A stretch of 64,000 nt of DNA from Liolophura sinensis (taxonomy: Eukaryota; Mollusca; Polyplacophora; Chitonida; Chitonidae). Below the pieces are notes generated by a model. It made no database searches and was not told where the DNA came from. It was given only the letters and a program-made list of their open reading frames with translations. The stretch lies in the NCBI RefSeq assembly GCF_032854445.1, contig NC_088304.1:14149704-14213703 (forward strand), given 5' to 3'. Both the position numbers and the translations under genes were made by a program. Shown here piece by piece: positions 1 to 64,000 of this stretch (positions are counted from its first letter, which is position 1; each line of letters begins with the position of its first letter).

Positions 1-1461
1 ACAGTATCACTTTACGTGGCTGTGCATTGTACAAGAGATTGATTTCTACGTCCTACTTTGAAGTTGACTCTATATAACAGACAGAATGGCGCTTTAGGCT
101 GGGTGTATGTCAGATATTCACTTCTCCAGGTGTAATGGCACACCTGGTGTTGATGTGTGTATAATTGAGGGGTGTCAAATTGGAGTATTGGCATTCTGGT
201 ATGTCAATGGCCGTGCTCTCGTGTGGAGTCAGATCACGATGTCTGTTACTTTTACGCAAACCTTTTGCTTTAATACATGTGAGAATTCTTGTAGATGCAT
301 GGTCTGCAGTCTGTTTAATGGTCTGGTGGTATAGGAGCATCAAGATCGAAGATCAGTCCCATTCTTGAACAGAGAATTTTCAAGATTTCCCTACATCCAG
401 GACACTGAAAGTTTATGTGGTCTTACATGAAATTATCAGGCGAGCACTTGCCTGCAGTAAATATAACTTTATACATAGCATGTAAAATTGACTGCACAGG
501 TAAAACTTGTTCTTAAACGTTGATACTTCGGGCGCTCTAGTTTCCCTTCTATACATGAAACAGCATGGCTGCCATTGTGTATTTTGGTGAAATATTCTTC
601 ACTGCAGTGTTAAGCAGATGTCAAATAAAATAAAATCTAAAATAAGATTTATCGTATCATTTGTAGTTTTGCTGGGGACCCATGTTTATAATGGTAGCCA
701 AATATTTACTCCGTGATGAAGATATCTAAGACAAGATTTTTGCCCTCACTTGTCCTGATTCCTCAGTCTTTTTGGATATGAAAGGTCAACAGTCAGTACA
801 GTTTAGGCACATTTTATAATTTATGTTTGACACAGAACTACATTGGTTGGATTGGCCAATTCCAGGGCTTCACAAAATGCATAAGTTTGTTAGTACACAC
901 TGTATAATGCCTGGAGAATACTGTTGAATAAACACCTTGCAAACATGCAAAAAGGTTGAAGAATTGCAGTAAATGAATGCTTCATAGGGACTAAAGTATT
1001 AATCTCAGTATATGTCAAAGTTTCTTTTGAGCTATGGACTTGACTTTTCAGCCTGTTAAGATTGTGTAACATCTCTAATTAACTGCATTTTACCTGTGTT
1101 TTTAGACAGGTGTGTTTATGATGTATAAAGTACATTAAAGTCCCTTGTTCACAAGTTGTGTGACCTTGTGTGACCTGACTTGTACCTTTACCAACAGGAT
1201 TAGATGGATCCTCTACAATGTGGACGTCTGGAATCCCATTTTCACTTACATGAGCACGCTACATCCAGGTCATATGATACTCTTGTGTGGTTTGGAAAAA
1301 AAAACCCCAAAAACAAGTAAAGCTGTGCTCTACATATGTACATGTATACTTGTGTTTCGACCAGCAAGAAAAGCTGTTAAAGATATGAAGGCATGCATGT
1401 ATTTGTACAACCCTGTGCCAGATTAGAACATTCAACATTTAGTCAATGCAAAAAACTGATC
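1..1461. other. Upstream non-coding region, no gene seen
   Basis: Only short reading frames without splice-consistent or recognisable protein are present on either strand. The one structured item is a copy of an inverted-repeat element near 808-974. It may be intergenic or an upstream non-coding part of the smoothelin-like gene. Confidence 0.6.
808..974 (+). mobile_element. MITE-A copy 1 (non-autonomous inverted-repeat element)
   Basis: It carries the family core ACATTGGTTGGATTGG and the right end AAAAGGTTGAAGAATT. It lacks a clear left inverted repeat, so it is diverged or truncated. Other copies lie near 5968, 6817, 12776, 13249, 40558 and 58196. Confidence 0.65.
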
Positions 1462-1735
1462 AGGCCTGCGTGGCTCAGAGGGTTAGCAGGCTAGTGCAGC
1501 ATAATAACCCAGGAGTCTCTCACCAATGCAGTCGCTGTGAGTACAAGTCCAGCTCATGCTGGCTTCCTGTTCGGCCGTACATGGGAAGGTCTGCCAGCAA
1601 CCTGCGGATGGTTGTGGGTTTCCATCAGGCTCTGCCCAGTTTGCTCCCACCATAATGTTGACCACCAATGTCGTATAAGTGAAATATTTTTGAGTATGGC
1701 ATAAAACACCAATCAAATAAATAAAAAGAAAAATA
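1462..1735 (+). mobile_element. SINE-1 copy, full length, with target-site duplication
   Basis: The head is tRNA-like, with an A-box-like GTGGCTCAGAGGGTTAGCAG and a B-box-like stretch GAGTACAAGTCC. The conserved body runs through CCAGCAACCTGCGGATGGTT, and the tail is AACACCAATCAAATAAAT. The 12-base direct repeat AAAAAACTGATC flanks it at 1450-1461 and 1736-1747, which is the expected target-site duplication of a retroposed element. Confidence 0.9.
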
Positions 1736-1894
1736 AAAAAACTGATCTTTGGAGAAGCACTGAAGGGTTTGAGTTTGCCATAAGATAGTTACTCCCCTTT
1801 ATAGTAAGTCCTTATTAATTTGACAGTATTGTGATCCAGTGATAACATTTATCTTCTGAATTATGTTTTATGAATTATTGGAATTTCTGACTAT

Positions 1895-1986
1895 TAAGGC
1901 TACATGGAGCTTCCTAGTCATATGACTAAAAAATTGTTAAGTACGATGTTAAACCACAAGCACTCACTCACTCACTCACTCACTCA
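1895..1986 (+). mobile_element. SINE-2 (CACT-tailed) 3' fragment
   Basis: The text CATATGACTAAAAAATTGTT leads into GATGTTAAACCACAAG and then (CACT)n. The same end is seen at 17700-17780 and in a longer copy at 43435-43772. Confidence 0.7.
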
Positions 1987-3077
1987 AGTGAAGAAAGAAC
2001 CTTTATTGTAAAGTTGTTCAATTCTTCACCTGGTACATATAAAACGGATATGAGGTAAGATTGCATTGTTAGAACAGGATAATAAACCACACCCTCTGGA
2101 CCTGGAGTGGCATACTTGCATGGTTCTATGTAAACAGGGGGTTGGCCCAGTCTCCGCCAAATGGTGATAAGAAATGAAGAAATAATGTAAGTTTGGCAGC
2201 AAAGCACTTCTTACGTACGTCTCCAAGTACCAATTGAACTTTCCCCGGTTGACATGATTTGCGATTTTATGTCCTGCTTGATCCTGATTTTGAGCTCATG
2301 CAAACAGAAAGATGTTTTTTTGAATGTTCTTGCAGTGTCAGAAGCTCTGTTCCAGTATTTATGACCCTCCTGTTATAAAAGTCATTTCAGTTTGAGTTGA
2401 TCAATATAAACGCACCTATACTTTTACAGGCTTCTCTCCAAGTTTTTCAACAATGTCATTTTAGTAGTTTTTGTTACATACTTTGAGTAATTGTATGCTT
2501 CTGGAATTGTGTAGTATAATTTGACATAATTACAGGTTTGTTGTGTTTATGTTTTTTGTACTGGATAAATTTAAAGACAAATGAAAATGAATTTTGTTGT
2601 AGAAAACACAGACTTAAGTGATTTCTGTTCATTTTGCTTAAAGTGATGTCATTCAGTATCCGGGAAGTCACAGCGATTGTGAGTGACTTCAAGTATGAAG
2701 TCAGTATGAAGTCTTGCTAGTATGCCAGGGCCAAACTGTTGGCCGCCCAAACTAAAAAAGCTGTATTAAAACTGACAAGTAAATGAAACGAAAATATCAT
2801 GGTTTTCCAATAAAAAGCTCAGTTTTCATTCAAATTCCTTTTATTCACAGACAAAACTCTTAGAAAGCATCATTTTAAGTTACATTCTTTAGAGTTCTTC
2901 ATGCACAGTCACAGTGTCACCATAAAGGTATCAGAACCTTTAATGTTTTACTAGATATGGCCCCGATGGCAGTTGTCCTGGAATAATGCTGTAAAAAGCA
3001 TTTGAGGGTACAGTAGACCATTATTTATTGTCGTGTGTCCATATATGCGTGGCTACATGTGTAAATTATCCAGGTGT
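1987..3077. other. Non-coding stretch, nothing recognised
   Basis: No splice-consistent exon, RNA gene or repeat was recognised here. The small open frames on the minus strand have no protein-like character. Confidence 0.55.
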
Positions 3078-3160
3078 TGAGAAGAGTATATGGGGATATA
3101 ATCCCTGGATGTGAAAGATTTAATCATATCCAGGGATTAAATCCCCAAATAGCCTTCTCA
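3078..3160. repeat. Foldback hairpin (about 33-base arms)
   Basis: The left arm starts TGAGAAGAGTATATGGGGAT and the right arm ends in its near reverse complement, ATCCCCAAATAGCCTTCTCA. The arms meet around CCCTGGAT and ATCCAGGG with a loop of roughly 17 bases. It could be a small foldback element or an RNA hairpin. Confidence 0.7.
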
Positions 3161-4530
3161 TCACGGGGATAATGATTTTATCCCTACAGTATTGATAAAA
3201 TAGGAAGGCAATCTTGCATAAATGTAAAGCTGAGTGAAGAAAAACCATGCCAGCCATGTAGACTACAGACAGCACTGGTATAAAGGTGTGACGTCACAAC
3301 GACGCACCATGAATACAGCGTCACAGAGTAAAATGATGTCAGCTGTTAAATTATTGCACAGGGTATAAATAGATAGCATCATAAAGAGAAATGATGTCAG
3401 TCTGCACAGTAATTCAGCGCAGGGTTTGAATTTCATATAACCCATGCGGGCATGGCCTGTGGCGCTGACAAGTGTATGTAAACGCCTTAACCCGACTGCT
3501 CAGCCAATGGCAATCGAGAATCACGGATGATCTCGGGACAATAATATACAAGATTCCTGATGCCTCATTGGCTCTGGTAGGTATGATGTCAGTAAGTGTG
3601 GTAATTTTACCATAACACATATATAGAGTATCATTTATGGCTATATATGCCCGGTTTCCTCCCACCATAATGCTGAGTGCCGTAATGTACACATAGGTGA
3701 AATATTCTTGAGTATGCCTCAAATATATTTGTAAATAAATGCATAATTAATGTGGACACGTGCATTCTACTCTTCAAATCTTCAACTTTTTTTAACCACT
3801 GAAGCACTTTCTTCAGTTGAATTTCTGCAAACAATTAGTTTGAAAATGACTCTGAAAATGATTTATTGTGTATGAATTTTAGAGACAGCTTCTTAAAACT
3901 GGGTAAATTATTTCTCTGCACCCCGTATCTGTTGTTCTGTCAGAATGTTTCAGAGTATTGGTTACAGAGGTAGTTGAAAAGGTTCAAGAATTTGGGTAGT
4001 TGATAATGTTGTGTTATATTTTTGCATGACTTGCATGAAAGGTCTAAAGTTCAGCTGCATAGGGGGAAAATTTGGCTCCCGTGCAATGATAGAAAAATTA
4101 CAGAAAAGCTTATTGATATCCTGCTAAGTGGTTATTGTTTCATAAAAATTAAGCAGTCCATGGTAGCTTAATCCGTATCATTTAGCCCTTTTTTATAAAC
4201 ACAACTGCTGTCGTGGTAAATTAAGAAGTCTGTACAGTAAATATACATGTACCTTAACATGGTTGTTATTTCACTAATACGGAAATCACTATCAACCAGT
4301 GCACTGAACCGAGTATTGATTTATTGATTTGACTCTGTTATTTTGCACTGCATGCAATAAGCTCTTAAAAACATCCGGAAAGGTTGCTATAAAATCAAGA
4401 CCCTTAAAAGTAATTTTATATTTGATGATCGTCAGTTCGAGCGCCAAAGCTGTAACAGCTTTAGTAAGTTTTATTCTTAATTTGTGAAGCGGGTCAGGAA
4501 TCCATGTAATTCATACTGAAATTGACTGTT
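3161..4530. other. Non-coding stretch with one SINE-1 tail fragment
   Basis: Positions 3650-3742 hold a decayed SINE-1 3' end: CCGGTTTCCTCCCACCATAA, then GTGAAATATTCTTGAGTATG and a short A-rich tail. Nothing else was recognised. Confidence 0.6.
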
Positions 4531-4825
4531 CTTCTGTCCTAAACTATATTCCTCTTGAGAGAAAAGAAGCAGGTAAATTTACGTTTTTCTTCTGTCCTAA
4601 ACTATATTCCTCTTGAGAGAAAAGAAGCAGGTAAATTTACGTTTTTCTTCTGTCCTAAAACTATATTCCTCTTGAGAGAAAAGAAGCAGGTAAATTTACG
4701 TTTTTCTTCTGTCCTAAACTGTATTCCTCGTGAGAGAAAAGAAGCAGGTAAATTTACGTTTTTCTTCTGTTCTAAACTATAATCCTCTGAGAGAAAAGAA
4801 GCAGGTAAATTTACGTTTTTCTTTC
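4531..4825 (+). repeat. 58-bp tandem repeat, five copies
   Basis: The unit contains CTTCTGTCCTAAACTATATT and GAAAAGAAGCAGGTAAATTT. The first two copies start at 4531 and 4589, giving a 58-base period. Each unit carries GCAGGTAAAT, a good match to an animal 5' splice site. The period is not a multiple of three, so the open frame through it is not evidence of a protein. Confidence 0.9.
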
Positions 4826-5208
4826 GTACATAAATGTTATTGGGAACAGACTATTTTTAGATTTTTCCAAGTGGTTTTGTATTAATGCTTTTCCTAGTTT
4901 TTAGCTGCAATTCTTAAGGTGGCTTGAAAGTTTGTTCTTTATTAATATCGGGACTATCGTGTTTGCGATAAAACGTCATCTATCCCAACATTTTCAAGCT
5001 AAATCATCGGATGCAGAAGAATCCGCCAAAAGATTAATATTGTTGTCAAACAGGAACCGATTGTTCTACACCAACACTTGACATGTTTAATTAGCTTTAT
5101 ATAATTAAATGACCTCATTAGAATTATTTTTTGCTACAGAAATCAGTATGTTTTGATACATGTATGTATTCAAGCCTTGTGTGTGTGTGTGTGTGGGAGG
5201 GGGGGGTA
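4826..5208. other. Non-coding stretch, includes a GT/G-rich tract
   Basis: A (GT)n run followed by a G run occupies about 5178-5207, next to the SINE that follows. Nothing else was recognised. Confidence 0.55.
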
Positions 5209-5463
5209 TTTCCATGGCATCTGTGGTTAGCATGCCAGCAAGGAGAAATGACCCAGGAGTGTTTCACCAATGCAGTTGCTGTGAGTTCAAGTTCAGCTCA
5301 TGCTGGCTTCCTCTCCGGCTGTATGTAGGAAGGTCTGTCAGCAGCCTGAGGATGGGCGTGGGCTTTCCCGGGCCTGGTTTCCTATGACCATAATACTGGT
5401 CGAATAAGTGAAATATTCTTGAGTCATGGATAAAAAACACCAATCTAACAAATAAATAAATAG
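5209..5463 (+). mobile_element. SINE-1 copy, diverged
   Basis: The head is GTGGTTAGCATGCCAGCA, the B-box region is GAGTTCAAGTTCAGCTCATG, and the tail is ACACCAATCTAACAAATAAA. The body has small deletions relative to the copy at 1462. Confidence 0.85.
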
Positions 5464-5741
5464 ATCCAAGTCTCTAAATTTGTTCTATTTGGCAATATTC
5501 CATGCCAGATCGTATAAATTACCTTTTTCATTCAGAATATCAAGTCACTTGATTGTTGCCATTGTATGATTTAAAAGATACATACGCATTTAAACTTGAA
5601 GAGGTCCTTGTTACAGTAGATTACAGGCATATAGGTCTACTTGACCTATTTCTATGTGACATTGTTTAAAAAGTGGAGATCAGATGTGGGTCAAAATGGT
5701 CAGATCATGCTTGAGTGTGAGTGCCAGATCCAGGGCTGTCA

Positions 5742-5835
5742 TGTATTTATTTATTTACTTGATGGGTGTTTAATGCTGCTCAAGGGTTTTTTCTTTATGA
5801 GTGGAGGAAACTGGGACACTGTGGGCACCTGACAA
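5742..5835 (-). mobile_element. SINE-1 fragment, decayed
   Basis: The reversed tail and body are recognisable: TATTTATTTACTTGATGGGT, GTTTAATGCTGCTCAAGG, then GAGTGGAGGAAACTGGG. It is strongly diverged. Confidence 0.5.
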
Positions 5836-5967
5836 TCCCCCTGACATTAAGCCCCAGATTGTGTAATAATAAAAGGTGTCATTTTAATCTAAAGTGATCC
5901 ACATAAGATCAGGAAAATTGTCCTGCAGTGTATTATTGCTTTGTAGATGTTATATAAATGATAAGTT

Positions 5968-6189
5968 GCATTTCTTCAGCCTTTTTCGTATGTTTCCAAG
6001 TTGTCTATTTAAGCATTTTCTGAAGGCATTATTCTGTGTATCGTGATGAAATTACACTTTTTGTGAATTAAGCCCTGAAACTGGCTAATCCAATCAGTTT
6101 AGATTTGTCTCCAAAATCTAATTAGAAATGTGTACAGATTACACTGCAGATTGCTCTTTCATATGTGGAATGGTTGAGGAATTAAGGGT
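5968..6189 (-). mobile_element. MITE-A copy 2
   Basis: This is the reverse orientation of the family: CTTCAGCCTTTTTCGTATG on the left, GGCTAATCCAATCAG in the middle, and ATGGTTGAGGAATTAAGGGT on the right. Confidence 0.7.
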
Positions 6190-6289
6190 AGACTAATAGT
6201 GTTAAAATTCATTTTATTAGAGTTTTTGATTAAATGATAATTTGAAAACTTTACAGCGCTGGTCAGCTGAGTGTTAAGATTGACACTAG

Positions 6290-6766
6290 GGAATGATCTT
6301 TGTGTACTTATATACCCCAGGGGCAGATACAGGTTGGCCCCATTCCCAGTGGTCCCAATTGGAAACTGATTTCCCAAAATATACATGCCTCTCTTTTATT
6401 GTTTTTACAGGGTGTGGGCTGGGGGTGGGGTAAGGAATAATATGAGAAATGAAGCTTGATTTTGGTAAACATAAACATAAATTCACAAATTAATTTTTAT
6501 TTAAGGCATGTGTCTAGGTTATAAGTACCAATTTTAATAAATTAAGATGTACATCAGGGCATGATCTACGTGTACTTATATACCCTAGTGGCAGAGGCTG
6601 GCCCCAGGGTGTAGGGTGGGGGGTGGGGTAAGGAATAGTATGAGGAGTGAAGCTTTGTTTGTTTGGTTTTGGTTAAACATAAACATATTAATTTTTATTC
6701 ACATATTAATTTTTATTATTCAGGGCATGGGCCTAGGTTATAAGTACCAATTTTAATATCTTTAAG
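6290..6766. repeat. Tandem duplication of a segment of 200-250 bp
   Basis: Two similar segments, about 6290-6535 and 6556-6766, each start with TGTACTTATATACCC. Each passes through GGGGTGGGGTAAGGAAT and ends with GGTTATAAGTACCAATTTTA. The second lacks part of the first and has expanded AT-rich text. Confidence 0.8.
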
Positions 6767-6816
6767 TATTAAATCAGGTCTAGTTGCTGACGTGATGATT
6801 ATCCGATGTACCGGAA

Positions 6817-6995
6817 CCCTAAGCTAATTCTTCAACTTTTTTGAATATATAAGAGCAACTTTTAGTGCAATTTATGCACATTTGTAATTTGATTTTGGAG
6901 ACAAAACAGTTTTATCAGACAACACAGAATAAAGCATTCACAGTATCCTTGGATAAACACCTTTGCAAACATGGACAAAAGTTGAAGAAATACAG
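6817..6995 (+). mobile_element. MITE-A copy 3
   Basis: The left end is TAATTCTTCAACTTTTTT and the right end AAAAGTTGAAGAAATACAG; these are mutual inverted repeats. The central ACATTGG block is deleted. Confidence 0.7.
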
Positions 6996-7129
6996 CACAC
7001 CCCTTGGAATACTTTTCTCAAAATATGCAGTTTTGCATTAAAATTGTCCTAATTGTGAGCCCACTCGTCTGTGAGTTATGTCCACATTTAATTAAACCTC
7101 TGCATCACCTTTGCATGGTTATATTTGAT

Positions 7130-7396
7130 TTATTTATTTATTTGATTGGTGTTTTACGCTGTACTCAAGAATATTTCACTTATACAGTGGCGGCCAACAT
7201 TATGGTGGGAGGAAACCGGGCAGAACCCCGGGGAAACCCACAACTATCCGCAGGTTGCTGGCAGACCTTCCCACGTACGACCGGAGAGGAAGCCTGCATG
7301 AGCTGGACTTGAACTCACAGCAACCGCATTTGTGAGAGACTTATGGGTCATTATGCTGTGCTAGCGCGCTAACCAACTGAGCCAAGGAGGCCCGAT
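7130..7396 (-). mobile_element. SINE-1 copy, near full length
   Basis: Read on the minus strand it runs from GGGCCTCCTTGGCTCAGTTG through the B-box region to ACACCAATCAAATAAATAAA. Open frames crossing it are repeat artefacts. Confidence 0.9.
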
Positions 7397-8150
7397 TGCA
7401 GGTTTTAAACCAGGGGGTATCTTGAGGCCAAACATTGAGCAATCTCTTACCAACACACAGTGGGTGTAGACTTGTCTGTAAAGCTCTAATAGTCGTGACT
7501 ACTTTCATCCGGAAACAGTGAAATGTCACTGCCAGCCAGTGTATTGTCTGAGCTAAATGTACCCCAGTGAGCTGTGTCCTGTTTGCTTAAAGAGGGCCTT
7601 AACCACATGTTAGATCACCCTCCCAGGCGGGTTTTAAGTGCGACCGTGCGGTCTTTGTCAGTACCGTGTCTATCACGACAGCTGTACTCTAAAATGTTGC
7701 ACAGTGCTGTAATCTATTAAATACAGCAGCATGTAATCCTGTCGCATGGGAACTAGGCTCCTTTTTTGTTTTTTTTTTCCTTCTTTCTTTTGTAGGGTTA
7801 GGGTTTATTTTCACTCCCCTTTGCTTTTAATACAGCCGATTCCTTCCACATTAGCACATGTGTGCACATGTTAGTACACATCTTTGTCTGGAAGAATGAG
7901 TGCTCTGCTTGACTAATATACTGTATTTCATCTGAAGTTTGTCTTTTTTTTAAAGTAACATATATTGATTGATTCTGATGGATTTGTTCATCTTATATAG
8001 TTATTGGCTATTTAAGAATTTATTTGTGATGTTTGTTTCATTTCTTGTCAGAAAAACTTCAGCTTTGGCATCAAAAAAGTCATTTTACCGTGTTTATATT
8101 TGTGCTTTTAGACTTCAGGTGAAATACAGTAAGTTAGACAACATATTGAA
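7397..8150. other. Non-coding stretch, nothing recognised
   Basis: No exon-like frame flanked by splice sites was found, and no repeat beyond simple T-rich runs. Confidence 0.55.
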
Positions 8151-8583
8151 ATTTTAATAATGCTTACCATGTAGGAACAATGTTGACTGACTTTTTAATA
8201 ATGCCCACCAAGTAGGCACAATGTTGGCTGACTTTTTAATAATACCCACCATGTAGGCACAATGTTGGCTGACTTTATAGTAATACCCACCATGTAGGCA
8301 CAATGTTGGCTGACTTTATAATAATACCCACTATGGAGGCACAGTGTTGGCTGACTTTTCAATAATGCCCACCATGTAGGCACAATGTTGACTGACTTTT
8401 TAATAATGCCCACCATGTAGGCACAATGTTGGCTGACTTTTCAATAATGCCCACCAAGTAGGCACAATGTTGGCTGACTTTTTAATAATGCCCACCATGT
8501 AGGCACAATATTGGCTGACTTTTTAATAATGCCTACCATGTAGGCACAATGTTGGCTGACTTTTTAATAATACCCACCATGTA
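8151..8583. repeat. 41-bp tandem repeat, about ten copies
   Basis: The unit reads AATAATGCCCACCATGTAGG followed by CACAATGTTGGCTGACTTTT. Successive copies at 8402 and 8443 give the 41-base period. The minus-strand open frame across it is a product of the repeat. Confidence 0.95.
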
Positions 8584-9538
8584 TTGCATGTATTTAAATG
8601 CATTGACCTTTTCATTTCTTTTGTTTTTGTTGATATACTCCAGGATTGTATTGATTTTTAGTTCAGCAGTCTGAGATGTATATGCATTTGAATGAGCGTT
8701 ACTGTGTATGATGTGTAGTATACTTGCTGCAGTTTCAGAAATTTGAGAACACATTAAGTCGATAGTTTGCTGTACAATTAGTTACACTGTAAAATTGGCT
8801 ATACTGACGTTCTAGTGGTGAAATGTTACGTTTTGATAACAATTTGGTTCATATTCTACGCTGTTTCAGTCTGATTAGTTTAAAAAACCCGGAGGAAACT
8901 GATCATGGCCCAGAGAAAACAATTTATTCCACCTCATGGGTAATTCTGGTTACTATCAAATGTTAATAATAAATATTTTAGGTTTTTAAAAAAAATATTT
9001 TAACATCAAGGTGGTGGAGGCAAATAATAAAGTGAATTGAATTAGAACAATGTTCTTTAACAATGATCAAGGGATACAACAGTCACCAAGTAATTTGAAT
9101 ATATATATATATATATAAATAGCCGATATGAGATCTATATTCGGAGCTGTGAACTGTACTTGCCAAGTCACTCCACGTTTACTCGATCTGAAAAAGGGTC
9201 GCCAGCTGCTGTGTGTTGGGCCACACATTTTCCCTCAGGCTGAATGTCCTTAGAGTAGACAGAAGCACAATATACCTACAGCTTGAGTTAGCTAGCTTAA
9301 CTCTGTCTGTCTCAGTACCTAGACTAAGTTTAACACGTGTGTACACTACAGGGAGTGGGTGTTTAGTTGAAATTCCCCACTAGATCACCCTGTGGTCTTG
9401 GACTAGAAGGAGAATGTTTTAGGATTTCTGAAACGTGTGTGATTGGATTGTAGGCTTTAATTGGCTGGATTACTTGATCTTGGTGATGTTATGAAATACA
9501 AATCGTGCAGTGTGTCAGACATTGAGAGTGGGATACTT
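8584..9538. other. Non-coding stretch upstream of the gene
   Basis: It holds an (AT)n run at about 9099-9117. No coding or RNA feature was recognised. A transcription start for the downstream gene could lie here or in the next 500 bases, but no core promoter element stands out. Confidence 0.5.
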
Positions 9539-9845
9539 GGTTTGAGCTCCCTTATCTTTGGTTTGAGTCCTGTGATCTTTCTGTCACTGAGAGGATGTCT
9601 TGTTTGAGTCCTGTGATCATTCAAGTGCTGAGAGGATATCTGGTTTGAGTCCTGTGATCACTCAAGCAGTGAGAGGATATCTGGTTTGAGTCCTGTGATC
9701 TCTCAAGCACTGAGAGGATATCTGGTTTGAGTCCTGTGATCTCTCAAGCACTGAGAGGATATCTGGTTTGAGTCCTATGATCACTCAAGCACTGAGAGGA
9801 TATCTGGTTTGAGTCCTGTGATCTCTCAACTCTGAGAGGGTTTTT
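9539..9845 (+). repeat. 41-bp tandem repeat just upstream of the start exon, about seven copies
   Basis: The unit reads GGTTTGAGTCCTGTGATCTC then TCAAGCACTGAGAGGATATC. The last copies are degenerate. It ends about 260 bases before the ATG at 10108, so it may lie in the 5' untranslated region or the promoter. Confidence 0.9.
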
Positions 9846-10107
9846 GATTTCTTGATCTTCAGAGGATATTTGGTTGGATATTTAAGTCGATCTCTCTAAA
9901 CATTGCGAGAAACTTTGTTTGAGTCCTGTGATTTCACAATATAAGCGTTCGTTAACTGTTGAGTTCATTGGAGCTTGTCAGTTTTTGATATTTTTTTACA
10001 CATGCTGATTGAATACTGAAGCTCTTTGGTTGTTTAAGTGATTATGTACTGACATATATGAGGGTGACAAATAAATATATAAATATATGTGAGGAAATTC
10101 AGCTATT

Positions 10108-10144
10108 ATGGATACAAAGAAAAAGAAACCAACCCGACCTTCAG
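10108..10144 (+). CDS. SMTN-like: Exon 1: start codon exon of the smoothelin-like gene
   Basis: It encodes [12 protein letters not shown] plus the first base of the next codon, and ends at a consensus donor (TCAG/GTAAGT). The ATG has A at -3 and G at +4, and an in-frame TGA lies at 10090-10092, so no longer N-terminus is possible on unspliced DNA. Its donor phase (1) matches the acceptor phase of the exon at 13650, and the junction gives an uninterrupted Lys/Ser-rich basic stretch. The N-terminus has no signal peptide, consistent with a cytoplasmic protein. The main doubt is that the exon is short and rests on phase, start context and donor quality alone. Confidence 0.75.
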
Positions 10145-12149
10145 GTAAGTGAATATCCACATGTAGCATCAATTGCAAATTCAGATGATCATAGATGGTT
10201 ACCATGGATACTTTAATAGTTACTATGTCAGGGGCCTCCATCGCTCAGGTGGTTAGCACGCTAGTGCAGCATATTGACCAAGAAGCCTCTCACCAATGTG
10301 GTCGCTGTGAGTTCAAGTCCAGCTCATGCTGGCTTCCTCTCTGGCCGTAAGAGGGATGGTCTGTCAGCAACATGTGGATGATCGTGGGTTCCCCTGGGCT
10401 GTGCCCGGTTTCCTCCCACCATAATGCATGCTGCTACTGTATAAGTGAAATATTCTTGAATACAGCGTAAAACACCAATCAAATAAATAAATATATTTGT
10501 CAGACTTAAATTTTTCGAAAAGTTATAAAATCTAAAACTTGTTTTGTAATGGAAATGGTTGGCAAACATTTGAGTATAATGTTGACTGTTTGACCTACAT
10601 TTTGATACATGTACATGCTGCCACATTTCTTCCTTTATTTATTACATCGTCTTTTTGGCTGAATAATTTGCATTGACTTCGTGCTGAACAAAAATATATT
10701 TCATAAAAATAGTGAGACGGTAATATGAAAGGTGTTCGTCAACATTTTCCCTAAAAACAAAGCATATTGAAATATTAAAGTGATGTGTGTATGCCCTCTG
10801 GTTATCATCAGTATGCTATGATAGCGGCTGCCTATGAGTGAAATTGATATGCGTGTAGTATATTGCAACTTAATACATTCATGGCATGTAAGTGAATTTA
10901 GGAGACCTAGAGTATTCTTGACAGAATAATAAATATGCAGATGAGTAACTCCAAGGAAATTTATTTTGACGATCTCATCCTTTCGTTTTTAATTAAGTCA
11001 TTAAGTCAGGAAACTTACGCCTCCTCTGAGGAAAAACTTAATTAAAGTCGAAATATTGAGATCGTCATGGTGAATTTATTCGGAGTTACTGGCGTAACTA
11101 TTATGCTGAACGTGAGTACCTGTTCATTGGATCAACGCGATTGATAGAATCAAAATTAGGGTCAAACCATAAATCATTTCATGAAATTTTTTCACAGCTT
11201 GCCCTGCTGTCTGAACTGTAGTACAGAAGGGTGATTTTGTTTGTGATAAATTCAAGTGAAGTTATACGTGCAGTTTTGCTGTGAATAACAAAACATATCA
11301 AGTGTTTTTTTCAGTAAGTTAGGAAAAATTCATGATTGTGCAAAATTCCGTGAAAATTATGGGTGATTAACTGTAATATTCAAAAAATGGGACAGAGCCT
11401 GGAAAAAATCACCACCCTTTGCCTGGCATCTCACAAAACCTCTATGCACAGCCTGAATTAAAGCAGCAGTCACATGTAGATATTAGGGGAGTTTTGTGTT
11501 CAGACTTTTTATGGATGAAGGTAGAAAAAGCCCAACAGTATCATGTGACCTGTCAAAAATGTTAGGCAACTATTTTTGATCACGTTCCATAATAACATGG
11601 GTGCCTGGAAAAAGTGTCATAAAAAGTAATTTAGAGTAGACGAATGATGGAGAAACTTGAGATTCTGAACCTTAGTGAAAGGAAGGAGGTGTCATCTGTG
11701 CCCGTGAAAAGGGTGAGACAGTTGGTCAGTAAATCATTTTCAGCAAAATGCGGGCGCCTAACATTCTTGACCGTTCACGAGACACAGTAGGACCAACGTG
11801 AAACTTCCCTGTTGAGCTTGCATCCTCTTTGGTCAATAGCTGATCTTGTTCCATGATTTGAATCATTAGCCAGCAACTAGCACTGTATTGGTCTATTATT
11901 TCAAGTGACAAAGTTGTGATGGAACAAAAAAAAGTAATTTGACCTGTGTTTATAAACAAGGTAGAAATGATAGTTAATACATGGACTATTCAGATCTGAA
12001 ATTAGATGTCATTAACCTTTGGCGGGGCAATATTATGACCTGCAAAGGTGAAAATTTGTGTGGTTTTTATGTCTATGTACAATAAAATCTGTTGAGTACA
12101 TGCTGTGGTTTACATCTGGCAACTCTGCAAAGCAGTTAAACCATGATTG

Positions 12150-12193
<44 letters not shown>

Positions 12194-15100
12194 ACCCTTT
12201 CCAAACTTCACTGTAGAGAAGTAGAATCAGCAGTATTAAAATCAGCAGAACGTTGCACAGCTATCTTTCTGTGATCTCACAGTTTGAAGACCAGAACCCT
12301 TGGCCATATAATATGAGAACAATTGATTCCTATTTTCATTTCCCCACTCCCCTCCTCCCCTCCCCCTCAAACAAAGTCAGGAGGGGGTGGGGGTATACTG
12401 GAATCACCCTGTCTGTCTGTTCGTCTGTGAGTTTAATCCATGCAACTCTTTCTAAAGTACTACATGTATTTCCATGAATCTCAGCGTACATCTTCCCTAT
12501 CATCTGATCTTGTGCATACTGAAGTTTAGTTACAGTCGGGTAATTATTTTCATAATTATGGTGACGAATATGTAATAACAGGAGTTTACAGTACCTGAAT
12601 GGGAGTAATTATGAATCTTTTCATATACACAGAGTTTTCTCCTAAAGTATTGCACCAATTTCCCTGAACTTTGCGTATATTTTTGATTTTATCTAAGCAT
12701 CTGATGACAGTCTCGTTATTATTTTGTCTTCTTGGAAATGGGAGATGGAAGCGTGGTATTTCGGATATCTTGGTTCTAGTCTTTTGTGTAACTGGCCAAT
12801 CCAACCAACATAGTTTTGTCTTCAAAGTCATGTTAAAAATGTGCATTTATTGCACTGAAAGGTGATCTTTCTTGTGCGAAAAGGTTGAATAATTAGGGTA
12901 AATTATATTGTATGATTGTTAGTTTTATTGAAGTTTCCTTTTCATTGAAGATGTATTTATTTATAGATCACTGAAAATTTGATGATTTACATGATTTAGT
13001 AACGAAAATACCGTGTCACGAGACGTTAATAGGAATTGAAGAATTAAAATATATTTGCTTCGCCCACCAAAGCCTATCTATTCAAAACCACTGCATTTTA
13101 TTTTAGCAGGCAGGTGTCAACACATGTTACATATGTTACCAGAATACCTGTGTGATTCAACAACCTTATTTTCCCTGGCTCACAGAGGTTAAGCTTACTT
13201 TGCTTACTGTGGCTATTAGTTTAATGTACGTTATCATGTATTTATACAGACCCTAATTCCTCAAAATCTTCACATACGAAAGAGGCAAATGTTTAATTAA
13301 TGTACATGTTTAATTTGATTTTGAAGGAAACTACATTGGTTGGATCAGTTAATTTCGGGGCTTTAAGAAAAGTATAATTTTATCAGTCTACTCAGAATGA
13401 TGCCTTCAGAATATGCTTGAATAAACACTTTGCAAACATGCGAAAGGGTTGAAGAATTATGGCCCTCGTTGAATGCAGTAGATGGAATGGCCAGCACAGC
13501 CCAAGTCAGGTTTAATAAAAACATACCTCTAATCCAGCGACCTTCTATCTGATAAATACTGCGTGGTTGTTTCTTGACACATATGGTACACATTGTAGTC
13601 GTTTATATGAAATGTCTTCTGATGTCTGCATTTGTTTGTTTCTTTTTAGCCAAGAAAAGCTCTGTGTCCTCTGGTGACAAAAGGGAACAAAATACTGGCA
13701 CTGTGAACACAACATCTAGCAGTTTTAGGAAAGTCTCCAGGGCTGGGAGAACTACGGCTAAAGCTGTCAGTGAGGATTCTCAGCCTGAGAAGGCAAGAGT
13801 GAAGTCCGCTCTCCATGGAACCAGGACAGGTGCTGCTGCTGCAACTGCGTCCTCATCAGCAAAGGCATCCATAAAGGTCAAGCTTGCTGATTCCAAACAC
13901 CAACAGAAAAGTGCTTCGAGGCAACCAGGTGAAAGAGCAAAGAGTGCAGGCTCTGTTAGAGAACGATCGAAAGACTCCAAAACTTCTTCCGTGCCAATTT
14001 TGTCCGTAAATTCGGCAAAGAGAGCGAAAGAGACTTCAGGAATAAATATTAGTGGTGCCCGAAAATTGTCAGAGGACGTGAAAGAGTCTTCTCGCTCGCG
14101 AAGCCCGATAGAGAAAGCTGCTGACATCAAAACCGGTATTGTGCCAAAGTCTGCAAAATCTGCAAGTAATTCATCAAAGCAAGTTGCTTCACAACAGACT
14201 ACTCAAACAGCCAAAGCCAAAAATGCAGTGTCTACACATAAAATTGAGCCCAGTGGAGGCAAAGTGACAGGTAGTAAGTCCGCTGTGGTGAGAGCTACCT
14301 CAGATTCCATTGTTGTTGTTGGAGCCAGTGAAAACATCATCATTCCAAAGATTGTTATATCAGACGAAAGCGAATTGGACAATGAATGTGAACTTTCTTC
14401 GAGAAGACGACAGAGTTCTCCTGTGAGTCCTAAACAAGAAGTTCATCCCGTCAAACTTCAGGAGAAACAAAAATATTATCGTAGGAAACGACCAAAGGCT
14501 GTGTCTCCAATTCCAGAAGGTGATGATCACAAAATGGCCGCTGTAGTTGCCATGGAAACCGTTCCTGCAGTCAGGGAGGCAAGCGATAGTGCAGTAGAAG
14601 TGAATCCGACAACCAGTCACAATAATTCTAGTCAAAGTGGTGCAGACTTAGAAAGAGCATTTACAGATTTGCTTGATAATTTTGATGAAATTGGAGAAAA
14701 TGACGATGTGCAAAAAGATACTGTTCACTCAAGTGGGAAAAAAACAGATGGAGGCAATGTCATTGGAGATGAAATTTCTTGTGAGGAGAAAGGGCATGAA
14801 GTTCCTGGGCGGGCAAACCATAATAGTACATCTGATGAGGTGAGCATTAAATTGAAGATAAACTTCTTCCACATAAAACTCTTTGCCTTCAGTTTCTTCA
14901 CCGTAAGTGGAAAGGTCTGTCAGCAACCTGCGGATTGTCGTGGATTTTCCTGGGCTCTGTTGGGTTTTCTCCCACCAGAATGCTGGCTGCTGTCATATAA
15001 ATGAAATATTCTTGAGTACGGCGTAAAACACCAATCAAATAAATGAATAAGTAAATCAGTTTATTCAGCATGTTTAAACGCATGTATGAATCTCTAACCG

Positions 15101-18100
15101 GATGAGCATTATTTTGCGTAATATTTTATTTTTGCTACGTGTACTTTAAATTTTGAATTAAACAATCATGTATGTGTATGTACACATACCTGTATTAAAA
15201 TTCAGTGTGCCTAAATTCAAAAAAAAAAAATCAAGAAATTACATAATGATCCCCTATTTTGTCGTCGTAACACATGTTAAGATGTGAAATCTTTGGGTAC
15301 AGAAGTGCTCATGTACATCCAGATTTTAATCCTCACACTGGAAAAAGTTTACATGTGCAGCAGTTTTGTAAATCCATAAGCACCATGTTCATTCAAAAAA
15401 TTTTTTTCTAATATGGTCTCTGCCTTGTTTCTACATTTTGTGAAATTTTGTGACAGTTTGATAATCAACAAGGATGACACTATTAGTATTATTTTTTTTC
15501 TCTCTCTTCCAATATGAACTGTCTTTTGTAAATTATGTTTGTTAAAACTGACTATTATAAATATGTGTACATTATTTTCTGACACTCTGTGTTGTACTGT
15601 CCACAAGTGTCTGTATTATTTGTTATAGACACGGAAAATACCAAAATGAAGTAAGTATCGGATGAAAGACCATTACAAATTGTCAGTGAAAATAGTTTGA
15701 ATTATTTTTTTTCACAATTTGTTTAAAGCTAGTGAAATACATCTGAATATTTTATTCTATGGTGGGTTTTTTTTTTACCACAATGGGACCAGAAACGTCA
15801 CATAAGGTTTTAGCTAGTTAACATTTAATAACACTGCTACATTTCATCCTTCAGAATGCATATACGTATAGATCTATGAATGCATTCGCTGATTTGACCT
15901 TGAAACAAATTATTTCAGGCAATAAGTACAGATGTGAAGTAATCTGATCTTTTAAAACAATTGTGCTTGATTAGAAAAATTTCAAAAAAATAAATCCAAC
16001 TGCATGTATATTCCCGGACAGTTTTGAAATTGTCTTTCATCAAATATATACTTCATTTTAGAGTGGTCTTTGCCTTTAATGCCTATTTTTGTCATCAGTT
16101 AAAGGTTTTGACTTAAACTTTATTACATCTTTTTATTTCTCTTTCAGAAAGGGATTGCAGACAGCTGTGACTGCACAGAAGAATCCATCATGACAGGTAT
16201 TTTGTGGATGTGTTATTTGTGCTACATTAATTTTCAAACAGCGAGATGTAGGCAATTCCACAAACATATTTGGACAGAGGCTGGCTTGAGTTTGGGAATA
16301 CTGTCAAGGACAGTGTTCGCAGTATTTGGGATAAAATGTCATTTTGCCTATGGCTAAATGATGCATTTTGCCTGATTCTGGGAGTCCCATCTGTCGTAAA
16401 AAGTTGTGTGGAAGTTTGTTTAGCAGGTAGAATTATATCCTATTGGAAAAATGAAAACGAAAGTGCAACATCAAGCACCAATCAGAAAAAAAAAACAGAA
16501 ACAATTTTAACCTTAATGAATAAAAAAACAGTGTAATATATTGGGTAGATATGAAATAGTTTTCATTATTGTCACATTTGATAACAGCATTTGATAACAC
16601 AAATGAGCTAATAAAAATTGGTGTGAATTAATACTGGGTATTATGCATGTTTTGTACAGGTACATGTACAGCCATAATCACATTCACCGCAAAAATATGT
16701 CGTGATATTTTGTGCAAACATTTTGAGATTGCTCCTTGGCATTTTGGGGGTTGAGAGTAGAATGACACTGAGGTGGCTTATCTGAGTTAATTATGCCTGG
16801 AACACTGGACATTCTGGGGCAATATTCCCGAGATAATTCACAGCTTCACCCTCCGTGGTATTTTACACGGGTAAATAATGTAATTAGGGACAGTCGTTAG
16901 TGGCACATAAAGGTATATGTGCAGACTTTTAAACTGCTCTGTTATATAGCTTTGCTTCATGTAAGGCCGGACTGTGATGAGTTTCGTTGTACAGTAGTAG
17001 GGGTTAGCAGATTTGTTTTATAAGGGAAATTAGGCCCCTGGCAAACGTCATTAGTATTGTGGCACTGCCTCTTGTGTAAACACAACAGTTTAGATGTGAT
17101 TTTGTTTCTGCCTGGTAGCCCCTGTACCTGTGTCGTTTGTCATGCTGTATACACAAAGCAGGAGAGAAGATGGATTCAGTGTTTTGAGCTGTGCTTTGCT
17201 ATAGACATTTTGTTCATGCTTTAGATTTGGGATATTACTGTTCAAATCGGTGACATCACTCATGTGCTTATAAGAACCGGTACGTCTGTACCCAAAAGGT
17301 AATACGTTTTTATTTTTGGAATTTACCCAAAATATTCCAGGTGTTTGAGAAGATTGGGATGTACATAAATTAAGTCTACATAATTTAATTCTGATGGGGG
17401 TATGTTTATGTAGTTCACTAACCGAAAGCTATGGAACTTATTGAAACTTGTGTTAGGCTGTACTAGACACTTCTACATGTGTGCAGTGTAGTTTAATTTT
17501 TGCGCTGTTAACTGTTATTTTTTTTTGCTTGTATATTTTGTTGATATTTTACATCTTTGATATGGGATGATTACATCACTGATATGGGTTGTGTATCTCT
17601 CTGTATAATCGTTTTCCCCTGAAATTACCAAGACAATTTGGTGTTAAATCTGCGTACATTTATGTGATGATGACTTGATTTCTGCAATATTATTTCTTAA
17701 TCTTCGCCGTTCAGTCTCGTCGTCGTATGACTGAAAAATTGTTGAGCATGACGTTGAACCCCAATCACTCACTCACTCACTTATCGTTCGGTCCTAACTC
17801 AGATTAATTTATTTGTTTGATTAGTGGTTTAATATGCAGTGCTCCAGTATATTTCACTATGGTGGGAGGAAACTAACAACCGTCCATTAGTTGCTGACAG
17901 ATTTTCCCACATATGACCAATGAGGATTATCCAGCATGCGTTGGATTTGAACTCACAGCGTTCACTATAAAGGTAAATACCATAAATGTACTATATGTTT
18001 GTTTGTAGATCAAGGAGAAGTAAGCCTGCTATCCGACATGTCGGTCAGTAGTCCTGTTTTTGAGCCCACCTCTCCGCTTGTCACGGATGAAGGATTTGAT

Positions 18101-18896
18101 GTGGATCGTATCGGAGATGTGGTCATCGAGGAGTCAGAAGAAGGGGCATTAACAGCCACGGACGTCCAGGAACTGGACCAAGGTCAGCGCAAGGTTTCTG
18201 TGACAACGAAAAAGAATAGAACAGGAAGTGATGCTGAATATCAAGACAAAGAGACGACGGTCATTACCACTTTCGAATCCCCAGCTGGTACGAAGTATGA
18301 AGAGCAAGACGTCATCAAAACCAGGCGGAAACTCACGCCAAAAGGGTCGATTTATGTTAAAAGAGACACGGTTCGAACAAAACGTGCGCTCACCAGTACT
18401 GGAGAGCAGACGGTTGAAGAAGACCACATCGTGGAGACTGACAATAAGTCAGTGTCTCTTGGTAAATCCTGGGGGGATAAGACTCTGACTACGGTAGTAC
18501 TCAGCAAACCGACAAGACGCAATCGAGCAATCCCAAGCATCCAGGAGGAGACAACTGCTGCCAAACCTGCTGAGTCGTCAAGCAAAGAAGGTACGAATTA
18601 ATTAACATAGCATTTCATCTTATGCTTTGGGAGACCTTAGAATCAATTTAATGTGTTAAGAAGTTCAATGTTCTAAAAAGGAAATAGCAGTGAGACTATT
18701 ATTATCAGTCATGCCTCTGAAAACTGCATTTAAAAGTGCCTTTAATTATTTTGCTTAAACTGTCTTACATTGAATTAAATGCATTTACATGTATATGGAT
18801 TTAAATATCTAGGCTAGGCTGGACATCATAGCGGCACACCACTAGGCGTGTTGTGAATGGTCTTAGATTGGTTAATACATATACATATATATATAT

Positions 18897-18983
<87 letters not shown>

Positions 18984-21900
18984 GGACGTGGAAAGTTACG
19001 TCAGTAAATTCACAAACCCAGCAGATGTTTAAGCAGACAGAGCCAGCAGAATTGTCGTGGAATATGCTAGAAGCTTGGTAACGGTTCACCAGTAGTGAGA
19101 TAGTGGCATGCGACTAATGAGTTTTTTGATTCACAGGCATCCCAGATATAATCCTCGCCTTGGGGGATCAGGATGTTGATGTAGGTTCTATGGTGACCTT
19201 GAGATGTCAAGGAACTGGTGTCCCCAACCCTGAGGTCACATGGTATGCAGGGAGCAATGCTCTGACAGAAACAGCATATTTTAAACCATCGTTTGACGGG
19301 AAAACTGCTGAGCTGGTCATCACTGAGGTATTCCCAGATGATGAGCAATTGTACCGATGTGTGTTCAGGAATTGTCATGGATCTGCAGAGACAAGCTGTA
19401 ACCTCACTGTCACAGGTTAGTCACATGAATAACCTCACTGACACAGGTCAGTCACACGAGTAACCTCACTGACACAGGTCAGTCACGCGAGTAACCTCAC
19501 TGACACAGGTCAGTCACACGAGTAACCTCACTGACACAAGTCAGTCACACGAGTAACCTCACTGACACAGGTCAGTCACATGAGTAACCTCACTGACACA
19601 GATCAGTCACATGAGTAACGTCACCGTTGTATGTCAGTTGAATTAGTAAGGTTAAATCAGTTACTGTTGACTATTCAAAGAGTTGATTTATCAAGCTCAT
19701 TTTTAAGCAAATGAAGCTCTATATATTCCTGAAACAAAACCTGAGCCAGACATTTTCATAGCCAGAGCTGTTTTTTTATCCCAAGTTCAGTTTTTACACC
19801 TGAAGGATTAAATGCTTTGTATTAATCATCACTTTCTCAGGTGAAGTCCAGTCCAGGTATTAAGAAATACATGTATGCACTGAGAAACCTGAAGTACAAA
19901 ACTGTCAGTTTTCATTACTGAAATGGAATTCTTTGGATCCCTTTTGTAGGTTGAAGAGCAATGCTATTGAATATGGGACTTGACTACTGCCCGGCTTAAT
20001 TCTTACATTCATGTAGACAGGCATTTGAGCTTTATGCCTTTCCAAGTGCAATGCCATTGTGTTGGACTTCCATAAGTGTGACTACAATGCGCCTTTGGTG
20101 TCATTTTGAAGCAAAACGCCATTTGTATGCAGACAGTTTGTTGTCCCTTTAGCATGGCTTTCTTTGCATACAGTCTTGCCTTCGCAAAAAGGCGTTGTTA
20201 CAGGGAAGTAAGTACCTTAAACTATTACTTTTGGTGCTGGAACCTTAGACTTTTTCCAGTAGAATAACATTCTACCTTCCAAACAAACCTCAAAACAGAT
20301 TTCTAAACTCTAAGATTATAAAACTCCCAGTCTGAGAATTGGGCAAAAAATGTGCAACTTAGTCAGACGTAAAATTTTGGATCATTTATGGTAAATATTA
20401 TGCACAGATTTGCAGACCTGTTTATGGTCTGTTGGACACTTGTAATAAAATAAATGTGAGGTATGCAATTATAGAAGTATAAAATCGATACAGATTGTCA
20501 TTACAAATAAAAAAGATTTGCTTGTTATAGTTGAGCAGTTTTCACCAACTCATAGAATACCCATAAATTTGCCATGATTCTCGTGAATTGGCGTGTGAAA
20601 GCTTCCCATTTAATTAGCATAATGGTTAATTAGCATATGGAACTTTCTCCAGAGGCGCTTAATGGTTATCTTTTGTACTCATTTTAATCCGACTGGACAT
20701 TATTAAAGATTCCTGAGCTGAAATCCTAGCATCAGTGCAAGTCAGTTTAATACCACATCTACTTCATGTATTTTACCCATGTTGGGGCGTATTTTATTTA
20801 TGTTCAGTCTACAGAGGCAAACGTCGAACATTTCCCATGAATCTTAGCAGTTTGTCATTGTAATAATATGTTAATCATTTCTTTATTGGTTCATCCAGAA
20901 CCATACTTTTCTTCCACTCATAAACCTGATCACTGTCACATAACTGTAAAATTCTTGAAAATGTGGAAACACCCATCAATTAATCAATCCAATAGTCAAT
21001 CCAAAAGCAGATAATATATCGGCAGTGTGAGGTTAAATAAGTATTATTCATTCAAAAACTAAATTATTCTATGAAACCTGCACCTAAACTTGCCTTATAT
21101 TAACTTTTAAATCAGAAGATTAACATGCTGAAAAAGTCAAAAGGTGCATTAAGTTGTGATTGGGTTTTTTTTGTGTGATATATTCACAAAAATTTGTGGT
21201 TGCAAGACACAACCATACAATATTGGAAGATAATATCTGTATTAAGAACACAGTTACTTTGAGGAGAATTACCTATATGTATATGTGGGTTTGACTACTG
21301 GGTTAAAGTAAACAAAGGGTTTCCTCACAAAGAAATTTCCTCAAATTTGAAATACATGCACCATCACAATGTGTAGGGTTTAGTCCTGTAAAGTTAAAAA
21401 TTTCACACATTTTGTCTTAAGATATCATTTATGTGGTGGTCAGAATTTTTAATTTCTTGAGCCCCCCTACGCCCCCCCCCCCCCCTTCAAATTGCTTCAA
21501 TTTTTGGCTAAAGTCAGAAATGGCATGGTGAAATCCATCGTTTGTCAGTCACCTGAGAGTTTAATTTCCATGAGAATCTAGTGATATACTCGTAGAAACA
21601 GGTAAACAGTTGGGAAGAGTGCATTTCCATGTGCTGTGGTAAGGTGCAAGTAGAGGTATACTGTAGCCAGGTATGCTAAAAAAATTCACCTACACAGACA
21701 GTAGTTTAATGAACAGGTAACAGGTGTGCACTTTCTTAGCACTTTCGTAAAGATCAGGGAAAATTCCCGCCATGCAGTGTCCCACCTGCAGGTCACAACC
21801 ATTTTGTCTTCATTGGTGATAACACAGGGATGTCACACCGGTAGAACTCATTACCTCACCTGTTTGGTAGCCATGGTACAACCAGCCCCCTAGTGGGTCT

Positions 21901-24900
21901 GCCCCTGTCAGGAAGTCCTAGGTGTACACAAACCTGTGTCAGTGATGAGGCTGTTTGACAGGAATTGATGCATATAAAGAAAGACTAAGGCTAGGTCATC
22001 AGGTGTGCACGAATTAACAGTAGACAGGGTGAAGTCAGTATCACTGTATTTTTAGCTGGTATCAGTACATGTATATGTGTCTCTGTTTGCTGGCTGATTG
22101 AAGTGTTCACATCCTGGCTTTCAACATTGGTTATTTAGTTAACAAGGGGCCTGATATATCCACATAACACGGAAATTTATTTTTACTAATTATGTTGTAT
22201 TAGAATGTATTAATAGAACTCCCTTTTTATATCAGAGTAATGAATTAAATATGCAGACATACAGACTGTGTTGTAGTATTTTATATGACATGGTAAATTG
22301 TATGCGTATATATTGTATTTATTTATTTATTTGATTGGTGTTTTACGCTGTACTCAAGAATATTTGACTTATACGACTGTGACCATCATTATGGTGGGAG
22401 GAAACCGGGCAGAGCCTGGGGAAAACCCACGACCATCCACAGGTTGCTGGCAGACCTTCCCACATACGGCCGGAAAGGAAACCAGCATGAGCTGGACTTG
22501 AACTCACAGCAACTGCATTGGTGAGAGACTCCTGGGTCATTACACTGCGCTACCACACTAACCAACTGAGCCACGGAGGCCCCCTTATACATTGTATCAC
22601 TGGATACAATATACATTGTGATAACTATACATGACAGAATAATGTCGTGTGTTCAATTGTGCCAAAAATTTGATATACATATAGTACACATTTTGTTTGT
22701 ACTTTGCATACCTAATTCTTCTAATTTTTGTGACACCTGGTCTGCTCTTTTGAACATATATACATGTAATTAAAGCAGGAATATTTTAGTAGTTTCTTTT
22801 TTCACATGGTTAGGCCATTCATATATTTATTTTTCAAAAATCTTTCAAGAGAAATTTTATTTCTTTGCTTTCAGAACTAGTAATATCTGTTCTAAAATGA
22901 GAAAAATTAGGGTATAACTTCAGAATTGTACATGCATGTACACTCATCTGCTTTCACGATCGGGATAGAACCAAAATAAGGTTGATGGTTTAGGTTGTGG
23001 GTTTCCCCCTGGGGCTCTGCCTGATTTCCTCCCATCACTTAATACATGCGTTTGTAAGTGAAATTTTGGCATAAAGACACCAGTCAGATAAATACTAAAT
23101 TGAAGGTTTAAATCTCAATCAAACAAATGAGTACAGCATAAAACACCAATCAAGTAAATAAATCAAAGCAATCGAACAAATAAACATAGCATCTTTAGGT
23201 TGCGCAAACTATTTCATAGGAACAGATTGACTCTGAAGTACGCCGTGATATACAGCATGCGCATAGACGTACCAGACCATTGTGTCTGATATAACAGCCA
23301 CAGATTTGATGGACTTGACATTTCCATGACATTTGCATGACGGCTACTGCCAGACGCAGACCATCTAGCAGTCTAGTGCAGTCTAGCAGTCTAGATTGGG
23401 TATTGTTAGTGAAAGGACATGCACGTTCAGATTCGGGATTTATTTCTCAAATTGCTGTTGACACCTGACTAGAGGAATGTTAATCTGCATCTCACATGTG
23501 GCTGCAGTGTGTCCTGTCATCATAGCGACAGTGCTGCAAAGCTTTCTGAAGGTCTGAGCTACGATCAATGCAGTGTATTTAAAACCATGATAGTGCTTTA
23601 ATACGCAAAGTGGATTGACTTCAGGTTGTAATTTCTGTTGGCCTGGCTGTTGTCTTTTGGTCTGGCAGTTACATGTAAACAGATTCTAAATTGAAAACAA
23701 ACGAACAATCTATAAAGAATGCAAATATTAAAAACAACCTCCCCCCTCCAACCCCCAAAGAAAATATGTGTTTAGCAAAAAGAGCTGTGTGAAAGGAAAA
23801 TTGATACAGAAAGATGGTCAGAATGTCAAAAATGTTAAAACCCTTTAATACAAGATATGTAAAATAGGTAATTTACCGTACATGTAACTATGCATTTCAG
23901 CATCAAGGATATTTACATTATAAAAGTGATAAATAAATGAAAAAAAAAAACAAAATCTTAGGACCAGTGTATATGTATATCTATCTAAATACATGTACTT
24001 AGTTTAGAAATATGGACATGTAATTGTCCAGGAAGAGGCACAGGAAGTAGTGGATGTATTAGTGGACGTATTAGGGGACGTATTGATGGACGTATTAGGG
24101 GACGTATTCGGGGACGTATTGGTGGACGTATCAGTGGACGTAGTAATGGACGTATCAGTGGACGTATCAGTGGACGTAGTAGTGGACGTATCAGTGGACA
24201 TAGTAGTGGACGTATCAGTGGACGTATCAGTGGACATAGTAGTGGACGTATCAGTGGACGTAGTAGTGGACATATTAGTGGATGTGGACGTATTAGTGGA
24301 CATATTGGTGGACGTATTAGTGGATGTTGTAGTGGACGTATTAGGGGATGTAGTAGAGTAATGGACGTAGTAGGGACGTAGTGGTGGACGTAGTAGTGGA
24401 CATATGAGTGGACGTAGTAGTGGACGTATCAGTGGACGTATCAGTGGACATATCAGTGGACATAGTAGTGGACGTATCAGTGGACGTATCAGTGGACGTA
24501 TTAGCTGTGTATTCAGAAGCATATAATTCACATGTCCCTCTTGGTCTTGTTCAATTCCCCTTGTTTCTGTTCAGGTCTTGTTGTTCAGTCACTGTGTTCT
24601 TGATCTGTTCCCGTTGTTCACTTTGCCTTGTTCAGCTCTCATGGTTTTTGTTCATTTTGACTTGTACTGTTTGAGACCCTCTTTGTTTTTGTTTGTGCAG
24701 TACCTTTTTGTTTAGTTAAGTTCCCCCTTGCTCTTCAGTCCCCCCTTTCTCTTGTTCAGTTCTCCTTGATTCCTTTTGTATGTCTGTTCTTTTCAGTTCA
24801 CCCATGCTCTTGTTCCTTAGCGCCTTGTTCTTTAGTTCCCCCTTTTTCCTGTTCAGTTTTTTCTTGTTCTTCAGTTCTTCCTTCAGCCAGCAGCCTGCGA

Positions 24901-27900
24901 ATGGTCGTGGGTTTCCCCAAGGCTCTGCCTGTTTTTCTCCCACCATAATGCTGGCTGCCTATTCTTGAGTACGGAGTAAAACATCAATCATATAAATAAA
25001 TAAATCGGTTCTTCCTTGTCCTTTTCAGTTCTCCCTTTTTCTTGTTAAGTTCTCCTTGTTGTTTAATCCTTCCTTTGTTTTGCTCATCAGTCTTTATTCT
25101 TGTTCAGTTCACCCTTCTCCTTGTGCTTTGGTTTTGTTCCATTGTTCTTGTTCAGTTCACCCTTGTTCCTGTTAAGTTCTCCTTAGGTCTTCCTTTGTTT
25201 TGTTCAGCTGTCCTTATTCTTCTTCAGTTCACTCGTGTTCTTGTCTTGTTTCCTGTTAATCCTTTTCGTTCAGACCTTGTTCTTTGTTTCCTTCACTGTA
25301 TTTGTACGTGTAGTTCCCTTGTTCCTGTTCATTCCTCCTCATTCATATTCAGATCCTCCTCGTTATCATTGAGTTTTCCCTTGTTCATTTTCCCTTTTCC
25401 CATGTTCATTTTCCCTCGTTCATTTTCCCATTTTTGCTTGGTTCATATAGTTTTTGTTCATGCAGTATTCTCTATTTCTTTCACTGTTAGCCTTTTTTTC
25501 TTTTTTTTCAGAAACATTGCCTTTTGTTGGTCTTTCTTGTGATGATTTACTTATTTACATATTTATTTGTCTTTCCTTGTATTAGAGTAAAATGCCATTC
25601 AGTACTGTGGTGTAATTTATAGATCGTATTTTGCTTGCAGCAGTGACACAGGAAGAAGTGCCATCTATTACTAGTGCTTTGGAAGATGTGGAGGCCAGCC
25701 CCGGTGAGGTGGTCACCATGCAGTGCGGAGTTAAGGGCCTTGGAGAGATCTTCTGGCACAAAGAAGGAACCAGGCTGAAAGAGTCACACAAGTATGAAAT
25801 GAAATTCGAGGATGCGTCTGCGAGTTTGCGCATCCGAGATGTTGTGGTTGAGGATGCTGGCCAGTACTCCTGCTCCGTGAAGAACACAGCTGGTGAATCC
25901 AGCACGATTTGCCAGCTTTTGGTCACAAGTAAGTCATACGTACCAGTTGACTTTATATTGTACTGTAGATCTTGGTCTCGTATAAATCATGTACCGATGA
26001 ATCAGGCTTATTAAATGACATTGAGATAAGACGTCATCAGTTTTATTTTAGATTTTTGCAAGCGAGCCAAACACTAAAACAGACAAAAATGGAATAAAAA
26101 TTAAACTGAAAGTCCAGCTTTTTTGTTTTGTCCAGTCTTCATGTTTTAATGATTTTTCAGCTTGTTAAGACTTGCCGTCTAGCATGTAAATAGGCCGAGA
26201 TAGTGTATATTTTTCCGACAATTAAATGATTGTCAAGTTTTATTCTTGTTTTCATACCCTCCTCGGACATGGAAAAAGCATTTTGTTCTGCCCGTGGAAC
26301 AATAATAAAACTTCTTACGGCCTTATATTACTGTACTAATATGCTAACAATACATGTACCTTCATATAATCAGTATACAGTGTTCTTCACTGAGTGCAGA
26401 TGCCTGCTAGTATTATATTTACGTGTATTTTGTTCACACAAGAATATTTCGCTAGTAAGGGTCAAAGTACAGTAGCGGTCAGTTTTAAAGATGGTGGAAA
26501 CCTGACCTAGTGTCCAAAGTGTCCAGACATTTAACATTTAACATGTACTTGAACGTTAGTCTTGTGTGTCTATCAATTAAAAGTACATGTTGGGGGGGGG
26601 GGGGGACAGGGGGGAGGCTTTGTATCAGACATTTTTGCATTATGTTAGATTACAAGGCCTATTTCACAAAACTTCTAAGATCGGTAAATTGCGTTAGTCT
26701 GTAGTTTTTTGAACAAGTCCCACATGAAGTGACTTTCGACAAAACTTAAACCAAACACTTCGTGCAAGTTAAGAAGTTTTGTGAAACTGGTCCCTGGTCT
26801 GTATCGGCTTCTTTCTTTTGACTTTTTTGATGTTTTGATTTCCAGTTGAAGGTTGTCCACCAGATATTTTGAACCCGCTTTTTAACTGCACTGCCACCTG
26901 TGGAAAACCTTTCAAACTGATGTGTAGGATATCTGGTGACCCCGAACCCAGTGTCAGCTGGTATCATGAAGGGAGAGAACTCAAGGAGACTGCCACCTGC
27001 AAACCTTCATACATGGACAATATTGCTCGTTTGGAGCTGAAGCCAGTGACGGAGTCAGATGGAGGGGGAGTACGAATGCATTGGAAAGAATGCCTTAGGC
27101 AGTGCCAGCACAAACTGTGAACTTAGCGTTAAATGTAAGAAATCGTAACTTTCTTTAAAGCTGGAGAAAACATATAAATTTACATAAAGTTCAGCGGGTT
27201 GGAAAGTTATTTGTAAATGTGTTCTTCAATATGTTTTTCGATTTTTCTTCTAGTGAAGAAGCTGGTTAATTTGTGATGGTTGAACATTAATTAGGTTTTG
27301 TTTGTAGCATTGCTCATTCAACATTTGAAACATGTATTTTTGGTTTTGTCTTAAGTTTGATGTTTTTGTTAATTTCAGCTGAAAGTAAAACCAACAAAAG
27401 CGTCACTTCAGCTGAACATAAAAGCTGTATCAAAGCCAGTTGATCAGGAAAACAGTGAAGAAAAACAGGACGATTCTAAATTGAAATCCCCTCTCTCGTC
27501 ACCAAATTTTAGCCAAACTGATGCCAAAGATACTGATATTTATTCTACCGGTGAAGTTAGGAGTTGTACCCCCCACCCCCACAGGTTACCCCTGTTAGCT
27601 GTTCCCCACCCCAGAGAGACGTCTTGATAAGAAACTTTTCCCCACTGCAGAGCAATAATCTTCCAGCTATCAGCCCTGATCAAAATGGCGGATATTCCGC
27701 AACGACGACTGGACAGGCGGACACAAAGGCAAACGCTGTTAATCGCTTGTCGAACTTCTTTGGGAGCATCATGAATGACGTGTCGTCTGTTTCTCCAACA
27801 TTCAGCCATAGTGCAAGTCCAGAGGTGCAGACAGAGACGAAAAGCAGCTTTGTGGTTAAGAAGAGGGAAAACGGAAGTTTTAAGTCAGACAGAAATTCAA

Positions 27901-30900
27901 CAGGAGTTACACCAAGCCCCAAGGTATGTTATGTTCTGATTTTATTCATTCTTGACCAAAGTTAAACGGATGTTTTTGTGTCCTTCAAGAGTATGCAAAA
28001 TTCATTCTGAAATAAGAAATTCTGGTGCAGCTAACATTATACAGGTTTACATACACTGTAGCATAAAACATGTTTTTGTGTAGGCCAACAATGTACACTG
28101 GAAGTGTCAAAGGAAGCTTGTTTCTATTCATGATTGATCTCTGATCATATTGATTAGGTGTTTTTTTTAGAGGGTGATGATGAAAATGTTAAGCATATAA
28201 TCATATCAAACTACTAACACACATATGTTGCTATATACATGTGGCATGTCCTCGGCCATTGTTGACAAAACATAATGGATCAAGGGGAGTAACTCTCAAT
28301 GACTTCTTATCATGGGAAATAACTTATGGTGGAATAAATGCATGCTCCTTGTGGGAAAAAAACTTCACATCCATTGCAATGTGAAACAGAGTTGTTTGGA
28401 ATAATTTTAATCATTGTGCACTGGAAAGGTAAGCTCTGTTAAGATAAGCTTGTCAGAAATACCAATTTGAAAGGATACTTGAAACATTCGGTTTTTATTT
28501 CTTATATGGAGTTTAGTATCTTTTCTAACCTATAAAAGTCGAGTAAGCTTCTTAGCTTTTTAGGTGGGTGGTGTAGGTGGATGGATAAAAATGGCCTTCT
28601 CCGACAGTTTGCCTAAAGCCCCCTGCCCTCCACCTGCCAAATCAGCCCAGGAATTAAGTAGCCTGCTGTTGTCTGGTCAACGGTACAGTGTACCAGCACA
28701 TGATAACTGTCAAACGCTTTGAGGAAAGAGCCCAAATGTGGGCCCTAAGTCGGTCCCACCGAGTTCATCCATGATGTAATTTCCGAAAATTTCTGATCGT
28801 TGACTGAAAATATGTACAAAATGCAGGGTTTAGTTGGGGATGCAAAATATACCTCAAAAATGCCCACCCGCCCCAAACATTAAAAAAAAAACAAATCAGT
28901 TGTTTGGGAACCTGCGGATGGTTGTGGGTTTCTCTCATGCTCTCATATTGTGCTCCTTTTCCTATATTGATTAACTTTAACTAATGTAAAATTATTGGGG
29001 ACGTGTAAGATTTTGTTTATCAGTTAATAGGTGAGGCTGTAAATAAGGATATGATGTAATCATCAAAATAACAAAATCATAAAATGATTAGAATTATTTT
29101 GATTCCTCATTCCGCCCAATCGAAGTATCAGTAATTGTAATTATGCTGGGCGTTAATCATTGACTGGTCATTCATTTTGTGGTGAACCGAGGAATTAAAG
29201 TGAAAGAAAGCTAAGAAATGAAAGTAAGGCTTAGCACATGGACTGCTGAAAGCTGTGCATAAAAAATGTATTTAGCACAGCTTAATGACCCAGGAGTCTC
29301 TCACCAATGTGGTCACTGTGAGTTCAAGTCCAGCTCATGCAGGCTTCCTCTCCGGCCGTACCTGGGAAGGTCTGTCAGCAACCTGCGGATGGTCGTGGGT
29401 TTCCCCCGGGCTCTGCCTGGTTTCCACCCACCATAACGCTGTCTGCCGTCATGTAAGTGAAATATTCTTGAGTATGGCGTAAACACCAATCAAATAAATA
29501 AATAAATAAAATTGTATTATTATGTTTTTTTTTTATTATTTTATTTTTTTGAAAAGAGCTAGATTCATTTAAATGCTTAGGTTCCATTGTGGGCTTTATA
29601 CGTGTAAACCATTTAGTTAGTGTTTCGATACTCTGACGTCAGTTTTCCGTATTCTGAAGATAGCTTTTGATGTTTGAATATATTCTGTTGATGCTCACTC
29701 CATTTTTTTTTGTGGCCCTCCTTTTTAAATCCGTTTTGGCTGTTATGTGAAGGTGCAGTGAATATGCAGTAGTTATCCCGCTTCAGTCTATTATATCAGA
29801 AAATTTTTGCATTGGGTAATCCAAATGTTATTGTGTAGCCAGTGCTTATCTGAGATGTTCTTTTCTATCCAAGGAAAAATATTATAAAAAGGAATAAAAA
29901 ACAAGAATATGACCTAGAAAAAGATTGATTGTTGTTTTACCTTTGTAAAACAGCCTTTAGCATGTTTAGCAAAAGTAAATACTTTAAATTATGAAAAGAC
30001 CATAATGCCGGTATAATCTGACATGTAAGTCTTTAATTCATCAGTGGATCAATTCATCCTCGGCATAACATAGCTTTCTAATCGTAAAAGTACACATAAA
30101 GGTGTTTAAATATTTTTGGGTATAGAGTAAGCCTTGACACAGGCATTATGCTCCATATAGCCCACCTTACATGTTTATGATTAAATGATTTGAATAAACA
30201 CCGTGTTTTACGCCGTACTCAAGAATATTTCACATAAAGTGGTGGCCAGCACTATGGAGGTCTGAGATTTTTAACTGAATACTTCCATGAATGGGTGTTT
30301 GATGTCAAGCTTTCCGTGACGTGTTCATTGGTGATACATGAACAGTGTATATATACCTCACTCAGATACTCTAGCTGTGTACTTCAAGATTTGCCGGAAG
30401 ATCTCTATGCATGCAGGTGCCAAAATTGTCAAAGAATGAGTAAGAAAATTTGTAAACGAAGGCCAACTCTTTTTTTTTTTATAAGGGAGCAAAGTTTTCA
30501 AGCATTGACTGTATTTCACCTAAATTGTATCATTTTTCAGCTTTTCAGCATATTTCGCTTGTTTCTTTCTGATTCATCCACCGTAATATAAAATCCCTGA
30601 AAAGTTTTTTTGAGAAGTTTATTAGTGGAAAAACTGAAGTTTTGGCATCCATAGTAGTATTTTAAGGTTTTAACAGGCTTCTATAAGTGAATTTCTACAT
30701 ACCAAACTTTGGGCAGATAAGTAGTAGCATCTAGCTTATAGCTCATACAAGTAGTTTGACTTCACTATGCTATTTACTGCACATACTGGCCTACTCAGAT
30801 GTGTATGTGGGAGATGATGTGCTATGAATGAGGGCAGACCTAGAGCACGTGGGATGTTCAGTAGAGGTATGGGGCATGTGGGAGGGGGTGGGGGTTAATA

Positions 30901-31361
30901 TATCCCTGGACCATTCCCCTGGCAGAGTTGCCTTTTAAGGAGGGTTGAGATGGGGAGAAGTGACTTGCACTATCGTTGTGTATAAGCTGAAGGAAGGCTT
31001 TTAGAAGCTTGTTTATCTGTATATATATACAGGGCATGCACATGCAGAGGGTAAAATACAGTATAGCAGTGGAGTTATTCCACTTAGAACTTGTAAATAG
31101 GTGTTCTGAGAGGTACCCATTTTAAGACCTTCATGTACATATACATGTATCTGTATCTATAATAATAAAACGCCTTTTTAACTTTCTACATTCTGTTATA
31201 TTCCAACTGCAGTTTCAAACCTCATGTAATTTTCAGTCTTAAAATTCCTTGAAAATAACATGAAGTTTGAAACTGCAAGTGGAAAGAAGGCAGTTTTTTA
31301 TTTTTTTTTTTCAACATAACGTCTCCTCACCACGGAATCTTTCTCTATTTCTTCAAATATG

Positions 31362-31392
<31 letters not shown>

Positions 31393-31404
31393 ATCTATAT
31401 ATAC

Positions 31405-31463
<59 letters not shown>

Positions 31464-34400
31464 TATAATATATATATATGCGCAGCAGTGTTTAGGGCTA
31501 AAAACAGCTTAAGAAATAAAATCATACATACTTGTACAAATTTGAGTTAATTAGATGGTTGAAGAAATGATGAAAACAAGTACAGGTGTTAATACAGAAA
31601 TCAGATTTACATTTAAACCCTAAATGGGCCATTTGCCCGAATGCTACTTGTTACTACACGTAGGTAATGAAGTCATTTTTTAGAGTACAATAGTTAAATA
31701 GTTAAACTAAATTATGAAAGCTCAATAGAGAATAAAGCCTGCTGATATCGAAAAATGTTTGAAAAAATTGTTATACATAAATGCATAAATCAGTAGTGGA
31801 TACTGTATATCTGGAAATCTGAATTAATTACATACATGTACATAGAATATCCGGTATATATAAAAAAAAGGAAGATTTGCTGCTATTGGGTCATACTGAC
31901 TCTAGATCCTGTGTGCAGGAATATCTGATCTCAGTTGTCTGAGAGTTTAAGGAAACGATCCTGTTGCAGTTTCCATGACGATAAGGCTATTTTTGTCCTT
32001 ATTATGACATACAGTGTATTAGCTCTATCCTGAATGCTGAAAGAACTTCTGCAGCTTCTGTGACTAGTTGGTGGTACGTATAATTAGGGTGCTGTGCTGT
32101 CGATGGTTTCCAGATTTTTAAATGACATTTTTTTTTGTGTTTTGTGAAAAGAAATTATGTACATGTACACAGAATCGTTCATTTAAGATTTGAGGTTTAT
32201 GTATGTATAATAGGATTCTTGTGGAAATTGCAGATTTTTCATATTAAAGGTAGATTGTTCAAAAGCAACGAAAAAATTGTATAACATGTGCAAAAAATGG
32301 TATTTATTTAAAATGCAATACCAGTTCAAGGACAAAACGGCCCCATCCATATGTATTTTTGTTGCGATACTGTGACAACACCAGCTTGAGAGAGTGTCCC
32401 AGGAATATTGATAATAAAATACGAAAGAAAGGAATGTTGAGAACCGAGTAGAAAGGTAAAGTTGTCATATTCCAATTGGTATAATTCTAAAGTTGATATT
32501 TACCTCAGTTACTTAATAATAGTTGAAATGAATTATTCCATTTTGGACACTTGTTTATTAAAGAAATTGCAGGATAATTAGAAATTAAAGTAACATTGAG
32601 TGGTGATTTTCAGCTTTTCGAATTTAAAGTTTACTGTATTAATTTTTGCCTTATATTTCATTTTAACAAGAGGCATATTTATTCTTATGAGAAAAGAACA
32701 AATCAGTCAAAGGAAAATTTCTGTGGCATTATATTTTTTTATGAGATTATTGTCAAAGTGTTGACCATTTGAACGTGCGCACTCCTATGGTTAGGCAATT
32801 GGCTTTACATTCATGTATTTGAGGATTTTTTTGTTAGGATACTTTCAAACAGCTTTTATATGCTTGTGGTCTACCGCAGGCAAGTTATATGGGCTGCATA
32901 ATAACTGTGCTAGATTTTGTGGTTTTCACCAACGTGTTTTCCTCCCACATGCTGCGTGATCAGCAGAACAAACCCTGCTCTCTGTTCACGTGAATCGCCA
33001 GAGACAGAAGAGATGGTAATACACACATATATACACCTTACTGCATACACATGTAGGCTTTTAAAGAGGGGCTTCCCAGTGGAATGCCCCCAGTCAGCTA
33101 GTAGTTTGCCAGTGGTAAGCCTGTGGAATGGTTGTGGAATTAAATGATTCCTCGATCCACCATATCATCAATCAAATTACATATATCTCCACTCTCCCTG
33201 GCTCAAATACTTTTGTGTGTTTCAAGGTAAAACTGTGTTCATTACTTGATTTCAGGATTGCAATGAAGTTGAATATGGTTCATCACACTATAGAAACTGA
33301 ACAGTATAAAGTTGTTTTGTAGCACACATCAGTCATACTTAGAAGTGGAAGTTAAGAAAGCAAGGTAGTAAAAAAAAAAATGGAAAGGTTATTAAATGTA
33401 TATTACTATTAACAGAAAAACTAATATTGCATGCACAGTTTTATAAAATTTATTGCCTTATTAAAGAATGTGCGCATAAGATTTGTGTGTACAATAAATT
33501 TACCCGTTGTTTCAAACTCTGTTTGCTGCTTTATATTCAACATGAGCACAAAGACTTAAATATATGTAGATGAGTTCGGGCAATACTGAAGGGAGCCACA
33601 ACAAATTTTAAGATATAAGAAAAAAATATTTTCAAAAAATCGGGGGAACAGTGATGCCCAAATACAGCAGAAATCTTAAAAATTGTAACCTGCATATTGA
33701 ACAAAAATATATATCAGTTCTTTACTGTAAAATCCAGTTAGGACTTCATTTCATCACCATAGGTATTTATTAACACTCCCACTTATAAATATTTCAAGAC
33801 CTATGCAATGACTGCATCTGTCTGTGGTATATAAATCAGATTGAAACTGGAGACCAAAATATGACATTTCCATTAATCTTCATGTGTAGAGCGCACATCA
33901 TAAAAGATAGGCCAGTCTGGGTGCCTGCTCGCACCTGGGTAGGTTTGTAGAGCCTGGGTATTTGTGAAGTGGGCCCAGCTGCTTGTAGAATGTAGCAGAG
34001 GGAGAAGTGAGACTCAAGACGCTGGCAAGATGCTGGCAGGATGCTTCAGCTGATCTATGGTTGTATAGTGGTACAGGCCCTGATAGGTGAGGGGGAAGCT
34101 ATGATCAGTCTATATTTATCATTGCCTTTGCTTTAACCTGACACCCAGGCTGGTATGTGTGTGTGTGTGTGTGTGTGGATTGGGAAAGGGGTATGGGGAA
34201 ACAGGGGTGGGGAGATGCTTCTTCCTTCCTCCCTCCATCCCCCTCCTGCTACTTCTTGGATTTTCCCACGGTAAGGTGTGTTCGCTGTTTCTATAGCTGA
34301 AGCTTTATCGCTTCCAGGCTAGCTGCTGGAGAAAATTTTTCATGTTCACATTTACCTAGCTGAGGCCAAGGAAGGAATTTGGTTTTTGGACCAAAGCATT

Positions 34401-37400
34401 TGGATATTTTTGAAATTTCATTTTGCGCCTTGTACCATTCTTCTTTCGCTTAGGAATCATTTGCATTTTTTTTTTGGAAAAACTTGGACGGTTTTAAGCA
34501 GAAGTTTTGGCGGAGAGGAAGAGCTTAATCAACAGGTGAAAGGTAAGAGCTCAAGTGGTGAAATTTAAGGAGACATTGCAGTGTTCAACTCAACTCTTTT
34601 ATTAAACTACTGTTTATAGGGCAGTTTCTTGAAGGTCTTGGGAGTCCTTATATCATGACAGTAGCAGGCTTTAGCTAGAACTACATGACTGCTGCAACTT
34701 CTGTAATCTAACAGAGAAAAGGGCCTGTTATTCCTCTGTACCTCACTTCCGTATATTTTTGTAATAGGAGAATCCATGTCCCAACTTGACCTTGATAGCA
34801 ATCCTTTCAAGGTCAAATAAAAACAATGTGTGTAGGTGTTTTCGCTATTGCTTACTCAGAAGACAACAAAATTGCCCAAATTAGTTTACAGTATACATTT
34901 GTGGTTGTCAAACAACAAGCACTGGCATTTGCTCATGAGTGATTGCCAGTTGTCATGGCAATGCATTTGTTTATTTTTGACCAGGTTATTTGTTTTTCTT
35001 CAGTATATATATGTACCACATACACTATAATTGGTCTGATGGGCTTAATTGTGTGCCACAGTGCTTATGAAGGAGAAAATTTACTCTGTTATGAATTGTC
35101 TTGTAAAAAAACTTGGAAATGAATGAATTTTGTTGAGATACATTGAATAGGAATATTTGGATTGGGTTTAGATTATTCAGGAAATTCAGGTATTGATTAC
35201 CTGTGCGAGTGTCTGTTGTAAATTCTGAATATTTGGCATTTGAAATTTTCACCTTTAATTTAATTGGCATTTGGGATTGGCTTCACCTTTAATTTAACTG
35301 GCGTTTGAAATTGCCCTCACCCTTAATTTAATTGGCATTTGAAATTGGCTTTACCTGGAATTTAATTGACATTTGAAATTGGCTTCACCTTTAATTTAAT
35401 TGGCGTTTGAAATTTGCTTCACCAATTTAATTGGCGTTTGAAATTGGCTTCACCTTTAATTTAGTTGGTGTTTACAATTGATGTCAGTATTTAATTTAAT
35501 TTGGCTCAAGTTATTTGATGATTATGCTGATGGTGGTCCAGGAAGACCAGGTGTTTATTGTGCCTCTTGCATGGGTATGGTTTATTATGTTTACTGATAT
35601 TACATGCTCAACTTTATTAACAGATTCTTTACCTTATGCTTTCTTGTCAAGGTTTAATTCAGTTGTTGCTCTAACGTTATAATTCAAGTTAGTACATGTA
35701 CATATGCAGCAATTTGCAGGATGCACAAAGAGGTCACATTTGGTTTTGCCTGATGGGCATTCATCAATATTTTTCAAACTAGCATGAATAAAATCTAAAT
35801 CGGAGATGCTGAAGTGAAATAGATCTGTTGATTTGTGTCTTGAAAAGTTTAAAATGCATGCAACAACATATAAACGCAGGACCCAGTTGTTCAGAAGTGT
35901 ATTATGACTTAAGCCCGGTATTGACCATAGCCCAGACTAAATGTTAGTCCAGACAAAAGTGCCATTCACTTTGTATTAGGGTGAGACTGGTATTAAGATT
36001 TAAGCCTGGCTTAACTTTAATACGCTTTTGAGCAACTGGCCCAGGTATTAATTATACATGCATCCCTCCTGCCCCCCAAATCCAGTAAGAGAAAAACTAT
36101 ATGAAAAATAATATGGTAATGTAATATGTAATAAATAATAATACGGTAATGTAATATGTAATGAATAATAGTACGGTAATGTAACATGTAATAAATTAAT
36201 AATGTATAATATCATCTGTTAATCAAATAAGTATAGGTGAATAATTTTTCATTGTTTGCATCGGTCTACATTGTACTGACTGATCCACAAAAGATATTTG
36301 TAAACATACATTGTATATATAGTAAACATCTTTGTCACCTACATTTTCTTGTTAGCCTGTTTAATAATATCCATGTACGCTGTTTATATTAGACAGCTTG
36401 TAGTACACCACCGTGTAACACAATAGGGGGTATACATAGATGTATGAGGGCTATAGACCAGTCAAGTTGACTTTGACGAACACCTTTGCCTGTTTACTTC
36501 GACTCTCGATCAGTATGACCTTAAAGGGGATATAGATGTTTAATTAACCAAGCAGCTGATGCCCTTTTTTTCGTCAGAATTGTCTAATCTCTCTGATATT
36601 AATTGAAAAAAGTTGATCTGAATCTTAAGTGATCCTGAGAGCGTTGCTATCATGGGCCAACAGTAGATGAAGCCGTGTGAAGGTAAATGTTATCCCAATA
36701 ACTACTGCATGTACTGAGCTCAAGTTTTGCAGGCTTGCATGCGTCAGGAGCACAATAATATCAGGAGGATGTTCCTCAGTTAATGTCCTCTGTTAATTAC
36801 AGTACGTGTAAGTTACAAAATTCATAACTGATACTGTGTTCTGTTTATTAGAATGATTGTTAAGAAAAATGTTAAATGTGGTATCAGAAGGAATATATGT
36901 CATGTGTTCAGCTGAAGTTTTGCATTTTGGAACTTTCAGTCCGTTTCGTGGGTTAGAATTAATGGTTAGAAAAATGTTAAACGAAAGGTATATATGTCAA
37001 GTACTCAGCTGAAGTTTTGCATCCATGTCTCCTGCAGGCAAGGTCTTGTGAAGGTACTGTATAACCATCTTTCTAGATTTTTTTACTGTCAGAATTGAAC
37101 ATTTACCATATCATGTCAATGTATAGACCTTTATGGAGCTCCTCTGTGTATGTGCTGGTTCAACTGTCCTTGGGCTATAGAGAACTCTTTAAAATGCCAA
37201 TTTTTGCATCTGTCTCTGCGTGCTACCAGTGATTCAGATTGAGTGGTCACAAAAACAGTTTTATTACCACAGACAATGAAAAGATGAGGTAGACATTTCA
37301 AGTTTACATGCCATGGCTCAAAGAACAAGCTTTGCCAAGAATCAAATGTGCTGAGTCCATTAGCTGTAAGGACTGCTGATTGGCACAAAAGAGAGTTGTA

Positions 37401-40400
37401 TGTTTCTTTTTTGCTTTTCTGCACAAATTCAAGATTCATGCATATCTTTTTTGCTTTTGTGCACAAAGGTTTTCAAAATTGATGAGTATTCCAACCAGAT
37501 TTTCCATTGATTCCTGCCTTATTTGTGCAAATATGCACACTATCTTTAGAGAAACATGGAAATACCTGAGAGCCCATGTGGTTTGGGGTGCATTGTTGAT
37601 GGTATGGGGAGCAGCAGTAAATTAGGGCTGGGGTCAGACAAACCTTGTCTGGCAGTAGGCCAGCTGGTAGCACTCAGCAACTGGTATGTAACAGTTTTAC
37701 TACAGTTTGTACATGTGCAGGTTGACATGTACATGTGCTGTAGACATGTATAAAAACTATCTACAGGGGACATGAAAATACTTAATGCTTCTTTGAACTG
37801 CCACTCATTTGGGACATGATGTAGGCACGTCCACCATCTGAAGGAGAATGAATTGGTTCATGACCTTTCTAATGCTGGTACAGTTATGAATGTAAAGTAC
37901 AGGTGTTATGCATATGTCATTGGGCAAGACCATTTTGAAAATGGGGATTTTACAACACCAGGTAAATGTCATGTATGGATCTACTTCACCAATATTAAAA
38001 CTGGTCTTGAGTATTCTTGTGATGATCTATGCAGGAGCAGATCCTTTAATAAAAAGATACTTCGTCAAAAGAAAAATTCTTTCAGATATCATGTCGTTTT
38101 ATCCTCAACATTTGTATAGGTAAAAGAAACAGAATTTTTATTACTGAGTATGGCAAAACAATTCATTCAAAACGAAAATGAAAACAAAACCTTTGTTATC
38201 TTTGATACTTATTTGGTCTAAGACAACAAAGACTTTTCTTGAAGTCAGTGGAAATGATCAAGATCAAAATGAAGAACCAGTATGTGGAAGATCAGAAAAG
38301 ACTGCTTTCGTAAAGGAATGTATTATAAAGAAAATTGGATTTGATTGATTGATTTATTTTGCTGTTGTTTAATATCAAACTCAAGGAGTCTTAAATATTG
38401 ACAGCCGCCTTCTCATTACAAACTATATGCCTGGAACAGCCTATTATTTGTCAGCTCACTTGATGTGTGTGAACTTGATCCAATTCCTTCCTGCCCTTTT
38501 CTACTTTTACCAAAACTACAGGGTTAAGACCATTGTAGACAAGGGGATTTATGTAACTTACCACAAGGCCATCCTTAAAAAATTCTTTGTTGGTAATGAC
38601 TGACTTTTTAGGAGAAAAAAAGTGTTAGTGAGTAGGTAATCCTGTTTTTATTCTGACTAATTTTAAAGAAATTAACATCGAAAAAAATGGGGGAAAAAAA
38701 AAAAACTTCTATCAGAACCCAAATAAAAACTTTACAGGATCGATTGCATTATGTGAACAAACATATTTTAATGCAGGCCTCAGATAGAAGACTTCTTTCT
38801 GCACTCTACCACCATGCAGACATGTGGTCTGTGTTCAGTCTGTTTAGATTCACACCTACCAAATTAACTTGTCAGCTGTAAGTAATGTGTTTTAAACATT
38901 AACCTGAGAAGACATGGCATTTCATTTGGCACTTCAGGATGACTTTTGTATGGACTGGATAATTTTTTATTATTCTAGGTGAATATGACCTTAAGACAAA
39001 ATTACTGATATTACTAAACCTGTTATATTATATTTTATTATATTATATTATTGCATATTATTGCACTGAGAAACATCTTTAATCCAACTTCACCTCATAT
39101 GCTTCCAAAAAACTTGACTGCTGGTATTTTGCAGGATATACTGTACATGTATTGCCAAAGTTTTTGGATGTAGTGTAAGCAATTTGCTGCCTAAATGATT
39201 TCCTTCCACCATCTTGCAGGATGTTGTCGTATACGACACGCGTGTTCATAGTGGTCACTTTTTTTGTTGTACTGTAAGTGAAATATTCTTGAGTACGCCG
39301 TAAAACATCAGTTAATTAAGTTAATAAATTTAAGGAATACAGAATTGATTCTGATTGGCTAGTGAGAGATGGGCTAATCCAGGCTATGCCTATAGACTAA
39401 GCTGAATTTTGGGTATGGCAGATTTATTCAAGCATGACCAAGTCTGCAGGGTTTAACCTAGGAAATGCTATATCTCCACGTTTAGCCAATCAGCATCGAT
39501 TCTGTATCCTTGAAAGGTATACAAAAGCTATATCTACTTCTCCAAGCAGAATTTTAGGTATGGTACATTAATTTAAGCTTGACCTTAATTTAATTTAAGG
39601 TTGTACAATTAGAACATTCGATTTTCTCCACAACTTTTCATCTGAATGACTTCACATTTGCTGCACGAGAGGATCCAAGGAATTAAGTGCCTTCTGGTTT
39701 TGGAAATTGTGGCAATAATTACATTACGGATTGTTTTGACTTAAACATTCCTGTAGCTGTGAATGAATTGATGCTGTATTTTCAAACTAGAGACATGAAA
39801 TTTTTACCGTTTGATACACAGAAATTTTTTTTCAACAGGCAAAGCACTATGGTCTTAATATCAAATAAAGCTGTACATGCAACTAACCTACAGCCAATAG
39901 AACAATGCATTGGATGAGAGCTCATATGCTCACATTGGTTAGCCCTGAACACCTGTGGTTGATAAAACAACAGCGACTACTAGAAAAAACGATCTAGTGG
40001 TCTAAATTTAGTTCGTTGTTTCTTTCTTTAGAATACTACAGGCTATAAACTAACACTTAATGATTGGCTTACCAAAAATGTAGAATCTATTCCTGCGATA
40101 GAAACTGCCCTTTGAGAAACCAAAGATGTTTATGTTGTAGATGTAAGTAAAAGAAATTGTTTACTTGTTTGCCACATGGGATCACATCTGTAGGGTCCTA
40201 GGATTGGGCTTTATAATGTGCAAGGGATCGAAGATTGCAGGGTCCTAGGATTGGGCTTTATAATGTGCAAGGGATTGAAGATTTTTAATAGTCATGAAAC
40301 ATTCTAAAATTGTTGTAGAGATTTTGAATTAAAGCATATCATTTTCTGAGCTCTTAAAAATTGGAGATACAACAGAAAAAGATATAAAAAGAAAACTTTG

Positions 40401-43400
40401 GTTAATTTAATGGTTATTGGGGATGTCTGCTTCTCAGTGATCTATTTATACTGTGATCATAAGTTGGAAAATCGTGAAATGTCCTGTATAAAGGTGTTGT
40501 TTGTAAGTGTCACATATTCATTTATGAATGAAATAAGAAATAAGATATACAATGTACTGTAACTCTTCAGACTTGTCGCATCTTTGCAAGATGTTTATTC
40601 AAGCTTATCCTGAAGGCATTATTCTGTGTTGACTGATGAAGTTGTAATTTTTGTGACACTGGGCAATCCAACCATTGTACTTTAATTTGTCTAAAGATGT
40701 GAATAAATTGCATTGAAAGTTGTTCTTCCATGTGTGAAAAGGTTGAAAATTGGGGTAAGCCATAAAAGCTGGCTTCCTAAACTATACAAGGCATACTCTT
40801 ACAAGTGACCCCCAGTGCAAAGTGTTACTCCATTTTCTTTAAGAGGTTAACATATACTGAGGTTAGTCTCATTAACATAATGGTTTAGGAGTCTGAGCTT
40901 GTAAAAAGGCATTTATTTACAAGCTTTAATTGGTGTTTTATGCCTTAGTCAAGAACAGTTTACTTTGTACAATGGTGGCCAACACCATAGTTGGGGGTGG
41001 GGGGAGAACTGGGCAGAACCTGAAGTAAACCCAGTATCAACAAACAGCAGGTTGCTGACAGACCTTCCCAAGTACTACTGGAGAGGAAGCCAGAATGAGC
41101 TGGACTTGAACTCGCAATCAAGTCATGGTGCTGCACTTTCCAGCTAACCACTAGTTTAATATTCAAAACAAACTAATCAAGTTGAGGCTTCTTCTTGACT
41201 TTCACAGCAATCATCATTTAATCAGGTAAATTGTCTAGTGAAGGAGTCTTTCATATGCCTTTGTCATGAGAATAAATGAGAACCTTCATCCATTGAACAG
41301 TTCGTCTGCGTTTTGACAAATTACACCTGTTCCAAACAGGAAAGTGATTGGGTTACATTTGCTTGTATCCTCTGATGCGATAGTTTGCTTTGATGTGGGT
41401 TCGAATCATATAACATCCGTACGCTTACGAGTACGCATTACGGTGAGCACTGGGGTTGCTGTGCCTTGCGGTCTTGTGAGGTGGGTTTCTCTTGTACCTG
41501 AGAGACGCCGTGCTTGTGGCTACATTTACCTGAGGCCAGTATTTTCTTTCTCCCACGTTGTCTTATCCGAGATGATGCCTTATTGTTATCTCAGGTTGTT
41601 TACAGATGTTTATGGCAGACAGAACTGATTTCCCGGTGATAACGCACCGAGGTTCTACTGAGAACAACCAGATCTTCAGAGTTCCATTGTGGTTATGTGC
41701 TTGCATGAGGCCAACCCGTACATGTAGATCTGGTGTCGGTGCGTATTCAGAATCAACGTGTTCCCTGATCTGTTCCATATAGAAGGAGATCATCTATTTT
41801 TATTGTTTTTTTTTTTTTTGAATAGAAAGATCTTTGTTCTCTTAAATGCATAATTTTGTGGCTCAACACAAACTAGTATAATTTTGTGTACAATCCCTCT
41901 AAATATTCCACTTCTGACACCAGTTTGGTGTGGTATATCTGTGTGTATAAAAAATCTGTGTATATCTCACATAAAAAATCCTCCAGGTCGTTTATGGTAT
42001 AAAAAAAATGTAGGCCAAAGTGCCCAGCTCTAAACTATTTTTCTGCTTCATCCAGTGAACTGTAGATAATTGAAGAGTACTGGTACCTTTGTAATCTCTG
42101 GCTTGCGATATCAGTTTTTGGAATGCATGAGAATTATGACCTGATATTGAAGAAAAGAAATCATGAATTGTCATCATGATCATCACAGAAAAAGATGTTA
42201 ATTTCCCTTGACTGCATCCCATATCTCAGCTCCAGTTAGAAGGCTATATTAATATTTGTGGGTAAATTTAGCGCAGCCTGGCATACATGTCTCATTTCTG
42301 TCATCATCCAAGTTTGAGTTTCAATGTGGCCTTAAACTGCAATTCATGTTGGCATTTTATAGTTACTTACAGAGCACCAAGCCCCCTAAACCCTTTTAGC
42401 CAGTTGTTGACCAGTCTGTGAGACAGGGCTGGTAAAAAGATAGATAAAGCATTATAATAGAGATCTTGACTTTGATTATAGCATCGCTTGAGACATAACA
42501 GGTGCCAGATTAACAGCAGTGACACAGACTTCGTAAAGAATGTGTTGCCCCGGGGACTGTACTTTTTGGGGACTGTCCTAAAAAGTAACGCTGAATAAGT
42601 GACAGAAATGCATCCACCCCCAACCCCTACCCCAAAGAAAAAAAGAAGTAAAGCTTATAAATTGCTGAACTATTCCCCCCCCCCCTCCCCCCCGCGAGTT
42701 TTAAGAGGATTGTTTTCTGTAGAGAGATGCATCATTGGGTGTCTGACAGAAGTACATTTTCTGTATGCTATAGATGCTTGTGTCTTATCACTCATAAAGT
42801 ATTAGTTTAAAAGTAAGTTTTAATAAAGAGGTATATATGTAATCAGGGTGTCCATATCACAATTCATATAAGTGGTAACAACAAACATCCGAATTTGCTT
42901 TTAGTAATCTTTATGAATCCGTTCATGAACAGAGATGGAGCATGCAGTCTGTTTTACAAATATAGATATTGATTTTTTACAAATATAGATATTGATTTTG
43001 TAAAATATCAATATTTACATTTTCTGTCACTTGGCCACAGATATGGATATTTACTATCTGTCAATCAAATAAGGATTTTTCAGTAAATAGTAAATATTTT
43101 TTTTTCTCAAAACAACTATATGCCCATCGATTTTTATACAAAGAAATAAGCTAATGAGCAAGACTGGTTATAGGTAAAAGAGATTGAAGCTTTCAGTCAT
43201 GAGTTTTTAATGACAAAACCTATACTTGAAAGCCTTCCCTCTCCATACCAGTGTCTTATTAATATGCAGAGATAAAATTTTACCACTTCTGACACCAGTC
43301 AATTGTCAATATGTTCATGCACACTCATTTCTATTGCGTAGTTCATCTATTAACAAGGTACGTCCGCACATAAGTAATTTTTGCAATTTAATTCTATTCT

Positions 43401-46400
43401 AACTGAGTGCACTTAATGCATCCTCAGCCCATTCAGTGAGTCCGGAGCGGTAGATCCAGGGTCAGTCCTGGGGGAGTCACACATAGACTTTAAAAGAGGA
43501 AGTTGTAACTAACTTCCTCGCTTGGCGTTCAGCATGAAGGGGATAGTGCAACAACCGGTTGCCCCGCATCAGTATAATGGCTTGGGCGGTGTGGCTTACT
43601 TGCCTCTGATAGGTCGTCTCAGTGAAGCAGCACTAGATAAAAGAACGGTGGAAATCCGTCCTGCAACAAGGCACCTTACATGCACTCTAAGGATTTCCAT
43701 GTCGTCATATGACTTAAAAATTGATTACTTTGATGTTAAACCCCAATCACTCACTCACTCACTCACTCACTGACATAACTGTGGTCCTGGGTCATCAGCT
43801 GAATGACAAGTTCTGTGGTTTTGTTTCAACTTGTGCTGGTTGGCTCCATCTATAAACCCAACTGTAGTTGATGTACATTATACATGGACAATATATATAA
43901 GAAGACTTGCATTGTTGTATTGTTGTTGACTGTGCTGGTGTTGACAGTGCCGGATTTGACAGTGCTGGCGTTGACTGTGCTGGTGTTGACTGTGCTGATG
44001 TTGACAGTGTTGGCGTTGACAGTGCTGGTGTTGACCGTGCTGGTGTTGACTGTTGGTGTGGACTGTGCTGGTTTTGATGGTGTTGACTGTTGGTGTTGAT
44101 GGTGCTGGCATTGACTGTGTTGATAGTGCTGGTATTGAATGTGTTGATGGTGCTGGTGGTGACGGTGTTGGTGTTGAATGTTCTTGTTTTGGTGGTTCTG
44201 GCATTGGCTGTGTTGGTGTTGACTCTGCTGGTGTTGACTGTTGGTGTTGTCTGTGCTGGTGTTGACTGTGTTGGTGTTGACTGTGCTGGCGTTGATTGTG
44301 CTGGTGTTGACTGTGCTGGTGTTGAGAGTGTTGTCGTTGACAGTGTTGGTGTTGACTGTGCTGGTTAACCTTTATTTAATGATTGATTAATAACAGCTAC
44401 AAGTTGAATGTGCTGGTGTTGGTGTTGACTGTGCTGGTGTTGACAGTGCCGGTGTTGACAGTGCTGGCGTTGATTGTGCTGGTGTTGACTGTGCTGGTGT
44501 TGAGAGTGTTGTCGTTGACAGTGTTGGTGTTGACTGTGTTGGTGTTGACTGTGCTGGTTTTGATAGTATTGACTGTTGGTGCCGGCGTTAACTGTGTTGA
44601 TGGTGACAGTGTTGGTGTTGACTGTTCTGGTTTTTATGGTGCTGGTGTTGACTTGGTGTTGTCTGTGCTGGTGTTGACTGTGTTGGTGTTGACTATATTG
44701 GTGTTGATGGTGCTCACGTTGACTGCTGATGTTGACTTCTGGTTTTGATGGTGCTGGTGTTGACTGTTGGTGTTGACGGTGCTCTTTTTGACTCTGGTGG
44801 TGTTGATGGGGCTGGTGTTGACTGCTAGTTTTGATGGTCCTGGTGTTGAATGTGCTAGTGTTGACTGTGCTGGTGTTGATAGTGCTGGTGTTGACAATGT
44901 TGATGTCAACTGTGTTGGTGTTGACTCTGGTGGTTTTGATGGTGCTGGTGTTGACAGTGTTGGTGTTGACTGTGCTGGTTTTGATGGTGCTGGTGTTGAC
45001 TGTGTTGGTGTTGATGGTGCTGGTTTTGACAGTGTTCATTTGTGTGCTGCAAAAACAGCTGATATGGGTTAAATATTTGTAGCTACACGTACTGTAGCCA
45101 ATGTTAGGATACAACAGCTTCGTCTGAGAAAAAGAAATAAGTGTCGCCAAAGAAGCTTTGATGTCATCATTAGCGGATCTCTGTTGTGATCATAGTTTGT
45201 TTTCTTCTCCCCTTTGGAGATGTATGGTATTCAGTCACTACCATTTCCCTTAAATGTAATATCCATTACCATTTCCTTTACATATAATATAATATTCACT
45301 ACCATTTCCCTTAAATGTAATATCCATTACCATTTCCTTTACGTATAATATAATATTCATTACCATTTCCCTGAAATGTAATATCCATTACCATTTCCTT
45401 TACATATAATATAATATTCACTACCATTTCCCTTAAATGTAATATCCATTACCATTTCCTTTACATATAATATAATATTCACTACCATTTCTCTTAAATG
45501 TAATATCCATTACCATTTCCTTTACATATAATATAATATTCACTACCATTTCCCTTAAATGTAATATCCATTACCATTTCCTTTACGTATAATATAATAT
45601 TCATTACCATTTCCCTTAAATGTAATATCCGTTACCATTTCCTTTACATTTAATATAATATTCACTACCATTTCCCTTAAATGTAATATCCATTACCATT
45701 TCCTTTACATATAATATAATATTCATTACCATTTCCCTTAAATGTAATATCCATTACCATTTCCTTTACATTTTATATAATATTCACTACCATTTCCCTT
45801 AAATATAATATTCAGCTGTGACATATTGTGACATTTTAGCCACTGTAGTTTGTGATATGATAATAAATACTGTTTTTTCTTGTGAGATTAAGATTTCTTG
45901 TGTCTCTGCTGTAATTATGGTGGATTATTTTGACATTAACTGTTGTCAATAATTCTGGATGCAATTGTAAAAATTTAATAGGGTTGAAGTTTCCTGTTAA
46001 CATTGTGTGTTAATAGACAGAAATCAATAGCATAACCCTGTGAGTTTCAGTCCATGCTGGCTTTTTGTCCAGCCATAAGTGGGAAGGTCTGTCAGCAACC
46101 TGTTGATGGTCATGGATTACCTGCCGGGCTCTGCTCGGTTTCCTCTTGCCATAATGCGCCGTTGTATAAGTGAAATGTTTTTGAGCATGCTGTAAAACAC
46201 CAGTCAGATGAATAAGTGAATAAATAACTTGCGACCTGCTACAAGCTGGTGCAAATACATGGACATTGAAGTATGTGGGTGTATTAATGAAGTGAAATGG
46301 TTCTAGGAGAAAACATTATTCAGTGTGAAAGTAACCATTTTTTTAGTCGGTAACTTTGGTTAGTGTTGCATGTGCCATGCTGTTCTAAGCTTTCAGCCAG

Positions 46401-49400
46401 CAGAAATACAGAAATACCAGATGAGATCTCTTAAATTAGTCCTGATAGATATTTACGTGAATGATAAACAAAGCTTATTTTATCATCTGACTGCCATTAG
46501 TCCCAAACCCATATCCAACAAAAGTGCGAGAAGGTGGAGCACTTACACTGTGTTTCATGTGGAATTGAATAAAATAAGAACAGACAGGAGATATTAGATA
46601 GGAATATATATACCTACATTTTTGACTTGTTGGTGATCTAGGCAAGCTTGAGCTGAAATGTGGAACAAAAATACATGTTATCGTTGCATTCCTGTGCAAT
46701 CCCCCTCCCCCCTCGACCTTATTTCCCTTAAGCCTCCCACCCTCCACCACCCCAACCCAGTTCCACAATCAGTGTAGCAGTCTGGGAAGGTGTGTTAAAG
46801 TCATCAGTTTTGCTATCCTAGGAGTCTTTCAATAACACAGTGTCCTGATCATTTGCAAGCTTCTTTACTTCTACATTCTTCTGCACAGTGGCTTATTTTA
46901 GACCTGCAGAGTTGTCTGCTCTTGGACTGTTGGAGTTAGACAGACATGTACATCTGACCTGTAATTCTATGAGGTGCACGTTTTTTTTTTGTGACTTAGT
47001 GACTTTGGCTGTTTTAAGTGGATACACTTAAAGTCCACTTAGTAGGTTGAGCAGGGTTATTCTGAGAGGTGCATATATGTAGCAATTATGCTTTCTCCAC
47101 ACTGGTTAATGTGTGTGTGTTTATAAACTTACACAAAAATTTGGTTCTCAGTTTTCACATAATTATACTGCAGTTCTTTGCTGAAAAAGAGAAAGGTTGT
47201 CAGGGTAATTGTAGGCACTCGATTGAGAATGTTTGGATTCGAAATTTTCTGCATGAGGGATGGGTGCCCCAAGTAGAATTCAATTGTCATGAGAGGGGGT
47301 GGTGTCTAGTGGTAAAAATGTAGATAATGAAGAATATGGCCTATCCTCAATTTATGTTAGTTAGGGTTTTATTCTAACTGTTCATGTAAATGCTTAAGTA
47401 GTGGTAAATTAGATGCCCTCTACCAACATGGCTTACATGGCTTATGCAGAAGTAGGTAAAGGAGTGCTGTGATGATAAGGTTATAGGGACTTTCTTTCCC
47501 GAAACAGTTAAACACAAGTTTTCTTCAGAAAAATAACAAAAGTTTACTTCAGATAAGGGCTTCAACAAATAATTTAAGTTTATTTACACACAAGAGTTTG
47601 TATGAATTTGTTAGATTACTGGATTAAAATTTGCTGTCCTCAAAGCTTCTGTGTAAACTGACGTTGTTTTAATGTTGTGTGAAAAAATGATGTATATGTA
47701 TTGTGAAAAAGAATTAATGATTTTATTAAAAGAAAAAGTATGAATATGCCTTCCATTGTGTGTTTCAGAAAGAGTCAGGAGCAGACAGTGGGAGTCAACC
47801 AGCCGTTTCTGACTCTGGGTTTGACTTGTCAACAATCCACAGAGACATCATCATGTCGGCCAAAATACAAGAGATTGAGGATGAGGAGGAGTTACACAAA
47901 ATGGTGAGTTAATGAGGATTGGGGTGAGCGACAGAGAGGGAGAGGTGGGACAAAACCCCAAAATACAGGGATTTAAAATGAGGAGTTACACAAAGTGGTG
48001 AGTTAATGAGGATTGGGGTGAGCGACAGAAAGAGAGAGGTGGGACAAAACCCCAAAATACAGAAGATTGAGGATGAGGAGGAGTTACACAAAATGGTGAG
48101 TTAATGAGGATTGGGGTGAGTGACAGAGAGAGAGAGAGGTGGGACAAAACCCCAAAATACAGGGATTTAAAATGAGGAGTTACACAAAATGGTGAGTTAA
48201 TGAGGATTGTGGTGAGCGACAGAGAGAGAGAGGTGGGACAAAACCCCAAAATACAGTAGATTGAGGATGAGGAGGAGTTACACAAAATGGTGAGTTAATG
48301 AGTATTGGGGTGAGTGACAGAGAGAGAGAGAGAGGTGGGACAAAACCCCAAAATACAGGGATTTAAAATGAGGAGTTACACAAAATGGTGAGTTAATGAG
48401 GATTGGGGTGAGTGACAGAGAGAGAGAGGCGGGACAAAACCCCAAAATACAGGGATTTAAAATGAGGAGTTACACAAAATGGTGAGTTAATGAGGATTGG
48501 GGTGAGCGACAGAGAGAGAGAGGTGGGACAAAACCCCAAAATACAAGAGATTGAGGATGAGGAGGAGTTACACAAAATGGTGAGTTAATGAGGATTGGGG
48601 TGAGTGACAGAGAGAGAGAGGTGGGACAAAACCCCAAAATACAGGAGATTGAGGATGAGGAGGAGTTACACAAAATGGTGAGTTAATGAGGATTGGGGTG
48701 AGTGACAGAGAGAGAGAGAGAGGTGGGACAAAACCCCAAAATACAGGGATTTAAAATGAGGAGTTACACAAAATGGTGAGTTAATGAGGATTGGGGTGAG
48801 CGACAGAGAGAGAGAGGTGGGACAAAACCCCAAAATACAGGAGATTGAGGATGAGGAGGAGTGACACAAAATGGTGAGTTAATGAGTATTGGGGTGAGTG
48901 ACAGAGAGAGAGAGAGGTGGGACAAAACCCCAAAATACAGGGATTTAAAATAAGGAGTTACACAAAATGGTGAGTTAATGAGGATTGGGGTGAGTGACAG
49001 AAAGAGAGAGGTGGGACAAAACCCCAAAATACAGGGATTTAAAATGAGGAGTTACACAAAATGGTGAGTTAATGAGGATTGGGGTGAGCGACAGAGAGAG
49101 AGAGGTGGGACAAAACCCCAAAATACAAGAGATTGAGGATGAGGAGGAGTTACACAAAATGGTGAGTTAATGAGGATTGGGGTGAGTGACAGAGAGAGAG
49201 AGGTGGGACAAAACCCCAAAATACAAGAGATTGAGGATGAGGAGGAGTTACACAAAATGGTGAGTTAATGAGGATTGGGGTGAGCGACAGAGAGAGAGAG
49301 AGAGGTGGGACAAAACCCCAAAATACAGTGATTTAAAATGAGGAGTTACACAAAATGGTGAGTTAATGAGGATTGGGGTGAGCGACAGAGAGAGAGAGGT

Positions 49401-52400
49401 GGGACAAAACCCCAAAATACAAGAGATTGAGGATGAGGAGGAGTGACACAAAATGGTGAGTTAATGAGGATTGGGTGAGCGACAGAGAGAGAGAGAGGTG
49501 GGACAAAACCCCAAAATACAGGGCTTTTAAATGAGAAGTTACACAAAATGATGAGTTAATGAGGATTGGGGTGAGTGACAGAGAGAGAGAGGTGGGACAA
49601 AACCCCAAAATACAGGGATTTAAAGTGAGAAGTTACACAAAATGGTGAGTTAATGAGGATTGGGGCGAGCGACAGAGAGGGAGAGAGAGAGGTGGGACAA
49701 AACCCCAAAATACAGGGATTTAAAATGAGAAGTTACACAAAATGGTGAGTTAATGAGGATTGGGGTGAGTGACAGAAAGAGAGAGGTGGGACAAAACCCC
49801 AAAATACAGGGATTTAAAATGAGGAGTTACACAAAATGGTGAGTTAATGAGGATTGGGGTGAGCGACAGAAAGAGAGAGGTGGGACAAAACCCCAAAATA
49901 CAGTAGATTGAGTATGAAATGCACAAAATGGTGATTACAAACAAGGATTAGGGCCAGAGACAGGTGAGACAAAACCCCAGAATACAGGGCCCGGGATCAC
50001 GAAGAGATTTTAGACTTGAGTCAAAATTTCAAATGACTTTAAAATTGTTATTTCTTACATAACTACGTCAAAATATTGCTTGACAATGTAAATTCACAGT
50101 AAGGTGCTGTAAAACAAATTTGAGCTAAAATAACAGAAAGGATCATACCAAGTATAATGATTGAAATTTTGACTTAAGTTTAAGATTGCTTTGTGATTTC
50201 GGGGCCAGAAGATTGAGGATGGGCTGCACAAAATGGTGAGTACAAACGAGGATTAGGCCCATAAACACAGAGAGAGAGAGAGAGAGACATGTGAGACAAA
50301 AACCCCAAAACATAGGTTGTGGATATAGGAGTTACAAAAAATGGTGAGTCAGTGAAGATTAGGACAAGTGACATACCGAGAAAGAATGGACAAAACCTCA
50401 AAATACTGGGGATTGAGGATGAGGCACTACACAAAAAGGTGAATATACAAGCTAGGATTAGGCAGAGAGAGAGAGAGTGAGTGAGTGAGTGCAAAAGCCC
50501 AAAGTACTGGAGATTGAGGATGAGGTCCAAAAAATGGTGTGGTAACCAGGATCAGGAAGAGAGGAGGTTACCAAAAAATGGTGTGGTAACCAAGGAATTT
50601 GAGGAGGATGATGATTTATAGATAGAATAAATCTTTCTCCAGTGTCGGAGGAGGGAATAGTTTTATGTAAATTTCAAAGATTACCCTACTATATTGGCAG
50701 TCAATTGAGGATAATGTACAGGAAATGGAGAGCCTGAAAAGTACAGGAGAGAAGTAAAATATGCATCATACAGTGGTAAGCATTAGATTTCCAGGTGAAA
50801 CACTTTGTGAATTGAGGTTTTTATACTTCAGTAAGCTATGCAGTTTGCTTGGTAGTGATTGCCTCCCCTTATTTGAGAGGTGGAAATGTAAATAAGCCGG
50901 CCGACATTTCAGGTGTCCTGTGAGTTCACACAGATATGGACAAGCTAAAAGGTGAGATTTTACAGTACTTGCTAGGCTGAATACGCATCTCGCGTTGCCT
51001 GGTCTGTCGCCTCTTAGCCCCGTTAGTTCGCAAAAGCCCCCCACCCTGTCTCGCCTGAGCCTGCGTGAACTCGCGAGATCCCAGAAATGCCGACTCGGCT
51101 CAGATGTATTCTTGTGAACTTGTGCATATGTGTACGCAGGAGTGTATTTGTATATCTCTTCATGGCGCTATACGTGTTGTTCTGTTATTTTTAAAAACAT
51201 TCAAATATTTTATCATTGGTTTTATTTACAGTTGAACACAACAGATAATTTTGAAGACAGAAAAATGATCCGTGCTAGATTAAAGGAACTCCGTGAAAAG
51301 GCCAGAGGTGAGAAAAAGCATTTTTTCCCAGCACTATTAATATGGCATATAAACATACATTCCAATATATGTCATATACCTGTATTAAAGTACATATAAA
51401 GGATTTGACAAATTCGGTGCCATTCAAAGTACTGTGCAAAACTGTTCCCAAAATGGATTTCATTTCTGTTTTTAAAGTTTTGATGCATTATTAAAAAGAA
51501 AAAATTTAAAGAAGGATAGATTTTTTACACCATTGCTTTCTTAATTCATGATCATAATTATTTCCCTTTGTGTACTGAAGATGGTTTTTACTGACTCAAA
51601 ACTATGTGAAAAACTTTTGGAAAATATAGTTTCCAAAGATCCACCTAAGAAAATAATTGATTTGTGTGGAAATGTTTAAAAACAATTTGAAGTATTCTTG
51701 GACACAGTTTGAAGTTACCTTGCGTTTGAGGCACACATTATGTTCGACTTTATGTGTACACTTTAACATCATAATCACATAATAATCACATGTACAGGAT
51801 TATTTATGCCTTATTATTAAACTATAAACAATGTATTCTAACTCACTCTTAATTATATATGGTATAACATCTGGCTTTTTATTTATATTATAGAGATCTG
51901 CAATTAATAATTTACACATATATTTTTTCAATTAATCAATATATCTTTTACAATTGCTGATTAGGTGAGTATAATCTTGCACCAACCTTACACCTGGCAA
52001 AAGTATAATGTATTGGTGATTGGGCATTACTTTACTATCATGGATGTGTATTACAAAGTTATTTTCAGGATTCAAGGTTTACTGAAAATTTAGCCAATAT
52101 AGAAAACCTAGCAGCTTGTAAGTTTTGCCCCCATAATCCTAGCAAAATAGCATTTGGTCGTGGAAAGGTGAGCAATTTTGGAAATCAGTGTGGACACTAT
52201 TGCAGCAGCTGCCCACGATCATTTTTTTTAGCCGTAATGCGCCAGTGAAGTAATTAATGTCGATTTACAGAGGAATGGGAAAGGGGTAGGAAAGAGCGGG
52301 AAGCTGCCGCAGTAGATGTAGTGAAATTACGCCAACAACGAGCAGAAGAGGACAAGAAGAGGAAAATGCAGTCTTTTCAGACGCGTGCTGAAACGGCGGG

Positions 52401-55400
52401 GAAAGATCTGGAAGATAAATACCTCGTCCAAACACAAAAAGATCTAAAAGATCGACAGCAATTTGCCGCAGACGAGAAGCAGAAAAAATTGGAGGCTTAT
52501 AAACAAATTGCCAAAACTGGGTCGGGAGTTAGTGAATCGAGGGTCACCACATCAAAACAATCCACCACAGGTTAGTAGCAGTTGTCTGCCCTTTGTTGTA
52601 TAAATGTGTGTATTTTGACCCCTGTGAATTCTGGTACCACAGTATTAATCTCACTTGTACACTTAAGCAGTATTTGAACTGATTTACTTATTTGATTTTC
52701 ACATTGTTTCAAGTATGGTTTATCCAAAGATTTAAAATCCTCATAAAAAAAATTTTATGCACAAGGTTTGATAGTGTTCAGAGATTACTGGAGAAGTATT
52801 GTTTGTAGGAAAAGAAACGTCACAAGAGCATGCTCTGCCTGAGAAACATTGCCACTGTCTATAAATTTAGATCAAGCTCTGTTTCCTGAAACTTGCAATT
52901 GCAAAACTTTTGCACATCGCTTTTCATAAAGTGGAATACAATTTTGGAGGGGGTGGGGGGGGGGGATTGAGGATGCAGAAATTGACTTCTGTTGAAGGGA
53001 AGAAATATTCGTGTCATTTCAACGCTATAAGAGTTTGAAAGTTTAAGACTTTTGGTATTAAATCAACTAGTTAAAAGCATCTTGAACCCGTTGATAATTT
53101 CAAGTCGTCAGGTTTACAGAATGTCAGAAATACCTGGATCTGACAATATTATAAATAGCACATGTTCAATGATGTAAAAAAAATATGTTTTTTTTCTGTG
53201 TTTTAAATGATGTATTTCTTCTACAGGCTTCTCGGAGAATGTGTTTTGGGATGAAACTTTAAGATAGATTTTTTCATTTGATTTGTTTGTTTTTTATTCC
53301 AGTTTTCATATAGACTCATAAATGGTGAAATAATAAGAGACAGTTTAATAAATGGATGCATTTTGCGATCACTTTTTATGAAACAATTGATCGTCTGCTT
53401 TATTTCTTGATTTTTTTTAATTTAAAATTTCTTTAGAAACGCTTTTGAAACCATTGTAACTCTGTCCTGGCCCCTTTCTAGACAAAGATGGTAAAACAAC
53501 AACAACGACGACGCCGAAAACAGTGACAGTGCAGCAGTCCGGGTTTGGGGGCACCCAGTACGGGGCCCCGGGTCCCAAGCCTGGTAAATCGCCCCCCACT
53601 ATATCCTATCCCCCTGGATATGTTCATGTTTGCCTTGAAGTGTTGTATGTTTTTCCATTATTCTAATTGCCACAAAGCTTGCAAGCTGGGTTTATACTGG
53701 GTATTGCCTTGCTAAGATGTCTGTCCGTCTGTCAGTCCATTGTTCACTGCAGAAACACAAGTGCAGTTTGACATAATTGAAAGGAAATTACATATACTGT
53801 CCTGGAATATATTGACCTGCAATATCTTGTATATGTATACAGTTGAAATACATGCACCATCACCAATTTTGAGTCCAAAACCTGTTTTAGGAATTTATGG
53901 AGACATCTATTTCAGATGCAATATGAAAACTTTAGAGTTTATAGCCTTGTAGTTAAGCCCTTTGCAAATATTTTTCATTCGATACACCTGGTGTATAAAC
54001 ATCAGTGGGGGCTGTCAATTTTTTGGCATCTTCTATTTTAACAGGTGCAAATGGGTCAAATAGTTAACTGTGTATCTTTAAACTTGAGTCATTCACTGCG
54101 TAATGAGGGGCCTGATTAGAAGATTTAGACATTTTCTGTGAACTCACATTTTTTTTTGCGAATATGCACTTACTTTTGAAATTATGGAAATTTTCCCACT
54201 TTCATCAATGGCATTCAGAAACTGTCTTTTCATTCACTTCTTTTCTGGGGTATGTTTAATGAAGATAATTATTTAAAGGTTGATGCATCATGCAGAATGA
54301 GGTGAAATACAGTCATTTTGTTTGACTCATAAAGTACGCTCATTTTGAAAAGTTAACGAAGGGCTTTCATAGATGTTAGTTCAATGATAAACATATACAT
54401 GTTTTTGCAGTTCTATCAGTTATATATTTCTAAATTGACCCATTTTATTTACAAATGTGTATCAGTTGCATTCTTTATCTATTATATTCACAATCTCATA
54501 TCCATTATTCTCACAATAAGACTCTGTATCGGATAATTTTGAAGACATTTGTTTCATCATTTAGTTTGGTTTCTAATCACTGTTTCATCCATTCCACTTC
54601 AGTATTCATTTTCTAACCACTCATTGAAAATGGATTTTGGAAAACATTAGAACTGACTTTATAAATAAATATATATTTTCATATAGCAATTAATTTACAT
54701 ATTGGCTCCCATAGAAACTTTCGCATGATCATATTGTCCATATTGCCTGTGCTACTAAAAACTTTGAATATAAACTTTGCACTGCACATACTAACAGAAT
54801 TGATACTTGTATTTTAAACATACACTTACAATAGCAGTGTTATGTCATTGGAATCTGTATATAATATATACATGAAAGAAATGTTTTGCTCAGTTCTTAA
54901 TTCTTGTGACTCTATGATATTGTTTATCATGAATTGTCCTAAATTCATGATAATTTAGGACAAATTTGATAACTAAGATGAATTTTCCCTCTGTTGTGGC
55001 CTGCTCGACCATTATTGCCACACAGTTACTCTTAGTTTCATTAAAAATTTCTGAATATTTTATTTATGGTCCTTCAGGAATGTAAGTAGTTTGTACCCAA
55101 CTAAGGTAAAATGGATGTTTGTTTCATTTTCTGCGGAAGAACTCAAAAATGTACTTTTTGTTGAATTTATTGGAGTCCTTGTTTTTGTGCAGGCTTTGAA
55201 CCTGACCAATATTACATTGTGACTTCAGCATTTGAAAAACCTGAATATGCCACTGCTTTTTAAAAAGGTTAAAAAGTATCCTTAATATTTCTGAAACTAT
55301 TTCTTATGCACACATCACATGATCATCATGTCGTTGTTTTGTGCGGTGTTAAATGAATTATTAATTCAAGTGTGCTGTGAAATGGATTGCGTTTGTGATT

Positions 55401-58400
55401 AACGTATTTGCACGATGAGTGAGTGTGTTTTTGCATTGTTTTTATCGTCTAGATGATGTAGCCAATAACCTGGCAAATAAACTTCAGCAAGTCACTAGTC
55501 CGTACACGTCAGGCAAAATAACGGTGCGAACCGAGTCCTGGAACAGCCAAGAGGGCATGGTCAAGAAAACTGAAACAACACAGCGATGGGGAGGTAGAAA
55601 GAACAGCCTTTCATTATGCTTCTTTCATAACAATCTTTCCACTTGGTAGCACCAAGATTGCACTTGACTTTATGGCATATATAGCCATTTAATGCACAAC
55701 CTCTTTTTTTTGTAGACCAGTTCATTATTATATCCTTTAGATTTGACTATATTCTTTTTTCGCCGATACATTCCACCTGTTTTTGTTTCTCAAATCTGCA
55801 AGCCTATATGCACAAGCATCAGTTATAGTCATTGGATGAGGTATATTTAAACATGCGCCTTTTTTCTGTAAATGTACCCGTTCTGTTTGGTTTTTGCGAG
55901 TTGCAATACGCAGATATCCTGTTTCAACAATTAGGGCATTGAATTAACATCTCACTGTGCTGCCCTCGATAAGCTGTGTCATACATAGTTTATGTTCCAT
56001 GGCAGATTGCGCACATATACAAAAGACTGTTAAAGACTTCAGAGAATTAAACCCAATACTTATTATAAACACCATTTAAAAATGTAAATCAAGCAGTTTA
56101 ATTCCTGTTTTATAGATAATGTCATTGGTGTCAGGATTGTCCTTGTATATATGGACGTCTACATGCTGGGTTTGGCCATAATGTGGAAAGGTCTGCCAGC
56201 AACCGGCGGATGGTCGTGGGTTTCCCGAGGACTCTCTCCGGTTTCCTCCCACCACAATGCTGGCTGACGTCGTATAAGTGAAATATTCTTGATAAACACC
56301 AATCAAATAAATAAGTGTCTTTCTTGAATACACTTCCATGTTAAGCATTATTCATGTTTCTCTACAGCCACGAACAATACATCTTGTATCTTTCTATTTG
56401 CATCTTAACTTTATCTTGCATGCTTTTGACAGCTGAGAATTTTGCAAGAAACTGTGAATGTGTTTTTTTTTATTTCATGGGCTTAAAGTGTAGTTTATTC
56501 CTTCATCCATTTTAATTATCAATTTAACTGTCAATAATGTATAATTCTTAATTTTATAGGAACTTGTGGCAAACTTTACTGGACAGAATTCATAGTTGTT
56601 TTTTTTAATACACCAAAGTTTACTAGCATAGATATACAGTTGCACTTTCTGTAAATGGTAGAGTAGCTACGTATAACTATTGATTTTCACGTGTGTCTTG
56701 TGTGTATAACTATTAAAATGAAAATCATAATTTCATATATTTTTCATCATATTCATTATGTAATCACTGCTAGAGACAAAATAAAAACAGTTCTCATCGA
56801 CTTTATCGTCAGACACTATAAATCGTAGTGTTATGATTTACACTCGCTTTCAGTCGTTTAATTTTAACATATTTGTGTGTAATTTGTTTGTGTATATTTA
56901 CTGTTAGCTAACAAACCAGCTGGACCTAAGAGTGCTATGGCTGCCTTCAAGCAGATGGACGCTCTTAGCCCAGGAGCAGCAAAACCAAAGTAAGTGTCCA
57001 AATTATTTCCTTTTTTAATTTTAAAATATATTTGCCTTGATGATCTTAGTTTTTCAATTCATTTTCAGATCTTGTGATTGATCTTAAAGTAGACATACAT
57101 GATCAGCCCGTGAAACACTAAATTTTCAGATCCCTTAGTGGATTTTTAATTGCCTAACTGAAAGCTGATTTCTACATGTAAATGTATTTATAAACTTCTG
57201 AAGTTGAAAGAAGTATTATTTATATTCCTGCAAATCTGTAAAAATACCCATCATGAATTGTAATAGTAAAAAAAAAAAAGAGGAATCCTGGAGAATATTT
57301 AATATATTGGTATTCTTTGTGATTTTATTAAGTTTGTGAAGAATTTTCAGTAACACAAAAATAATGATACTTATGAGTATGTTTATATGAAAATTGCTAA
57401 ACAGACACCTTATCCTGGTGCAGAAGTGGTATTCGTGTCATGTTACATGAAAAACACATGGTAAGATCAATACAGAAATAAGCCCTCATTGGCAAAATTA
57501 ATACTTTTAGGATATGAAAAGAATCTACTTCAAATAAGGACAAATCCTGGTGCAGAATTGATGTCATGTTGCATGAAGAATCACAGAATTCACTAGAGTT
57601 CAGCAGAAACCGTCATTTGTAAAATATGTAAGGCGACATAGTCTAAAAAATGTCCAGAAAACTTTGAAGAGGACGAGAATTGGCAAGTGTACAGCCCGAT
57701 ATTACCATTTTTAAAGTCATCTATCTTATGAGATCTTTAAGGATTGAATACTGCATTTACCCTAAAATCCACTTGAGGAAAATAGCTTTTTAGAGGCGAA
57801 TAATTAGGTCATAAAATATTGCTTTTTGTGCTGTTGCTCACATTTTCCACATAGGATATATCATCCAAACCAACCATGAAACATTTGTAGAAGATGAATA
57901 TATAAAACCATCAGAATCAGACAAAATAAGTGACTTATTCACAGTCGAAAGTTTTTCTCTAATACACTATTAAATTTTGTATCATGATTGTAAGTTGACA
58001 TTAAAGTAGTTTACATTAAATCCTTATAGTTAACACACATGCATAGTGATTTTTGTGTGTGTAATCCATTATGTGCTGTGTTTTAAATTCTTTTGATTTT
58101 TAGGACAGATATTGGTGGTGTGAAAGCACAAAATTACATTTCTCCCAAAGGCTTTTTTTTTTTTTAAAAAGAGAAGATATGTATATATTGTTCATTACCC
58201 TAATTCTTCAACCTTTTCACAATTTATGCAAATTTTTGATTCGACGTTGAAGACAAATCTACATTGGTTGGATTGGTCAATTTCAAATTTTTTTCTTCTC
58301 AGAAAGAGTAATTTTATAAGTGTGCACAGTGGAATGCTTTCAGAATTTACTTTACTTGTACACACCTTGCAAACGTGCGAAAAGGTTGAAGAATTACAAT

Positions 58401-60728
58401 AAATGGACTAACCCGGTGAGAAAAGAGAAACTGTGTCTTCCTGTTGCAAGTAGATGCATACCGACTAAAAAGCACAGAGCAGATGTCACAAAAATTATGT
58501 TCAACATTAATTCATTTATTTCCAGATTTTCGTTTTCAGAAGGCAGATGACAAATGTTTCCCCTAAACGATTATGTATATATAATTATATAGAAACTGTA
58601 CAGTTAATTTAATTTAAATTCGCGCACATTTTTGTGTAATGTTTGCATGAATGCTGCTCATTATAGAAAATTTTCTTCTCCAGCGCCCTTGTAACTGTCT
58701 CATTGGCCAAGAAAGCTGCGACCACGATGCGACGCAACGCAGTTCAAATTAAAGCTGAGATTTTAGACTTTTGTAAATCCAACACAGCTGAGTACAAGGT
58801 ACAATTCATACACGTGTATTTTGAGAAAGTGATTTTTTCCAGGCATTGAGCTCTTGCTCTTGTAGTCTCCTCATTTCAAGGCAGAAGGGATCTCATTCTG
58901 CATTTTGGAGGACTCATTTTTGTAATTATATTTTTGCTGGAATCTCTTATTTTTCTTTATATCACAGATTTGCATGATTGTATCAATCATAAAGCCTCTT
59001 GTTCTTGAGGATTTGTCTGTGATGTTTGGTTAGGCGATGTTTGGTCTCCATTCGCCTGAAGGGTGATGGGAAACAGAGAGAGACATCTCTTGGGTCCATT
59101 TTTGGAGAGATAATCTTATGTCCTCCTCGGCATCATATGAGACTTTTGCCATGATGTTACAATCAATCTACGTTCTATAGTATTTGGTGGGTTGTCATGT
59201 TGGTCTGGAAATTTGTGGTGTATCAGATGCTATCAAATTGACAGTGAAGTAATATAATGAAAGACTTACATCGCAGAGAGTAAAACCAGAGCAACAACGA
59301 CAGTGCGATAGTTGGCACAATGTCACACCTAACCCGTTGAATTACGACCGCTTGTCAATTTACTGTTAGCAACACCTACCAAAGGAAGCTAGCATGGCTG
59401 GCTAGCACATTTAAACAAGAACTTTACTAGTATTTACGTTATGAGCGATATCACACCCAGTACCGTCATCCTGTGGAAGTTGAATAGAAATTCTTTTCTT
59501 GCCTTATCCTTGTACTGCATACTGACTTTTTGTTTGCACCTTTTCAGCCTTTCATTGCACAATATTTCATTCCACAGCTGTCAAGTTTGTGTGAGAACCT
59601 ACAGAACTATAAGCTGTGGACTTTTGTATTGTCTGTTTTGTTTTGTCCTATTTTCAGAGCCTCTGATTTATCTGTTTTCCTATTCTATTATTCTGTTTGT
59701 TCCCTTCACATTTTGCTGTGGAAACACAACACTGAACTGGTGTTAAACTCCAAAATATGGACATAAAATTTTCTAAATTTCAAAGAACATATGTTAAATA
59801 TATGGATTTACTGGTTTTGTTTTCAAGGTTTCAGAAATGATTTATGCATGTAAAAATTTGGAAATGTTTATGCTCCAGTTCGTTGTGTCACAGCTAACTT
59901 GTAATTAAAAACATTGTCTTCTGTTTACCTTGTTTTTTCTCGATGTTTTGTTTGGAATACATGGATACAAGAAAGTGCTAAATATGTAAATTTTCTTGAT
60001 CCATTCTTTTTGTTTTATTGCTCTTCTAGCCCCCAAACAACTGGGTGTCATGTTGTTATGTCAAAATAACTTCATAAAATATTGAAAAACAAAAAAGAAC
60101 AAAAAAACCTGTAAGAAAATACATCCAGCTTTCTTACAGATTGAAATGTACAGTTGATTATTAAGCAGTAATTATTATGAAAGTATTATTTTGCCTAAAT
60201 ATTAAATAATATTTGTGAATCTTTTCCCCTTAGTTTAACTTAAGTAATGGAATAAGTTTTAAAGGTATATCCATTTTCACATTAGAAACATTTCAGGAAC
60301 TTTGAACATGTCCTGTTCCAAAGAAATTATTGCTGCCATCGTTTGTAAATCCATTTGACCCAGCTCTTCAATGTCATAGCCTAAATAAACAAAACCGAAA
60401 TAAACTACATTTAGACCATTTTTAATTTTAATGATAAGGAGTTATTTTGGTACATCAACTTTAATACCCTTTTGTGCAAAAGCATCCCCAACTACTGGTA
60501 TATCCTGTTATAAGTGACTATTTTGATCTCCTCCACTTAACCTACCCTGTGAACTTGTAATGGACTTTCCTCCTCTATACTCCCTGCCGTGTTGCTAGAT
60601 GGGGAGGTGGCAGTGCGGGCGGCGCCACTGCAGGAGGCGGTGGGGGTGGTAGTAAAGTGGTACGCAACCCCAGTGCTATCAAACAGATGTTACTCGATTG
60701 GTGCAAAGCCATGACAGCTGAATACGAG
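10108..60728 (+). CDS. SMTN-like: Smoothelin-like gene with Ig domains, overall locus (3' end beyond the window)
   Basis: This is the whole gene as far as it is visible; the exons are listed separately. Domain order is: short basic N-terminus, long disordered Ser/Lys region, 19-residue repeat region, three Ig I-set domains, linker, smoothelin domain ([10 protein letters not shown] joined to [20 protein letters not shown]), Lys/Glu-rich helix, Thr-rich linker, and the first helix of a CH domain ([19 protein letters not shown]). Vertebrate smoothelin has the same C-terminal order, with IEDE..LDKML followed by FEERKLIRAALRELR and a CH domain starting IKQMLLDWC. Smoothelins bind actin filaments in contractile cells, and Ig I-set domains are typical of sarcomeric and palladin-like proteins, so a muscle cytoskeletal role is inferred. 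Exon phases agree at every junction except around 27064-27626. The CH domain and stop codon continue beyond 64000. Confidence 0.88.
10227..10494 (+). mobile_element. SINE-1 copy, full length
   Basis: It runs from GGGGCCTCCATCGCTCAGGT through GTGAGTTCAAGTCCAGCTC to AAACACCAATCAAATAAATA. It begins about 80 bases after the exon 1 donor. Confidence 0.9.
10944..11090. repeat. Foldback element with about 54-base arms
   Basis: The left arm starts AGTAACTCC and contains GACGATCTCA and TTTAATTAAG. The right arm holds the reverse complements CTTAATTAAA, TGAGATCGTC and GGAGTTACT. The loop of about 40 bases contains CCTCCTCTGAGG. This is a typical MITE-like foldback with no coding content. Confidence 0.8.
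12150..12194. repeat. (AT)n / (TATG)n microsatellite
   Basis: A pure TA run is followed by short TATG repeats. Confidence 0.95.
12776..12902 (-). mobile_element. MITE-A copy 4, fragment
   Basis: The reversed core GGCCAATCCAACCAACAT is followed by GTGCGAAAAGGTTGAATAAT and TAGGGTAA. The other half is not recognisable. Confidence 0.65.
13249..13462 (+). mobile_element. MITE-A copy 5
   Basis: The left end is CCCTAATTCCTCAAAATCTT, the core CTACATTGGTTGGATCAG, and the right end CATGCGAAAGGGTTGAAGAA. This copy and the one at 58196 are the most complete of the family. Confidence 0.75.
13650..14839 (+). CDS. SMTN-like: Exon 2: long Ser/Lys-rich disordered region
   Basis: The acceptor is TTTCTTTTTAG/C and the donor GATGAG/GTGAGC. 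Entry phase is 1 and exit phase 0, with 396 full codons. The protein is rich in Ser, Lys, Ala and Thr with no folded domain visible. It has a basic first two thirds (for example [27 protein letters not shown]) and an acidic end ([20 protein letters not shown]). Such a stretch suits a flexible, phosphorylatable linker, which is inference. The open frame extends upstream to 13574 with a hydrophobic [14 protein letters not shown], but that part is intron read-through, not a signal peptide. A truncated SINE follows 65 bases after the donor. Confidence 0.85.
14904..15050 (+). mobile_element. SINE-1, 5'-truncated
   Basis: It starts within the body at GTGGAAAGGTCTGTCAGC and ends at ACACCAATCAAATAAATGAA. 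It lacks the tRNA-like head. Confidence 0.85.
15626..16079. mobile_element. MITE-B copy 1 (about 450 bp, long terminal inverted repeats)
   Basis: The left end contains ACCAAAATGAAGTAAGTATC and GATGAAAG. The right end is CTTTCATC, TATACTTCATTTTAGAG, TGGTCTTTGCCTTTAA, so the ends form inverted repeats of about 45 bases. A second copy lies at 62475-62950 and shares the interior, for example CACATAAGGTTTTAGC and ATGAATGCATTCGCTGATTT. No transposase frame is present, so it is non-autonomous. Confidence 0.8.
16148..16196 (+). CDS. SMTN-like: Exon 3: 49-nt exon
   Basis: The acceptor is TTTCTCTTTCAG and the donor GACAG/GTATTT. It encodes [16 protein letters not shown], entering in phase 0 after exon 2 and leaving in phase 1 into exon 4. 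Both junctions agree, which is the main evidence for so short an exon. The sequence is acidic with two cysteines and no recognised motif. Because 49 is not a multiple of three, skipping it would shift the frame, so it should be constitutive. Confidence 0.75.
17700..17780 (+). mobile_element. SINE-2 (CACT-tailed) 3' fragment
   Basis: GTCGTATGACTGAAAAATTG, then GACGTTGAACCCCAATCACT and (CACT)n, match the ends at 1895 and 43435. Confidence 0.7.
17808..17962 (-). mobile_element. SINE-1 fragment adjacent to the exon 4 acceptor
   Basis: The reversed tail TTTATTTGTTTGATTAGTGG, body GGTGGGAGGAAACTAAC and GGATTTGAACTCACAGCG are recognisable. Internal deletions are present. Confidence 0.75.
18009..18590 (+). 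CDS. SMTN-like: Exon 4: acidic region with a 19-residue repeat
   Basis: The acceptor is GTTTGTAG/AT and the donor AGAAG/GTACGA, phase 1 to phase 1, 194 codons. The first third is acidic ([35 protein letters not shown]). At 18266-18439 three units of 19-20 residues follow one another: [38 protein letters not shown], and [20 protein letters not shown]. Conserved positions are an (L)TP/S, a Gly, an aromatic or Val, an Asp and a final Thr. I do not recognise this as a named domain; alternating hydrophobic positions suggest beta hairpins. The Thr/Arg pattern resembles the Thr-rich stretch encoded at 55453-55593. No signal peptide or membrane segment is present. Confidence 0.85.
18591..19136 (+). 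other. Intron 4
   Basis: It is dominated by an (AT)n microsatellite at 18876-18979. Open frames across that run are artefacts. Confidence 0.8.
18876..18979. repeat. (AT)n microsatellite
   Basis: A long TA run with a few ATAC interruptions at its left end. Confidence 0.97.
19137..19415 (+). CDS. SMTN-like: Exon 5: Ig I-set domain 1
   Basis: The acceptor is TTGATTCACAG/GC and the donor CACAG/GTTAGT, phase 1 to 1, 93 codons. This is one complete Ig module on one exon, the usual layout for muscle Ig domains. The core residues are visible: first Cys in VTLRCQG, Trp in VTWYAG, and second Cys in LYRCVFRN, preceded by an acidic FPDDEQ turn. The closing strand is SCNLTVT. The nearest family is the I-set found in titin, palladin and related proteins; the fold is clear, the binding partner is not. 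Its 3' end and donor are tandemly repeated in the following intron (19394-19618). Confidence 0.92.
19394..19618 (+). repeat. 31-bp tandem repeat derived from the exon 5 3' end and donor, about seven copies
   Basis: The unit reads AACCTCACTGACACAGGTCA then GTCACACGAGT. The first copy is the true exon 5 end, AACCTCACTGTCACAG/GTTAGT. Every later unit therefore has a donor-like CACAG/GTCAGT. In the exon frame the first intronic codon is TAG, so use of a later donor would truncate the protein. Confidence 0.92.
22317..22582 (-). mobile_element. SINE-1 copy, full length
   Basis: The reverse complement runs from GGGGCCTCCGTGGCTCAGTT through GTGAGTTCAAGTCCAGCTC to CACCAATCAAATAAATAAAT. Confidence 0.9.
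22981..23164 (+). mobile_element. SINE-1 fragments (body plus a separate tail)
   Basis: 22981-23096 carries GGTTGTGGGTTTCCCCCTGG and a decayed tail. 23131-23164 is a second tail, GTACAGCATAAAACACCAAT followed by CAAGTAAATAAAT. Confidence 0.65.
24040..24510. repeat. 12-bp minisatellite (GTGGACGTATCA-like)
   Basis: Units of GTGGACGTAKYA repeat for about 470 bases, with 9- to 12-base variants. Long open frames on both strands (VDVSVDV-like and TSTDTST-like) are repeat translations. Confidence 0.93.
24530..25500. repeat. Degenerate pyrimidine-rich repeat (CTTGTTCAGTTC-like)
   Basis: Variants of TTGTTCAGTTCACCCTTGTT recur irregularly for nearly 1 kb. A SINE-1 body/tail fragment interrupts it at 24885-25005. 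The plus-strand open frame at 25042-25542 is low complexity and not a gene. Confidence 0.75.
24885..25005 (+). mobile_element. SINE-1, 5'-truncated
   Basis: CCAGCAGCCTGCGAATGGTC, CTCCCACCATAATGCTGG and GAGTACGGAGTAAAACATCA, followed by a TAAATAAATAAA tail. Confidence 0.85.
25641..25928 (+). CDS. SMTN-like: Exon 6: Ig I-set domain 2
   Basis: The acceptor is TTTTGCTTGCAG/CA and the donor CACAA/GTAAGT, phase 1 to 1, 96 codons. A complete Ig module: first Cys in [10 protein letters not shown], Trp in EIFWHKEG, the I-set signature [13 protein letters not shown] with the second Cys, and a closing CQLLVT strand. It is preceded by a short linker, [18 protein letters not shown]. The DxGxYxC motif is canonical, so this is the best-formed of the three Ig domains. 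Its phase lets it be added or removed as a module without breaking the frame. Confidence 0.93.
25929..26845 (+). other. Intron 6
   Basis: It includes a decayed reversed SINE-1 piece near 26428-26500, a run of 14 G at 26592-26605 and a foldback element (26654-26797) ending 48 bases before exon 7. Confidence 0.65.
26654..26797. repeat. Foldback element beside the exon 7 acceptor
   Basis: The left arm GGCCTATTTCACAAAACTTC and the right arm GAAGTTTTGTGAAACTGGTC are reverse complements apart from a few bases. The interior is about 90 bases and has no coding content. Confidence 0.75.
26846..27134 (+). CDS. SMTN-like: Exon 7: Ig I-set domain 3, with an apparent +1 frameshift
   Basis: The acceptor is TTGATTTCCAG/TT and the donor GTTAAAT/GTAAGA. 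Core residues are present: first Cys in KLMCRISG, Trp in VSWYHEG, and [13 protein letters not shown] before the second Cys strand. As written, the frame then runs into TGA at 27118. Reading with one base fewer in the five-G run at 27064-27068 gives [19 protein letters not shown], a perfect Ig ending, and restores donor phase 1. Length is 289 nt where the neighbouring Ig exons are multiples of three. This is either an assembly error or a real disrupting indel. Confidence 0.85.
27379..27923 (+). CDS. SMTN-like: Exon 8: disordered linker, with two compensating frame breaks
   Basis: The acceptor is GTTAATTTCAG/CT and the donor CCCAAG/GTATGT. Total length (545) fits entry in phase 1 and exit in phase 0, and the exit joins exon 9 in frame. 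Inside, the entry frame stops at TGA 27441. The +1 frame is open to 27626 and reads like protein ([20 protein letters not shown]). From the C tract at about 27567-27580 the entry frame resumes ([37 protein letters not shown]). One extra base before 27441 and one missing base in the C-rich stretch would reconcile it. No domain was recognised. An alternative is a short unrecognised intron ending at CCCCCACAG. Confidence 0.6.
28908..28945 (+). mobile_element. SINE-1 body remnant
   Basis: Only GGAACCTGCGGATGGTTGTG and a few following bases remain. Confidence 0.5.
29283..29512 (+). mobile_element. SINE-1, lacking the extreme 5' head
   Basis: It starts at AATGACCCAGGAGTCTCTCA and ends at AACACCAATCAAATAAATAA, with little divergence from the consensus. 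Confidence 0.9.
30201..30262 (-). mobile_element. SINE-1 tail fragment
   Basis: GTGTTTTACGCCGTACTCAA and GAATATTTCAC, reversed, are followed by a short piece of body. Confidence 0.7.
31201..31284 (+). ncRNA. 84-nt near-perfect hairpin, possible pre-miRNA or foldback element
   Basis: The left arm is TTCCAACTGCAGTTTCAAAC continuing CTCATGTAATTTTCA. The right arm TGAAAATAACATGAAG continuing TTTGAAACTGCAAGTGGAA pairs with it over about 35 positions with few mismatches. The loop is about 10 bases. Size and shape fit an animal miRNA precursor in an intron, but no mature sequence was recognised, and a small foldback repeat would look the same. Confidence 0.4.
31361..31480. repeat. (TATC)n then (AT)n microsatellite
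   Basis: A CTAT tetranucleotide run passes into a long TA run. Confidence 0.97.
34154..34177. repeat. (GT)n microsatellite
   Basis: A pure TG run of about twelve units. Confidence 0.95.
35245..35500. repeat. 34-bp tandem repeat, about seven copies
   Basis: The unit reads TTTAATTTAATTGGCATTTG then AAATTGGCTTCACC. Copies are moderately diverged and some have lost a few bases. Confidence 0.9.
35877..36045. repeat. Foldback element (CCCAGTTG...CAACTGGCCC ends)
   Basis: The left end CCCAGTTGTTCAGAAGTGTA and the right end TACGCTTTTGAGCAACTGGC are near reverse complements. The pairing continues inward to CTTAAGCC and GGCTTAA. The interior is about 90 bases. Confidence 0.8.
36095..36200. repeat. 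AT-rich 33-bp tandem repeat, three copies
   Basis: The unit contains ACGGTAATGTAATATGTAAT and AAATAATAAT. Confidence 0.85.
39268..39331 (+). mobile_element. SINE-1 tail fragment
   Basis: GTACTGTAAGTGAAATATTC then GAGTACGCCGTAAAACATCA; it abuts a foldback element on its right. Confidence 0.75.
39332..39511. repeat. Foldback element with about 28-base arms
   Basis: The left end AAGGAATACAGAATTGATTC and the right end GATTCTGTATCCTT, with TGATTGGCT opposite AGCCAATCA, are inverted repeats. There is no coding interior. Confidence 0.8.
40193..40286 (+). repeat. 47-bp direct repeat, two copies
   Basis: GGGTCCTAGGATTGGGCTTT starts at 40193 and again at 40240, continuing to ATAATGTGCAAGGGAT in both. 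Confidence 0.9.
40558..40757 (-). mobile_element. MITE-A copy 6
   Basis: Reverse orientation: AACTCTTCAGACTTGTCGCA, then CTGAAGGCATTATTCTGTGT, GGGCAATCCAACCATTGTAC, and the end GTGAAAAGGTTGAAAATTGG. Confidence 0.7.
40915..41155 (-). mobile_element. SINE-1 copy, diverged
   Basis: The reversed tail AATTGGTGTTTTATGCCTTA, then CAGGTTGCTGACAGACCTTC and GAGCTGGACTTGAACTCGCA. The head is eroded. Confidence 0.8.
41345..41660 (+). repeat. GC-richer patch, possible unclassified tRNA-headed element
   Basis: The stretch contains GTGGGTTCGAATCATATAAC, which resembles a pol III B box, followed by about 200 bases richer in G and C than their surroundings. There is no second copy in the window, so element status is unproven. 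The open frame across it lacks splice-site support. Confidence 0.25.
43435..43772 (+). mobile_element. SINE-2 (CACT-tailed), longest copy
   Basis: It spans GTCCGGAGCGGTAGATCCAG, AATGGCTTGGGCGGTGTGGC and CTTACATGCACTCTAAGGAT. The end is ATGTTAAACCCCAATCACTC and a (CACT)n run. Its 3' end matches 1895-1986 and 17700-17780. Confidence 0.75.
43922..45045. repeat. 15-bp minisatellite (GTGCTGGTGTTGACT), about 1.1 kb
   Basis: Many variants of GTGCTGGTGTTGACT repeat, with a short non-repeat gap near 44365-44400. The 15-base period keeps frames open on both strands, producing false ORFs such as [10 protein letters not shown] and its antisense QHQHSQHQH. Confidence 0.95.
45233..45816. repeat. 61-bp tandem repeat, about nine copies
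   Basis: The unit reads ACCATTTCCCTTAAATGTAA, TATCCATTACCATTTCCTTT, ACATATAATATAATATTCACT. Copies at 45301 and 45362 give the period. There is little divergence, so the array is young or homogenised. Confidence 0.95.
46040..46232 (+). mobile_element. SINE-1, 5'-truncated and diverged
   Basis: GTGAGTTTCAGTCCATGCTG, GGAAGGTCTGTCAGCAACCT and a tail AAAACACCAGTCAGATGAAT. Confidence 0.85.
47769..47903 (+). CDS. SMTN-like: Exon 9: start of the smoothelin domain
   Basis: The acceptor is TGTGTTTCAG/AA and the donor AAAATG/GTGAGT, phase 0 to 0, 45 codons. The first half is a Ser/Asp linker ([20 protein letters not shown]). The end, [15 protein letters not shown], aligns with the start of the last smoothelin domain of vertebrate SMTN (IEDE..LDKML), and the domain continues in exon 10. 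The last 43 bases of this exon and about 55 bases of intron form the unit of the large array that follows. Using any later array copy as donor would read Val-Ser-stop after this exon, cutting off the smoothelin and CH domains. Confidence 0.93.
47861..49945 (+). repeat. Exon-end/5'-splice-site tandem array (units of 92-102 bp, about 20 copies)
   Basis: Each unit has GAGTTACACAAAATGGTGAG, TTAATGAGGATTGGGGTGAG, a GA-rich run and GGGACAAAACCCCAAAATAC. The first unit is the real exon 9 end. Type A units keep the exon text GATTGAGGATGAGGAGGAG; type B units have GGATTTAAAATGAGGAG. From 48388 the order B-B-A-A-B-A occurs twice, about 582 bases apart, which shows a six-unit higher-order duplication. 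Minus-strand frames across it ([13 protein letters not shown]-like) are artefacts. Decayed units continue to about 50600. Confidence 0.95.
49987..50207. repeat. Foldback element inserted in the array's decayed end
   Basis: The left arm GGGATCACGAAGAGATTTTA with GAGTCAAAATTTCAA pairs with the right arm TTGAAATTTTGACTTAAGTT and TTTGTGATTTCGGGGCC. The arms are about 45 bases and the interior about 130. Confidence 0.8.
50208..50600 (+). repeat. Decayed units of the exon 9 donor array
   Basis: Diverged copies persist: GCACAAAATGGTGAGTACAA, AAAAAATGGTGAGTCAGTG and AAAATGGTGTGGTAACC, along with GA-rich runs. Confidence 0.75.
51232..51307 (+). CDS. SMTN-like: Exon 10: smoothelin domain core
   Basis: The acceptor is TTTTATTTACAG and the donor CCAGAG/GTGAGA, phase 0 to 1. 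It encodes [25 protein letters not shown]. Vertebrate smoothelin has LDQSTDFEERKLIRAALREL at this place, so the family assignment rests most firmly here. The pattern F-E-x-R-x-x-I-R-x-x-L-x-x-L-R is an amphipathic basic helix. Skipping this exon would shift the frame. Confidence 0.95.
51308..52270 (+). other. Intron 10, nothing recognised
   Basis: AT-rich, with no repeat family member or extra exon seen. Confidence 0.7.
52271..52570 (+). CDS. SMTN-like: Exon 11: charged helical region after the smoothelin domain
   Basis: The acceptor is CGATTTACAG/AG and the donor CCACAG/GTTAGT, phase 1 to 1, 100 codons. The first 75 residues are Lys/Glu/Arg/Gln-rich ([40 protein letters not shown]) and should form a long single helix or coiled coil. 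The end is Ser/Thr-rich ([16 protein letters not shown]). Vertebrate smoothelin has a comparable charged helix (RDKERERR region) followed by a Thr/Ser stretch. It can be skipped without breaking the frame. Confidence 0.92.
52571..53481 (+). other. Intron 11, nothing recognised
   Basis: A short G run lies near 52950. No repeat family member or exon was seen. Confidence 0.7.
53482..53583 (+). CDS. SMTN-like: Exon 12: Thr/Gly/Pro linker
   Basis: The acceptor is CCCCTTTCTAG/AC and the donor AAGCCTG/GTAAAT, phase 1 to 1, 34 codons. It encodes [20 protein letters not shown] then [13 protein letters not shown]. This is a flexible linker with no domain. The local GC content is higher than in the introns. 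Being phase-symmetric it may be an optional cassette. Confidence 0.85.
53584..55452 (+). other. Intron 12
   Basis: AT-rich. A short hairpin is centred near 54950 (TTGTCCTAAATT opposite AATTTAGGACAA, about 54928-54975). No exon or SINE was recognised. Confidence 0.65.
55453..55593 (+). CDS. SMTN-like: Exon 13: Thr-rich linker
   Basis: The acceptor is TTTATCGTCTAG/AT and the donor TGGGGAG/GTAGAA, phase 1 to 1, 47 codons. It encodes [20 protein letters not shown] then [20 protein letters not shown] and ETTQRWG. The [18 protein letters not shown] pattern resembles the Thr/Arg strand-like stretch between the last smoothelin domain and the CH domain of vertebrate SMTN, and the repeat units in exon 4. 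The function is unknown. Confidence 0.88.
55594..56907 (+). other. Intron 13
   Basis: It holds one SINE-1 fragment (56150-56316). Nothing else was recognised. Confidence 0.7.
56150..56316 (+). mobile_element. SINE-1, 5'-truncated
   Basis: GGAAAGGTCTGCCAGCAACC, GTTTCCTCCCACCACAATGC and the tail ATAAACACCAATCAAATAAA; about a dozen bases before the tail are deleted. Confidence 0.85.
56908..56989 (+). CDS. SMTN-like: Exon 14: linker before the CH domain
   Basis: The acceptor is TTTACTGTTAG/CT and the donor ACCAAA/GTAAGT, entering in phase 1 and leaving in phase 2. It encodes [20 protein letters not shown] then PGAAKP plus AA of the next codon. The sequence corresponds in place to the Ala/Pro/Lys linker just upstream of the smoothelin CH domain (vertebrate RKAMIEKLEKEGAAG region). 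The phase-2 donor can join either of the two following CH-start exons. Confidence 0.9.
56990..58683 (+). other. Intron 14
   Basis: It contains MITE-A copy 7 (58196-58400). Nothing else was recognised. Confidence 0.7.
58196..58400 (+). mobile_element. MITE-A copy 7, best copy
   Basis: The left end is TACCCTAATTCTTCAACCTT, the core CTACATTGGTTGGATTGG, and the right end GTGCGAAAAGGTTGAAGAAT. The terminal inverted repeats are about 25 bases. There is no transposase. Confidence 0.85.
58684..58798 (+). CDS. SMTN-like: Exon 15a: alternative start of the CH domain
   Basis: The acceptor is TTCTTCTCCAG/CG and the donor TACAAG/GTACAA, phase 2 to 0. With AA from exon 14 it encodes [20 protein letters not shown] then [19 protein letters not shown]. 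The last 20 residues match the first helix of the smoothelin CH domain (IK..LLDWC pattern), with Phe replacing the usual Trp. Exon 15b at 60599 encodes the same helix with the same phases. If both were spliced together, exon 15b would be read in the wrong frame and hit a stop, so the two appear mutually exclusive. The linker here is basic and non-repetitive, unlike the glycine-rich one in 15b. Confidence 0.88.
58799..60598 (+). other. Intron between the alternative CH-start exons
   Basis: About 1.8 kb with no repeat family member recognised. If the flanking exons are mutually exclusive, control elements such as competing RNA stems could lie here; none was identified by eye. Confidence 0.6.
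60599..60728 (+). CDS. SMTN-like: Exon 15b: alternative start of the CH domain, canonical smoothelin form
   Basis: The acceptor is CCGTGTTGCTAG/AT and the donor TACGAG/GTATCG, phase 2 to 0. With AA from exon 14 it encodes a glycine-rich linker ([20 protein letters not shown]) and then [33 protein letters not shown] is the exact start of the CH domain in vertebrate smoothelins ([18 protein letters not shown]). The CH domain binds actin-related partners or calmodulin in SMTN-family proteins; only its first helix is in this window. The GC-rich linker stands out against the AT-rich surroundings. Confidence 0.93.
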
Positions 60729-61740
60729 GTATCGAGAATGTCGCCTAGTTTCATGGCGTCGCAGCATGCCGTGTGCGTAGCTTATTTGACTGTATATGGG
60801 CAAGTCAAATCAACGCTTTGAAATGATTGGCTGTGAATAGACAAACATTATATATTCATATATAATTAATTATTAACAACCAGTGAAGCAAATAACTAGA
60901 ATATTAATAGATTTGCCAGATCATGGAAATGGAGGGAGGTAACACAGCAAATATGTGCTCGTTTTGTAATATTAAATGTGGAGAAAACTTCATAAAGTTC
61001 AGATGAAAGAGTGGGAAACGTTAATTGTAAATGTGATCTTTAATATTTTTTCTTTAAAGAATAAAAGACACTTGATAATAATTTTTCTATGTTGGCAATT
61101 TAGGGCCATCTCTTGGTTAATGTATTTTTTTTGCGTAATAATGTTATAAATGAGGATGTAAGATATGCCCAATAGATATATTTGCACTAGAATTTGGTCT
61201 TTTCAGTTAACAGATGTGTTCGACCTGGATTTTGATCATATTTATACTCTTAATATATTTATAAGTGTTATCATAATTCAGATTAAATACATGTGGTTGA
61301 ATATAATAATAAACAACAAATTTACATTGAAATAAATTTATTACACTTTCATCGCATCCTTGTGTAGAACATTATTATCCAAAGATGGTATACACCAAGA
61401 GGTGCTTCCAAATACCCACCCTGCGAAAACATTTTCAAATATCCATTTCTCCTGAATAAAAATAAAAATTAAGAAAAATATCAAAGACCATAATGAATTT
61501 TCAAGCTCTTTCGTCTGGTGTTGACATCATTTTTTTGCTTTCTTTTCCTTTAATGTAGTTATTATACCATATCTTTGAAAGATTGAAAAATAACCTCTGG
61601 AAATACTGTAATTATTGAAACCCCCCAAGATTGGCTGGCGGACTGTTATGTTTTGCTCTTACAGATAACCTATATGTACCTATACTAACACCTATATCCC
61701 ATTTATCTTCACTACTTTAAATAACAAGCTGTCCGTCTGA

Positions 61741-62151
61741 ACTTATGGAAGACGGATGTGGTCCCGTCTTTAAATACTTGCGCGTTGAAATTAACCAAAA
61801 CCGCGTGTAAAAAATCATGCGTTTTTTGTTAATCTCAACCCACAGGTTTTGTGGCGGGACACACAGGTTTGGGTCCTCGAGAATGCGAAATTAGTGAAAC
61901 CGCATGAAATTACTGCTAATCTCGCTTAGTTTATCATAAACCCATTGAGAATAACGTAAAAATCGCGTTTTTTTTTCGCTAGTTTCGACTCGTGTTTTCG
62001 ACATACTGGCTTTGCGAAGTGACATGCGAGTCGAGAACTGGAGACCGCAATATCAAATGGCATGATTTTTAGGTATTCTCGAGTTTTCGACCCGCTGGTA
62101 TTAAAAGACACGGGCTCAAGAACGCAGCTAGCCACATCCATCTTCCATATG
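61741..62151. mobile_element. Inverted-repeat element with CpG-containing interior, about 410 bp
   Basis: The ends TTATGGAAGACGGATGTGG and CCACATCCATCTTCCATA are inverted repeats. The interior has several internally similar pieces (GTTAATCTCAACCC, GCTAATCTCGCTT, GCTAGTTTCGACTCG) and more CpG than its surroundings. There is no transposase-like frame. Confidence 0.65.
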
Positions 62152-62474
62152 ATGTATGTTCATTATCTATCTCTACTGACATCCAAACCTTTGTGAGGTA
62201 CAAATAGCTATTTTTGCTCTCACATTAGACAGTAGACCTTCACCGTTTCACCTTATCTGTCACCATAGGGTTTTCTCAAAAGTCAGTATTTTACCTTGGG
62301 ACACTCAGATTTTCTCCGCCAATAAAACTTGATCGTCATGGTATATAAAGTGAAATATTCTTGGCCTATATGGCGTTAAACAATAAGCAAATTAAGACTT
62401 GAATACATACTTCTGGCAATGACATAGAATGGTTTGGCTGACTGATTGTGATTCTTGGGACCTCATATTTGATA

Positions 62475-62950
62475 TTAAAGGCAAAGAAAACACTAAAATG
62501 AAGTATGTATCAGATGAAAGGCCATTAAAAACACTCCAGGAAAATAGTTGGATTTATTTTTTTGTAAAACATAGTGAAATGCATTTGAATATTTTATTCA
62601 ATGGTGGTGTTTTCTGACCACAGTGGGACCATTGACGTCACATAAGGTTTTAGCCACTTAACACACATTAGACTGTTACATTTCATCATTCAAAATTCAT
62701 ATTCTTTTAGATCTATGAATGCATTCGCTGATTTGAACTTGCAAAAAAAATATAGATGTGACGTAATTGATACCTTCTTGCTCACAACAGACCATCATAG
62801 AATCTCATCTTTTAACACAATTTTACTCGGTTAGAAAAATTCTTTTAAAAAAAGGTGAATCCAACTACTTTCCTGGACATTTTTTACTGGACATTTTTTA
62901 ATGGCCTTTCATGTGATATATTCTTCATTTTAAATGCTCTTTACGATTAA
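62475..62950. mobile_element. MITE-B copy 2
   Basis: It starts TAAAGGCAAAGAAAACACTA and ends in the diverged inverse ATTCTTCATTTTAAATGCTC with TTTACGATTAA. The interior matches 15626-16079 (GACGTCACATAAGGTTTTAG; ATGAATGCATTCGCTGATTT). Confidence 0.8.
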
Positions 62951-63456
62951 GTTATCACAGGTCGTGGAGAACAATTTAATTTGGATTGACACCATCTTTC
63001 TTCACCATGTATTATTTTACCAGCAGAATACTGTTCGCTATTGAGAACTTTCTTATTTAAGGCTCAATTTCCTGTGTTTTCTGACAAGCTTTCTGGGATT
63101 ATCGGGTTCTGGTGAGAGTCGATATGCATATAGTCCTGACCAGGTGATCAGGTGTATATATGTGTACACTAGCTAGACCTAGTACATTAACATGGACTGT
63201 GATGATTCGTGGGAATTTTTTTTTAAAATACTCAAATTTTGTGCTTTATTAATGACTGGGCAAGTTCATGCCGTTGTACTAATGTAAGTAACTGTGATAT
63301 GAAATTTAGTATTACTGGTGTATTTGCCTGTGGTGTGTATTGTTCGGTGGAATGGGATTTGCTTCTTCGTGTTTTTGGATCGGAGTTTATGTTGGTGGGA
63401 GCATGGCAACGGGCATGTTTGTTTTAATGAACGCTTTTGGCGGATGTAAAGATCCT

Positions 63457-63457
<1 letters not shown>

Positions 63458-63523
<66 letters not shown>
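63458..63523. repeat. (AT)n microsatellite
   Basis: A pure TA run of about 33 units. Confidence 0.97.
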
Positions 63524-63526
<3 letters not shown>

Positions 63527-63899
63527 GTGAGAGGATGGTGTAGCTTTTGCAGAATGATGTTGGAGATGGTTGTGAGTTTATAACTCAAATTTTATAACAT
63601 CAGCATGTGATGTATGTTAACTGCATGTGTTTGTAGCCTCCTTAAGATAGATCTGCTTTATGTTAAAATATAAGGTAGCTGTTCAGTGGAGAGCTTTATA
63701 TGTGATAATGTGCTATTCTACTAGTTTTTTAATAACATTTAAATTTCTTCTATTTATTTTGCATTAATAATCATTAGTTAAATAACTGTTCATAGACTCA
63801 GAAGAGTTAGATGTAAAGTTTTTCACCTTTCAAGGGATCTAGCATTTTAGTTGTATTTTTGTGACCTAGATAGATGTAGCTCTACATTTTGTCAAAAGG

Positions 63900-64000
63900 G
63901 GGCCTCCGTGGCCGAGGGGATTAGCGTGCCAGCGCAGTGCAATGACCCAGGAGCCTCCCACCAATGCGGTCGCTGTGAGTTCAAGTCCAGTTCATGCTGA
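63900..64000 (+). mobile_element. SINE-1, 5' part, cut by the window end
   Basis: GGGGCCTCCGTGGCCGAGGG, GTGAGTTCAAGTCCAGTTCA; the rest of the element lies beyond 64000. Confidence 0.9.

Follow-up and report, generated by a model that had tools for sequence, protein, structure and literature searches.

A probable mirage-type minisatellite across an exon-intron boundary of a Smoothelin-domain gene in the chiton Liolophura sinensis

In a 64,000-nucleotide stretch of the genome of the chiton Liolophura sinensis (hereinafter the window: positions 14149704-14213703 of contig C10, in an assembly of 609,464,459 bases and 632 contigs), the end of a coding exon and the 5' splice site that follows it are repeated in an intronic array of about 2 kb. 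As judged from its sequence, the array is by anatomy of the same kind as the amphioxus 'mirages', and we put at roughly 85% the probability that it is a neutral minisatellite of this type, spanning the exon-intron boundary, with the first donor being the one used. A second, smaller array of comparable architecture is found at the end of an immunoglobulin-like (Ig) exon in the same window. The exons and arrays at these two places, together with the features at the far end of the larger array, are all read on the forward strand and given in window coordinates.

The host exon (47769..47903) comprises 45 codons in phase 0, and its last 44 nucleotides lie inside the array. Taken alone, it gives a weak match to positions 10-26 of the Smoothelin profile (PF12510; E 0.086, below the curated cut-off), while the open frame with the next coding exon (51232..51307), which encodes the second half of the domain, matches positions 27-49 just below the cut-off (E 0.00032). 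When the two exons are joined the match extends over positions 10-49 and rises above the cut-off (E 7.2e-12). Because the joining completes the Smoothelin domain, the exon is, on this profile evidence, genuine, and the premise of a real exon in an earlier note on this DNA is thereby borne out. The profile runs gapless into the next exon, with GTGAGT at 47904..47909 (ATG|GTGAGT) being the authentic 5' splice site, and the contiguity of the two halves across the exons places the array in the intron that splits the domain. Further downstream a CH domain is encoded, with two alternative-looking exons at ~58684-58798 and ~60598-60728, which match the CH profile at 2.9e-17 and 3.1e-19, respectively, when joined to an exon beyond the window (L009). 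Reading through the first donor gives M-V-S-stop, so that use of a distal donor would add Val-Ser-stop, as the earlier note had predicted; the accompanying loss would encompass the CH domain and the latter half of the Smoothelin domain.

The amplification of the exon end and its donor, also proposed in that note, is confirmed by both Tandem Repeats Finder (TRF) and unit cutting. TRF on the window reports an array at 47860-49903 with periods of 94, 98 and 196 bp, ~21 copies and a score of up to 3374; cutting at CCAAAATACA yields 22 units, namely 21 young ones and a degenerate one. The homogeneous part (47860..49892) thus consists of 21 head-to-tail units of 94-102 bp, nine of them long and resembling the exon and 12 of them short and carrying TTTAAA or TTTTAAA. 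Unit 1 combines 44 nt of exon end (47860-47903) with 54 nt of intron start, an anatomy that had been correctly recognized, if with 43 exonic and about 55 intronic bases, and units 2-21 agree with this exon unit at 87-99% of the compared positions. With long units denoted A and short ones B, the order B-B-A-A-B-A is present twice, 582 bp apart, as had been pointed out before: the first six-unit block (48348..48929) and the stretch compared with it (48930..49511, its last unit ending at 49510) are identical at 572 of 583 aligned positions. A whole-genome DNA search with the array, which scores the best candidates only and skips very common words, returned 12 matches, all within the array or its decayed end, and none elsewhere.

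Assembling tandem arrays is difficult; with the coverage reported as 14X (PMC11068029), the copy number may be wrong, and a short duplication might have been inflated by misassembly. Such an artefact is highly improbable, since the mean HiFi read, given as 8,347 bp in the same report (PMC11068029), is longer than the ~2 kb array, and the units differ mutually and contain the distinct six-unit block.

The donor motif GTGAGT is unbroken in 20 of the 21 young units (the true donor counted), the exception being the unit where 49551 reads ATGATGAGT. The exact ATG|GTGAGT, which the earlier note had considered intact in each of about 20 copies, is present in 19 of the 21, with the unit at 47998 showing GTG|GTGAGT; the claim accordingly holds for most copies but not for all. 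Besides the copy of the true donor, most units display two extra donor-like sites among the best 60 of 202 GT sites, unremarked in the earlier note, and in ten units one of these, GGG|GTGAGTGA, has a predicted U1 pairing of -11.2 kcal/mol versus -9.2 for the true-donor copy, within the same best 60 of 202 sites. Together with the human gene IFI6, in which donor function is ascribed to the repeat units (PMC4526556), the retention of GTGAGT and the better-pairing sites favor the array being a splicing regulator, in which the donor copies compete with the true donor or bind U1 in a copy-number-dependent manner, and some transcripts end in Val-Ser-stop with loss of the second Smoothelin half and the CH domain. 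We nevertheless consider this improbable: one donor of the young array is broken, the distal donors decay, the amphioxus arrays discussed below are reported to splice normally, and the donor shows no extra conservation. Variable sites among the 21 young units number 2 of 9 in the donor versus 8 of 61 elsewhere (Fisher p 0.61), a comparison of low power, the units being young and alike, that leaves aside unit 22, gapped columns, the GA tract and the long/short block. Likewise, the number of variable sites in 42 of 46 nine-column windows, among them windows that overlap the donor, does not exceed that in the donor itself. Selection on the donor was therefore set aside as a candidate, no extra conservation having been detected in this low-power test.

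The reading frames of the copies bear on whether they might encode protein. Among the eight long copies outside the exon, three have in-frame stops, one has a missense change and four retain the exon's peptide; the short copies are without exception (12/12) 4 nt shorter and frame-shifted, and 11 of the 12 have a TAA in the donor's frame. The array copies as coding sequence are ruled out by the stops in three of the eight. A variant of this idea is that the copies are cassette mini-exons of 33 nt, running from ACAG to ATG and adding 11-residue repeats in frame: the segment after ACAG to ATG is indeed 33 nt and in frame in some long units, but the same stops, the short copies being out of frame and, by eye, the want of a clear pyrimidine tract before ACAG leave this proposal with almost no credence.

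At its far end the array changes character. Unit 22 (49893..49984) is degenerate, being identical to the exon unit at 65 of 82 compared positions and with GTGATT in place of the donor. It is followed by a palindromic, fold-back (MITE-like) element of 226 bp (49985..50210), with strongly self-complementary ends and a weakly self-complementary middle, which recurs at least 39 times elsewhere in the genome with 81-85% identity, among the 40 scored of 1769 first-look candidates. Beyond it lie ~390 bp of older decayed units (50211..50600), in which GTGAGT is retained at 50236 and 50344 and is gone from later units. Hence, of the extent 47861..50600 originally assigned to the array, the clean array accounts for 47860-49892, and the remainder (49893-50600) is made up of the degenerate copy, the mobile element and the decayed copies. 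The array is thus homogeneous inside and divergent at the cluster boundary. The degenerate copies at the far end, with a mobile element among them, are a point in favor of neutrality; the points on the other side are the two donor-edge arrays in one window, the intactness of GTGAGT and the repeat donors of human IFI6.

A precedent for this architecture is presented by the amphioxus mirages, which are described as minisatellite-like tandem copies of an exon-intron boundary in Adh3, the globins BflGb6 and BflGb9, and troponin C (PMC3087553). They are reported to have splice signals in many copies, to involve 5' or 3' edges with units of 10 to 160 bp, and to be homogenized within the cluster and not at its boundary (PMC3087553, PMC3902484), while both length instability and somatic instability have been reported for them (PMC3087553). 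The chiton array shares with them the boundary-spanning unit, the minisatellite size, the many splice signals and the contrast between a homogeneous interior and a divergent boundary; it differs in occurring in a mollusc, in having 21 young copies versus six and three in two BflGb6 haplotypes, and in that a block of six units is duplicated and the old copies are interrupted by a mobile element. With respect to function, data on Adh3 and RT-PCR of the globins are taken to indicate that regular splicing is undisturbed by the mirages (PMC3087553), and similar imperfect repeats in PGBD5 are likewise said to leave accurate splicing unaffected (PMC3902484).

Two human cases offer more distant parallels. 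IFI6 resembles the chiton gene in having a minisatellite at an exon's donor, with donors inside the repeats; its repeat donors are said to be used, whereas in the chiton the use of a distal donor would give a stop. The IFI6 unit, from a 1995 paper, is reportedly of 12 bp. Human segmental duplications, too, are described as having variable internal tandem repeats where exon meets intron (PMC2812944): these are likewise minisatellites at such a boundary, but they go together with novel introns and altered proteins, whereas the chiton array lengthens an existing intron.

Taken together, the donor without extra conservation (in the low-power test), the stops in three of eight long copies, the distal decay and the amphioxus precedent make a neutral minisatellite that began at an exon edge, one of the options entertained in the earlier note, the best fit. 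Under this interpretation, the array would have originated by a tandem duplication across the exon-intron boundary and would have grown and been homogenized by repeated duplication, including one copying of the six-unit block, with slippage or unequal exchange as the probable means of growth. The spliceosome would most likely use the first donor, beside the real exon; everything past it is then intron, and extra copies would therefore be tolerated, with the array as a whole probably neutral.

The second exon-edge array is located at an Ig (I-set) exon (19137..19415), whose open frame (19130-19417) matches the I-set profile at 4.5e-19 and which apparently belongs to the same gene as the array at 47860. 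This array (19398..19624), recovered by TRF and evident in the sequence, has a 31-bp unit in seven copies, including the exon's own. The unit joins 18 nt of the end of the Ig exon with 13 nt of the intron start. The exon itself ends in GTCACAG|GTTAGT, and the six downstream copies show CAG|GTCAGT (four), CAA|GTCAGT (one) and CAG|ATCAGT (one). The sequence AAGCAG|GTAAAT, at most a candidate donor, also occurs in a third array (4529-4823).

That two arrays span a donor, apparently within a single gene, raises the possibility that exon ends are a recurrent source of arrays in this genome, with introns having at their 5' ends some feature that favors amplification across donors or beside them. This reading concerns origin and is compatible with neutrality. 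Of 12 arrays entered in a placement test, two start no more than 60 bp upstream of a donor, and at least two such arrays arise by chance in 1.1% of joint shifts and in 0.7% of independent placements, i.e. a random-placement probability of ~0.01 in a post hoc test with 12 arrays and 15 exon limits, several of the latter being estimated. Two further arrays, in L062 and L038, begin ~8-12 nt past a likely donor, excluding the donor itself. Other counts speak against it. When any exon edge inside an array is counted, the chance mean is 1.6, and 48% of random shifts reach two. At 34 other sampled Ig exons, with edges guessed by a simple rule and one donor without a clear site dropped, spanning repeats were absent from all 33 donors and all 34 acceptors, as they were from the 13 other donors and the 15 listed acceptors in the window. 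Minisatellites are in any case common, which also speaks for the neutral reading: after merging, the window has 11 rows and a further 209,297 bases of C10 have 57 (68 altogether). Donor motifs are also not in excess in the array units: in the 66 rows with units of at least 20 bp, 13 strand-units have strong donors, as scored with donor weights, versus a mean of 12.7 in shuffled units. We accordingly regard a recurrent exon-end source as unlikely, if still worth keeping in mind.

With the chiton, exon-edge minisatellites, hitherto met in papers on amphioxus and on human genes, are recorded from a mollusc as well, two of them apparently in the same gene; a narrow term search of open-licence papers recovered no molluscan exon-edge minisatellite. 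Further, about 20 near-identical donors in a row would constitute a clean natural test of the spliceosome's choice of the first among equal donors. A more far-reaching proposal is that these are two independent exon-edge donor arrays, the larger with 21 units and for the most part three donor-like sites in each, and that both are length-variable U1-binding platforms tuning the amount of full-length smoothelin-CH protein; this we judge very improbable.

Two observations from other loci of this genome may be recorded here. On contig C8, eight matches to PF14830 (Haemocyan_bet_s), which we take to be the mollusc-type hemocyanin family, lie in a row. The mitochondrial stretch L030 shows the order nad3-nad2-cox1-cox2, with cox1 recognized by family search and the others by eye.

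A second exon-edge donor array, again a tandem repeat whose unit spans an exon end, the 5' splice site and the start of the intron, lies where an Ig exon ends (window 19398-19624; seven copies of a 31 bp unit) and apparently belongs to the same gene as the main array. A further tandem array, at 4529-4823, comprises five copies of a 58-bp unit that contains AAGCAG|GTAAAT, a candidate exon edge. Two minisatellites from stretches outside the window (82-305 of L038 and 687-806 of L062, in their own coordinates) each start some 8-12 nt downstream of a likely donor, which itself lies outside the array. The window also holds two long arrays of short units, one of about 76 copies of 15 bp (43924-45034) and the other of about 38 copies of 12 bp (24048-24504).

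Downstream of the main array, two alternative-looking exons encode the start of the CH domain (about 58684-58798 and 60598-60728), with peptides ending in TAEYK and TAEYE, respectively. Since either of them yields a CH match once joined with the following exon, the two may be mutually exclusive.

A MITE-like element with palindromic ends (49985-50210) recurs at at least 39 further genomic places with 81-85% identity, counting scored places among 1769 first-look candidates. Elsewhere in the assembly, contig C99 carries seven cox1 matches at intervals of about 15.5 kb, and an eighth lies on another contig (C632); the mitochondrial genome was probably assembled as a head-to-tail concatemer.
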